Part shown: positions 1 to 64,000 of the stretch, in pieces
Layout of the letters: the number at the start of each line of letters is the position of its first letter
Position numbering within the stretch: the first letter of the stretch is position 1
Source of the DNA: Nymphaea colorata
Lineage: Eukaryota > Streptophyta > Magnoliopsida > Nymphaeales > Nymphaeaceae
Assembly: GCF_008831285.2 (NCBI RefSeq)
Contig: NC_045149.1
Coordinates: 8,336,417-8,400,416 of the forward strand
Length of the DNA: 64,000 nt
Direction: 5' to 3'
Notes under the pieces: generated by a model
What the model was told of the DNA's origin: nothing
The model's database searches: none
The model's input: the letters and a program-made list of their open reading frames with translations, nothing else
Position numbers and translations under genes: made by a program

Positions 1-1614
1 GCTATGCTTGCAACTAGGCTAACTAAACATTTGTCTTGGCTACATAATGGTTGATACAGAGGTAATGTTGGTATGGTATGTACTCATTGTCACATTAAGT
101 TACCATACTTGGTGCCTAAACATTTCTTTGGACTATATAGTGATTTCATTATTGAGGTAAATATTGATAAGAACCATAGTCATAGGAAAAGTGTTTAAAA
201 AAAAAAAAGTTTTATACTTCAATAATAATAGATCAGCCGTATAAAACTGAAAGAAGACCTCTTTTTGAAAAAGACAACAAAAAGGAAAAGAACTCCAAAA
301 AGAACATGAAAGGAACACGTTTTTTTGGCCTCTTTTACATTTTTTATTACTACGTTTTTATTATCATATATTTTGCATTTTAGTTTTGGGATTTTATTTT
401 TAAAAAATGTTGTGATTTTCCCAAGATTTTAAAGAGAAAAAATATCTTTACCATATTGTATCAGAGAAAAACCTTGTCATTTAAAACCCATAACAATATT
501 TGTAACTATCATATGAACCAGCTGTCACAACTATCACTGGTATTTTGGAAATATTGCAAAAAAATAAGAAGACTTTTTATTGAGAAAATATTGCAATAAT
601 TTTGAAGTATGGTCAAAAAATATTTTTGTAATTTTATTGAGATAATGTCGTGTTCCTCTTTTTGAAAAGTCTTTCTCTTCCGAGTATGTTAAGTATGTCA
701 ATCTTCCTCTTCACGGAGGTGGAAATGCTCAACCACATGCTTGATTGATCCACAGAAAAGTCAAACTGTAAACAATTGTATCCTTGAATTGACCCAGAAT
801 TTGGTTTAAACAGTGTAACTTGCCACTCTATTAGACATCTGTCAGTCGCTTGCATAGATGAGGAATTGCATTATGCCTCATCCCCAAATTTCACACCAAA
901 ACTTGGGGCGTGGTTTCTTCATTCCTTTCCTCCCATTCAACAAAGTGACTACAGTACACTCAAGAAGAAGAAGAAGAAGAAGAAGAAGAAGAGGAAGAAT
1001 TATAGCGGTGATTGCTTTCACGCAATAAATGAGGGTGGATTTCATTTGAACGAAAATTTGGGTGCCAACACCTATACCGATAACGAACGACCACCGTATA
1101 TTCTTTTTACCAAAACCCTATTGGCTGGAAAGACTATACCGTTGACAAATCACTAAACCGGTGAACTAATCATCTCAATAGTTCATTATTTCGCTAGCAA
1201 ATGGTGCGGCCTATTTCTATAACCAGTGAAACAATTCACCGGTATAGATGAGTTTTTTGTAGGACCTCGCAAAGCCCTTTGCAGATTTTGTTTTCCCAAC
1301 TGTATTTTCTTTCCTCCCCTACAAAGAGCTTCTTTGTACTTCATCAAAGGTTTCCGGCGCTCTTGGTCTGGGACTTGTGGGTATATGATACAAAGTTATG
1401 GCCAAGTAGCCTGTCGAGACAAGCGATGAGTCGTCGAGGGAGGTTCGCACCAGACAAGAAGAGGACGCATGCAATCTGACACCACTCCAAAGAGCTGATG
1501 GCCCTTCACCTTTACCATTAAGGTTAACGGAAAGGGAGGGCCATGGATCTCTCCCAATATTTTTTGTCAAGAGAACGGCCAAGGGAGGGTTTTCCCTTCC
1601 CAATTCAAAAAGGA
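1..1614. other. AT-rich stretch with no recognised gene
   Basis: No open reading frame here resembles a known protein. The frames present are short and low in complexity. The only clear structure is a (GAA)n tract at about 962-993. The stretch ends where a segment that recurs at 43930 begins (see 1615-4818). Confidence 0.6.
962..993 (+). repeat. (GAA)n microsatellite
   Basis: About ten uninterrupted AAG/GAA triplets are visible. A lysine-rich reading frame runs through it, but this is only the repeat being translated. Confidence 0.9.
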
Positions 1615-4600
1615 TCTAGCACCATCGGTTTTCAGCCATCTACATCTAATGTGCTTATCTATATATATATATGCCTTCAACAAAATGTGTTGAGTTCAAA
1701 TGTCATAATTCAAGTGATATTTAACTAATTCTTAAAACTTTAATAGTAGATTATAAAGGATTATGCATTAAGACAAGAAATTCTGCAAAAAAGGTATATT
1801 GAATAAATTGCCAAATGGGTCGATCTGTTTTTATACAGACTTTTTATACACAACAAACACACACGTCTTATACCAACTTGGTGGATCAGTTTTTCTCTCT
1901 TTCATGTTCGCAAGCAAACAATTGTATACAAATCGTCTACATTAAATTGTTTCTAACTATAGTACCATAAATTAATGTTTGTATATTGTTTTGGTTGTTG
2001 ATATGGCACATTTGACATGAAGACATGTCAACATATCAGATTTCAATTAGATATACTTTTAACCGTATCCGTTTTTTCCGAATATTTGTGTGTTCTTATT
2101 CAAATTTGGATTGGATTACAAACAAAAAAATTAAAAGTGATATTGAATCCGAATATGAAACCTGATTTGAAAACCCAAATCCTATTTTTACATTCATATC
2201 CAAATCTGAATATGGATTTTGAAACAAACCTTGCCGATTTTCAAAAATGTAAGAGATTTCCATATTAAGATATTTATTTGAAATTAAATTCAATGGGAAC
2301 CCGTCCACAGTCAGAATCTGTACCCAATCTGATGTCAATCTAATCCAAATTGGATGTATTGACATGACTAGATATGTATCTAGCATATCGGCTTGTCTCG
2401 CGTAATTTTTTAAGTTGTTTTTAAGTGTTAAAATTAATTTAAATCGATTTTTTAGTAAATAATATTAAAAGAATATGATCTATTGGTTAGGATCTACTCT
2501 TACTTGGACTATCTACTTTTGTAAGAGTCATTATCATATATACTCGGAATATCTATAATACGTAACATTTTGTCTACTGTAATATAACAACTAAATATGA
2601 CGATAGCTGATGTTCATGACAAATTTAATATTTTCTTTGTAAAAAACCTTCACGTGACTATCCCAATATGACCCCTATGTTATAGCTGATAAATTGTTCC
2701 ATTTATTTACTTTATGCAAAGTTACCATAAATGATATGTTTTACGGGATTATTTTTTTAACCAACAAGATACGTATAGTTACCATCAATTATATCTTGGT
2801 TTTTAAATGAATTGAACATCACTGGAAATTTCACAAATATTTTGTATCAGAAAATTAGCCACGCTTTTCATCAAAAGAACATAAATTAATTCTCCACTAA
2901 ATCCTGATGAACACATTTACAATAATACTGGATTTGTGAAAATTAATATACTTTAGATCTCAATTGTCATACCTTGATGGTTTTGTTTTAGTTGTCGTGA
3001 TGTAATTTCTCTTTCTTTTTCTCTCACATTGTCATGAATTGCTTCGACATTTTGGTAGAAAGCAACACACCCATCCCATCAACTAAATGTCGTGCATCCA
3101 TCATTTGGAGTTCAAATAAATGACGCCCATGAAAATAAAATTAACAACTGGATTTTTCAACGTGCTAACTATGTTATGTTCCTCGGGCATTCTTTTCCTG
3201 AGGGGTTTTTAAAACAATCAACGCAAATGCAAAGCTTTGTTGAATATATTGTTCTACCATGCATTTTGCTATGTTTGATCTGATAATATAATAATTTTAA
3301 CTTTTGTTGTATAAGATTCCCTTTACGATCAAAATGTTCTCCAATGAAAATGAAAAAAGCAAAGACGTTGGCAAACAGTTGGCCTTGTCATGAGTCTTGT
3401 ATAACCTAAGGCCTTTCGTTGACAACACGTCTCATCTGTCACAATAATTCAAGCCCGTTCAGCAGTAATGATGCAGCGACATCAGGAATTTACTGATCCA
3501 GAAACGTGTTGTTTATTCTCTTTTAAAATGTACCAATTTTTTTTCTTTTGGTTTTTCTAAGCTTCCCTTGTTGTTCTGCAAGATTTTTCGTTCGTAATAC
3601 TCTTCAAATCAATGAAAGGAAAATGAAAAAAATGGTGAAAAATGTGCTACTTTCGCCATCTTAAATTCATCACCAACTCTTCAAACTCTTCTTTTATTCG
3701 AGATCGAGTTGTGTGCATACTTGTGCAGCCGAAACGTATGTACTAGAGTTTTATTAAGGAAGCTTTGAATATTTTTTAAAAAGTAATAGGCGTTTTAGAC
3801 ATTTTTTTGAACTTTTTCACAATCTCTTTTCGTCCTTTTAAAGTTTTTTTTTTTTTTAATTTTAAGGAGAGTATTTTGGTCATTTTACATCTTGTATATA
3901 GAGATGTAGTCATAGCCAGCTTTGCCTTCTCTCTTCCTATTGCCCTTGACAAGTGTCAAGGGGAAAATAGAATGTCTAGGGGAAAGAGAGTTACGTGCAC
4001 GAATGTACAATGGATAGCTTCAGTCCATGACATGGGTCCCCACGGACCGGGGAACATGTAATATATATGAGTCTTTGCAAGGTGTATAGGCTTTGGCATA
4101 TAATCAGCTTAGTGTCATTCGGCTAGCTAACCTTTCTTGATGTTAAATGTCATATCTTTTATCGATAAGTCACTGTAAGTTTTCTTACAATTAATTCTTC
4201 CTTGATTTATCATTACTATGAGTTATTCTAGTGGGGATTGTGGATGGGGTTCGGGATGGTAATCAGCCAGTCTTTATTTTGAACTCTAAAAGCGTCAACT
4301 TTCTATATTATAAAAAGAATTATCAATATGCAAGTTGAAAGATAAAAGAGCCACCCTTGATACTATAAGGATGAGGGAAAAGGAAAAAGGTATAAGCTTC
4401 AGCCTTCCTGTTAGATGGTGGGATAAAATATTTTTTCTACTCATCCAACATCAATTGGGTTTTTAATAAAGTCATACTTCAAAATTTTACGATGACGATT
4501 TTAAATTTTAAATGTAGTTTTCATCGAAACTGTACTTGGAATGAGACTGATGTGACTTTCCCTTAATCACTTGAAGAAAAATTGCATCTTTGATTATTTG

Positions 4601-4818
4601 TTGATGATAATTCAGTGGGTTGAATTTGTATAAGGCAAATAAGTAAAAATTATCTTGGCAATCAAACAAGTGACCAACCTTTAGTATTACAAGCCATGCA
4701 CATTAATATTCCAGTGCAATTCTTCTTCTTCTTCTTTTGGGTGATATAATAGATACATAACCACACAAAACTAACTTACGAGTGTTTGTAGATAATACCA
4801 CTCCAAATTTTAATATCG
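1615..4818. repeat. 3' flank of CCD4-like copy A, duplicated at 43930-51421
   Basis: From the words ATCTAGCACCATCGG at about 1615 onward, this sequence is collinear with 43930-43985 plus 48355-51421. The two copies differ by scattered substitutions and small indels. Copy A has about 110 extra bases near 4020-4140 that copy C lacks. Both lie immediately downstream, in gene sense, of a minus-strand CCD4-like last exon, so the duplicated unit includes gene and flank. No coding sequence is conserved between the copies; small frames at 3092 and 49684 diverge and contain indels. Confidence 0.85.
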
Positions 4819-5074
4819 TCATTTCCAATTCTTCTGCTTTCGCAGATCCTTTTTACTGACAAAGAGGCCAAGAAAGCCGTAAGGCACTCTCTGTGGAAGC
4901 TTAACATATGCCATAATGTCGAGAGTGGGGGACCTGGCATCCATCACCACAAGCCTCGACTCCTCGCTTCCTTCATCATGTGTATAAGTTAACACATAGC
5001 CATTATCTTCGTCGCCGTCTTCCTCCTTCCCCACAAAAAATGGCTCCCCAGCGAAGCATCTTTCCCCAAAACTC
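4819..5074 (-). pseudogene. CCD4-like: CCD4-like carotenoid cleavage dioxygenase, last exon (copy A)
   Basis: This is the C-terminal exon of a carotenoid cleavage dioxygenase, a family of plastid non-haem iron enzymes that cleave carotenoid double bonds; CCD4 makes apocarotenoids. It reads ..GEPFFVGKE.., ..DYVLTYTHDEG-type.., ..SPTLDI.., LPQRVPYGF and ends at a TGA. Closest in memory is the CCD4 branch. A 3' splice acceptor (GTGCAG before GAGTTTT) sits at the upper edge. The fourth iron-binding histidine, in family motif GFHGLF, reads GFLGLF here, so the ligand is lost. Copia element Cop-1 lies eight bases upstream of the exon. The preceding exon is at 11760-11960 and is truncated. Clearly a pseudogene fragment; the family call is firm and the CCD4 subgroup is likely. 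Confidence 0.85.
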
Positions 5075-5082
5075 CTGCACAC

Positions 5083-5465
5083 TGTTGGATAGTGGCCATT
5101 GAGCCCTATCCGGGGATATCCCATAACTGCTAAGCAGTTACGAGATTATGCTCATCCTTTTCCCTAAAGTCTCTCCCTCATCCAAACCGCTGCTGAGCTG
5201 AGGGGAAAACCTAAGGGGCTGTCCTATTTAAGCTCAGTAACTTTCTATTAGGAAATCACTCGTTGATTACCCTTGAGGAGCCCCTTCGAAGCAAACCCCT
5301 AAATCTGACAGCTTCTAACTTTGTGCTCTTCTTCCTCTTCTTCTTCTTCCTCCCACTCTGTTTCTTCCATTACTGCTATTAGTCACGTGAAGGCTAAATC
5401 TCGAGCATCCGGTGGTGAATCAGTTGAGGAGCTTGAGACGTCGTTCCACTGCCTTCACTCCAACA
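5083..5465 (+). repeat. Cop-1 5' LTR
   Basis: It starts TGTTGG and ends CCAACA, a perfect 6-bp terminal inverted repeat, 383 bases in all. It matches 11050-11363 with scattered differences. A TATA-like CTATTTAAG at about 5223 could be the promoter. Confidence 0.9.
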
Positions 5466-5466
5466 G

Positions 5467-5478
5467 TGGTATCAGAGC
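5467..5478 (+). other. Cop-1 primer-binding site (tRNA-iMet)
   Basis: TGGTATCAGAGC lies one base after the LTR end. This is the standard copia primer site complementary to the initiator-Met tRNA 3' end. Confidence 0.95.
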
Positions 5479-6866
5479 ACAGGAGATCAACGTTTGAAAA
5501 AGGTAAGTTGTCTTCTTGCAATATAGTGCACAGACAGTGTATGCCTAGAGCATGCTATATTCAAAGCTATGTTGTATACATGAAGGATGCTAGACTAAAT
5601 AACTTGTTGTACATGAGGAATGATATCAGATGCATGCTAAATTGATAGCTAATCTGAATGTAAGAAGCATGTCGTCTGTAGTTCCCTGAAACAATCTATG
5701 TGCACTGTAATTCTAGAAGGTGAAGGCTTTCTATTATACTCTACCAAAAAATTTGTTTTGTCATGAATTTTTTTTTATGCGTCCATATTTACTATGGCTG
5801 TGGTTCTAGAGGATAGAGGGTTTCTGGTCTATGGCGCCGTAGACTAGAACCCTCTAGTGACAGGTGTCAGTCCGCGTTGTCGATCTCTCTGAATCGTGTT
5901 TCAACCCTGATTGATGCTTTTAAAACGGGATTGGATAGATAATCATATGTGCCAAATTAGGGCAGAGAATATACCTTGACCAGTTTTTTTTTCTACACTG
6001 GACTGTCTGTCGCAGCTGAAAAACCATCTTCTTTTTCTGGCGAACCTAAATCAGAAATCAACCTACTTCGTCCCTGTTGCCTGGCTTTGTTTTCTCACTT
6101 CTCTCAGAATATCGTCGGTGGTAGAAGGAGAAGCCTAGGTAGAGACTGCCGTCACTCGTGCAACCAGAGTCTCCCTATTTTCTTGGATGTTGACCCAAAA
6201 CCCAAACGAAAAGAAGAGGGTTTTCATTCTGCTCGCTACTTGTAAGGAGGAGCTCCGGCCGCTCTCTGAGTGGTATGAGGTCACTCCTCACAGTATTGGC
6301 GGAAGATGGCCGGAAAGTGAGCAGTGACGGCGGGAGAGGCGCTGCGGAAGGCCTTTTTGCGAAGAGGGGACAGCAGCTCGAGAGAAGAGAGAGAGTATCA
6401 AGCGGAAAAATGAGGAAAAATCAAGCGAAAAGGGTTTTATAGTCGAGGTTTGAAAATTGTGAAAACAGTCCACCTTTTATGCGTTATTTTTGAAAAAGCC
6501 GCAATATTTTTGCTGAAAAGTTTTTCAAAAAGATGCTCGTGAAAGTTATTTTCAACAGAAACCAGAAACTTTATAAGAAAATGCTTTTGGGTACCCTCAG
6601 AGTTATTATAATTTGCTAAAGGTGGGATCACAAAATTTGTTTTGAAATTTGAGCAGAAGACTGTGCTTTTATGCAAAATTATGTTCACAAAATAGACTCT
6701 GAAAAGAGATGCATGTTGTAAATTTTAATCAAAAGTCTTCTTCTTCTAAATATTATTTTAGAATGTTGTTTGAGACCTCTTGATGTGATATTTATTGTGA
6801 TATGTTTTTCCCTTTTATTATTGTTCTTTACTTGCCATAAAAATCAATTTAGAAATAACATCAAGA
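5479..6866 (+). other. Cop-1 untranslated leader
   Basis: About 1.4 kb separate the primer site from the gag start, with no conserved reading frame. A GGTAAGTT donor-like site lies near 5501. Purine-rich sequence at 6245-6430 has no recognised product. Confidence 0.6.
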
Positions 6867-7715
6867 ATGGGAGCCTCTGAATTACGTAAGACTGAAAAAC
6901 TGAATGGGACAAACTTCCATGCATGGAAACGTAGGATAATGTTGGCCTTGACTTTGGAAAGACTCATTTATGTGATCAACCAGCCTTCTTCCACTTTAAG
7001 AGATAAACCTACAGATGAGGAAAGAAAGGAATATGAGTCATTTACCACTGATAACCTGATGGCTAAAACCATCATGTTAACTTTCATGGAAGATGATCAA
7101 ATTATGGTATTTGAGGATTGTCCAACGGCTAAGGAAATGTTTGATATTATATCTTCCAAATACAACACCACTACTGCAATGCACGTACAATTACTGTTAG
7201 AACAGTATAATTCCTATAAGATGAAAGAGTCAGACAATGTAATAGACCATGTTAATAAGATGTTGATCATGGCTAAAGATTTAGCCATAGTGGGGAATGT
7301 TATATCTGACAACATGCAGATTAGCACAATCCTGAACAGCCTACCTCCTTCTTGGGATATGACAGTTACTGCCTTGAGTCTTCAATTTGATAATCTTACT
7401 TTAGAAAAGATTACTATACAGTTAGCTTTACAACAACAACGTCTGGCCAAGAGAAAGAATGCAGAACTAATGACAGTGCAGGAAAAACCTGCTAGTAGTC
7501 ATGTGCCTGTAAGACCCAAACAATTTAAAAATCGGAACGATGGCAAGTTTAAGGGTAATTTTGCAGGTACTAAGAAATCTCAAGGAATTGTAGTGAAATT
7601 CTACAGATGCGGAAAGCCTGGGCATATCAGGAAGAACTGTAGGACAAAATTCCCAAATAAGAAAGATAACAATGGCCAGGACCACAACAACAGGAGGAAG
7701 CCGCAAGGAGACTGA
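6867..7715 (+). CDS. gag: Cop-1 gag polyprotein (capsid-nucleocapsid)
   Basis: This 282-codon frame starts MGASELRK and has copia gag features: the NGTNFHAWKRR motif near residue 15, a helical capsid region (roughly residues 50-190), and a basic C-terminus with a zinc knuckle near residues 247-259. The knuckle should read C-x2-C-x4-H-x4-C but reads FYRCGKPGHIRKNC, so the first cysteine is phenylalanine. The protein would package element RNA into virus-like particles. The ATG was chosen because the family motif starts about 14 residues later. The frame stops where the next one, shifted by one, begins. Confidence 0.88.
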   Translation: MGASELRKTEKLNGTNFHAWKRRIMLALTLERLIYVINQPSSTLRDKPTDEERKEYESFTTDNLMAKTIMLTFMEDDQIMVFEDCPTAKEMFDIISSKYNTTTAMHVQLLLEQYNSYKMKESDNVIDHVNKMLIMAKDLAIVGNVISDNMQISTILNSLPPSWDMTVTALSLQFDNLTLEKITIQLALQQQRLAKRKNAELMTVQEKPASSHVPVRPKQFKNRNDGKFKGNFAGTKKSQGIVVKFYRCGKPGHIRKNCRTKFPNKKDNNGQDHNNRRKPQGD

Positions 7716-7717
7716 TA

Positions 7718-8184
7718 GAGAAGTCATTTGTGTCATGTCAGAATGTTTGTTTGCAGATGGGGATTACACTGGTTGGTGGGTTGAATCAGGAGGTACTCGT
7801 CACATTGCAAAGACAACGGAAGGCATGATTCACATGAAAGAACTGAGTCTTGGAACAAACAATGTCTACATGAGAAACAACTCATATTGTGATGTCATGG
7901 GAGTTGGGGCATATCGACTAAATGTTAGGGGTACTAGTCTCGTACTCAATGAGGTTTTGTATGTCCCTTCGTTGAGAAGGAATCTTGTGCCTGTTCCCGC
8001 ACTGACTGGGAAAGGTTTTGAAGTTCGATATATTCCAAGGAAAGTAACAGTGGGAAAACATAGAAGGTCCATGTTCCATGAAAAATTTGTAAATGAACAT
8101 GGTATGTTCAAACTTAATGATATGAATAAAGCTTCCAGTTCTACTTATTACGATTGTGCAATGTGTGTCAATGTAAACTTATAG
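7718..8184 (+). pseudogene. pol: Cop-1 protease and pre-integrase region
   Basis: An aspartic protease region follows gag in a different frame, with overlapping frames at 7672-7715. The active-site motif is ESGG where copia proteases have DSGA, so the catalytic Asp is replaced by Glu. The flap-side motif VLYVPSLRRNL is recognisable. The frame ends at a TAG before the integrase zinc domain. That domain continues as HERLSYIS, where the family has HERLGHIS, so one zinc-binding histidine is also lost. Confidence 0.8.
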
Positions 8185-9147
8185 CATGAAAGATTAAGCT
8201 ATATAAGCATCAAAAAAATGAAAACTCTAGCAGAATAGGGTATAATACCTGACACAAATATAAATGATTTGACGAAATGCGAGTCGTGTGCATATGGAAA
8301 GATGACAATGAAACTATTTTTGTCTGAAGTAATTCAAACCACTGAACAATTAGAGATAATTCATACTGATATCTGTGGACCTTTCAGAGTCCAAACTCAT
8401 AGTGGCAAGTTATACTTCATAACATTTATTGACGACTTCACAAGATTTGGTTATATATACTTGATTAGACACAAGTCAGAAGCACTTAAGAAATTCAAGG
8501 AATACAAATCTGAAGTTGAGAGACAAGTTGGGAGGTATATTAAAGTTGTAAGGACTGATCGAGGAGGAGAATATACTTCTAATGAATTCCTCGAATACTG
8601 TAAAGACCTTGAAATTAAAAGGCAAAAGACAATGCCTAGGACACCACAACAGAATGTTGTGGCTGAGAAGTATAATAGAACCCTCTTGAACATGGTGAGA
8701 TCCATGTTAGCAAGTGCACAATTACCAAAAGTTTCTTGGGGTGAAGCTGTGTTAACAGCTATGTATATAATAAATCGAGTGCCCTGCAAAGTAGTCCCAA
8801 CCACTCATTATGAGAGATAGACTGGTGTAAAAACAAATCTGAGACATCTGAGGAGATGGGGATCTGTAGCACACGTGAAAATTCTAGATCAAAAAATGGA
8901 TAAACTAGATATCAGATCAGTAAAATGTGTATTTATTGGATATCCAAAAGGATTCAAGGGCAACAGATTATATCATTCAACTATGAGACTTATAGAAAGC
9001 AGAAATGTAGAGTTCTTGAAAGAACTCAATAACAAAGATATTGATCCAGTTGAATATCGAAATGATATACTGGATGAACTGATTTATTCAGAGGAACAGT
9101 CTGGTAATGAATTGACTGGAGGTCAGTTAATGAACCAACTAAGCTAG
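8185..9147 (+). pseudogene. pol: Cop-1 integrase
   Basis: The core frame 8269-8820 carries the D-D-E residues in HTDICGPF, RTDRGGEY and the QQNVVAEKYNRT block, so the catalytic triad is present. Stops interrupt it at about 8182, 8236 and 8818. A downstream piece (8875-9147) holds the conserved CVFIGYPKGFKG motif of the copia integrase C-terminus. Integrase would insert the cDNA copy into the genome. The stops make it non-functional. Confidence 0.85.
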
Positions 9148-9399
9148 AATCGTCTGAGGAACAGTCAGGTAATGAACCGACTGAAGATCAGTTAGGTAAT
9201 GAACCAACTGATCTGAGTACTTCGTTATCTCAGACGTTATCAGGTCATGAAAGACCTAAAGCTCCTCCTTCATATTTGAATGATTATATATGTATCTGGC
9301 AGAGGAGCTATGCTATTCAGCAGATATTGATGAAATGTCTGACAATCTGACATATGACGAAGTCATAAGCTCCCATAAATCGTCAAATTAGATGAATGC

Positions 9400-10892
9400 T
9401 ATGGATGAAGAAATTGAATCCATAGAAAAGAATAAAGTATGAGAATTAGTAGATCTTCCTAATGATAGAAAACCCATTGGATGCAAATGGGTGCTGAGGA
9501 AGAAATATAAAGCTGATGGATTAGTGGAAAAATTCAAAGCCGGACTGGTGGCAAAAGGTTTTTCCCAAAAGGAAGAAATTCACTACTCAGAAACCTATTC
9601 GCCGGTTGCAAAGTTTGCATCAATTAGAATAATTTTGGCTATCGCAGCATTCTATGACTTGGATATTTGTCTGATGGATGTGAAGACTGTTTTCCTGAAT
9701 GGTGAGTTGAAAGAAACTATATATGTGACTCAACCACATGCTTATGTCATCAAAGAAAAGGTAGACAAAGTATACAAGCTGAATAAATTGTTGTACGGAT
9801 TGAAGCAGTCACCGAGACAATGGTATTTTTCTTTTCACAAAACAATTACAAAACTTGGGTTTGTTGCAAACCAACTAGACCACTGTGTATGTCTGGAAAA
9901 GTGGGAGCCTTTTCTGTATTCTATCATTATATGTTGATAACATATTACTAACAGGAAATGATAACGACATAATATTCAAAATGAAGATATGGCAGAACAA
10001 GAACTTCAAAATGAAAGACTTGGGTGAAACATCCTATATATTAAGAATAAAGATCACTCGAGATAGAAACTCAAGAATCCTGAGTTTAAGCCAAGAATGA
10101 TATATTGATTATATCTTGATGAAATTTCATATGTTAGACTGCAAACCAGTTGAGACTCCTATAGCTAAAGGAGTAAATTTGAGTAGGAGTGATTGTTCTA
10201 GTGAAGGATAACAAAACTTAAATGTTCCATACGCACAAGTTGTTGGCAGTCTGATGTATTTAATGCTTTGTACTAGACCAGACATAAGCTTCCGTATCGG
10301 TCTGGTGAGTCATTATCAAAGTAATAATGGATGGCCTCACTGGCAAGCAGTCAAAAGGATTTTTCGGTACATTAAAGGAACGGAAAGACTGAAATTGTTC
10401 TATCAAGCAGATGAACTAACTTTAGTTGGCTATTCTGATGCAGATTTTGCAGGCTGCAAAGATGACAGTAAATCCACTTCGGGGTATGTTTTCCTCTTTG
10501 GAGGTGGAGTGATAGCCTGGTCCTGTAAGAAACAGGGATGTATTGCTCAGCACACACAGGAAGCAGAGTATGTAGTATGTAATGTTGCAACTACCTTTGC
10601 TGTTTGGATAAATCGGTTCTTGAAATATTTGAAATTAAATCTTGATCATGAACCAGTTCAACTATACTGTGATAATCAGACAGCATTATCTCTAATGAAG
10701 AATGGAGCTGTTAGCTCAAAGCGTAAACATATACTGGTCAAATGCCATTATGTTCATGAAATGATAGAGAAAAATGAAATCTCGGTGGACTATTTGCCTG
10801 CTAATGATATGGTACCTGATCCCTTAACTAAGGGGATATCTGAAAACTTCTTTTCTAAACATGTTGCTCATATAGGGATAAGATATATTTGA
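9400..10892 (+). pseudogene. pol: Cop-1 reverse transcriptase and RNase H
   Basis: The RT starts near GCKWVLRKKYKADG (9480) and carries DVKTVFLNGEL and LYGLKQSPRQW. A frameshift follows at about 9890-9940, and the catalytic motif is YVDN instead of YVDD. RNase H (about 10254-10892) has SDADFAG, EAEY and YCDNQ and ends DPLTKGISENFF. Further stops lie at 10098 and 10209. The order RT then RNase H at the 3' end is copia-type. Its closest relative in the window is Cop-6 (53298-54638). Confidence 0.9.
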
Positions 10893-11049
10893 AAGGTTGC
10901 GAAGGAAAAACCATTGAATGGAAAACCTCACTGTAAACCTTGAATAAGTTTTACGTTACGATGGATAAACCAATTATGGAAAACCACGTAACTAGATCAA
11001 TGAAGAAAACCCACATATAGTGGAAATGGTCTCATGGCCAAGTGAGAGA

Positions 11050-11363
11050 TGTTGGATAGTGGCCATTGAGCCCTATCTGGATATCCCGTAACTGCTAAGC
11101 AGTTACGAGATTATGCTCATCCTTTTCCCTAAAGTCTCTCCCTCATCCAAACCATTGCTGGGCTGAGGGGAAAACCTAAGGGACCGGCCTATTTAAGCTC
11201 AGCAACTTTCTATTAGGAAATCACTCGTTGATTAGCCTTGAGGAGCCCCTTAGAAGCAAACCCCTAAATCTGGCAGCTTCCAACTTTGTGCTCTTCTTTT
11301 TCTTCCTCCCACTCTGTTTCTTCCATTACTGCTATTAGTCACGTGAAGGCAAAAACTGGAGCA
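11050..11363 (+). repeat. Cop-1 3' LTR, truncated
   Basis: The stretch begins TGTTGGATAG, directly after purine-rich CCAAGTGAGAGA (polypurine tract, 11039-11049). It is collinear with 5083-5400 and then breaks off into a GC-rich repeat, so about 100 bases including the CCAACA end are absent. Confidence 0.88.
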
Positions 11364-11586
11364 TCAGGCTATCAGGCTGGGCCCGGGCTATCGGGCTGGG
11401 CTCGTCGGGCCGCTCAGCCCAGCCCGGGCCTAGCCTGATAGCCCGGGCCCGGCCCGGCTGGCTCGTCGGGCCGCTCAGCCCGGCCCGGCCCGCCCTCCTT
11501 TCCCCTCCTCGATGCCCTTTCCCTGCCCTCCCGAGTCCCGCCCCCCTTTCCCCCCGCCCTCCCGTCGCCCTCCCATTGCCCAGGCT
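11364..11586. repeat. GC-rich hAT-like / low-complexity repeat
   Basis: This island of GGGCCGG/CCCGGG words is very unlike its AT-rich surroundings. It holds a tandem pair around CTCGTCGGGCCGCTCAGCCC and an inverted pair: GGGCTATCGGGCTGGGC near 11386 and its near-complement near 11440. Such GGCCCGG-rich ends are common in plant hAT non-autonomous elements. A C-rich tail (11490-11580) follows. It joins the truncated Cop-1 LTR directly to CCD4 intron sequence. The family assignment is inference. Confidence 0.5.
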
Positions 11587-11759
11587 TAATTGATATTTAC
11601 TTTATTCACATCCAAAAAATAACATCTTAAGGTGACAATTTCACATTCTAAAAAAAGAAATCAAGCTGGATGAACTCGATTTTTCAATGTATTTTTTTTA
11701 TAATTACCTTATCAGTTTTCATTGTGTTTGTAAAAGAAAAGGTTGAAGATCTGATGTAC

Positions 11760-11960
11760 CTGACCGCCACCACACAATCATTCCCACCGGCCCGATCGAA
11801 GTCCAGTTTGATGATGCCTGAGAATTTGCCCTTCGAGTCTCCCTTCGCCATGAATGCGTAGCGGTTCTTTCTGCCGAGGAACTTGGGGTTGATCATTCCA
11901 AACTCCAAGCTCCTCGCCGTCAGTGGCTTCCTCCCCACCAGCTTCCCTTCCCTGACATTG
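11760..11960 (-). pseudogene. CCD4-like: CCD4-like penultimate exon, truncated (copy A)
   Basis: Read on the minus strand it gives REGKLVGRKPLTARSLEF, INPKFLGRKNRYAFMAKGD and KLDF..GNDCVVAVR, the conserved CCD segment before the last intron. A donor site (CAG|GTACAT) lies at 11758-11760, and spliced to the exon at 5074 it would keep frame (AG+G = Arg). Upstream, homology to copy C (52159-52828) stops at 11960 and unrelated sequence follows. Roughly the first two-thirds of this exon and everything before it are gone. Confidence 0.85.
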
Positions 11961-11984
11961 TTCCTACCTCTATTATTACTTTGT

Positions 11985-12255
11985 ACCCCTGTCATTATCT
12001 CATACATATTATCTCCCTTGTCATTATCATATTCTTGTTGTTATCTCATAATCATGATCTCATGTCTCCTTATACGACAGGAGTATGAGATAATGATAAA
12101 AGTATAAGACAATGGGTATAAGATAATAATAGAAGTATGAGATAATGAGTATGATATAATAACTAAAACATGAAATAATGTGTATGAGACAGCAATAGAG
12201 ATATGAGATAGTGATAGATGTGTGAGATAACGCTACGAGCGAGACAAAAAAAACA
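11985..12255. repeat. Degenerate TATGAGATAATG repeat with inverted arms
   Basis: Many imperfect copies of TATGAGATAATGA occur on the plus strand from about 12075. The complement (CATTATCTCATA) occurs at 11990-12060, so the block can fold on itself around 12065. No protein is encoded. It starts about 25 bases after the CCD4 copy A break and may be linked to that rearrangement. Confidence 0.65.
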
Positions 12256-13742
12256 AAGACACTTTTTTGCAATTTACAGAGGCGTATTGGTCATAACGAT
12301 AAGCAATACTAATTGACAAGTTTTGTTATATTGAATCCTAAAATCTTGTTTTTACAGTTTTCCGTTTTGCCCCTATAAATTTTTTTTATATTAATCATGG
12401 GTATTTTTTGTCATGATTAAAATGGCCCACGAAAAAAACATACACAGCAGGACATATGTAACCAGCTTCGTTCAATTGAGAAGCATTTGGCTGTAGATTT
12501 TCTTGAGATGCAGGCAGCTTAAGCAAAAAGAAACAAAAAAAAAAAAAGACTAAACAAAATTAATAAGAATAAGAAAAATGAGAAACAAGAAAAAGAAGAA
12601 AATAAAAAAGGAACTCATGACAAATTTCAGCATCCATAGTTGAAGGGGCAACTGACATCATCTTTTTTGCAATATGATGTGAAATGAAATGAAGATGCGT
12701 ATAACAAAAATATGCGTATAAAGTACAGAGAGGGAGAGAGAGAGAGACGAACATACCTTTGAGCCGGTAGGATTGAGTAAACAATGGAAAAAAAAGTCTG
12801 AAAAAGGAGGAGGGCTCATCTAGTTTTTAAAGTAGCCAAAGATTTACTGGCACAAATTTTTTCACGTTACTAAAATTTTAAATATGTGTGGGAAAGGAAG
12901 GAAGGGGGATGTTTGAAATAATAACCTTTTTTGACACAGAGTATGACATCACTAATGATTTGATTTTTTATATTTAAAATGAATGGAGGAGATCAAATAA
13001 TTGAAACTTTACTAGCGTTTACAAACATCGTAACAAAAGATGTCACCTGTATTAACATTGCCCACAAAAGCACCACTAAAAAAAAGAGTTGGGAAATTTT
13101 CTATATGACATGACTGACGTTTTAATGTACGAGTCAGTAATGATTGACCTTTACTTCATGTTGTTGAAGGTTCTCACATCGTAGACTTACACTGGTGAAT
13201 GCTCTCATAACTACATGCTTCATCACATACGGCAAAAAAATCATTGAACTTTCTATAGATTCACACATTTACTGAAGTTTGACAAGTATCATCAGTAATG
13301 ATTTACCTTCACTAACGTTTGCTACATGTCATTGAAAGTTTTCACCACAATAGACCCACAGTGGTAAGCAATTTCACTGCTATGGGCTTCTTCTTATGAA
13401 CTCTACCGAAGAAAGAAGTTTCAGGTCACCAGGATCCACTGCACGTTAGTATTGGTGCCCCTCCACTGATACACACACCCAAACACCAGTAAAGATGAAA
13501 GTTTACTGACACGATTTTTTCCACAAGTCAGTAAATACCCATTTTCTTGTAGTTTGTGAAGTTTGTCATTAGTTGAAAACAGTGTCTAGCACAAGGCAAT
13601 CGTTCTAACTAAAAACAGTTGTCAGGCAACCAATGACAATTCAAACATGACTTTATGGTCTTACTCAAACATCAAGATTCTGGCTAAGGGTACTTATTCA
13701 AACGTACCATGATTTCAGCACACATGCTCAAACATCTGTATC

Positions 13743-13795
<53 letters not shown>

Positions 13796-13989
13796 GGTTA
13801 ATAAAGCATCTAAAAATGTCGGGCTTCATCACACATTTCTTTATTCTTCTCACGATAAAAGTGTTCAAATTAACAAGTTGAAAACAAAAAATATCAGCTT
13901 AAGTATAAAAAACAATGTGAATAATTCAATTGGAATTTGATCCTTCAACACCTTTCCTCAATCCCAGGCCTATCTAGTTGAAACAAGTG
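12256..13989. other. AT-rich DNA with a CACTA-like end, no gene
   Basis: No coding sequence was recognised. Around 12840-13553 several short words with CAGTAA/TTACTG recur. The right edge reads TTTTCTTGTAGTTT, close to the complement of the CACTACAAGAAAA end of plant CACTA transposons. No matching left end was found, so this is at best a truncated non-autonomous element. A (CA)n-(TA)n microsatellite occupies 13746-13796. Confidence 0.35.
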
Positions 13990-14519
13990 GCTAGAGATCT
14001 GCTCACTCTTTGAATTGCAGCTACTTGCATGTGTAGAACTTGGTACGTACCGTGCTTTACCCAAAAGAATGACAGTGAGAGTTTTGTTCAACTTCCATAT
14101 TCTCAAGGGGACCTTATATAAATAATTTTTTGCATCGAAAGTGACCATGAGAGTGTGACTTTTCTTTGTTTAGAAATTCAGTAAGGTGGCGCAGATTTCC
14201 ACCTTCAATTGGATTTAACAGTAGCGAGTTAGACAAGCTTTTTACTTCCCCAACTCACACTGTTGACAAAGCTAGGAAATGACAATGTGAATTTAATATT
14301 AAGGTTTTTCAAGGTTCTTCCTCATTTGAGGTGTTGAAAAGGCACATTTTGGGGCTCATTAGGAATAACACAGCTCATTGTCAATTTGATTGCCTCTGAG
14401 TGGCTCACCGAATGCCATAAATTTGGATCTTGCAACGATATTGAGGGAAAAAATTAATGTTGATGGTCGGTTGATTAATATAGGCCTAACTATTTTGAAC
14501 CTGCTGTTACACTATCTAG

Positions 14520-15246
14520 CATAGAACCTGGTGATCTAACTATAAAATAATTATTGTTTGCATGCAATTACTAGCTATTTAGATGCTTATTTTTAGGGAA
14601 GTATAACGAGTCAAGCCAACCCAGGTTTGACTCGGACTCACCCGTGTAAGCTCAGCTTGAGCTCGACTCATCTAACAAACAAGTTGAGCTCAAGCTTGAT
14701 GAGTTAAAAGTCAAGTTATAAGCAAGCTGAGTTTGAGCTACATGAGCTCAACTCGTTAAATCTGACCACACTCTTGTCTTCCCTGTTAACCTTCATGAGC
14801 ATGTCGGTAATTTTTTATGAATTTAACACCCTTTTTAGTTGTTTTCATTTTCAGTTAAAGAAAAAAATTATATAAGTCATGTGACAGGAGTTTAAAGGAG
14901 CCAATCTCAAGCTCAGACTCAGTTTATCAAGTGGAGCTTTAGATCCGCTCAGTCAATGTACATTCCTATTTGTTTTAACAATATTGTTGGAAACTAGTAT
15001 TTTCAGCAAACATGACTGACTTATCAAAGCAAAGTGTTTTTTGAATAAAAAAAATCTTTACAAATTTTACCATGTGGAGGCATGCTAGATATAAAATCTG
15101 TATTGTAACTTCTCTTTTTTTTTTTTCTTTTTTTTTTTACATAGCTTCAGATGGACTGTGGATTTATTATGGGAAAGGTTTTCAGGCGTTGAGGTCTTCA
15201 CCTTTTTGAATGCTTCTGCTGGGACTTGGAAGTAGCTAATTTTGAT
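14520..15246. repeat. Direct repeat unit, copy 1 (with hAT-like GAGCTCGACTC segment)
   Basis: It is collinear with 17160-17880. Both copies start ACCTRGTGATCTAA, contain a segment rich in CGAGCTCGAGTY words typical of plant hAT-like MITEs, then AAAGCAAAGTG, and end with GAGGTCTTCACCTTT just before a hairpin arm. No coding capacity. Confidence 0.75.
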
Positions 15247-17166
15247 TCAGACTTATCTAGAGAAATGAATTCTTCTCATTCCTCCTACCTTTCTTGAGTT
15301 CTTGTTGGCACTTTCTCTATATGTCTAATTAAATTTCAATTTCTTTTAAAATATGAGGCATTCTACACAAGTTAAGATCGGTTGCTGCACATTAATACAA
15401 AGTTTTAGGAAATTAAGAAAAATGTGGCTTTGCCAAATATTGTGGGAGAAAGGAAAAGGTGAAAACAACAAGCATTGTTCAGAATGAAGTGAATCGACCA
15501 AGATATCACCTCTTTGCTTTTATTGGTGCCCCTTCTCAACCAAAACTGATTTGTGCATACAAGCCGGTGCACAAAAAATTGTGCATGGGCCAGATGTATA
15601 ATGACCAAAATACTTCGACTAAGTAAAAAAAAAAACCCTTTTACAATGACCAAAAAAAAGTTATGAAAAAGTTAAAAGTCTAAAAATTACATTTTTATAA
15701 AATTTTTTAAAATACCCCTACCCATTTTTTTTTTCCTTGGGTGCATTTATATTTGTTGCATGCACCACGTGATGCACGCAACTTGATCTTGAGCATAAAA
15801 GGAAGTCATTGATTCTAACATCTTTGTGGCTGTCGAATGTTCTTGTACAGAATAAATCGACAAAAAACCTTCATATAATATAAAAAAGGAAAAAGCAATC
15901 TGATTCATCCGTATTCGAGCCAAATAAACAATGAAGAACAAACAAGAAGAACAACAGTCAAACGGCACTGTACGACTTCTGCAGTACAACAGAACAGGAT
16001 CAATGGCTCATGCCAATTTCTTCGATCCTAGCCATATACTTCAAAATCCATTCCACCAACAAAGGGGAAAAAAAGAAAAACAAAAAACGAGTTCCCCATG
16101 GCACAAAAAGAGACAGGCCATAACCCTAAACGAGATACCCATAACCCTAAACGAGATACCTCAGAAAGAAGAGAGAAAGAGACGGAGCGATGGAAGAAAG
16201 ATCGTACCAGTGCGGCGTGCCGAACATGAGGGCTGTTGGTGCACGGGAAACCGAAATGGGCGTTGGAGAAACACTGCCGGTATGCACCTCCGAACCACTC
16301 GGAGGTGCGTACCGGCAGTGTTTTGCCAACGCCCATTTCGGTTCTCCATGCGCCAACAGCCCTCATGTTCGGCATGCCGCACTGGTACTAGCTTTCTTCA
16401 GTCACTCTGTCCCTTTCACTCTTCTTTCTGAGGGCCCTCATGTTCGGCATGCCGCACTGGTACGAACTTTCTTCCTTCGCTCCGTCTCCTTCTCTCTTCC
16501 TTCTGAGGTATCTCATTTAGGGTTATGGCCTGTCTCTTTTCGTGTCATGGGGAGCTCGAAGGTGACGTTGGACTGCCATTTTTTTGTTTTTCTTTTTTTC
16601 CCTTTCTTGGTGGAATGGATTTTGACGTATATGGCTAGGATCGAAGAAATTTCCATGAGCCATTGATCCTGTCCTGTTGTACTGCAGAAGTCGTACAGTG
16701 CCATTCGACTGTTGTTCTTCATTGTTTCTTTGGCTCGAATACGGACTCGAATACGGATGAATCAGATTGCTTTTTCCTTTTTTATATTATATGAAGGTTT
16801 TTTGCCGATTATTCTGTAAAAGAACATTCGACAGCTACAAAGATGTTAGGTTTAAAATCAATGACTTTCTTTTTTCAATTTTCTGGAAAGAAATAAAGCA
16901 AAGAGTCGATCTGTCGGTTGATTCACTTGGTCTTGAACCATATTTTTTTAATCCTTTCCCTTTCTCTCATAATATTTGGCAATCTCACCTTTTTCCTTCC
17001 TGAAAAGTTGCTATATATTAATGGGCAGCAACCGATCTTAATTTAAGTAGAATGTCTAATATTCTTCTTTATATGAACTCGAAATTTAGTTAGATAGAAG
17101 GGTGCTAATAGGATCTCAAGAAAAGTACGAGAAATGAGAATGAGTGATTTCTTTTGATAAGTCTGA
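15247..17166. repeat. Large imperfect palindrome (hairpin)
   Basis: The left arm (15247-16293) and right arm (16299-17166) are reverse complements along nearly their whole length. Outer words TCAGACTTATC (15247) face GATAAGTCTGA (17156). The arms continue through AAGATCGGTTGCTGC (15376), GTACGACTTCTGCAG (15970) and CCGAAATGGGCG (16251) with their complements in order. The centre is a perfect 10-bp stem at 16284-16293 and 16299-16308 with a 5-base loop ACCAC. The left arm has an extra insert (about 15540-15790). The right arm has a 75-bp tandem duplication (16359-16508), and the left arm has a doubled 20-mer at 16120-16160. All reading frames over it are unrecognised. Confidence 0.88.
15540..15795 (-). 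repeat. MITE-like insert in the left palindrome arm
   Basis: These roughly 250 bases have no counterpart in the right arm. They contain the words AATGACCAAAATACT and long T/A runs. Complementary words (AGTATTTTGGTCATT) occur in the CCD4 flanks near 3870 and 50480, which points to a dispersed short element. The insertion came after the palindrome formed. Confidence 0.5.
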
Positions 17167-17170
17167 CCTA

Positions 17171-17441
17171 GTGATCTAAATATCTAAATCCTTGTTTTTA
17201 AGGGATGTACAAGTCGAGTCGACTCAGGACCCACTCAAACTACTTTGTGCAAACTTGACTTGAGCTCGACTCATTTAATGAACAGCTTAAGCTTGAGTTA
17301 AAACTCGAGTTATAAGCGAGCTGAGTTTGAGGAAGATGAGCTGACTTGTTTAAACTCGATTCAATTCATGTCTTCCCTGTTTGTTACCCTTTTGGGCATA
17401 TTGATTATTTTTTATGAATTTTAACACCCTTGTTTATGTTT

Positions 17442-17472
<31 letters not shown>

Positions 17473-18160
17473 GGTGAATCAAGTGACATGAGTTTAAACA
17501 ACCCAAACTGAAGCTTAAACTCGGTTTACCGAGTAGAGCTCGAGGTCAACTCAATCTAGAGTCAAGCTCGAGTTTGGCTCGCCCATTATACATTACTAAT
17601 GATTTTAACAATATGGTTGAAAGCAAGTACTGTTCACCAGACATGAAGGACTTGTCAAAGCAAAGTGCTTTTTGGATAGAAAAAAAAGACTATAAATTTT
17701 ACCCATGACGTGACATGGTAGATGCAAAATCAATTTTTAACTTCTCTGAATTGTTTCTTTTGCTTAGGTTAGTTTCAGGCAGACTGTGGATGGATTATGG
17801 TCAATTTTTTTCAGGCATTGAGGTCTTCACCTTTCCGAATTCTTCTTCTAGGATATGGAAATTGCTAATTTTGCTTCTTGTCTAAAGAAATGACTCCTCC
17901 TCATTCCTCATACCTTTCTTGAGTTCCTGTTGGCAACCTTCCAGAAAAGTTGCTATAGATTAATGTGCAGCAACTGATCATAATTGGGCAGACAGCCTAT
18001 AATATTCTTTTCTTTGGAATTTGAAATTAATTTAGATAGAAGGGTGCTAACAGGATCTCAAGAAAGGTATGAGAAATGAGAAATAATCATTACTTTAGAT
18101 AAGTCTAAATTACAATTAGCTACTTCCATATCCTACCAGAAGCATTGAAGAAGGTGTGAA
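17171..18160. repeat. Direct repeat unit, copy 2, ending in a short hairpin
   Basis: After the part shared with 14520-15246, sequence 17835-17945 (CTTCACCTTTC ... CTTTCTTGAGTTCCTG) is followed at 18040-18160 by its reverse complement, with a spacer of about 95 bases. This is a small version of the hairpin at 15247-17166: it shares the outer stem but lacks most of the interior. A (TA)n tract lies at 17445-17472. Confidence 0.75.
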
Positions 18161-18800
18161 CAAGATAGAGTTTGTGTCTACCATGTCTTGTCAGGGGCAA
18201 AATCTTATACTTATGTGTGGTGTGATTTTGTTAATATCCACTCCTAAATTAAAAAAATTCAATTGCAATGCACACATATAAGAACAAAGAGGGCTGTTCA
18301 AATTCAAAATCTTGCTCAGAACTTCTTCATTAAGGTCTAATGCCCTTACAATTATTATATGCTTACACGACAGGAATTTTGGTTGTTGCACACGGGAAGA
18401 ACAAAGTGGCTCAAAATAGTTTCAGCCATGGTTCTTAGGCCTATTTGCCAGTGTTTTGGCTGTGGCCTATGGCATATCATGTTGTTGCAAAGGAAGAAGC
18501 TTGGAAACCCCTAATAATAAATTCACATTGTCCTTTCCAAACTACTTCACGATTGTCATTCAATAACTTACTAACTCACTGTTATCAAATTTTATTGAAG
18601 GAGAAAACCTGAACCACCTTACCCTACTTCTAAACAAAGAAAAGGCACACTCTAGTGGTCGATTTTAACATATAAAAGATATGTACATTGCCCCTTGAGA
18701 ATGTGGTAGTGGAACCCACAGACATCCTTTTGGGTTAAGAATGGTACCAACTTCTACGGAGGCAAGCAGCTGTAATAAGTATCTTCCTTTGTTGGAAGCC

Positions 18801-21800
18801 GCTGTCGTCGGCCGCCATAGGTGATCTTCTGAGCTTGGAAGCAAATGGCAACTTGGAGAGATAAGAGAGGGACACATGGAAGATAAGGAGAGAGAAGAAG
18901 ATGTTGGAAGCTGTTAGATCACCACTGCGGAAGGGAGAGGTCATGTTGTTATATATATATATATGGACAAAACCGGGACACTACCCACTGCAACTCTCCT
19001 GAACCCAAATGGGTATCTCTTTAATAGTTTTAGTTGTAAAAAAGCTTACTATAGGTTAAATTTCCTTGGATAGTTAAACACGAAGTGAAGGGTGGCTGGC
19101 CGCTGGTTTCCATTTATGATGATATCAGATTCTAAATCGATAGCTTCTTATTGGAAGCATTTAAACACAAAAGTATATCAATTTACTTTCCCAATCAAAT
19201 TCTCGAGCAATCTTTAGTTTCCCAGCTCATTCTTTCTCCTAGTTAATGAGAGATATCTTTCTTGGATTTGAAACAGAGTTTGACTCGGAAAGGGAGCCAA
19301 AGGGGGAGATTAATTATGGTGTTGAGGAGAGAGAGTCGATCGGTCCTATTTATTCCACCCTAAATATTTACTATTAATTTCCTACAATAGCTTTTTGTTT
19401 TATTTTTTTCAGAAATTAAAACATTTGGTATAACATTTTAAACACTTATTTTTTGGGCCCAATTTGTCAAAAGTAACATATTGTTATTATCCCATGAACC
19501 TACCTCAATATGTGGAGTAGATTCATAAAACACTTGATATCATGTCCTATCAATTTGTCAAATACAGGTTCTACTAAGTGCATCTTTAGCTTTGATGCCT
19601 CAGGATGTTTTTTTTTTCCTTTGGAATTAGGTGGTGTGTCACTATCAGTAAACTTTCCTTGGATGAGAATAGTTCTAAAATCTACAAAGAAGCAAACCAT
19701 CTTCCTGAAATTGAATTTCTCATTCAAAAATCTCTTTACATTATGTTCGGATAAAGGGGAAAGAAGAATATTAAAGTAAATAAAGGTAGAAAGGAAAAAA
19801 AAGGATGGGATTAATGGTGGAAGGGGGAGAAAGGGATGGATAAGTGCTATTATAAAACCTTTTCTGAATAGTAGGAAAAAATAAACAATTTGTTTCATAA
19901 ACCCCATGTATCTTTCAAACCCTCTTTCTTAAGAGGAGATTGAGGCCATTAAAATGAACTTAATTAGATTAATTATCCTTCCATATTTTCTAGTTTAGTA
20001 CTTATTTTTATTAATACACGTAAATATTAATTGTAGACTGCTAAAAATTTATGTTGAAAACGACATTGTATACTATCAATTTAGTTCTCGAACCATCTAA
20101 CAAAACCTAGCTTGGGGGCCAGGGAAGGGCATCGTAAATAGCATCAAAATCAAAGCGCTAATGTCTTGGCAGGATACAAGTAAACACAGGCTACAGCCTA
20201 CAGCCTACAGTACCGGGCCCGGGGCTGGGCCCAAGTTGGGCTGGGTACGGTGCACCTATTGATGGTCGGTCAGGTCTCCATGTACTGTCACCTCCTTTCG
20301 ATGAACATTGTATTTTTGTACTTCCAACTTTATGTAATGATCTAGATCATGTTTAATATTTTTCAATTTCCGGCTCATCAGACATGATCTAGGCATTTGA
20401 ATTTTTGCACTTTTTCAGGACGGTTGGATTCAACCAAGATAAAGTGCTGAAGAGAAAAACAAAACAAATTTTACAATTTTTTCAATTTTCACTAAATTTT
20501 TCTCTAATCTACTTTATAGATGCAATTTTTAGATCCAACGAATTATATATATGGAAGATAATAAATATTTATTAATGTATAATCATAAATTTTAAACTCA
20601 AGGCTTGTTTGAGACCTTTTTCCTTACAGTGTCAAGTTTGAGGATAGGGAAAGAGCTAGAAATTTTTCATGAGGCAGGTCAAATTAAAGTTTCTAAATTT
20701 TAACTAGGGCTAAAATATCATTTTTCAAATTTTTTATACTAAACAAGTGATTTTTTTTTAATTTACATGTAAATCTTTTTCAAAAAGGCTTTGAAGTGGG
20801 GCCATGGGCCATGCCGGTCATACCTTGGCTCCACTGGTGAGGACGATCTTGGACACGATTCCTTGGGCTGTCGATGATCGCAGAAGAGCAGCCCACCACC
20901 ATGGACGAAGGATGTGCTCACGATGGTGATTGCTACAAATTAGGACTTCTTGACGCTGTTTCGATGTGACGACAAAGATAAAACGTGGAAAAGCAGAACT
21001 ATGGCTGGAGGAGCTGTGAGGATATTGGATGGTGTTGTGAATAACACGACATCAAAAAAATTGAAAAGTATGCCAATGATCATTACCCACGAATGTGACC
21101 GTGGCATAGGTAGCCCATGGTCCTGTATAAAGATCCTGCAGCCTGGACCACAGGAGCTTTATTTGCTCAGGATCTTTTGTTAGGAGAAGCGTTTGTCAAG
21201 GCTGAATTTGGTTATCTGTGCCATATTGGTGCTGGATTTTTTGTCGCGAATATAGTTAGTAACGAAAGTACCCTTAGTTCACATTCAAAAAAAAAAAATT
21301 TGTAAAGACAAAATTAGAAATAAAAAAAATAAAAAAAAGACTATGAAAGATATTTCTTTTTAATAAATTACCAAAATATCTTCCCTCCTTTACGGGTCAG
21401 GCTCAATTAGATTTCTCTCAGTCAATCAAGGTAGTTTGTGGATAAGGATTGGAAGAGGTGCCATTCAAAACAGGGTGAGTGAAGAAACAACAGTGATCAC
21501 CAACCCGATAGACTAATCAAAAGTGTTACTGCAAAAGTGTTACTATTATCAACAATGCAAAACAAAATCATTGCTTATATCATCACGGGATATAAAGCCA
21601 TTGCCGTTACCACTGTTGCCGTAAAAACCATCGAAGTTAAATCAGCAACCAGCCGTCACCAACACTGTTTGCGACAAGTTTTCCATGTCAGAGCTTCTAC
21701 TGATCTTAGAAAGTAAAAAATGTGTGTAATAACGCCCATCACTTCAAAATGTCTATCATGAACATGTGACCCTCATAAGTGAGTAGAGTCACCCTTGTGT

Positions 21801-21808
21801 TTTCTTTT

Positions 21809-21847
<39 letters not shown>

Positions 21848-22313
21848 AGAGAAGGAATGAGCAAGAGAGTTTCAGAAGAAAAAGAGAATTTGAGGATACA
21901 AAATAGTGAAACTAGTAAGACAATATGAAAAAGATAGATAAGTAGACAAGCCACCAATAAAAATTTAAAAATATAAACAAGCAGTGCGACGTTACAAAAG
22001 CTATGAAAAATGCCTAAAATGAAAGTAAGAAAAAAGATGATTTTTTACCCTTTCTATTTTTTTGCTGACTTGTTTTCTTGTGTCTGAAAGTGTTTATTTG
22101 AAAAGAAAGCTGCATCTGAAGCAAGAAAATGGAAACGAAAAAAAGAGTCCCTTATAAAGACAAAATGAGAAACTAAAAAAATATCTCTGGAAACAACAAA
22201 AATACATTCAAAGAAAAAAAAATCTTCAATGAAAAATATATTGCCCTGGTGATTCAAGTTATTGCAAGGACGACAGTGACGACCGAATGGAGAATGCTGT
22301 AGGGACTTCTCAG
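18801..22313. other. AT-rich DNA with no recognised gene
   Basis: No frame resembles a known protein. A (TA)n tract sits at 18947-18963 and another at 21815-21845. A GC-rich hAT-like patch lies at 20200-20270. A dispersed repeat at about 20580-20830 recurs at 27990-28210. The stretch ends at the target duplication of Cop-2. Confidence 0.6.
20580..20835 (+). repeat. Dispersed repeat, copy 1
   Basis: Shared words with 28010-28210 in the same sense include GAAATTTTTCAT, AAAGTTTCTA, TTTTAACTAGGGCTAAAATAT (near match) and TTTACATGTAAA. Both end in a GGGCCATGCC/CCTTGTCTCCGCCCC-like block. It is non-coding and MITE-like. Confidence 0.6.
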
Positions 22314-22692
22314 TGTTAGCAATTATGGAAAGGAGATCACCACAAATTGTAGAGAAGATCAATCGCATAACAGCCAATGGCCTGATCCTTTGGTAAGCGA
22401 TGAAGATGGCAACGATGTTGTTGCAATCATCACAGCGATAAGGCAAAATTCTGAAAACAAGGAAACCAGATCTTATTAGGATAAGGAAGATCCTTATAGC
22501 GTAGATCCTTAGTACGCTATATACAAACTGCCTTATAGCGTAGATCCTTAGTACGCTATATATATCCTTCACGCCACCTGTACTAAATCAATAACAATTT
22601 CTTGGCGTGTTTTCCCACCGTGGACGTAGGCTTTCTTAAGTTGAACCACATTATATTCTGTGTTTGCTCTGCTCCTACTCTGTTTTTCTATA
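22314..22692 (+). repeat. Cop-2 5' LTR
   Basis: It starts TGTTAGC and ends TTTTTCTATA. It carries two tandem copies of a palindromic block TAGCGTAGATCC..TACGCTA (22497-22519 and 22536-22558). The 3' LTR has one. Confidence 0.93.
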
Positions 22693-22705
22693 TGGTATCA
22701 GAGCC
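22693..22705 (+). other. Cop-2 primer-binding site (tRNA-iMet)
   Basis: TGGTATCAGAGCC lies immediately after the LTR. Confidence 0.95.
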
Positions 22706-22709
22706 AACG

Positions 22710-23978
22710 ATGGCATCTATTCCATCTTCATCCACGCTGGTACAGATTTCTTATCCTTATCCTTATTCTATCAACGTCTCCAACTTTGTTTCTCTTAAGC
22801 TGCGACCAGAGAACTTTCTCTTATGGAAGACACAAATTCTCGCTCTTATTGAAAGCCAAGATCTTCAAGGCTTTCTCACTGGAGACATTGCTGCTCCTGC
22901 TGAATTCGTCATTGATGCAGTTGATCCTTTAGGCCAGAAAAGGACTGTTAATCCCCAGTTCACGGCTTGGAAGAAATCAGATCGCCTCGTCAAGGGATGG
23001 ATAATCAGTACCTTGACCGAAAGCACTCTTGGTCGAGTTGTTGGTCAAGAGACATCAAGGGACATTTGGAGCTCTCTTATGGATGCCTACTCTCGCAAGT
23101 CGAGAGAGAGAGAGTTTCATCTAACTCATTTGCTTACATCTCTCAAAAAGGGTGATGATTCTGTTGATGAATACATTAACAAATCCAAAGCAGTCTGTGA
23201 TGACCTTGCTGCCATTGGGAAACCTGTTGATGATGAGGCACGAGTTTATTGGCTGCTCCAAGGACTTGGTGATGGATATGAAGCCTTTGTCACTGCCATG
23301 ATTCGACCTCCTGCTCCATCCTATGAAGAAGTTGTCCCACTCCTTCAAAGTTTTGACACTCGCATCAAAGGTCCCACTCCCCCTCTTATGGCTATGGTGA
23401 ACCAACGTCAACCTAACCATAGTCATGGTCGCGGTCGCAACTACAATAATAATAGAGGACGCAATCACAATCAGTTTCAAATCAACGATTCCCACTTTCC
23501 CAAATCTGATGATCAGAAAAACAAAAGTGCTGTTGTTTGTCAAATATGCACAAAAAAATACCATTCTGCTATTAAGTGTTTTGAACGTTTCAATCATGGT
23601 TATCAAGCAGAAGGCACTCAACAAGCCATGACTGCTCTATCCCTTGATGATGGAAACAACGCTGAATGGTTAGCCGACTCGGGAGCCTCCAGCCACATGA
23701 CTGGCGATGTGGGTAAGATTTCTAACAAGTCTATTTATCATGGTTCTGATCATGTGATTATTGGAAATGGTAAATCTTTGCCCATAACTCATACTGGTCA
23801 AGGAAATTTGGTCGTTCGTGGTTCTCATATTCCTCTCTCTAAAGTGTTATACATTCCTCAATTAAAGAAAAATTTGTTGTCCGTAAGTCAAATAACCACA
23901 TATTTACCTTATACCTTTGAGTTTTCCTCTCCATCTTGCTGCTTAAAGGACAGGAGAACGGGCAAGACAGTGGCGTAA
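22710..23978 (+). CDS. gag-pol: Cop-2 gag and protease
   Basis: I chose the ATG at 22710, just past the primer site, because an earlier in-frame ATG (22602) lies inside the LTR. Gag motifs: FVSLKLRPENFLLWK (near residue 30), WKKSDRLVKGWI, DEARVYWLLQGLG. The zinc knuckle CQICTKKYHSAIKC is intact. Protease follows with WLADSGASSHMT (intact DSGA active site) and KVLYIPQLKKNLLSVSQ. The frame ends at a TAA at 23976; beyond it the same frame continues as integrase without another break. The stop is one change from CAA (Gln). Confidence 0.9.
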   Translation: MASIPSSSTLVQISYPYPYSINVSNFVSLKLRPENFLLWKTQILALIESQDLQGFLTGDIAAPAEFVIDAVDPLGQKRTVNPQFTAWKKSDRLVKGWIISTLTESTLGRVVGQETSRDIWSSLMDAYSRKSREREFHLTHLLTSLKKGDDSVDEYINKSKAVCDDLAAIGKPVDDEARVYWLLQGLGDGYEAFVTAMIRPPAPSYEEVVPLLQSFDTRIKGPTPPLMAMVNQRQPNHSHGRGRNYNNNRGRNHNQFQINDSHFPKSDDQKNKSAVVCQICTKKYHSAIKCFERFNHGYQAEGTQQAMTALSLDDGNNAEWLADSGASSHMTGDVGKISNKSIYHGSDHVIIGNGKSLPITHTGQGNLVVRGSHIPLSKVLYIPQLKKNLLSVSQITTYLPYTFEFSSPSCCLKDRRTGKTVA

Positions 23979-25949
23979 GGCAGTAAGAAAGTTGGAGTTT
24001 ATGTCATTGGAGATTCTAATGGCACCGTTAAAGATTGTAGTCATTTTCATGAAGCTTTCTTTTCATCCAGATTTAGGGGTGTTTCTACTGATTTTTGGCA
24101 CTCCAGGCTTGGTCATCCGCATTTTGGTGTCATCAAGTATCTTCATCAAAATAATTTAATTGACGTCAGTTCTTCAGTTCCTCAATCTACCATCTGTCAT
24201 AGTTGTCAGTTAGGCAAAGCATGTAAACTTCTGTTTCTTGAAAGAGAAAATAGAGCTATGGAAGTTTTTGGAAAAATTCATTCTGACTTATGGGGACTGG
24301 CACCTATTGCGTCGCATCTTGGGTATCGCTATTATGTTATTTTCACTGATGAGTGGTCACGATTTACATGGTTGTATCCATTAAAATGCAAGTCTGAATT
24401 TTTTGATTGTTTTGATCACTTTAGTATGTGTGTTGAAACTCAGTTCAATACAAGAATAAAAATTTTTCAATCAGACATGGGAGGAGAATACACTAGTTCA
24501 AAATTTACTCAACTCTTGGGCAGTCTTGGCATCAAACAGCAATTTTCCTGTGCTCACACGAAACAGCAAAACAGCATGGCTGAAAGAAAACATCGAAATA
24601 TTACCGAGTTAGGCTTGATTATGCTTTTTCACTCTGGGGTTCCTAAACAATTCTGGTTTGAGGCATTTAGCAGTGCAGTTTTTCTCATAAATCGTCTGCC
24701 TTCATCCTCCTTGAATATGGATTCGCCATACCTGAAATTTCTTGGTCGGCAACCTAAGTATGATTTCGTGTGCATTTTTGGTTGTTGTTGCTTTCCATAC
24801 TTAAGGGATTATGCAAAGGACAAACTTGAGCCCAGATCCCTTCCTTGTATCTTTCTTGGCCATAGTATACATCATAAAGGATACCGCTGCATGTATCCGG
24901 GGACAGGCAAGATTTTTGTTTCTCGTCATGTCTGCTTTGATGAACAATATTTTTCTTATAAGAATCCTGCAAAATTATATGATGGACGTGGACTAACTCC
25001 AGATTTAATTTCTTTTGATGAATGGACTGAGCTGCATGGTTCACACAGTCAGAAATCCATTGAACATCCTCCATCCACCGTAGTTGATGATCAGCCTACT
25101 ATTCATGAAGGAAATGTCAGCCACCCTCAAGACATTCTCATACAGTCTTGTGCTGGAACGCCTCTTGACATTGATGATCAGCCTACTATTCATGAAGGAA
25201 ATGCTGGCCACCCTCAAGACATTCTCATACAGTCTTGTGCTGGAACGCCTCTTGACACTGCCCAAGAACAACCAGCAGTCAATCATATAAGTTCAGATAG
25301 CTCTACCCATATGGATCAACATCAGGACGTCAATAATGTGCTACTGGAGACAGACCACCTTGCAAGCCCTGAAGCAAATGTTTCATCTCAGACTTCTACG
25401 GATTCTATCGCTAGTCCTGCGAGAACCAGGACCACCAAATCTATGGTGGGGACATATAAGCCTAATCCAAGGTATGCTAATCTTCATGTCTTATATGAGA
25501 ACATTCCCAAAGAACCCACTAATGTCAATCAAGCTTTGCGTCACGCTGGATGGAAGAAAGCTATGGACGATGAGAAGAAGGCTCTCATTGAAAATAGAAC
25601 TTGGGTTTTAGTTCCTTATGACCACACGATGAACTTGGTAGGATTCAAATGGTTGTTTAAAGCCAAGTTAAAATCTGACGGGACCCTAGACAAACTGAAG
25701 GCCAGACTTGTTGCTCGGGGATTCTCTCAAAAGGAGGGTATAGATTTTCATGAGACATTTTCTCCAGTTGTGCGACAAACCACGGTTCGAATGGTTATCA
25801 CCGTTGCTCTTGTTAAAGGATGGGCTCTCAGGCAGCTGGATATTAAAAATGCTTTCTTGTATGGGATGATTCGTGAAGACGTGTACATGCAGCAACCCCC
25901 TGGATACATAGATGAATCCAAGCCTGATCATGTCTGCAAATTACAGTGA
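23979..25949 (+). pseudogene. pol: Cop-2 integrase and reverse transcriptase N-terminal part
   Basis: It is open throughout in the gag frame. The zinc domain reads WHSRLGHPHFGV then CHSCQLGK. The core shows D-D-E in HSDLWG, QSDMGGEYTS and QQNSMAERKHR. The C-terminal motif CIFLGHSIHHKGY precedes a linker holding a perfect-length 29-residue tandem duplication (25086-25259). RT begins near NRTWVLVPYD and has DGTLDKLKARLVARG and LDIKNAFLYG. A TGA at 25947 replaces an expected Arg codon in the block before ALYGLKQ. Confidence 0.9.
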
Positions 25950-27036
25950 GCTTTATATGGTTTGAAGCAAGCGTCACGAGCATGGTATGCCAGGTTAAGT
26001 ACTTTTCTCCTTGATTATGGGTTTTCTATCAGTTTTGCCGATCCCTCCATGTTCACCTTGCATCAAGGACCTGTTACTCTCATACTTTTAATATATGTTG
26101 ATGATATGATTCTAACGGGAAGCTGCGCGTTAGCCTTGTAAAAATTTGTTGATACTTTTTGCTGTGAGTTTCCTGCTAAATATCTTGGTCGCCTAACTTA
26201 TTTTTTAGGCGTTGGAGTTGCCTGGACAAATCAGGGCCTCATACTTTGTCAAACAAAGTATGCAAAGGATATTTTGGAAAAGGCTAAGATGGAAGACTCT
26301 AAGCCCTGTAACACTCCCGTGAGTACAAAAATACATAAACTACAAGCAGAAGACAAGTCTTTTGATGATGTTACCTTTTACAGGCAAGTTGTTGGTTCAC
26401 TTCAGTATCTTTGTCTTACTCATCCGAACATCTCGTTTACCGTCAATTACGTCAGCCAGTTTATGCATGCCCCGTTACACTCTCACTTTCAAATGATTAA
26501 ACGTATTTTGTGTTATGTGAAAGGAACTCTACATTTTGGGCTTCAAATTTTGAAGCAAAGTACCTTGGATATATATGCCTTTTCAGATTCTGATTGGGCA
26601 GGTTGCTCCCATACTAGACGTTCAACCACCGGTTTCTGTATATACCTTGGTGTTAATTGCATTACTTGGAGTGCCAAGAAACAAAATATTGTTTCTCGAT
26701 CCAGTGCTGAGGCTGAGTACTGAGCTATGGCATCGATGGCAGCGGAGCTTACATGGGTTCAGTTCCTAATGAAAGACAGGGATTCAAATAGGTAAAGCTC
26801 CTGTGGTATATTGTGATAATAAAAGTTCCTTCTTTATGGCAGCGAACCCTGTGGCTCATGGAAGAAGCAAGCACATTCAAAATGATTTTCACTATGTTTG
26901 AGAACGTGTCGCTCAAAAACAACTTGCAACAAAATTTATCTCTTCCAAAAATCATATTGCAGACGTCTTTACCAAAAGTCTAGCCAAGCAAGTCTTCAAC
27001 AGTTTACGGATCAAACTCGGCCTTATTCTGCGGCCT
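25950..27036 (+). pseudogene. pol: Cop-2 reverse transcriptase and RNase H
   Basis: It continues ALYGLKQASRAWY. The catalytic YVDDMILTG is intact. RNase H shows SDSDWAGC, SRSSAEAEY and, after a one-base frameshift near 26780, YCDNKSSF and HIADVFTKSLAKQVF. In-frame stops are TAA at 26139, TGA at 26721 and, in the shifted frame, TGA at 26899. Each sits where CAA or CGA is expected. Confidence 0.88.
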
Positions 27037-27050
27037 AGTTTGAAGGGGAG

Positions 27051-27420
27051 TGTTAGCAATTATGGAAAGGAGATCACCACAAATTGTAGAAAAGATCAGT
27101 CGCATAACAGCCAACGGCCTGATCCTTTGGTTAGCGATGAAGATGGCAACGATGTTGTTGCAACCATCATAGCGATAAGGCAAAATTCTAAAAACAAGGA
27201 AACCAGATCTTATCAGGATAAGGAAGAAATCTTTTGTAACAAAGGCAGTAGCAAACTGCCTTATAGCGTAGATCCTTAGTACGCTATATATATCCTTCAC
27301 GCCATCTGTACTAAATCAATAAGAATTTCTTGGCGTATTTAACCACCGTGGACGTAGGCTTTCTTAAGCAGAACCACGTTATATTCTGTGTTTGCTCTGC
27401 TCCTACTTTGTTTTTCTATA
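27051..27420 (+). repeat. Cop-2 3' LTR
   Basis: It matches 22314-22692 with few differences. It follows the polypurine tract directly and is followed by the target duplication CTCAG. Confidence 0.95.
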
Positions 27421-27480
27421 CTCAGTACATGCACCAACATCATTCTCCGCTGTACAACCACACAATTTTTTCATCCGTAA

Positions 27481-27613
27481 ACGATCATGAGCCTACACAA
27501 ATGACCAATTTAAATACTAATCACAAGCCATGAACATTACTCCACAGTAATTCTTTCTTCTTCTACCTCCTCTTCTCATCTTCTTCATCATCTGCTAAAA
27601 TAACAAAATTTTG
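27481..27613. repeat. Remnant of the CCD4 3' flank (copy B)
   Basis: AATGACCAATTTAAATACT..CACAAGCCATGAACATTA (about 27500-27560) resembles the gene-downstream words near 4670-4720 and 51195-51250, in the same orientation. This places copy B in the same array and orientation as copies A and C. Confidence 0.55.
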
Positions 27614-27623
27614 AGGTGAGCAG

Positions 27624-27832
27624 GAGTTTTGGGGAAAGATACTTTGCTGGGGAGCCATTTTTTGTAGGGAAGAAGGAAGGTGGCGATGAAGACAATGACT
27701 ATGTGTTAACTTACACGCAGGACGAGGGAAGCGGGCAAGCGAGGTTCGTGGTGATGGACGCCAATTCCCCCACTCTCGACATTGTGGCGTCTGTTAGGCT
27801 GCCACAGAGAGTTCCTTACGGCTTTCATGGCC
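27624..27832 (+). pseudogene. CCD4-like: CCD4-like last exon, inverted and truncated (copy B)
   Basis: A splice acceptor GAGCAG precedes GAGTTTTGGGG. The frame gives FGERYFAGEPFFVG, DYVLTYTQDEG, SPTLDIVASVRLPQRV and PYGFHGL. It then leaves homology at 27832, losing the last ~14 residues. The fourth iron-ligand His (GFHGL) is present. The exon lies on the plus strand, whereas the rest of copy B and its 3' flank run on the minus strand. A local inversion of this exon is therefore the simplest reading. Confidence 0.85.
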
Positions 27833-27989
27833 TGAAACCAAGATATTTGGAGTCCAATATGTAAAAAAAAGCTTCCAACGGAATTCTCTTTGTATTTTTT
27901 ATCCATCAATTCCCATTTAGGACCCTAAACTAAGTTGATTGACAAAAGCCAAAGCCCCCTCTTTTTCCTTACTCGAGGGTTTAAAGTTA

Positions 27990-28215
27990 TGTCACTACGA
28001 TGTAGGGGGGAACAAGAAATTTTTCATTAGGGAGGTCATATTAAAGTTTCTATATTTTAATTGAGGTCGAAATATTATTTTTCAAAAATTTTATATAGAA
28101 CTAATGAAATTTTTTAAAATTTACATGTAAATTTTTTAAAAAACAATTCTTGAGGTGTAGCCAGGGCCCATCCGAACCCTACCTTGTCTCCGCCCCTACT
28201 ACCATGTGACGAGAT
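27990..28215 (+). repeat. Dispersed repeat, copy 2
   Basis: Same sense and similar words as 20580-20835. It lies between the two parts of CCD4 copy B. Confidence 0.55.
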
Positions 28216-28986
28216 ATTTATCTAGTGTAAATTTGCATGTAAAAACCACTTTCTTACAGTACAACAACACATCCCCTTTGAGTCAAACCTGAGACGTGCA
28301 GCATAATGTGCCTCTCCATTTGAGCTATGCTCTTAGGAGCATAAATTAAATTGATTGTAATCGATGAGTTTTAGAGATTAAACAGTGTGGATGCATATTA
28401 GGATTGCAGTGAGATATACCATAAGATGGCACATAAGAAATAATAAAAACTTGGTATGCTATACGATGTTACATAAGAAATAATAAGAACTTGATTGTCA
28501 TAAATTTCTTCTGCCGGACCATCGACATGTGCTTTTCAATCTTACACTTGAAATCACTTTTGGTAACATTTATATTAGAAAAACATTTGATTAATATAAG
28601 AGAAAAGTACTTCTGATCTTGGATCATAAATTTAAGATCTAAGTTCTCGCTATATAACTCAGAAGTAAACAACTTCTGAGCCTTTACTTCTTTTCTTTGA
28701 TACCAACATCAGACCACATCATGATAAAGACCTTACATGATCCATTATGTTGCGCTCCAGGTAAAAGACTTCTCATTAATTCTATTAGCCAATAAAATTA
28801 AATTTTAAAAGAATTATCTATTTAAATTACTAAAAAAAAAACTAAAGCCGAAGAAAAGAACATATTTACCCAACCGACAACCGATAACTCCTTCGATTAT
28901 TTTCCAAACCATAATATATATATATATACATATGAATTTGCCTTGAGTTCTTATTTTTCGAAAAAGAAAAGGAAAATCTGGTTTAC
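28216..28986. other. Non-coding AT-rich stretch between CCD4 copy B parts
   Basis: Probably intron-derived or inserted sequence; no frame is recognised. A (TA)n tract lies at 28914-28927. Confidence 0.5.
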
Positions 28987-29956
28987 CTGGCAGCTACCAC
29001 ACAGTCATCCTCACCCGCCTGAACGAAGTCCAGTTTGACAAAGCCTTTGACCTTGGGAGTCGGATCTCCAATCGCCATGAACGCAATGCGATTCTTCCTT
29101 CCCAGAAACTTGGGGTTGATGACCCCCCACTCCAGATTTCTGGTCGACAGTGGCTTCCTCCCCACCACCTTCCCTTCCTTGAGGTTGATCCACACCATCT
29201 CTACGCAGCAGTGGAGCTGATCCATCCTCTCTAGCATGTGCTCCACCAGTATGGTGTTCACTGCCACCAGCACCACCTCCTCCCCTCCCTTCTCGTCCCA
29301 CGCATTCACCGTGTGCACGAAGTTGAATCCCGGCACCTCAATCCACTTCATCTCTGAATCGTCGGTCGTGTAGCGTGGGATCACCCTGGTACATGCTACC
29401 TTCCCGGCATCATAGCCCACTGGCGGCCCCTCTCTGGTGAGCTTGTGCAGCGGTTTCATGACGATCTGCATGTCGGGGAAGATGGCATAGCACTGGGTGA
29501 TGGCGAAGTCGTGCACGAAGGAAGGCTGCTAGAAGGAGAAGAAGGGGACGTGTGGTTGCTTCGAACCATCCCTGCCGATTCGAAAGTAATTGAGAAACGG
29601 GGGGGATGGGACCGTATCGGAAGGAGAAGACCTCGCCAGTCACAGGGTCTATCTTTTGGTGAGCAGTCATGCCCATCATGAGCTTCCCGCCGAAGTTCCA
29701 CTGGCCGATCGTTTCGACATCGCCATCCGGCGTGACCCACACCTCATAGGGGAGATCCGACTCTCCCAATGCCATAAGCTTGTTGTCCATGAACACAAGG
29801 TAGAGACTGAGGTTTGAGTTGAGTTTGGCATCTCTCTTCTATTCTGACGTTGGTAATGGTTGGAAAGGTGATGCGGGATGGAGTTGTTTTAGGAGAAACG
29901 GAACTGAGGCTCAGTTGGGGAAATGGAGCAGGAAAAGGAGAGGAGATGGCGTCCAT
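28987..29956 (-). pseudogene. CCD4-like: CCD4-like carotenoid cleavage dioxygenase, N-terminus plus core (copy B)
   Basis: It starts MDAISSPFPAPFPQL, a Ser/Pro-rich plastid transit-type N-terminus; an ATG ten codons earlier is possible. After about 50 residues it jumps, with a frame change near 29820, to LMALGESDLPYEVW. Roughly 230 residues usual in CCD4 are missing. The core has MTAHQKIDP, FRYGPIPP, PSFVHDFAIT and FNFVHTVNAWDE, so iron ligands 1-3 are present. A run of seven G (29599-29605 on the plus strand) gives a +1 frameshift after GPIPP, and a TAG at 29529-29531 follows. The exon ends at a proper donor (CCAG|GTAAAC) at 28987. It is a pseudogene with three independent lesions. Confidence 0.88.
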
Positions 29957-30103
29957 TGTTGGTGGGTAGAGTTGCAGATGGGCCAAGCTTGGAGTGGCAT
30001 GGAAGAAGGGATCAGGGTTGTTGATTTCTTAAAAGGATAAGCTGATGTTGACAACCAGTGTTAGTTGAGCTAGGAGATACGAATTATTTGAAATGAGTGT
30101 TAG

Positions 30104-30811
30104 TGTCACGGGTTGAGTTTCTCCAGCCCGCGCGGCGACGAAGGCGTTCCCCAAAGCCTTCAGCCAGCCGTCTCTCTCTTAAGCTAGCGGAAGCATTCAT
30201 CTTTTCTTCAGGACTGTGGACTAGACGAGGAGTGCTTAGCACTCGACACACCATCACCCAGGTTTATCCCATTGTCGGCCATCGGCAAGCCGTGGCCATG
30301 AGGCCGTGTCAGAACTTCGCCATTCCTCCAAGTGCCTATGTACATCCAAACGAAATCTGGGTGGGGGTAGACTTCCCTTGGGAGGAAGTCCCCAGCCGAA
30401 GCCAGTTGACGACTATATGTCATTAAGTAAGGCGGCCGACCATCGCCCTACTCGATGATGAGCATTCACTTGCTCACCCCCGCGTGACTCTACGCGGTTG
30501 TAGAATGCAGCGTATGCACCCACTGGGGGAATTGCCCCTAACCCACGCGCACCCCCTTGTGTATCCAAACACTACACGTGGGGAACCCACTGGATTCCCC
30601 AACGACGGACTTGCACTTCCAAAGGGACTGCTGATCTTGATGCATTTATACGCCTTGTCACTGCACCACCGCGCTGCACATTCCACGTGCATTGCTTTCT
30701 GCTTGACTCGGCGACCGATTGATCCCACATGCCTTCCAATTATGCCTAAGCTGGCCAAGCAGCATCAGCTTTTACTGGCTTGGCTGGGCCAGACACAGTC
30801 GGCCGGCAACA
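30104..30811 (-). repeat. 3' LTR of the compact element
   Basis: 708 bases, matching 31422-32118. It differs by scattered substitutions and a short indel near 30790-30805. Confidence 0.92.
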
Positions 30812-31421
30812 TTCTCCCACCGCCGAAATCGTCACTGTCCTCAGTGACTCTGCCCCGAGCGATAGAAGTTCATCTACCATTCCCTTGATTTCTTTTCAAC
30901 TCAGCCTTCATTCGTTCGTCTGGTTGACGCACCCGTCACGTCGTGGCTAGCTGCCTTATCGGGTGTTTTGCCTCTAGTCCATTACTTAGCATCATCCCAC
31001 TTTTCTATCACTGTTTGCACTTTTTCCTTAGTAAAGTCCAGAACATCTCCGACAACCACTAAGTCTCAAATTTCCAAGCTATGTTGCCAACCCGTGCACA
31101 TGCTCCTTCCTCGAGACATGTCAACACTAAGGGCACTTGCCCTCCTGGACAATCCTTTTCAACGTCGGGTCTCACCCTATCTATCTCTACGAGCGGCTCT
31201 CTTGGCCCTTCTGCTCCTGACGCCCAAACACCATCTTCGGAACGTGTGATCTCCATCTTGCCAACACCAACGCGGTCACCTTAACCAGTGTCCGACGAAC
31301 ATGCCTGAACCCTTAGAGCACCAAACAAGCCAACATTTTTCTTTGAACCACCTGTTTGTTATCATCGCAGCGTTCTCATCTTTCAAGTTCCCTTCGAGAA
31401 ATCGTCTGCTCTGATACCACT

Positions 31422-32118
31422 TGTCACGGGCCGAGTTTCTGCAGCCCGCGCGGCGCCGAAGGTGTTCCCCAAAGCCTTCAGCCAGCTGTCTCTCTCTTAA
31501 GCTAGCAGAAGCATTCATCTTTTCTTCGGGACTATGGACTAGACGAGGAGTGCTAAGCACTCAGCACACCATCACCCAGGTTTATCCCATTGTCGGCCAT
31601 CGGCAAGCCGTCGCCATGAGGCCCTGTCAGAACTTCGCCATTCCTCCAAGTGCCTATCTACATCCAAACGAAATCTAGGTGGGGGTAGACTTCCCTTGGG
31701 AGGAAGTCCCCAGCCGAAGCCAGTTGACGACTATATGTCATTAAGTAAGGCGGCCGACCACTGCCCTAATCGACGATGAGCATTCACTTGCTCACCCCCG
31801 TGTGACTCTATGCAGTTGTGTAACGCAACATATGCGCCCACTGGGAGAATTGCCCCTAACCCACGCGCACCCCCTTGTGTATCCAAACACTACGCGTGGG
31901 GAACCCACTGGATTCCCCAACGACGGACTTGCACTTCCAAAAGGACTGCTGATCTTGATGCATTTATACGCCTTGTCACTGCACCACCGCGCTGCACATT
32001 CCACGTGCATTGCTTTCTGCTTGACTCGGCGACCGATTGATCCCACATGCCTTCCAACTATGCCTAAGCTGGCCAAGCAGCATCACCTTTTACTGGCTTG
32101 GCCGGGCCGCCGGCAACA
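31422..32118 (-). repeat. 5' LTR of the compact element
   Basis: 697 bases. It is followed on the minus strand, two bases on, by the tRNA-iMet primer site. Confidence 0.92.
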
Positions 32119-32123
32119 GTTAG

Positions 32124-34337
32124 AATGAATTAGTATTTTTTTTCAGGAGCGGACCAAACGGTCCAACGTACTTATCCGGTAGGTCAAACTAAAATCCAAA
32201 AAATACATTATGCAACTAAAAGATTTCACTTTTTTTAATGTAATTTTTTTTTTTAAAATTAGCTGGGTTGGGACGATGCCCCACACCCCCCCCCCCCCCC
32301 CCCCGTCCGCCCTAGGTAGAATGTATCGTGAATGAGAGAAGAACGAGGGATCTAACCAGATCATTTGAAGCAACTGAAAATTGGACGTTGATATACACAT
32401 TCTTTCTGTGATCCTCGAGGTAGATGGAAGCAGAAAAGATCTTTCATCTTTGTCTATCCGTTGAGCCGTCATTTGAAGCAACTGAAAAATGAATATTGAT
32501 ACACACATTCTTTTTGTGATCCTTAAAGTAGATGGTAGCAGAAAAAATCTTTCATCTCTGTCTATCCATCGAGCTGTCTTTTTTGTCATAATGAGCTTTG
32601 TTTCGATGAAAATCGCTGGTACTATCCGGGCAGCTACATCTACCGCTTGAAGTGACTCTACTCAGAGTTGTGAATGGCTTTAGAGGTTTAGGTGACACTC
32701 CTTTATGCTTCAGTTTACATGTTACATATTAATGTTTCATTTAAAACACAATAGGTTTTAAAAGCAGAAGGTTAACGCCAGAAGAATTTTAAATGAAGAT
32801 TAGCTGTCTATTAGCCTCCACCCTAACTTTTGCACCCATCCTGTAGGAATAAAAATCACCTGCTCTACTGAACCAGCATTTATAAGAAGATCAACACTCG
32901 AAAATAAGTAATCGAATAAATTTTGTGGCAAGTAAGTTTCAGTTCAAGTGAAAGTCACCATAACTATTGGCTAAAGAACCTTTGATTCATAAAAATCACC
33001 CAGTCATGAGACCAGAGTGATGCCTGGGGCCCGACAATTGAAAGCCCATTGAAAGCGCCACATCGTTGCAGATGACCCCTTGATTTTGAATTAAAGAAAA
33101 AAGCGTAAGCAGCATATATATGTAGGAACAATATGTGGTCATTGAATAAGTTAACATATTGCATCTCTAACTCATCTCTATTCTAAGTAATGTTAAATAT
33201 TTCTTTCATATGTCCCTAATATCTCTTTTCTTACCATTTCTTTGCCAGCGACGACATGCTTTCAATTTAGGAAAAAGCGTATATGGCATTATTATAACGG
33301 GATCCTTATATATAACTTGTGGATAAGTTAATACGTCACATATCTAGTTTACCTTTATCTTGAGTATTGTCAAAGACTTCTTTTTTGTGTCTATCTCTAA
33401 CTTATTATTTGAATGGAGGGAAAAAGAGGAAAATGAGTGGATGGAATGGAAAGAAAAAGAAAGGAAAATGAGAGGGAAAGGAAAAGAAAATGAAAGAAAG
33501 GAAAGGGATGGTTATAAAAGCTTGTTTGGATAGAATGTTTGTTTAGACTATATAAAAGAAAGGAAAGGAGAGAATTAGAGTTAGTTTACAATAATACCTT
33601 TAACACTATAACTTATTATGCATCTATATCTCATGCATTCTAAAACGATATGTGAAAATAGTACAATTAAAATTAAAAGTCCAAATTGCAAAGAACACAA
33701 AGCAAATAAAGGTCTTATTACTAGCACATGGCACAGAAATAATGTCCAAGACTTTGTGCTTGAGGGCTGTCAACACAAAATATTTTGAAATGTCAATTCA
33801 GCCCGTGGCTGCAGATGTAACAAAGAATATGAAATCTCCACAAACAAAGCAACAAACTATGTCAAACAATACACAAAGTAAATCCATCCTTTTAGGCCCA
33901 TTCATTGATGAACAATGAGTCACCACATCATAATATTTCTCATTGGATTAATTAGTTAATAGTACCATCAGCTGTATATATATATATATCCCGGATGGAC
34001 CATGTCTGGGACCAAAATAAGAACACCCAAAATCAATTGTTAAAGCAGCTTTTTTGCATAATCCAACTATGTAGATATGATCTTAATATTGTTTAATGAA
34101 AATCATACGCTAAGCTGATCATTTCTTTTTTAAATTTCAAGACGTTTTTATATTGATCAGAAAATAAACAGTCCTTATGATATCAAATATTTGGTGGTGG
34201 AAAAATAAATATTTTTCTTAGAGACAACTTCAACAAGACATGTTGTCTATTGGATTAGTATTTATAAACATAGTAGAATGTTTAACTTGTCTAAAATCAT
34301 TTTTCTTAAAAATTTAAGAGGTTTGGTTTCTGTCTCC

Positions 34338-34378
<41 letters not shown>

Positions 34379-35837
34379 AGAGAATGAGAGTTGCTTGCAT
34401 GGAAGAGCTTCTCCTTTGACAAGTCGGGAGGCTGGATATCGTTAAAAATATATCGAACCCCATCTGGTCAGGTACCTGTCGGGTACCTGGCCTGATGCCC
34501 AGTCTTACGGGTGCGGGTGGCCACTAGCTCTACCAACCTGCTACACATACTCTTAGGAAAAGCACGTAATGAGTTATAGATTTGTTCCTTTCCATTTTAC
34601 ATTATGAAACATGTTGGTGAGGGAGGGGGAGATTTTTGGCAAAGACAATGGTATTTAATCGTCTGAAAGTGGAGGTAGTAGTTATAATAACTTAATTTTA
34701 TATGCATAAATTTATTTAGGGAACTACCAAGCTGCAGAGCTTAAGCTGGTTGGAGCAATGAGTTGTCAGAATGTGTCTTCGTTTAGATTTCGGTGAACAT
34801 TATATTCCTAATAGGTCTATAAAGACAGATAGTCAATTCTGTGCCGTTTTATACAAAGGATCTGAGGATATGTAAATTAAATTTGGAATGAAGTCGGCCA
34901 CAGGTGAGAAAAATGTTTAGGGACACCCCAAAATAAAAGTTAATGCTGTAATATATAATTTTTATAATATTTTTGGATGGGTAGTCCGCAGCAAATTAAG
35001 AGGTTGCATTGTATACGAGTGCTAAAAAAAATTTCAATTTCTAACAAATTGGAAAAGTTCATTCACCGTCAAAAAGGAATTTTCGATCGAATAATTAATT
35101 ATCCAATACCTTTCCTGGGATTATTAATGGTACTTCTCTAAAGGCTCAATCATGTTACCGAGTGTAGATAAACGTTAAACAAAATTTACGAATTGAATGG
35201 TCAAGATAGTGATGAAATGTAATGCTACTAACTGTTTCTCTATCAGCAGCGCAATAGTTGCCTTGTTGAATCTGACTTTATTTTTTCTTTTTCCTTGCAT
35301 CCATTACATTGAAATGAATTACAGCTTAGTACATGTGCTCTACATTCTGACGTTGTTACAGCAACGGCAGGTAATATTTGTCTTCTGTTCAGTTAAAGCA
35401 AAATAAAGGATACATACCGGGTGCACATTGTCTGTTATGAACATGCCAAAACCTTCAAATCCGAGTGGATTATTCTCAAACTAGAATCTCCGTGAAGATA
35501 AAGAAGCCCTCGATCGATCCTAAAAGAAGATAGTCAACCCTGTTTGCCAACATAATAGAGAACAATGAGACACTTTAATCCTGTCTACACAAAAAGGATA
35601 TTAAAGATGGAAGAAGGTTCTAGAACTAAAATGACTGCTCTTCTAAAATGAACCAAGAACATAATCATGCTGAAAAACCGGACATGCATGCATAGGTGAA
35701 AGCCTAACACCAAAGGTTCATGAGATGAGGGAAAACTGATATCTGGTAGATCGTCCAATTCAGCCGCACAAAATCAGTAGCTAAACTCCAAGGAGAATGC
35801 CTTCTGTACGCTGCTCAGTGCACACAACAAATGTGCC
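32124..35837. other. AT-rich DNA with no recognised gene
   Basis: It holds a 19-base C run (32286-32304), a two-copy tandem repeat of about 108 bases starting CATTTGAAGCAACTGAAAA (32363-32470, 32471-32578), a purine-rich block (33415-33570), a (TA)n tract at 34342-34374 and a GC-rich hAT-like patch near 34460-34520. No protein-coding sequence was recognised. Confidence 0.6.
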
Positions 35838-36140
35838 TTCATGACTTCCTCCATGCGTAGCCGTGCTGCCAGTCTCTGGCATCGCTACATTCTCTGATTC
35901 AGCCATGGGTAGTGCAGAACGCAGAACAGCGTTCACCAGAGCTAACCTTGCTCTGATACCATGTCACGAGTAATAGATTCTCAGCAGAAAAAACAATGAT
36001 AGTCACTCACGCAATCACGAAAGCAACAGAGATACCAAAACTACATACACAAACGAGAGGGGTCACCAAAACTACATACACAAACGAGAAGGGAAAGAGA
36101 GAATGGTGATAAGGTAACAGCTAAAGGGGGAAAGATGACA
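35838..36140 (-). mobile_element. Cop-3 LTR, primer site and gag start (second, truncated internal region)
   Basis: The LTR 35962-36140 reads TGTCATC..TGACA on the minus strand. It is followed by the primer site TGGTATCAGAGC (plus 35950-35961), then an ATG at 35907 that begins MAESENVAMPETG, the same start as the Cop-3 gag at 43610. Homology ends after about 23 residues. Within the LTR a 28-base block with ACCAAAACTACATACACAAACGAG words is doubled (36035-36090). Confidence 0.85.
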
Positions 36141-36144
36141 TGCT

Positions 36145-36815
36145 CCCCCTCGAGTTGGTGCACGGATGCTGATCTGCCCCAACTTGTCAACGATCCTGAT
36201 GTGCTGTTTGGATGAAGAGGTTTTGTGAACACATCTGCCCCTAGTCTTGACTACTGATATATGATGTAGCAATTTCTTTTTTTTTTTTGAAATTCTTTCA
36301 CGAATAAAATGACAAACTACATCTATATGTTTGGTCCTCTCATGAAAAGTGGGTTGGCACTGATGTGTATAGCAGCCTTATTGTCACATTTAAGTTCCAT
36401 AGGTTGGTTTATGACAACACCCATATCTGTTAAAAGGAACTTAATCCAAATCAACTCACAAGCACTTGATGCCATGGCCCTATACTTTGACTCTTCACTG
36501 GATCGAGCAACCACGGATTGTTTTGCTACTTTTCCAAGTAACAAGATTTCCTCCCACGAATGTACAAAAAACTTGTAGTTGACCTTCTATCATTGGGATT
36601 GCCGACCCAATCAGGTTCAATGAATTCAATGATGTCAAGTTTGCCATTTCTTTTCATAAGGATACGTTTGACTGGATTACCCATATCGTAGAATCCTTTA
36701 GATTGGTTCCATATACAATGTTCTAGGCATATGCATGAAATGACTGATAGCACTGACTAAATAGGAGATATGAAGACGAGTGATAGTTAAGTAGATAAGC
36801 TTTCCTACTAGATGC
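36145..36815 (-). pseudogene. pol: Cop-3 RNase H and end of reverse transcriptase
   Basis: The minus-strand RNase H piece has SVVARSSEESKYRAMA and LKCDNKAAIHISANP. A frame further upstream has DWVGNPNDRRSTT. The RT tail (GKAYLLNY region, 36770-36815) is readable with stops. The sequence continues across Cop-4 into 42003: the C-terminal RT motif there (EEVDRFHR) joins the RKAYLL part here. Cop-4 therefore split one element. Confidence 0.85.
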
Positions 36816-37234
36816 TGTAATAAACCACATCATGATGCATTCGGCAACAACACAACCAGCTTCAAGACTGTCGCTGGAAGAGATAACGCCCAGGCCACCA
36901 AAATTGCAGCTGGAGGAGATCACACTCAAGCCAACAATATTAAATCCAAAATTATAGCTAACAGAGATCACACCCATGCCAAAGAAAGCGGTGATCTCAG
37001 TATGGCAACGATCTTAGAAAAAGGGGGAAATGTATGATCTTGTAAATCAATCAAACTCCAAGAAATGTGGAACTGATAAGCATGCAAATTGAATATAAAT
37101 GAAATCTCTTGTCTTGTGAAAAATAACAAGAAAGAGATATTTCCTATTGTGGATGTAGACTAAAAGTCGAACCATGTTAAAACATTGTCGTCTACTATTT
37201 TACCTTTTTATTCTCCTTGGTGTGTGGTTTTGTA
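36816..37234 (+). repeat. Cop-4 5' LTR
   Basis: Starts TGTAATAAACCACATC and ends GTGTGGTTTTGTA. The words GAGATCA.ACCCATGCC recur inside it. Confidence 0.9.
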
Positions 37235-37260
37235 TGGTATCAGAGCCTGGTTATTCACAA

Positions 37261-38370
37261 ATGGCGTCTCAACCACTGACACAAGACGAAAACTCCTACA
37301 GCATGGCTGCGGCATCACCAAAATCTGGATCTAACACCATGAATTTGCCGTTTTTATGTCTAACCTCCTCCATCATACCTGCTCCAACTAGTCTTCACCA
37401 AAATCTGGATCCGACACCATAAAATTGTCTTCCGACAACTATTTACTTTGGGATTCTCAGTTCATTCCTATGCTTAAGAGTTATAATATGATGGGATATA
37501 TTGATGGGTCGTTCAAGTGTCCATACCAGTTCTAGCCTAGTGAAGATGGCAAAAGAACTATTTTAAATCTAGCCTTTCTGGAATGACATCAGGGTGATCA
37601 ACTTTTGCTAAGTTGGATCATCTCATCGTTAAGTGAAGTCGTACATAGTCAAGTCGTAGGTCTTGATTCGTCGTACAAAGCGTGGATCACCATAATGCAT
37701 ATCTACGCTGCTCAGTCTAGAGCAAAGGTGCAGCAATTAAAATCTGCCCTACAAAACCTGAAAAAGGGAACTGAATTCATAACAGCATATTTTCACAAAG
37801 CCAAAGACATAGCTCACCAGTTAGCTATGGCCTCCAAACCAGTCGACGAAGAGGATCTTGTTATGAACATTCTCTCTGACCTTCCCACTGAAAAATATGG
37901 CACTTTGAAAATGCGTCGATCCTCTAAATCTGGAGGAGTTATATTTTTTGCTTCTTATTCAAGAATCTGAAATCTTGAAGTTTGGAAATTTTGAAGACCC
38001 TTTAGCCTATATAGTGCATCGACAACACTTGAAGAATCACAACTATCGTGGCAAGATTGACCAGCAAAGAGGGCGTCCAGGAAACCATCCTCAGGATAAA
38101 TCTCTCAATTGTCATGCTTGTGGAAACCGTGGACATTTTGCTTCTTCATGCCGAACTGTATGTCAAGCCTGCAGGAAACCAAGACATGGTGCATTAAACT
38201 GTAAATTATGTAAATTCCAAAAGGAATCATCGTCCCCAGAAGCCTATCATATGGAGACTATACCTCAAACCGATGACGGATTTTGGTATCTAGACACTGG
38301 TGCTACCCATCACGTGACTGCTAATCTTAACAAGTTGTCTGTTCAATCAAAATACCATGGGAAAGATTAG
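37261..38370 (+). pseudogene. gag-pol: Cop-4 gag and protease
   Basis: The start MASQPLTQDEN lies 26 bases after the primer site start. A frameshift near 37420 breaks the frame, and a stop follows near 37533. The capsid segment 37605-37910 has SWIISSLSEVVHSQVVG. Two zinc-knuckle-like motifs follow, CHACGNRGHFASSC and CQACRKPRHGALNC, about 18 residues apart. Protease has WYLDTGATHHVT (active site intact). The frame ends at TAG 38368. Confidence 0.82.
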
Positions 38371-39310
38371 TTGAGAGTTGGAAACACTGCTGGTCTTCAA
38401 ATCAAGAATGTTGGTAATGTTTCTCTCTATAGCTCAGACTCAAAATTCTTTATAAATAATGTGTTGCGTGTTCCTACTATTTCTAAGAATCTACTATCTG
38501 TGCATAAATTTGCCTATGACAATGATGTTGTTTTTGAATTTGATGCAAATTGCTGATATGTTAAGAATCAGACAACAGGGGAGAAACTTCTGGAGGAAGC
38601 AAATAAAGGAGGCCTGTATCAGCTAAAGTTACAACAATATGTAACTATCCAGAAAACAACACTTGTAGGAGAATGAGTCTCAATTGATGGTTGACACAGT
38701 GGAATGGGACATCCTGATTTTAATGCATGTTTTGCATAAATTTGATTTACCTATTGACAGCAACTCTTTTAATAAGATATGTGATGCATGTCAAACAAGA
38801 AAAAGTCGTGCTCTTCCATTTGCACAAACACAACATAAGATTCATGCTCCACTTGATTTGATTTTCTCTAATGTTTGGGGACCATCAGCTACCCCATCTT
38901 TGCATGGTTATAGTTACTATGTTAACTTTATGAATGCATTCTTTCATTTCTTTTGGATATATATTAAAAATAGATCACATGTTCTCTCCGTTTTTAAAAC
39001 CTTCCAAGTTATGGTAGAAGGTCAATTTGATAAAAAAATCAAGGCTGTTCAAAGCGATTGGGGAGGAGAATATCGTATTGTTTCCACCTACCTCAAACAG
39101 ATTGGTATTGTTCATCGAGTTGCTTGTCCACATGCTCACTAACAAAATGGCACCATAGAAAGCAAACACAGGCATATAAACATCGGATTGACACTTCTCG
39201 CACATGCCAACTTGCCCTACAAATATTGGGACTTTTGCATTTAGAACTATTGATTTTTTATCAATAGAACGCCAACTCGGGTTCTCAAAATGAAGTCACA
39301 TATCAAGTTT
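38371..39310 (+). pseudogene. pol: Cop-4 pre-integrase and integrase
   Basis: The stretch has NVLRVPTISKNLLSV, then a shifted frame with CDACQTRKSRALPF. The first catalytic Asp position reads FSNVWGPS where the family has S/T-D-x-W-G, so it is Asn. The second (QSDWGGEY) and the Glu (QNGTIESKHR) are present, with a TAA between them at 39140. The enzyme could not be active. Confidence 0.82.
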
Positions 39311-41584
39311 TGTTCAAAAACTCTCCAAATTATAAATTGTTCAAGGTTTTTGGATGTGCTTGCTATCCATGTCTACATGATTTCAACTCTCACAAATTGC
39401 AGCTTCGCAGCAAACATGTCTTTTTTGGTTACAGCGGCATGTACAAAGGGAACATTTGCTTTGATCAAGAAACAAGCAAACTTATCAGTACACATGTGGT
39501 ATTTGATGAAAGTGTACATCCCTTCAAAACCTCGGTGTCAACAGCCAAACCCACACAAAATAATCCTACACATACACTCCCCTTAGTCATAACCATGCCA
39601 TCCCAAACCATAACCCACCAACCAAACCGTGCCCCAATACAAACTTTATACCATCCACCAAACCTTATACCATCTCTAGCATCTGATCCCTCAACTCAAC
39701 CAGCTTCTCCCATTCATTCCCCTTCTACCACCATCTCCCCTGCCCAGGATACGCAACTTGAACCCACACCACCATCGAACCCTCCGGCACCTCCAACATT
39801 CCCCAAACCACTCTGATCCCATGCCATGCTCACTCGGTCACAAACTGGTTCTCTAAAGCCCAAAATCTATACCATCTCCAAATATCCTCTCCTTGAAATT
39901 CATCTCACCCATCTAAACCTTGAAACCAAACCTCATACTGTGTCCCAAGCCTTGAAACATGTTCAATGGGTTCACGCCCTAAAAATGAACTTGCAGCTCT
40001 GCACAACAATTACACATGGACCCTTGTCCCGCCGCCTCCCTCTGTTAATATTATTGGATCGAAATGGGTTTTTCACATCAAAAGAAAAGCTGATGGCACG
40101 CTTGAATGGTATAAGGCTCGCTTAGTCGTCAAGGGCTATACGCAAGAACATGGTATCAACTACTTTGAAACCTTCAGTCTAGTAGTCAAACATACATCTA
40201 TACGAGTTCTTCTCACGATTGCCATCACCTATGGTTGGACTGTTCGACAACTTGATGTTCACAATGCTTTCCTTCATGGCGTTCTCATTGAGAAGGTATA
40301 TATGGCTCAGCCCTGGGTTTTTGTGAAGACTGATTTCCTCATCATGTTTATCAGTTGCATAAGGTCATCTATGGTTTAAAACAGTCTCCTCATGCCTGGT
40401 TCCATCGGCTCATGACCTTCTTGGTTTCATTGGATTTTGTTGGCTCTAAAGTGGATCTCTCTCTTTTTACGCAGTTGTGGCATGATTCAAACTTATTTAT
40501 CTTAATCGATGTTGATGACATCATTATTACCGACAGTAATGATACTATGATTCAATCTATTATCTACACTCTAGATCAAGAATTTGACATCATAGACCTT
40601 GGCCTTCTGCACTATTTTTTTGGCATACAAGCAACGTTCTCATCCAAAGGTCTATTTCTCTCTCAAGAAAAATACATGCTTGATCTTCTCCAGAAAGCAA
40701 ATATGGTTGATGCAAAATCCCACTCGACTCCTATGTCGACCACTTTTAAGTTGTCTAAACATGATGGGGAGCCCTTCTCAGATCCCACTCCTTATCGGCA
40801 ACTTGTTGGCACACTACAATGTCTTACACTTACAAGGCCCGATCTCTCTTTTGTTGTTAACAAAGTTTGTCAGTACATGCAGCATCCTACCACTATATAC
40901 ATGACTGCAGTCAAACATATTTTACATTATGTTAAGGCAACACTATCTTGCAGTTCCCTTTTAAAACAGCCCACAATTTTCAAATTGATGCTTACACAGA
41001 TGCAGACTGGGCTGGAAATATTGACGATCGAAAGTCTACTGGAGGATTTGCCATGTTCATGGGTTCATCCCTTGTCTCTTGGTCTGCTTGCGAATAGCCT
41101 ACTTTTGCTCGATCAAGCACCGAAGCTGAATATCGTGCTCTGGCATCATGTTCCTCTAAGGTTTTATGGCTAACGTTTTTACTTCAGGAATTAAATATCA
41201 CTATGTCGCATGTCCTTCGTTTGTGGTGTGATAACATCAAGAAGCTGAATATCGTGCTCTGGCATCATGTTCCTCTAAGGTTTTATGGCTAACGTTTTTA
41301 CTTCAGGAATTAAATATCACTATGTCGCATGTCCTTCGTTTGTGGTGTGATAACATCAATGCTGCCTCTCTCTCTGCCAATTTTGTATTTCATAATAGAA
41401 GCAAGCATATTGAGATCGACGTCCATTTTGTTCGAGATCACATCGCAAAGAATCATCTTCAAGTTCACTATATTCCTAGTGCTGATCAGCTGGCTGACAT
41501 TCTCACCAAGCCTCTCTCTCAAACTACTTTTGACAATTTAGATTCAAGCTTAACGCTCTTTCCCGAGCATTCATCTTGTGGGGG
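39310..41584 (+). pseudogene. pol: Cop-4 integrase tail, reverse transcriptase and RNase H
   Basis: FKVFGCACYPCLHDF and HVFFGYSGMYKG mark the integrase tail, followed by a Pro/Thr-rich linker (39530-39816). RT: SKWVFHIKRKADGT, LDVHNAFLHG, a frameshift near 40330, VIYGLKQSPHAWF and the VDVDDIIIT catalytic box. RNase H is frame-shifted and contains a perfect 119-bp tandem duplication (41122-41240, 41241-41359), then HIEIDVHFVRDHI and LADILTKPLSQTTF. Confidence 0.85.
41122..41359 (+). repeat. Perfect 119-bp tandem duplication in Cop-4 RNase H
   Basis: Two copies starting GAAGCTGAATATCGTGC read identically. The unit is not a multiple of three. Cop-7 has a single copy at the same place (54681 onward). 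Confidence 0.95.
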
Positions 41585-42002
41585 GACAATAAACCACATC
41601 ATGATGCACTCGGCAATAGCACAACCAGCTCCAAGATTGTCGCTGGAAGAGATAACGCCCAGGCCACCAAAATTGCAGCTGGAAGAGATCATGCTTATGC
41701 CAACAATAATAGATTCAAAATTATAGCAAACAGAGATCACGCCCATGCCAAAGATAACTATGATCTCAGTATGGCAACAATCTTAGAAAAAAGGGAAACG
41801 TATGATCTTGTAAATCAATCAAACCCCAAGAAATGTGTGATTGATAGACATGCAAATTGAATATAAATGAAATCTCTTGTCTTGTGAAAAATAACAAGAA
41901 AAAGATATTTCCTATCATGGATGTAGACTAAAAGTTGAACCACATTAAAACATTGTCATCTACTATTTTACCCTTTTCTTATCCTTGGTGTGTGGTTTTG
42001 TA
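41585..42002 (+). repeat. Cop-4 3' LTR
   Basis: Collinear with 36816-37234. The first two bases differ from the 5' LTR. It ends GTGTGGTTTTGTA before Cop-3 sequence resumes. Confidence 0.9.
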
Positions 42003-43610
42003 CGGTGAAACCTATCAACCTCTTCAATCAACTCTTCATCGTTTTGTCTTTGTTTACTAGTAGGAGTGTCTACACTTTTGGATCCCAACATCCCTGTGTC
42101 TTTTAAGAGATTCAATCCATATTTTCTTTGACATAAAAACATACCTTTATATGAGTGTGCTATCTCAATACCCAAAAAATACCTCAACTTTCCTGGATCA
42201 TTGATCTCAAACTTTGCATGAAGTGTACTTTTTTACCACTTGAATCAATTGTATGTCATCTCCTATCACTATGATATCATCAGCGTTGACCAATAATGAC
42301 ATAGTGCCCCTATTAATACAACATAGGAGCATCGTGTAGTCAGTTGTGCTGCATTTGAATCCCATTTCAATAAGGACACTACTTAACTTAGAAAATCATG
42401 TGCGATTAGATTGTTTTAAGTTATATATTGACTTTTTAAGCTTACACACCTTTCCAGTGCCATGAGTGAAACATGGAGGAGGATTCATATAGACTTCCTC
42501 TTCTAATTCTCCATGAAGAAATACATTTTTTACATCTAGTTGTTGTACACACCAAATTTTTTTTTTGCAGCCACAAATAGTAAAATCCGTATAAGGAACT
42601 CAGTTTGGCAACCAGAGCAAAGGTCTTAGTGAAGTCGATTCATTTATTCTATGTATTCCCTTTTGCAATGAGTCTTTCCTTGTATCGTTCGACTGATCCA
42701 TCACTGTTAAATTTCATTTTATATATCTAACGACATCCAACTACACACTTTTCAGGGAGTAGCTGCATCATGGTCCAAGATTTATTTTTTTCTAATGCTT
42801 TCAACTTCTCATTCACATCGGCTTGCCACTTAGAATCTCTGCATGCTTTCTTACATGATGATCATACACCATCAGCACATGCACTTGCTATACATGCTCT
42901 ATAGCCCGGTTTTGACACATGATTCATCACTTTTCTTCATGTTTCCTCCCATTGAATCAAGGAACAAATGGTGTTGAAGGAGGGCAATGGTGATGTCAGT
43001 ATAATTTGATTCCTAAATTGTTCATAATCAGGCCCTAAACTAGCAAGAAGCTTAAATACTTTATCTTCTTCAAAGCACACTTGGGAGATATCATCACTAG
43101 GTTGGCGATATTGCTGCAGTTTGTCGAACATCCCATGCAACGTCCCAACATACATGTTGAACGACTTATCTTCACGATTAAAAGTCTAAATTTCTTGCTC
43201 TAGTTCATATACTCTAGCAAGGTTGTATTAATTTCCATACACTTCACTGCATCCCAAATTTCTTTTGTGGTGTTCTGATACATATGACCCACGGAGATCT
43301 TAGACACCATGGAATTTAACAACCAGCCAATAACAGTGTCATTTTCTGATTCCCATTTCTAAAACGCAGGATCTGATGGGTGGGGCTGTTTGTATTTTCC
43401 AGTATTATACCCAAATTTTGACTTCCCACTTAAAAATAACTTCACAGATTTGGACCAGCTTAGATAATCCGTACCCGTAAAAGGCTTAGTAGTGATCCAC
43501 AGTATGTGATTCTAATTAGAATTGTGATTATGATCTGAACCTTCATGCCTTGCTCCATGCGTAGGAGTGCTGCCAGTCTCTGGCATCGCTACATTCTCTG
43601 ATTCAGCCAT
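42003..43610 (-). pseudogene. gag-pol: Cop-3 gag fused to reverse transcriptase
   Basis: On the minus strand gag starts MAESENVAMPETG at 43610 and runs through LSWSKSVKLFLSGKSKFG, WGL/WLLNSM and a segment EDKVFKLLASLGPDYEQF (ORF 43155-42937). Right after gag (near 42890) comes RT: KWQADVNEKLKALEKNKSW, the DGSVERYK block, and ending MRYFLGIEIAHS..(42187). Zinc knuckle, protease and integrase are missing, an internal deletion of about 2 kb. Many stops are present. Confidence 0.8.
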
Positions 43611-43665
43611 GGGTAATGCAGAACACAAAACAACTTTCACCAGAGCTAGCCTTACTCTGATATCA

Positions 43666-43916
43666 TGTCATGAATAATAGATGCTTAGTAGAAAACACAA
43701 TGATACTCACTCACGCAACCACAAAAGCAACAGAGGTTTACGTGTTTCGGCGTTGGAGTCTACATCCACAATGAGAAGACCTCACACTGCCATTTCATTA
43801 TTCACCTCTGGTTCATTGGGCCATACAAAACTGTTTTTTTAATGACCGACTCTCAACCGACATTCCTTTCTACTGCCTCAAAAGCACATACACAAACGAG
43901 AAGAGAAAGAGAGAAT
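43666..43916 (-). repeat. Cop-3 5' LTR, truncated
   Basis: A degenerate primer site (CTCTGATATCA on the plus strand, 43655-43665) adjoins it. It shares CACGCAA, AAAGCAACAGAG and CAAACGAGAAG words with 35962-36140 but carries an extra ~125-base segment (43737-43865). It breaks off at 43916 into the duplicated CCD4 flank. Confidence 0.8.
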
Positions 43917-43929
43917 ATAATGTGCTTAT

Positions 43930-43985
43930 ATATATCTAGCACCATCGGTTTTCAGCCATCCACATCTAATGTGCTTATATATATA
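43930..43985. repeat. Left edge of duplicated CCD4 flank (copy C)
   Basis: Near-identical to 1615-1672, ending in the (TA)n tract where Cop-5 sits. The flank resumes at 48355. Confidence 0.85.
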
Positions 43986-44204
43986 TATGAAAAAGAAAGA
44001 AGGATGAAGATGATGAACAAAGAAATTAACGTGGTTCGGAAGAAAAATTTCTACTCCACGACTCAGTCATCAATTTCATGATGATCTGGTTCCCTTAGCA
44101 CAGTATTTATACATTACTATGTCTGATTCAAATTTGATTATTCTGCTTAAAAAGCAACAGAGGTTTATGTGGTGAAACCGTGGGACGACCAAACAGTGAT
44201 TATT

Positions 44205-44647
44205 CTGCTTGGAAAAAATCAGACTGTCTTCTAAGAGGATGGCTCTCTGGGTCTCTCACTAAATAAGTCCTTGGACTTGTCATGGGACTTGAAACCTCTG
44301 AACAAGTATGGAAAACCTTGACAAGAAAACTACAACTCCACCGCAAACAAGATAAACCTGTGACTGAATATGTTACTGGTTTCAAGGCTATATGTGATGA
44401 ACTTGTAGCGATTGGAAAGCCTCTTGAGGATGAGGACAAAGTATTTTGGCTTGTTAATGGTCTCAGACTAGGATATGAGTCATTCATGACTTCTATCCTC
44501 AAGCCGCCGGTTCCCTCATATCTTGATGCAGTGTCACCACATCAAGGGCATGAAACAATGAAAGACTTTCATGTGGGAGAGGCTAGGTTGAACAGCCAAA
44601 TGGCCTTCTTCACACAACAATCCAGCAATCAAACCAATAGAAAATGA
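44205..44647 (+). pseudogene. gag: Cop-5 gag, 5' truncated
   Basis: Starts mid-gag at AWKKSDCLLRGWLSGSL. A TAA follows, then an open frame 44282-44647 with LETSEQVWKTLTRKL, TEYVTGFKAICDELVAIGKP and VFWLVNGLRLGYESF. The N-terminal ~90 residues are missing with the 5' LTR. It ends at a stop before the zinc knuckle. Confidence 0.82.
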
Positions 44648-44699
44648 TACAACAATAGTTGGCGCAATATTAATAGCAACAATAGTCGGTTCAGCTCCA

Positions 44700-45427
44700 A
44701 GGGACGTGGGTTCAATCCAGCAACTCAAACTCAAAATCAGCAAGGATCGGCCAATGAAGAGACGAACAAATCCAAGGTACCATGTCAGATTTGTGGCCTA
44801 AATAATCATAGTGCCTTTAAATGTTATCACAAGTTTGTTCATGCTTATCAAACGTGTGATATGCCATGGGCATTTGATGCTATGAAAATCACTGATCCTA
44901 CTAATCAAGACTGGTTTCCTGACATCGGAGCAAGTTCTCATGTGACCGATGATCCAGGTAAACTCAAAAGTTGCATTCCATGTACAAAAACAGAAAACAT
45001 CATGGTAGGAAATGGCCAACATCTTGATATTACACATATTGGAGTTGTCGATATCCATGTGAGGAATCGCACAATTCCTCTCGACAACGTTCTTGTTGTG
45101 CCCGATATTAAGAAAAATCTTATTTCAATTAGTCAAGTCACTTCTACTATGCCTTATGTGTTTGAATTCTCTTCAAATTTCTTCGCTATTAAGGACAAGG
45201 AGACCAAGGAAGTGATTGCAACGGGGTCTAGAGAAGGCGATCTGTATGCTCTCACGCCAAAAACGAAGAATGTGCTCTTTTCAACACGATTTCGACCAGC
45301 TCCCTTTGAAGTGTGGCATGGACGACTTGGTCATCCACATCATAAAGTGTTAAAATTTATGACAGCAAATAACTTGATTACGATGACAGAAAATTTGTCT
45401 AAATCTTTTTCTTGTGCAAGTTGTTAG
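44700..45427 (+). pseudogene. pol: Cop-5 nucleocapsid, protease and pre-integrase
   Basis: The zinc knuckle CQICGLNNHSAFKC is intact (about 44787). Protease has WFPDIGASSHVTDD, where the catalytic triplet DSG reads DIG. VLVVPDIKKNLISISQ follows, then WHGRLGHPHHKV of the integrase zinc domain. A TAG at 45425 interrupts before CRLPF. Confidence 0.82.
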
Positions 45428-46164
45428 ATAGAGAAGGCGTGCAGACTTCCATTTCTTCCTATTGATGATGAGTGTGATTCTTTATTTAGTAAGTGCATTG
45501 TGACTTATGGGGACCGCCTCCTATTACATCTTGCCAGAGTCTAATATATTATGCTTTGTTTGCCAATCAATTCTCTAAATATTCATGGATTTATCCTCTA
45601 AAATGGAAATCCGAAGTTTTTGCCAAATTTCTTGAATTTCACAAAACGATTCGAACACAATTTGATGCAAAGCTCAGAGTTTTTCAAAGTGATGAAGGGG
45701 ATGAGTTTAACAGTTTGGTTCTTACATATTATTTAAAGGAGAACAGCATCAAACATAAAAAATCCTGTCCTAAGACTCTAGAGCAAAATGGTATGGTGGA
45801 AAGAAGACATAGATCGGTTACAGAATTGGGTCTTACTATGTTATTTCATAGCCATCTTCCAGCTCAATATTGGGTCGAGCCTTTTTCCCCTGCAGTTTGT
45901 CTTATCAACCGACTTCCATCACAAGTTTTACACATGCAAAGTCCATATGAGTTGCTTTTCAAGAAACGGCCTGATTATTCTTGTCTTCGCCCTTTTGGAT
46001 CTAATGCTGACTTTGTATTCTTTTCATATTCGTCCAATGAACCTGATCTTATATCTCAACGTCTAGCCCAAATGCATAATACCGAAGAACCTTCTCCTTT
46101 GCCACCTACACCCATAACAGCCCTACATCACCTCTCCAACTCGAGGCACCAAGTTCATCATTAG
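45428..46164 (+). pseudogene. pol: Cop-5 integrase
   Basis: The core has CDLWGPP, QSDEGDEF and EQNGMVERRHRS, so D-D-E is kept, though the GGEY box is GDEF. A short deletion or frameshift precedes MHCDLWG at 45493. The C-terminal LRPFGS motif is followed by a loss of the usual FLGY block. Confidence 0.82.
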
Positions 46165-46196
46165 TCCCATCGACTACCTCCTCCTCAACTCATTCT

Positions 46197-47729
46197 ATGA
46201 CTACTCGATCCAAATCCGGCATCATAAAACCTAATCCCAAGTATGTCTTTACCACTTCATCCATTCCAATTGAACCATCACATTACACCCTTGCCCTCAA
46301 ACACCCAGGCTGGTATCAGGCTATGAAAGAAGAAATGGTTGCTTTACAGGAAAATCATACTTGGGATCTTGTGCCTCATACACCAAACACGCATGTGATC
46401 GGGAGCTGCTAGGTCTTCAAAACTAAACTCAGAGGAGATGGGCAGCTTGAAAGGCACAAAGCGTGTCTTGTAGCGCAAGGATATTACCAAGTTCAAGGTC
46501 TAGACTTCATGAAAACTTTCTCACTAGTGGTAAAATTTGCTACTATAAGAATTGTTCTTAGTCTTGCCCTCGCATTTAATTGGCCTCTAAAACAATTAGA
46601 TGTCAAAAATGTGTTTCTTAATAGGCATCTTCGTGAGCTAATTTATATTGAGCAACCTCCTGGATTTAAAGATCTGTCCAAACCAGATCATGTTTGCAGA
46701 TTAAATTAAGCTCTTTGTGGATTGAAACAAGCACATCGGGCATGGTATGACAGATTTGCTCAATTCCTATTCTCTATGGACTTCATTGCCAGTGTCATCG
46801 ATTTGTCTCTCTTTGTTCGCAGACAAGAAAAATCTGTCACTATTCGATTACTTTGTGTTGATGATATCATTCTTATAGGAAATTCACATTCATTTATAAT
46901 GTCCTTCCTCGTCAGTGTTAGACAACAATTCGCTATGAATGATCAGGGTGATCTGAATTATTTCTTGGGAATTCAAGTTGCAGGGACTTCCAATGGCCTG
47001 TTTACGCATCAGTCTAAATATGCTCAAGACATTATCTCTAGAGCACAAATGCAGCAATGTAAAATAGTGAGCACACCTATTACTGCCGGTTCCAAATCTC
47101 CTAACAAAATTGATCCTCCTTATTCCAATGCTACCGCATATCAAAGTCTTGCGGGGGCACTTCAATACTTGACCCTTACACGGCCAGATCTATCACATGC
47201 AGTAAATTTTACATGTCAATTCATGCATGCCCCAACGATGAAGCATTTTCAAATCTTGAAACACATTATACGATATGTTCGAGGCACGTCTCAATATGGT
47301 ATCCAATTCTATAAATCCCAAGATTTGACTCTCTGAGCGTACTCTGATGCAGACTGGGCGGGCTGTCCTGATACACGCCGATCAACTTCAGGGTACTACA
47401 CATTTCTTGGTCCAAAAACAACTGTTGCTCACTCGTCCCATAAAGCTGAATACCGGGCCCTTGCCGAAGTTGCTGCTGAAATTAAATGGCTTACCTTTAT
47501 TTTACAAGATCTCGGCATCTACCTCTCCAAAGCTCCTATTCTATTGAGTGACAACATTTTGGCACTACATACCACTATCAAGCCAGCCTTTCATTCACGT
47601 ATAAAACATTTGGAACTCGGTTATCATTTTGTTCGTGAACAAGTTGCAGTCGAAAATATGAATACTCAATTCGTCACAACCGAAGGTCAGCTTGCAGATC
47701 TTTTTACCAAGCCATTGTCTCAGCAATGA
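46197..47729 (+). pseudogene. pol: Cop-5 reverse transcriptase and RNase H
   Basis: RT: TWDLVPHTP, then a TAG where Trp is usual (before VFKTKL), RLVAQG-like [18 protein letters not shown], then a TAA before ALCGLKQAHRAWY, and CVDDIILIG (family YVDD). A TGA at 47335 sits just before AYSDADWAG of RNase H. The rest (KAEYRALAEVAAEIKW, LADLFTKPLSQQ) is open. One frame is kept through most of the region. Confidence 0.87.
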
Positions 47730-47791
47730 CTCACCTTTCTCATTCAGCATCTTGGCTTATGTATGCTACCTTCCCTTCGATTGAGGGGGGA

Positions 47792-48285
47792 TGATAATGC
47801 TCCCACTCACTCCAGAAAATCAGATGCAGCTTCAACGAATCATAACTCCAGGAAATCAGACGTGGATTATAACTCTAGGAAATCAGACATAACTAATATG
47901 GCAGGAAATAAAATCAGCCACGAGAGCCAAGAGACCAAAACGCATCTTGATAAGGCTCCTGCAAGAATCAGAATTCCAGAGAATTTAGAGCAACAAATAT
48001 GGAAACAAAGCCAATCGGACGAGCAACAAAAATGCCTCTTCACAATGCTGAAAGATTTCAGGAGAATGTCAGTTTCTCCTATTCAAAACCAAAGGAGAAA
48101 TTCAAGTAAACAGATTGTAGGCCCATAGAAACTGATTCAAATTTGAATCAGACATAGGCAATGTACAAATACTGTGCTAAGGGAACCAGATCATCATGAA
48201 ATTGATGACTGAGTCGTGGAGTAGAAATTTTTCTTCCGAACCACATTAATTTCTTTGTTCATCATCTTCATCCTTCTTTCTTTTC
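47792..48285 (+). repeat. Cop-5 3' LTR
   Basis: It follows the polypurine tract TTGAGGGGGGA, starts TGATAATG and ends near CTTTCTTTTCG. Inside, AGGAAATCAGACGTGG-type words recur three times (47812-47890). Confidence 0.8.

Positions 48286-48286
<1 letters not shown>

Positions 48287-48354
<68 letters not shown>
48287..48354. repeat. (TA)n microsatellite
   Basis: 68 bases of alternating AT between Cop-5 and the CCD4 copy C flank. The paralogous place in copy A (1660-1672) is much shorter. Confidence 0.95.
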
Positions 48355-48357
<3 letters not shown>

Positions 48358-51300
48358 TCAACAAAATGTGTTAGAGTTCAAATGTCATAAATTCAAGTGA
48401 TATTTACCTAATTCTTAAAACTTTAATAGTAAATTAGAAAGGATTATGCATTAAGACATGAAATTCTGGAAAAAAGGCATATTGAATAAATTTCCAAGCG
48501 GGTCGATCTGTTTTTATACAGACTTTCATACATAACAAACACACCGGTCTTATACGGAACTTGGTGGATCCGTTTTCCTCACTTTCATATTCACAAGCAA
48601 AGAATTGTATACAAATTGTCTACATTAAATTGTTTCTAACAATTGTACAGTAAATTAATGGTTGTATATTGGTTTGGTCTGTTTTGATTGTTGATATGGC
48701 ACATATGATACGTATAGATGTCAACAGATCAGATTTAAATTAGATATACTTTTAATCATATCCATTTGTTTTCAAATATTTGAAAGTTCTGATTCAAATT
48801 TGGATTGGATTACAAACAAAGAAATTAAAGGTCATACTGAATCCAAATATGAAATCTGATTTCACAATCTGAATCCTATTTTTATATTCATATCTAAATC
48901 TGAAATATGAATTTTGAACCAAACCTTGCTGATTTTCAAAATCTAAGAGATTTCAATATTAAGATATTTATTTGAAACTAAATTCAGTCGGAATCCATAC
49001 ACAATCAGAATCTGTACCCAATCTGATGTCAATCTAATCGAAATTGGATATATTGACATGACTAAATAGTATCTAGCACATCGGCTTGTATCATGTTATT
49101 TTTTAAATAGTTTTTAAGTATTAAAATTCATTTAAATCGATTTTTTAATAAATAATATTTTAAAAATATGATCCATTGGCTAGGATCTGCTATATAGACC
49201 GATGCTAATAACAGCGGTGTCTTCTATTACTTGGACCGTCTACTTTTGTAAGGATCATTATCATATATTTATGACAAATTTTGTATTTTATTTCTAAAAA
49301 ACCTTCACGTGACTATCCCAATACGACCCCTATGTTGTAGCTGATAAATTATGCCATTTGTTTATTTTATGCAAAGTTACGATAAATGATACGTTTTACG
49401 GGATTAATTTTTTAACAAACAAGATACCTATAGTTACCATCGATTACATCTTGGTTTTTAAAAGACTTGAACATCACCGAAAATTTCACAAATATTTTAT
49501 ATCAGAAAATTAGCCACGCTTTCATCAAAAGAACATAACTTAGTTCTCCATCAAATCCTGATGATTACAATAATATTGGATTTGTGAAAATTGATATTCT
49601 TTGGATCTTAATTGACATACTTTGTTAGTTTTATTTTACTTGTAATGATCTAATTTCCCTTTCTTTTTCCCCCTCATATTGTCATGGGCTGCTTTGAAAT
49701 CTCGGTAGAAAGCAATACACCTATTAACTACAATGTCATGCATCAACCATTTGTAGTTCAAATAAATAAAACCCATGAATTTAATAATAACAACTGGATT
49801 TTCAACATGCTAGCTATATTATGTTCCTCGGGGCACTCTCTCCTACGGGATTTTAAGCACAATCAACGCAAGTGCAAAACTTTGTCGGAGATATTGTTCT
49901 ACCATGCATTTGCTATGTTTGATCTGATAATTTAATAATTTAACTTTTGTTGTATAATGTTCCCTTTAGGATTAAAATGTTCTCTAATGAAAAAAAAAAA
50001 CAAAACAAAATCGTTGGTAAACATTTGGCCTTGTCATGAGATCTTATATATCAAAGGACTTTCATTGACAAGACGTCTCATCTGTGACAATAATTCAAGC
50101 CCGTTCAGCAGTAATGATGGCACCGACATCAGGAATTTATTGATCCAGAAACGTGCTGTTTATTCTCTTTAAAGTGTACCAATTTTTCTTTTTGGGTTTT
50201 TCTAAGCTTCCTTTGTTGTCCTGCAAGATTTTTCCTTCGGTAATACTGAAAAAAATGGTGAAAAATGCGCTACGTTTGACATCTTAAATTGATCACCAAC
50301 TCTTCAAAGAAAATAAGACGGAACGTCCATTTCCTGGAGATCGATTTGTTTGCATGCTTCTATGCAGTCAACATGTATTGAAGCTGAATGAGGGAATTTT
50401 TGAATTTTTTAAAAAAGTAATAGACGTTTTAAACCTTTTATCATTTTAAAAAGTCTTTTTTTTTTATTTTAACGAGAGTATTTTGGTCATTGCATACAGA
50501 GACGTAGACATAACCAGCTTTTCCTTCCCTCTACCTATTGCCCTTGACAAGTGTCATGGGTTGTCCTTGGCAAGTGCCATGGGGAAAGAGAATGTAAGAG
50601 AGTTACCTGCACGAATGTACAATGTATAGCTTCAATGGTTAAATGCCATATCTTTTAAGGATTCTGTTTCTTTATCAGTCTTCTTACAATTACTTGTTCC
50701 TTGATTTATCAATACTATGAGTTATTCCCGAGGGGATTGTGGATGGTGTCGGGATGGTGAACAATCCATCTTTGTTTTGATCTATGTTTTGATCTATAAG
50801 AATGTCCTATATTACAAAGAAGAGACACTAATATGAAAGTTGAAACATAAAGGAGCCACTCTAAAGCACTGACCTGATACTATGATGGATGGGAGACAGG
50901 GAAAATGTATAAGCTTCAGCCTTTTTGTTAGACGGTAGGATGAAATATTCTTTCTGCTCATCCAACATCAATTGAATTGAAAATAGAGTTAGTACCTCAA
51001 AATTACCACTGACAATTTTAAATTTTAAATGTATTTGTTATCGAAACTGTACTTTGGAATGAGGCTGGTGTGCCTTTCCCTTAATCACTTAAAAGAAAAC
51101 TTGCATTTTGATTATTTGTTGATGATAGTTCAGTGGGTTTCATTTGTATAAGGCAAATAAGTAAAAATTATCTTGGCAATCAAACACGCCAACAACAAGT
51201 GACCAACCTTTAGTATTACAAGCCACGCACATTAATATTCCTGTGCAATTATTCTTTGTGTTCTTTTGTGTGATATAATAGATACATAACCACACGAACT

Positions 51301-51421
51301 AACTTATCAGTGTATGTATAAAATACCACTTCCAAATTTTATTATCGTCATTTCCAGTTCTTCTGCTTTCTCAGATCCTTTTCACTGACAAAGAGGCCAT
51401 GAAAGCCCAATTTTAATATCG
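48355..51421. repeat. 3' flank of CCD4-like copy C, duplicated at 1672-4818
   Basis: Collinear with copy A from CTTCAACAAAATGTGTT on. A 74-bp tandem duplication (51347-51420, 51421-51494) copies the end of the last exon just past its stop. No independent gene was seen. Confidence 0.85.
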
Positions 51422-51677
51422 TCATTTCCAATTCTTCTGCTTTCTCAGATCCTTTTCACTGACAAAGAGGCCATGAAAGCCGTAAGGCACTCTCTGTGGA
51501 AGCTTAACGGATGCCACAATGTCGAGAGTGGGGGACTTGGCATCCATCACCACAAACCTCGACTCCCCGCTTCCTTCATCATGTGTATAAGTTAACACAT
51601 AGCTGTCATCTTCGTCGCCGTCTTCCTCTTTCCCCACAAAAAATGGCTCCCCTGCAAAGCATCTTTCTCCGAAACTC
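51422..51677 (-). pseudogene. CCD4-like: CCD4-like last exon (copy C)
   Basis: It encodes the C-terminal part, with FGERCFAGEPFFVGKE, SYVLTYTHDEG, SPTLDIVASVKLPQRV, GFHGLFVSEKDL and a TGA. The fourth iron-ligand histidine is intact, unlike copy A. The splice acceptor GTGTGCAG is at the upper edge. Spliced to the exon ending at 52159, frame is kept through an AG+G arginine codon. By itself this exon shows no lesion; the gene is dead because of the break at 52828. Confidence 0.9.
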
Positions 51678-52158
51678 CTGCACACCACCAAATTTGTTAC
51701 TTTTAACAATGCCAGATCTATCTAGTCAACGCGTAAAAGCTTCGAACAAAATTATTCTATCTTTTGATCCACCAATTTCGTTGTAGGGACCATATACAGT
51801 ATTAAATTAATAATTGCAGTCGGTATGATATTTTATAAGATGGCACCGGTGCCCATGGAATCGATTAAACATGGTTATTTAAAGATTTATTTTGTCGGAC
51901 TATTTTGTGTCCTATGTAGAACATCTATTTCAAAAGTTGAATACAGGACTTGTGAAGGAAATATCTAAATTAGTAGTATTATTATTAATATTGTTATTTA
52001 GTTGATTCACATCCAAAAAATAACAACTTAAGGTGACAATTTCACATTCTAAAAAAAGAAATCAAATTGGATGAACTCGACTTTTCAATGTATTTTTTAT
52101 AATTACCTTTTCAGTTTTCATTGTGTTTTTAAAAGAAAAGATTGAAGATCTGATGTAC

Positions 52159-52828
52159 CTAGCCGCTACCGCACAATCATTCCCACCAGCCTGAACGAAG
52201 TCCAGTTTGACGATGCCTGAGAATTTGCCGTTAGAGTCTCCCTTCGCCATGAATGTGTAGCGGTTCTTTCTGCCCAGGAACTTGGGGTTGATCACCTCGA
52301 ACTCCAAGCTCCTCGCCGTTAGTGGCTTCCTCCCCACCAACTTCCCTTCCCTGACATTGATCCGCACCATCTCCACGCAGCAATGCAGCAGATCCCTCCT
52401 CATCTCAAGCAGGTAATCCACCGGCACGATGTTCGCAGCCACCAACACCACCTCCTCCCCTCCCTTCTCGTCCCACGCGTTCACCGAGTGAACGAAGTTG
52501 AATCCCGGCACCTCAACCCACTTCATCTCCGACTCGTAGGTGGCGTAGCGTGAGATTATCCCCACGCGTGTGACTTTTGCGACATCATATTTCAACGGCA
52601 CTCCCAATCCTGTAAATATTGCCAGTGGTTTCATGACAATCTGTGTGTCGGAGAAGATAGCGTACCGCTCGGTGATGGCCAAGTCGTGTACAAAAGAAGG
52701 CTGCCGGAGGGAGAAGATAGGGACGTCCAGTTGTTTCTTCCCGTCGACTCCTATTCTGAAGTAGGTGAGAAACGGAGGGATCGGGCCGTAACGGAAGGCA
52801 AAGACCTCACAGGTGGCAGGGTCTACCT
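52159..52828 (-). pseudogene. CCD4-like: CCD4-like core exon, cut by Cop-6 (copy C)
   Basis: On the minus strand, from the break: VDPATCEVFAFRYGPIPPF, RIGVDGKKQLDV, PSFVHDLAIT (second His ligand), FNFVHSVNAWDEKGG (third His ligand), GRKPLTARSLEF, INPKFLGRKNRY and NDCAVAAR, with no stop for 223 codons. The donor TAG|GTACAT is at 52158. At 52828 an LTR interrupts the codon series just before the family MTAHPK..DP motif, so the first His ligand and the whole N-terminal half are lost or lie beyond the window. Confidence 0.9.
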
Positions 52829-54638
52829 TGTTGAATCTTAAGCAGTGGAACGGCGTCTGTGAAGTAGGTCCACCACCAGCAGCGTGTCAAATGCAAGACC
52901 TGTGAGCAAGAGAGGAAGAAAGAAACAAGAGAGAAATTGATTTTGGGGGTTTGCTTCTGAGAGACGCACAGTTGATTTCTCAACATTATAGTTAGATGAA
53001 TAGAGGCTGGGCTTTATAGACCGCCTCTCAGGATTTCCCCAAATCCCAGCTACGGTTATGGCATGAAGATTTATGGTAAGAATTAAAACGAAAACTTTAA
53101 TATTTGATTTATTTCCTGTTTTAATTCCATAACTGCAGGATCTCCTTTGCAGTTATAGAGGGAAAGGGATCGGGCTCAAGGCCACTACCCAACATCTCCC
53201 ACTTGGCCATGAGACCGACAGTTTGCTTTCACTTTATGTGGGTTTTCTGTTTCTAAGTTACGAGGTTTTCCATCATTGGTTTGTCCATCGTAACTTTTCA
53301 AATATATCTCAACCTCATATGGGCTATATGCTTGGTAATCAAGTCTTCGGATATTCCCTTGGTAAGGGGATCTGCTACCATGTCATTGGTAGGCATGTAT
53401 TCAACTGAGATTTCATTTTTCTCAATCATTTCATGAACATAATGGTATTTCACCATTATATGTTTACTCTTCGAGCTCAGAGCTCCATTTTTCATAAGTG
53501 ATATTGCTGCTTGATTATCACAATATAGTTGAACTGGTTCATGATCAAGATCTAATTTCAAGTCTTTCAAGAACCGATTTATCTAGACAGCAAATGTGGT
53601 AGCAACATTACATGCTACATATTCTGCTTCTTGTGTATGTTGAGCAACACATCCCTATTTCTTACAGGACCAGGCTATCGCTCCACCTCCAAAGAGGAAT
53701 ACATAACCAGATGTAGACTTACTATCATCTTTGCATCCTGCAAAATCCGCATCTGAATAGCCAACTAAGGTAAGCTCATCAGCTTGGTAAGACAATTTTA
53801 GTCCCTTTGTTCATTTAATATACCGAAAAATCCTTTTGACTGCTTGCCAATGTGGCCATCCAGGATTACTTTGATAACGACTTACCAGACCGATAGGAAA
53901 ACTTACGTCAGGTCTGGTACACAACATTAGATACATTAGACTACCAACAGCCTGTGCATAAGGAACATGTAATTTCTGTTGTTCTTCTCCAGGACAATCG
54001 TTCCTGCTTAGATTTGCTCCTTTAGCTATAGGGGTTCCGATTGGTTTGCAATCTTGCATTCGAAACTTCTTTAAGATATAATCAATATATCGTTCTTGGC
54101 TCAAACTTAGAATTCTTGAGTCTCTATCTCGAGTGATCTTTATTCCTAATATGTATGAAGCTTCACCCAAGTCCTTCATTTTGAAGTTTTTGTTCAGCCA
54201 AGTCTTCGTTTTGACAATCATGTCGTTATCATTTCCAGTTAGTAATATGTCATCAACATATAATGATAGAATACAGAAAAGGCTCCTACTTTTTCAAACA
54301 TACACACAGTGATCCAGTTGGTTTGCAACGAACCCAAGTTTTGTAATTGCTTTGTGAAAAACAAAATACCATTGTCTAGGAGACTGTTTCAGTCCATACA
54401 ACGATTTATTCAACTTGTATACTTTGTCTTCTTTTTCCTTGATGACATATCCTGATGGTTGAGTCATATATATAGTTTCTTTCAACTCACCATTCAGAAA
54501 AGCAGTCTTTACATCCATCTGACAAATATCTAAGTCATAGAATGCCGCAATAGCCAAAATTATTCTGATTGAAGCAAACTTTGCAACCGGCGAATAGGTC
54601 TCTGAATAATCAATTCCTTCCTTTTGGGAAAAATCTTT
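52829..54638 (-). mobile_element. Cop-6: 3' part of a copia element, same family as Cop-1
   Basis: The minus-strand LTR 52829-53194 (TGTTGGG..CAACA) is preceded, in element sense, by a purine tract and RNase H/RT. Words such as GTCTCATGGCCAAGTGGGAGA match the end of Cop-1. It stops abruptly at 54638 inside RT (KDFSQKEGIDYSE block), where plus-strand Cop-7 begins. The LTR end shares CGTTCCACTGC with the Cop-1 LTR end, which fixes the boundary with CCD4. Confidence 0.9.
53298..54638 (-). pseudogene. pol: Cop-6 reverse transcriptase and RNase H
   Basis: In element sense: DICQMDVKTAFLNGEL, SLYGLKQSPRQWY, LYVDDILL (catalytic box intact, unlike Cop-1), KDLGEASYILGIKITRD, RPDVSFPIGLVSRYQS, RNase H SDADFAG and YCDNQAAISLMKNG, ending DPLTKGISEDL. 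Stops occur near 54296 and 53809. It is closer to a working sequence than Cop-1. Confidence 0.9.
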
Positions 54639-55087
54639 TGGTCTGCTTGCGAACAGCCTACTGTTGCTCGATCAAGCACCAAAGCTGAATATCATGCTCT
54701 AGTGTCCTGTTCCTCTAAGGTTTTATGGCTCACATTTTAACTTCAGGAATTAAATATCACTATGCTGCATGTCCTTCGTTTCTGGTGTGATAACATCAAT
54801 GCTGCCTCTCTCTCTACCAATCATGTATTTCATAATCGAAGCAAGCATATTGAGATCGACGTCCATTTTGTTCGAAATCACACCGCAAAGAATAATCTTC
54901 GAATTCACTCCTAGTGTTGATCAGCTGGCTGACATTCTCACCAAGCCTCTTGCTCAAACTACTTTTGATAATCTTAGATTCAAGCTTAACGCTCTTTCCC
55001 GAGCATTCATCTTGCAGGGGGGTAGTAAACCACATCATGATGCACTCGGCAACAACACAACCAGCTCCAAGATTGTCGCTAGAAGAG
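54639..55087 (+). mobile_element. Cop-7: RNase H end and start of 3' LTR (Cop-4 family)
   Basis: It begins abruptly at TTGGTCTGCTTGCGAACAG, equal to the Cop-4 RNase H near 41078. It runs through the AEYHAL region, HIEIDVHFV words and LADILTKPLAQTTF, then the purine tract and LTR start (about 55021, TAGTAAACCACATCATG). At 55087 the LARD-like element interrupts the LTR, which resumes at 63830. Several frame breaks are present. Confidence 0.87.
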
Positions 55088-55401
55088 TGTTATCACCCCA
55101 ATTTTTTCAAAAAAAAAAGGCCATTAATTGATTATGTGGATTTAAAACAAATTTGCAACTATTCGATTCAAAATGAATTTCTAAACCTAAGTTTCGGTCC
55201 AAATCTAGCATTTCAAACTCAAATCCAATTATCAAATCCTAATTAGATCCAAAATCCAACTTTAGATCCAAATCGAGAATTCCAAAACTCTTCCCTCTTA
55301 AATTCAAATCTTAAATTCAAATTTTGAATTTTGGCTCTAAAACTTTTCCCTCATGAATTCAAATCTTGAATTTGAATTTCAAATTTTGGTGCCAAACTCC
55401 C

Positions 55402-55409
55402 TATAAATA
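55402..55409 (+). promoter_or_regulatory. Putative LTR TATA box
   Basis: TATAAATA in CCCTATAAATACC is conserved at the same place in the 3' LTR (61590-61597). It lies upstream of a pyrimidine-rich block, as expected for a retroelement promoter. Confidence 0.55.
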
Positions 55410-56666
55410 CCCCCACAATCCTCCCTCTTGAGCATGGTCTAACCCTTGGGAAATTTCTAATGACTCTTCATTTGAAGATTTGCATCTCTTTCCATTTCTT
55501 CCTTCTCATTCTTCTTCTTTTTCTCCAACTTTGGGAGAAAGCTTCATCAAGCTACAACTCTTCAAAGGAGCATGAAGATGTCTTGGAGGTCTCCTCTTCA
55601 TCATCTTGGAGCTTCATTCAAGTTGAGTCTAAGATCATTACAAGCAAATTGTGATCATTTTTCTCCAAAATTATTCTCATTAGAGGTATGTAATCAACAT
55701 CTTTTTCATTTCTTTCCTTCATTTTCTCCCTTCTTCATCTCCTCATAGCCACAAGATAGCCATAAAATCTATATTTTAGAGTCAAGAGGTTATTCTTAAG
55801 GGCACTAAGGGCATGAGAAGGTAAAACAATCTTTCATTTCATGATTAAATCATGCACTTTCTTTTCTTGGATGTAGCCTTGTTTCGGTTTCTTTTGTTTT
55901 CTCTCATCTTCATCTTCTCATTGCCATATGAGATAGCTCTCAATCTCTATTTTAGAGTCACGAGGTTATACTCGAGTGCACCGGGATCATGATAAGATGA
56001 GATGATATTTTATTTTATTATTGAATTAAACTCTCTTTCTTTCTTTGAATATTGTTTTATTTTAAGATATTGTCCATGCATAGTTATTTGATTTTTTCTA
56101 TCTATACGTGAATGCATGGTGAGAATGAGAGTGTGGTTTGGGACTCTTTATTCTTGTGCTAATTTTTGAGGTTGAGACTTGTTCAACCCGGGTAAAACCC
56201 TCACGAAAATGTACATATTAATATGCATTTGCAAGTCATTTTGTGTTAGTTTCCTTTTGACCATCCCATTACGAACCCTACGGTCGTATGGTTTGATCTT
56301 CTTCCATACCCAACGGTCGAAGTAGCATATTCTCTTGTAACAAACAAAATGATAATATTCTACATTTATATATAAATCATATTTTACAAAAGATTTTCAA
56401 AAGCAAATACTCTCTCTAATGTAGCTATGGAGACTTAGCTTAGGCTCTTGCATGAGTCCAAGCTCTCCTTTGGCCTACATCAAACTTGAAGTCTATTATT
56501 TTTCATTTCTTGACTATTAATCTCATGAAGATATGTATATATACATGTTATATGCATATATTTACACATGATGATTTTCCCTTCTCTCTTTTCATGTTTC
56601 CACATTTTATTTTATAAATTTTCATATACATATGAATGCATATATACATGTGTTCAATTATATATA

Positions 56667-56956
<290 letters not shown>

Positions 56957-57059
56957 AAGAACGTCGTGAGACAGTTCGGTTCCTATCTACCATTGGTGCT
57001 AAAGGGAGAACTGCGAGGAGCCAACCCTAGTACGAGAGGACTGGGTTGGGCCAACCTAT
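56957..57059 (+). rRNA. rrn26 fragment: Mitochondrial 26S (large-subunit) rRNA fragment, nuclear insertion
   Basis: The stretch reads AAGAACGTCGTGAGACAG, then TTCGGTTCCTATCTACC, GGGAGAACTGCGAGGAGCC and CCTAGTACGAGAGGACTGG. The last block is the sarcin-ricin loop region of large-subunit rRNA. The wording between (GCGAGGAGCCAACCC, GGGTTGGGCCAACCT) fits plant mitochondrial 26S rather than plastid 23S or nuclear 25S. Only about 100 bases are present, so it is a non-functional nuclear copy. It interrupts a (TG)n tract of the 5' LTR. Confidence 0.85.
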
Positions 57060-58000
57060 ATGTGTGTGTGTATGTATTCCTCTTGTTCTTTCTCTTTTTA
57101 TTTAAGTTTAAGACTTCATCTTCAAAAGCTTATACAAATATGTATACATCAATATAGAGAATATATATCTTCTCCTATTTCAAAATCTTCTATCTAGTGA
57201 TCTTTGAAGTCCCTTTCTCTTTCTCTCGTTATTTTTATGAGAGTATTTGACCTCTTCCATCCTTTTTAGCATTTTTCTCTCATGATTTTTAAAATCTACC
57301 GACTTTACTAAGACCAAAAATCAAGTAATGACCCAATATTAGATTCATGCTTGATGGTCTACAACCCCAATCTATTTTCAAAAACTTTTCCTTCAGATAT
57401 ATGATATTTGTCAAAACAAAAACCTTAGATGTATGTTATGGTATGAATGCTCTTAGATAAATGTTATGGTAGAAATGAATGATTTTTCTTTTCAATCATA
57501 TAGGATCAATGTATTCATGGATTCTCACCCACTTAATTTCACTTATGATCACAAGCACATCTCTAAAAGAACTTAAGCGAGATGAGATGGAGCTATAAGT
57601 GGGTGGTAACTGAATTAGAACAAAACATCAAACCTACTTAAAGTCTTAGGAGAACACCAAAGTGATTCCCAAAATGATTCTCCAAGCTTTCCAAATGATA
57701 TTCATAAAGATTTCTCAATTCTAGTTTTCCTCAAAATGTTTCACATTCTGAAGTAATTCTTCAAAAATTTGAAACATCAAACTTTCAATATTCTTCTACA
57801 CTGCATATAGAAAAGATGTTTAAGCCAAAATGAAATGCATCAATAATAAGCATAGCCCTTGGGTTGATTACCCCCGGTAAAGGCTCCAGGAACGGTCAAT
57901 CCTCGTTCCGACGGGCGAGTCCCTTTCTTTCCTATTTCAAAACAAAAATCTCATTTTTTCTGGAGCACTCCAAATACCAAAAATTTTGGGAATGTGAATA

Positions 58001-61000
58001 GATGGCGACCGTGATGGGACCAGTCATCGTTTGGCTATGATTGTAATTGATACATTTCCACAAACTTGAACATCTCATATATTGCCAATGATAAAGCATG
58101 TCCCTATTTTGTTCTTGACCCAATTGGCACTTTTGCTTTGTGATTGTGTTTGATTTCTTACACATAAGACTAATTGAGGAGGATCATTCATGTTCACTTA
58201 GATCTAGTATCAAATACAACCTTCTTCAATTTAAGAGTTGTTTGAAAACAATGTTTGCTCTTCTATTTATTTCAATCGTCATGTTAAGCAACATTGCATT
58301 AGAGATAACCGACTTTACATGGTTGCTCATATTTTAAAAATCCCCAATACCTATTTGTCTCGGTCATCATGTTGTCGGGCTTGGTCTTAGGCGGTAGCAT
58401 GAGACTAAGCCTTATAATTAGACTACACCTTGGGTGGGACAGCCCCCTCGTTAGTACCATGAGTGGTAACTTGTGGTATATCGACGAGTGTCCAAGAAGA
58501 AGTTGATAAATCTTACCCTCCGTTGCCAAATGAAGGAGTCTATGCTTGTACTAAGCCTCTTGGCTAAGGTATATTGGCATATCTTATATGAAATAATTAC
58601 ACTCAATCAAACCAAATTCAATTAGGGTCCTATGCTCATTTTCTAATATACGCATGACAGAGGTGGCCTTAGAAATGACTAGATGTTTATCATCGTGTGA
58701 TGATTGCATGTGTGTCTTCCATACAACATTTGATCAATTTGATAATTTTACATTTCATCTTCTTCATTTAAATCAATGTCTTCTTCGATCATCTCTATAT
58801 AATCTTCAACATGATCACACCATAAGCTCATGATTTAACCCTACTATCTAAATGACATTGATTTTTCAAATACTTTCATTCAGCAAATCCATTTTCAGAA
58901 TTACTTCAAGGTCAACATTTTATCATACTATGTCAACCTCTCATCTATTCATTGGTCCAACCTCATATTATTAAACATGATAGCCAGTTATTGGCTTAAT
59001 TACCAACTTTGCTTGACTTAGGTCATACATTATTTTTCTTCATAATTCTCTATCCTCAATACTCATAGGGTATATTTCTTTGTATTTTACTACTTCCATA
59101 ATTTGGAACATCGATTGCTCTTTGTCAATCCATCATTTATTTGTCCGGAATCATATTCTCGAACGTGACTTTGCTTGACAATTTTCTAGCGTCAACACCC
59201 CTGGTATATCTTTCTTCCTATTTTATTACTTTCATGATTTTATTGGGCTATCATTTATTCCAAATTGAATGCAAATCTTTGCCGTATTCAAGTATACTCT
59301 ATTTTCAATCATCAGACGTGCATGAATCAAACATCATGTATTGATAAATTGCTCATAAGTCACTTTATCATCCTATATTATCAACATGATATCTTGCTAT
59401 GAGAATCACTAGTTACTGATCATATTTCTACAATAAATTTCTTTCATTCAAGCTTTGTTTCAATTGCGTGTCAAAATTTTTTTATATCCAAGTGCAGACA
59501 CGTGATATTACCTTTCACCCTTACATATTAATTTTTATACATTTGAGGTAATTTCCGTTCTTTTTTCCGCCTCAAGCTGAGTTTGTGATCAATACGTGCT
59601 TGACTCGGGTCATACATTCATTGTTTTCTCACTTATATTTAGCCCAAATTTTTTTTACCTTCAATGCATATGGAGTGTCTTTCTTCCCATTTTACTTCTT
59701 CCATGATTTTATTGGGTCATCGTTTATTCCAAAATTTTTGCTAACGCTCCGATTATATTCTATTTTCAATCATCAGACATTTGATTTTTGACTTATTCAT
59801 TCACCCTTGTTGAATCTATATCTTCACGAATCGAACGTCATATATTTATACTCTACTTGAGATTTAATCATTTCAAATCTAAGATTCTCTGTTTTCCTAC
59901 ATTATCTTGATATCTCACCATGAGAATAACCATCTACCGATCATATTTTTATAACAAATTTCTTTTCTACCAACTTTCTCTCAATTTCTTCTCTTTAAAG
60001 ACAACAGAAATTCTTGCATATCAAAGTTCATTCATATATCATTACCTTGCACCCTTATTTTCCTATTAGTGGAACATATATCCCCTTTATATAATTTTGC
60101 TCATATCTTATTTGATTGAGGCAATTTCCATTACTTTCTTAAGACATCAACCATATATCTTCTATCTAACATTCTGAATCAGATCCTATCTTTTACCACT
60201 CATGGAAATTACTATTACTGGGGCATTTTTTTTATATTTCGAGACATTTCAAAATTGCTTTTGAGATACACATTTTTCTTGCACAATCATCATTGTTCAT
60301 AGAAAAGGGATCATATCCCAATCAAATCAATTCTGTTGTTAAGTTAAAGATTTGATCAAACGCAATCCGGCCACTAGGCTCGGAGCCTTTTAAAGTTAGC
60401 TCAACCATGTCGTTAGACAAGAGAATTTTATGGAGCAAGCGCAACCCAAACACTAGTTTGGGGAATTTTAACAAGATTAAAATCCACCCTTAGGTGAAAA
60501 CAAAAATTTCACCAAAAGACACTCCAGGTGATAAGAAGTTTTCTTGTCACAACCAATTAAGGAACAATAGGATTTCATTCCTTGCTTCAATAGAGGTATT
60601 CAAGGAGATGAAGGTTCTTTCCTGGCATCACCACTTGATATCGAGCAACCCATTCAGGAAAGGAGTAAAAACCTGAAATTATGGACAAAAGAGCAACCCA
60701 TGCAGGCAAGAAGTTAAACCTGCACTGCAAGCCAAAGCAACCCATGCAGGTAAAGGGGTTAGACCTGCACTGCTAGCCAAAGCAACCCATGCAGGTAAAG
60801 GAGTTAAACCTGCACTACAAGCCAAAGCAACCCACACAGGTAGAGGGGTTAAACCTGCACTGCAAGCCAAAGCAACCCATGCAGGTAAATGGGTTACACC
60901 TGTACTGCAAGCCAACGCACCCCACAAAGGTAAGGGATTGAACATGCAAGCCAACACAACCAACACAAGTAAGGGGTTAGACTTGCACTTCAATCTAATG

Positions 61001-61276
61001 CAACCCACGTAGGTAAGGGGTTAAAGTCGCAATGCAAGTCGAGACAATCCATTCAGGGGTGTTAAACCTGAATTTGAAATTGGCAAACCCACTCAGGCAA
61101 GGGGTTAAACCTGCAACGTTAGCTCAAACAACTCATTCAGGTAAAGGGATAAAACGTGAAATGCAGTTCCAACATTTTTAATCTTATTAGCCAAAATATT
61201 AGTCACTCAAAATTTGGGGTGCTTATCTTTGACACTAAGCACGACAAATGTCGGCTTAGTAGCAAAGAGGGGCATC
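58001..61276 (+). other. LARD-like internal region, non-coding
   Basis: No gag, protease, integrase or RT motif is found in any frame. Two degenerate repeat units share GCTTGACTYRGGTCATACATT (59011, 59598) and ATTTTATTGGG (59237, 59706). A 45-bp minisatellite occupies 60645-61165. The primer-like site lies at 58003-58020. Confidence 0.7.
60645..61165 (+). repeat. 45-bp minisatellite
   Basis: About 11 units of GCAACCCATGCAGGTAAAGG-GGTTA-ACCTGCACTGCAAGCCAAA type, with starts at 60693, 60737, 60782, 60827 and 60872. Units become more divergent toward 61165. Because 45 is a multiple of three, a minus-strand frame (60679-61008) reads as a 15-residue repeat with AWVALACSAGLTPLP; I regard that frame as accidental. 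Confidence 0.9.
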
Positions 61277-62827
61277 AGCTATCGCCCCAATTTTTTTTTA
61301 AAAAAATGCTATTATTTTATTATTTAGATTTAAAACAAATTTGTGACTATTCGATCCAAAATGAATTTCTAAACGTAAGTTTAGGTCCAAATCTAGCATT
61401 TCAAACTCAAAATCCAATTATCAAATCCAAATTAGATCCAAAATCCAACTTTAGATCCAAATCAGGAATTCCAAAGCTCTTCCCTCTTGAATTCAAAACT
61501 TAAATTCGAATTTTGAATTTTGGCTCAAAAACTTTTCCCTCTTGATTTCAAATCTTGAATTCGAATTTCAAATTTTGGCTCCAAACTCCCTATAAATACC
61601 TCGACAGTCCTCCCTCTTGAGCATGGCTAAACCCTTGGGGATTTTCTAATTACTCTTCAATTGAAGATTTGCATTTCTTTCCATTTCTTCCTTCTCATTC
61701 TTCTTCTTTTTCTCCAACTTTGGGAGAAATCTTCATCAAGCTACAACTCTTCAAAGGAGCATGAAGATCTCTTGGAGGTCTCCTTTTCATCATCTTGGAG
61801 CTTCATTCAAGTTGAGTCTAAGATCATTACAAGCAAAGGGTGATCATTTTTCCCCAAAATTATTCTCATTAGAGGTCTGTAATCATCATCTTTCTCATTT
61901 CTTTCCATCATTTTCTCCCTTCTTCATCTCCCCATAGCCACACGATAGCCATAAAATCTATATTTTAGAGTCAAGAGGCTATTCTTAAGGACACCGAGGG
62001 CATGAGAAGGTGAAACAATCTTTTATTTCATTATTAAATCATGCTCTTTCTTTTCTTGGATGTAGCCTTGTTTCGGTTTCTTTTGTTTTCTCTCATCTTC
62101 ATCTCCTCATGGCCATATGAGATAGCTCTCGATCTCTATTTTAGAGTCACGAGGTTATACTCGAGTGAACCGGGAGCATGAGAAGATGAGATGATATTTT
62201 ATTTTACTATTGAATCAAACTCTCTTTCTTTCCTTGAATATTGCTTTATTTCAAGGTATTGTCCTTGCATAGTTATTTGATTTTTCCTATTTATACGTGA
62301 ATGCATGGTGAGAATGAGAGCGTGGTTTGGGACTCTTTATTCTTGTGCTAATTCCCCGAAAATGTACATATTAATATGCATTTGCATATCATTTTGCGTT
62401 AGTTTCCTTTTGACCATCCATTTAGAAACCCTAATGAGCATCTTATTGTATAGTTTGATCTTCTTCCATACCCGACGGTGGAAGTAGCAAATTCCCTTGT
62501 GACAAACCAAATAATAACATTCTATGTTTATATATAAATCATATTTTGCAAATGATTTTCAAAAGCAAATACCTTCTCTAATGTAGCTATGGAGACTTAG
62601 CTTAGGCTCTTGCATGAGTCCAAGCTCCCCTCCGGCCTACATCAAAATTGAAGTCGGTTATTTTTCATTTCTTGATTTTTAATCTCATGTAGATATGTAT
62701 GTATATATATGTTATATGCATATATGTGCACATGATGATTTTTTTTTTCTCTCTCTATGTTTTCACATTTTATTTTACAAATTTTCATATACATATGAAT
62801 GCATATATACATGTGTTCAATTTTCTC

Positions 62828-62885
<58 letters not shown>

Positions 62886-63824
62886 GTGTGTGTGTGTGTG
62901 TATTCCTCTTGTTCTTTCTCTCTCTATTTAAGTTTAAGACTTCATCTTTAAAAGGTTATACAAATATGTATACATTCATATAGAGAATATATATCTCCTC
63001 CTATTTCAAAATCTTCTATCTAGTGATCTTTGAAGTCTCTTTCTCTTTCTCTCATTATTTTTGTGAGTATTTCACATCTTCCATCCTTTTTAACATTTTC
63101 CTCTCATGATTTTTTATGTTTACCGACTTCACTTAGGCTAAAATTCAAGTAATGACCCAATCTTGGATTCATGCTTGATGGTCTACAACCTCAATCTATT
63201 TTCAAAAACTTTTTCTTCTTATATATAATATTCATCAAAACAAAAACCTTAGATGTATGTTATGGTAGGAAGAATCTTAGATCAAACTTATGGTAGAAAT
63301 GAATGATTTTTCTTTTCAATCATATATGATCAATGTATTCATGGATTCTCACCCAATTAATTTCACTTATGATCACAAGCATATCTCTAAAAGAACTTAA
63401 ACGAGATCAGATGAAACTCTAACTAGGTGGTTACCGAATTGGAGCAAAACCTCAAACGTACTTAAAGTCTTAAGAGAACACCAAAGTGATTCCCAAAATG
63501 ATTCTCCAAGCTTTGCAAATGATATTTACAAAGATTTTCCAATTCTAGTTTTCCTCAAAATGGTTCACATTCTCAAGCAATTCTTCAAAAATTTGAAACA
63601 CCAAACTTTCAATATTCTTCCACACAACATGTAGAAAATATGTTTAAGCAAAAATGAAATGCATCAATAATAAACATAGCCCTTGGGTTGATTACTCCCG
63701 GTAAAGGCATCGGGAACGGTCAATCCTCGTACCGACGGGCGAGTCCCTTTCTTTCCTATTTCAAAACAAAAATCTCATTTGTTCTAGAGCACTCAAAATA
63801 CCAAAAATTTTGGGGATACGAACA
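61277..63824 (+). repeat. LARD-like 3' LTR
   Basis: 2.55 kb, collinear with 55088-58000 but without the rRNA insert. A (TA)n tract is at 62834-62880 and (TG)n follows. It ends GGATACGAACA. Confidence 0.88.
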
Positions 63825-63829
63825 AAAAG

Positions 63830-64000
63830 ATAACACTCAAACCACTAAAATTGCATCTGGAGGAGATCATGCTCATGCCAACAACATCAGACCCAAAATT
63901 ATAGCTAACAGAGATCATGCCCATACCAAAGATAACGACGATCTTAGTATGGCAATGATCTTAGAAAAAGAAGAAACATATGATCTTGTAAATAAATCAA
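63830..64000 (+). repeat. Cop-7 3' LTR, resumed
   Basis: Matches 41653-41822 of the Cop-4 3' LTR (GAGATCATGC..CATGCC, TATGATCTTGTAAATMAATC). It runs off the window end. Confidence 0.88.

Follow-up and report, generated by a model that had tools for sequence, protein, structure and literature searches.

A layered palindrome in Nymphaea colorata: probable fold-back insertion of a segment related to DNA upstream of a PP2C gene into an older inverted repeat

The near-palindrome at 15247-17166 of the window (the whole 64,000-nucleotide stretch analysed here, C12:8336417-8400416) raises the question of how its inverted arms arose, and whether the long hairpin RNA that they could form serves gene silencing. 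A preliminary description had taken it for one palindrome of the type that feeds siRNA production or young MIRNA genes. The reading favoured here, which we regard as probable, is that of a non-coding, layered palindrome with a duplicated outer layer and an inner core formed by fold-back repair, presumably acting as a passive, methylation-attracting repeat without a selected target.

Local alignment recovers the near-palindrome with the limits, arms and centre originally described, the arm alignments scoring 628 and 217 versus a maximum of 33 among 30 first-order shuffles. The inverted arms therefore stand, but the notion of a single structure does not: self-alignment of the arms resolves two nested inverted repeats of different age, an older outer one enclosing a younger inner one. 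In the inner repeat (15797-16293 versus 16873-16299, score 628) 449 of the 489 ungapped columns are identical, with 94 gap columns in addition; in the outer repeat (15247-15524 versus 17166-16892, score 217) this holds for 214 of 264 ungapped columns, with 25 gap columns. The arms have aged, as had been supposed, their identity amounting to 90-92% in the inner and 81% in the outer layer; within a multiple alignment including the sister copies, 427 of 477 inner-arm positions are identical. The centre (16284-16308) reads GCACCTCCGA-ACCAC-TCGGAGGTGC, a perfect 10-bp stem with a 5-base loop. Tandem duplications within the arms, of 21 bp (16118-16159) and 75 bp (16359-16508), are likewise real, although they are private to the window and missing in both sister copies. 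What had been read as an insert into one arm at 15540-15790 is instead the loop of the older palindrome (15525-15796), which matches the loops of three core-less paralogues at 70%, 73% and 92.5%. Further out, 14014-14405 pairs in inverted orientation with 18776-18424, and a second, weaker hairpin is located at about 17838-18146. The parts of the locus and its neighbouring context are:

11684-12040, minus strand: carotenoid dioxygenase (PF03055) fragment, neighbouring context
14014-14405, plus strand: outermost inverted arm T, partner 18424-18776 (inverted local alignment; BLAST 14014-14322 versus about 18491-18776, 70%)
14576-15310, plus strand: spacer S and start of the outer arm; direct repeat at 17181-17935, 71%
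14594-14938, no strand: dispersed repeat inside spacer S, with matches on many contigs
15247-15524, plus strand: outer (older) palindrome, left arm (arm alignment)
15525-15796, plus strand: loop of the older palindrome, also in three core-less paralogues
15797-16293, minus strand: inner palindrome, left arm (arm and paralogue alignment)
15797 to about 15886: distal part of the left inner arm, repeating the right flank (16779-16873) in inverted orientation
15882-16293: proximal part of the left inner arm, inverted C1-like sequence
16118-16159, no strand: 21-bp tandem duplication, absent from two sister copies
16284-16308, no strand: centre, 10-bp perfect stem and 5-base loop; C1 there has CCGCCGA-ACCCGC-TCGGAGG
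16299-16873, plus strand: right arm of the inner palindrome, resembling C1 as far as about 16783, the remainder being the old loop's right flank
16359-16508, no strand: 75-bp tandem duplication, absent from two sister copies
16892-17166, minus strand: outer (older) palindrome, right arm (arm alignment)
17181-17837, plus strand: spacer S, second copy
17838-18156, no strand: smaller hairpin B, about 70% self-complementary over 17838-18146
18424-18776, minus strand: outermost inverted arm T′ (inverted local alignment)
28983-29528, minus strand: carotenoid dioxygenase (PF03055) exon, neighbouring context

A coding origin of the palindrome was rejected, as the two open reading frames spanning its centre matched no family in a Pfam scan. 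A search for tRNA genes found none.

In the assembly searched (407,766,735 bases in 783 contigs) the core-bearing palindrome occurs in three copies on C12, at 8.276, 8.312 and 8.352 Mb, the last being that of the window. Each is located on the 3′ side of a dioxygenase copy, at a distance of roughly 4 to 9 kb, and in the window the C-terminal piece of the nearby dioxygenase copy is inverted. Core-less relatives are found at C12:13559048-13562941 (L013), at 13548023-13550917 (L012) and, in inverted orientation, at 8270838-8273445. L013 matches the window piecewise over a span from 12598 to 21003, which identifies the two as segmental duplicates and not as independent insertions. On the left side this match is unbroken up to window position 15799, and on the right side it restarts at 16779. 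The counterpart of 16779-16873 is present in L013 once only and unpaired, and the three filled copies lack about 52 bp of the L013 loop, the core standing in their place. From the continuity of L013 without the core and the match of 15525-15796 to core-less loops it follows that the core is an addition and the older palindrome its host.

Copies or fragments of carotenoid cleavage dioxygenase (PF03055) are located on the minus strand of the window at 4819-5145, 11684-12040, 28983-29528 and 52062-52886, the best-matching solved chain being that of a 9-cis-epoxycarotenoid dioxygenase (3npe). Additional dioxygenase pieces, assigned by similarity only, are seen at 51422-51721 and, inverted, at about 27607-27834. 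The ORF list further contains Copia-type gag/pol-like frames at 6801-10892, 22587-27279, 37587-41726, 44267-48128 and 53298-54671 (minus strand). A tandem array of 7.6 copies of a 45-bp unit with at least one open frame per strand occupies 60692-61025, and a two-copy, 119-bp tandem duplication with 100% identity lies at 41122-41359.

Comparison of an arm with the genome, proposed earlier as a way to the donor, yielded C1:30971074-30971493 (locus L014) as a relative. This segment matches both inner arms as one single, non-palindromic copy, with 84-91% identity over 360-433 bp, and self-comparison of the C1 locus gave no self-inversion over the core-matching part. In the 8.312-Mb copy the two arms are 90.8% and 90.0% identical to it, in the 8.276-Mb copy 91.1% and 87.2%; for the window the values are 83.6%, 85.0% and, over a 148-bp piece, 88.5%. 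About 3.5 kb downstream of the core-like segment, at C1:30975018, PP2C exons of the same orientation begin (PF00481, two matches). A nearer open reading frame with a plausible start codon (L014:6220-6681) had no Pfam match. The captured segment looks like upstream or intronic DNA relative to PP2C, and may be promoter, leader or intron. The identity between arms and C1 (0.867-0.906) is close to that between the arms themselves (0.895-0.923); the C1 sequence is thus the best relative found and the probable donor, direct donorship being a step beyond what such similarity proves.

At the position of the palindrome centre C1 reads CCGCCGA-ACCCGC-TCGGAGG, an inverted repeat that is perfect over 4 bp and imperfect over 6 of 7. 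The palindrome retains CCGA-loop-TCGG of C1, and outside these bases the sequence turns back as a copy of itself. Two features of a fold-back insertion are hence present, namely two inverted copies of one segment at one site (as seen from C1 against both arms and from the core-less L013) and a short inverted repeat at the turn, CCGA-ACCCGC-TCGG in C1 as the best relative. Both joins were read by eye from the alignment and show putative microhomology that is short and of low complexity: on the left AAA(G) is common to the old loop and the inverted copy, and on the right the join falls within a T-run common to C1 and the loop. The left inner arm moreover repeats, in inverted orientation, about 90 bp of right flank (16779-16873) that L013 has only once; this suggests that the filler was already attached to the right end when fold-back copying took place.

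Taken together, the sequences are consistent with the following course of events. First, the old outer palindrome would have originated on C12 through inverted duplication of a low-copy unit (T-S-P). Its loop would later have suffered a break or a stalled fork, repaired by means of a segment related to C1:30971074-30971493, as the arm comparisons support. During this repair the new strand may have folded back on the short inverted repeat CCGA...TCGG and been extended as a copy of itself and of about 90 bp of right flank, after which rejoining would leave the inner palindrome. Finally, as the common flanks show, the block was duplicated on C12 and its copies aged separately. Since filled copies, core-less copies and the probable donor are all contained in one genome, each step of capture and fold-back, at the tip of an already existing palindrome and in what seems to be a plant germline, can be followed.

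The PP2C-upstream region appears in inverted form elsewhere, too. Two mutually related loci on C5, L015 (C5:6600000-6607000, positions 3190-4253) and L016 (C5:6485000-6492000, positions 2789-3558), carry inverted pieces of positions 2691-3184 of the C1 locus, with another centre, inside a larger inverted repeat. We read these PP2C-upstream pieces as a second, separate capture.

Alternatively, the outer part may represent a non-autonomous DNA transposon bearing long terminal inverted repeats (a fold-back element or MITE) which captured a gene fragment in its interior, as Pack-TIR elements do. Nested inverted arms reaching 14014 and 18776 would suit such an element, as would the PP2C-upstream fragments between long inverted repeats in L015 and L016, and a capture in the middle of an inverted repeat, with putative microhomology and core-less copies, resembles what is reported for single-copy Pack-TIRs (PMC8277862). 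However, hairpin B has at least 28 matches (from 16 scored candidates), all of them confined to C12 in two clusters with common flanks, which show segmental duplication; visual inspection of the termini of the window and L012 copies revealed no target-site duplication, and the two scanned palindrome ORFs are without a Pfam family. The transposon origin is consequently considered doubtful. On these matches a dispersed MITE was set aside: dispersal is seen only for the central part of S (14594-14938), a repeat found on many contigs (249 first-look candidates, 40 of them scored, at least 44 matches). Among the places examined, T, S and P segments elsewhere are limited to partial, single-armed relatives on C10 (L018) and C5 (L029). 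The former (C10:5001000-5008000, positions 3470-4231) is a single-armed relative of outer arm and loop and adjoins the 5′ end of a 537-amino-acid minus-strand ORF, which we take to be TBL-like. The latter (C5:7788000-7797999, positions 5071-5628) resembles T and the end of S in a single arm, the dispersed repeat of S between them being absent.

A further layer of evidence on the favoured reading, the passive repeat, comes from the kind of substitutions that the three sister loci have accumulated. Non-CG C-to-T changes (on either strand) affect 40 of 497 sites in the arms versus 30 of 802 outside, that is in loop, spacer, hairpin B and right flank (odds ratio 2.25, p 0.0014), whereas all other changes are about equally frequent (82/1531 versus 119/2382, odds ratio 1.08, p 0.66) and CG changes are not enriched (19/105 in the arms, 12/71 outside). 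Taken alone, the inner arms have 27 such changes in 310 sites (p 0.0013) and the outer arms 13 in 187 (p 0.07). Hairpin B, which is paired but more weakly, shows no excess (3/106). With C1 and L013 as outgroups replacing the majority, and without the columns that cannot be polarised (59 inner, 24 outer, 199 flank), the counts are 29/427 versus 21/618 (odds ratio 2.07, p 0.017), with other changes equal and CG changes at 19/97 versus 4/47. Leaving out the changes of any one copy gives ratios of 2.06-2.25 (0.86-1.33 for other changes), and when the arm mask is shifted circularly, 18 of 780 shifts yield a ratio at least as high as the observed one. The left flank, most of which is absent from sister copy B, is excluded from the final set as misaligned (0.093 changes per site). 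In an earlier set with the left flank, comparison of the inner arms with the flank gave an odds ratio of 1.98 (p 0.0012) for GC-to-AT changes per GC site, of 3.61 (p 0.098) for CHG and of 1.66 (p 0.088) for CHH.

As the test was chosen post hoc on one family with three copies, we take the enrichment as an indirect hint of past methylation. Such a footprint is compatible with the silencing reading, without requiring transcription. Inverted repeats in plants attract methylation, which at PAI1-PAI4 is described as independent of transcription (PMC9263138); the footprint therefore fits methylation driven by DNA structure and methylation driven by small RNAs alike. In its present role the palindrome would be a passive inverted repeat which draws DNA methylation by either route, through its structure or through hairpin-derived small RNAs. 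Should the footprint hold in other palindromes, it would provide a sequence-only test of inverted-repeat methylation over evolutionary time.

A more far-reaching proposal is that the DNA upstream of one PP2C gene has repeatedly given rise to inverted repeats, on C12 and, with another centre, on C5. As natural hairpin loci these would guide RNA-directed DNA methylation both to their own sequence and to the parent gene, and the resulting non-CG C-to-T scar would be restricted to the paired arms. We hold this to be unlikely; if true, the scar could reveal past dsRNA-directed methylation by sequence alone.

It was also considered whether the locus is a functional long hairpin or of the young MIRNA type, transcribed, diced and kept for silencing of the PP2C gene or its relatives. 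The predicted RNA fold is long and stable, with -1075.6 kcal/mol versus -439.5 to -514.7 kcal/mol for 10 shuffles (mean -464.6 kcal/mol), and 675 of its 763 predicted pairs cross the palindrome centre. The opposite strand folds with equal energy into a different structure of 778 pairs, so that transcripts of either strand are predicted to form a long hairpin, as the preliminary description had it. Further points in favour of function are exact 21-mers common with the C1 locus (90 of 477 in the left inner arm, 27 of 555 in the right), the presence of the PP2C-upstream region in inverted form also on C5, and the precedent of natural inverted repeats such as VIM4-VIM2, reported to produce siRNAs that silence relatives in trans (PMC13213937).

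The substitution pattern argues against this. Across the six inner arms of the three loci 95 of 456 complete columns are variable. In 110 cases the change is in one arm only, against just 7 sites with changes in both arms of one locus, the change being the same at 4 of these. Among the single-arm changes, 34 would keep a wobble pair in a plus-strand transcript, 32 would do so in a minus-strand transcript and 34 break both, a count which excludes 12 changes whose partner is changed as well and columns lacking a four-of-six majority. Changes that are mostly one-sided (110 versus 7) and the absence of a wobble bias (34 versus 32) give no sign of selection for pairing. The 21- and 75-bp duplications within the arms, private to the window, likewise speak against a maintained hairpin. 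An Rfam scan of the window gave no family at the gathering score, although a young MIRNA need not be in Rfam; a known RNA family, including any described miRNA family, was rejected on this basis. A segment from upstream or intronic DNA, as the captured one seems to be, would moreover make a poor mRNA target. A diced and maintained silencing locus is accordingly judged distinctly unlikely, and a selected function of the hairpin in general unlikely. Of the earlier silencing reading, the predicted hairpin, the relationship of the arms to DNA upstream of a host gene and their age are borne out, a sign of selection for pairing is not, and the reading as such is possible, with indirect support from the mutation footprint.

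Fold-back chimeras are known in long reads, and a 286-bp duplication with 100% identity in L015 on C5 suggests that local assembly errors are possible elsewhere, but an inverted arm made by assembly or sequencing from a fold-back chimeric read, named earlier as a possible refutation, is very improbable in view of inner arms that differ at 7.7-10.5% of aligned sites across three C12 copies, which have a common architecture and yet their own private differences.

Among known systems, the layered, fold-back-derived palindrome is close to the distant inverted insertions of yeast. In rad27 and RPA mutants complex insertions are reported to consist mostly of two inverted pieces of one distant locus, with inverted pairs in 15 of 23 cases for rad27, 14 of 18 for rtt105, 3 of 3 for rfa1-t33 and 9 of 144 in Dna2-deficient cells (PMC11724301). 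Here as there, according to this source, two inverted pieces of one distant locus are found at a break, a presumed one in our case, with a turn on microhomology (4 bp perfect in our case) and a small gap, which in yeast accompanies some of the mutants. The yeast microhomology is given as longer at the turn (median 6 bp, range 2-11) than at the ends, which are joined by the shorter matches (PMC11724301). In contrast to yeast, the event described here is an old germline one that took place within the loop of a palindrome already present; its arms measure about 0.5 kb, and one of them takes in about 90 bp of local flank as well. The inverted pieces reported for yeast are shorter, with medians of 50 bp (rad27) and 150 bp (rtt105) (PMC11724301).

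Single-copy Pack-TIR elements of animals are described as inverted-repeat elements with interior fillers, microhomology and filler-less orthologues (PMC8277862). The gap-filling ones among them share with our locus a foreign filler in the middle of an inverted repeat, a small gap and filler-less copies, and their microhomology has a putative counterpart here. Unlike in Pack-TIRs, the filler is itself palindromic here and the outer element is only a candidate transposon; the relative of the filler lies on another contig, whereas 59.8% of Pack-TIR fillers are stated to derive from the same chromosome (PMC8277862).

With VIM4-VIM2 of Arabidopsis Cvi-0 (PMC13213937) and PAI1-PAI4 (PMC9263138), as these sources portray them, the palindrome has in common an inverted repeat with homology to a host gene located elsewhere. 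Contrary to both, it contains no whole genes, its source looks upstream or intronic, and it is known from sequence alone. Human fold-back inverted duplications, finally, are reported to have short inverted sequences of 2-8 bp at the turn point in 13 junctions (PMC3907307), similar to the turn observed here. The human cases in that report are large chromosome rearrangements with spacers of 766-70,466 bp, in comparison to 5-6 bases at the centre of the present palindrome.
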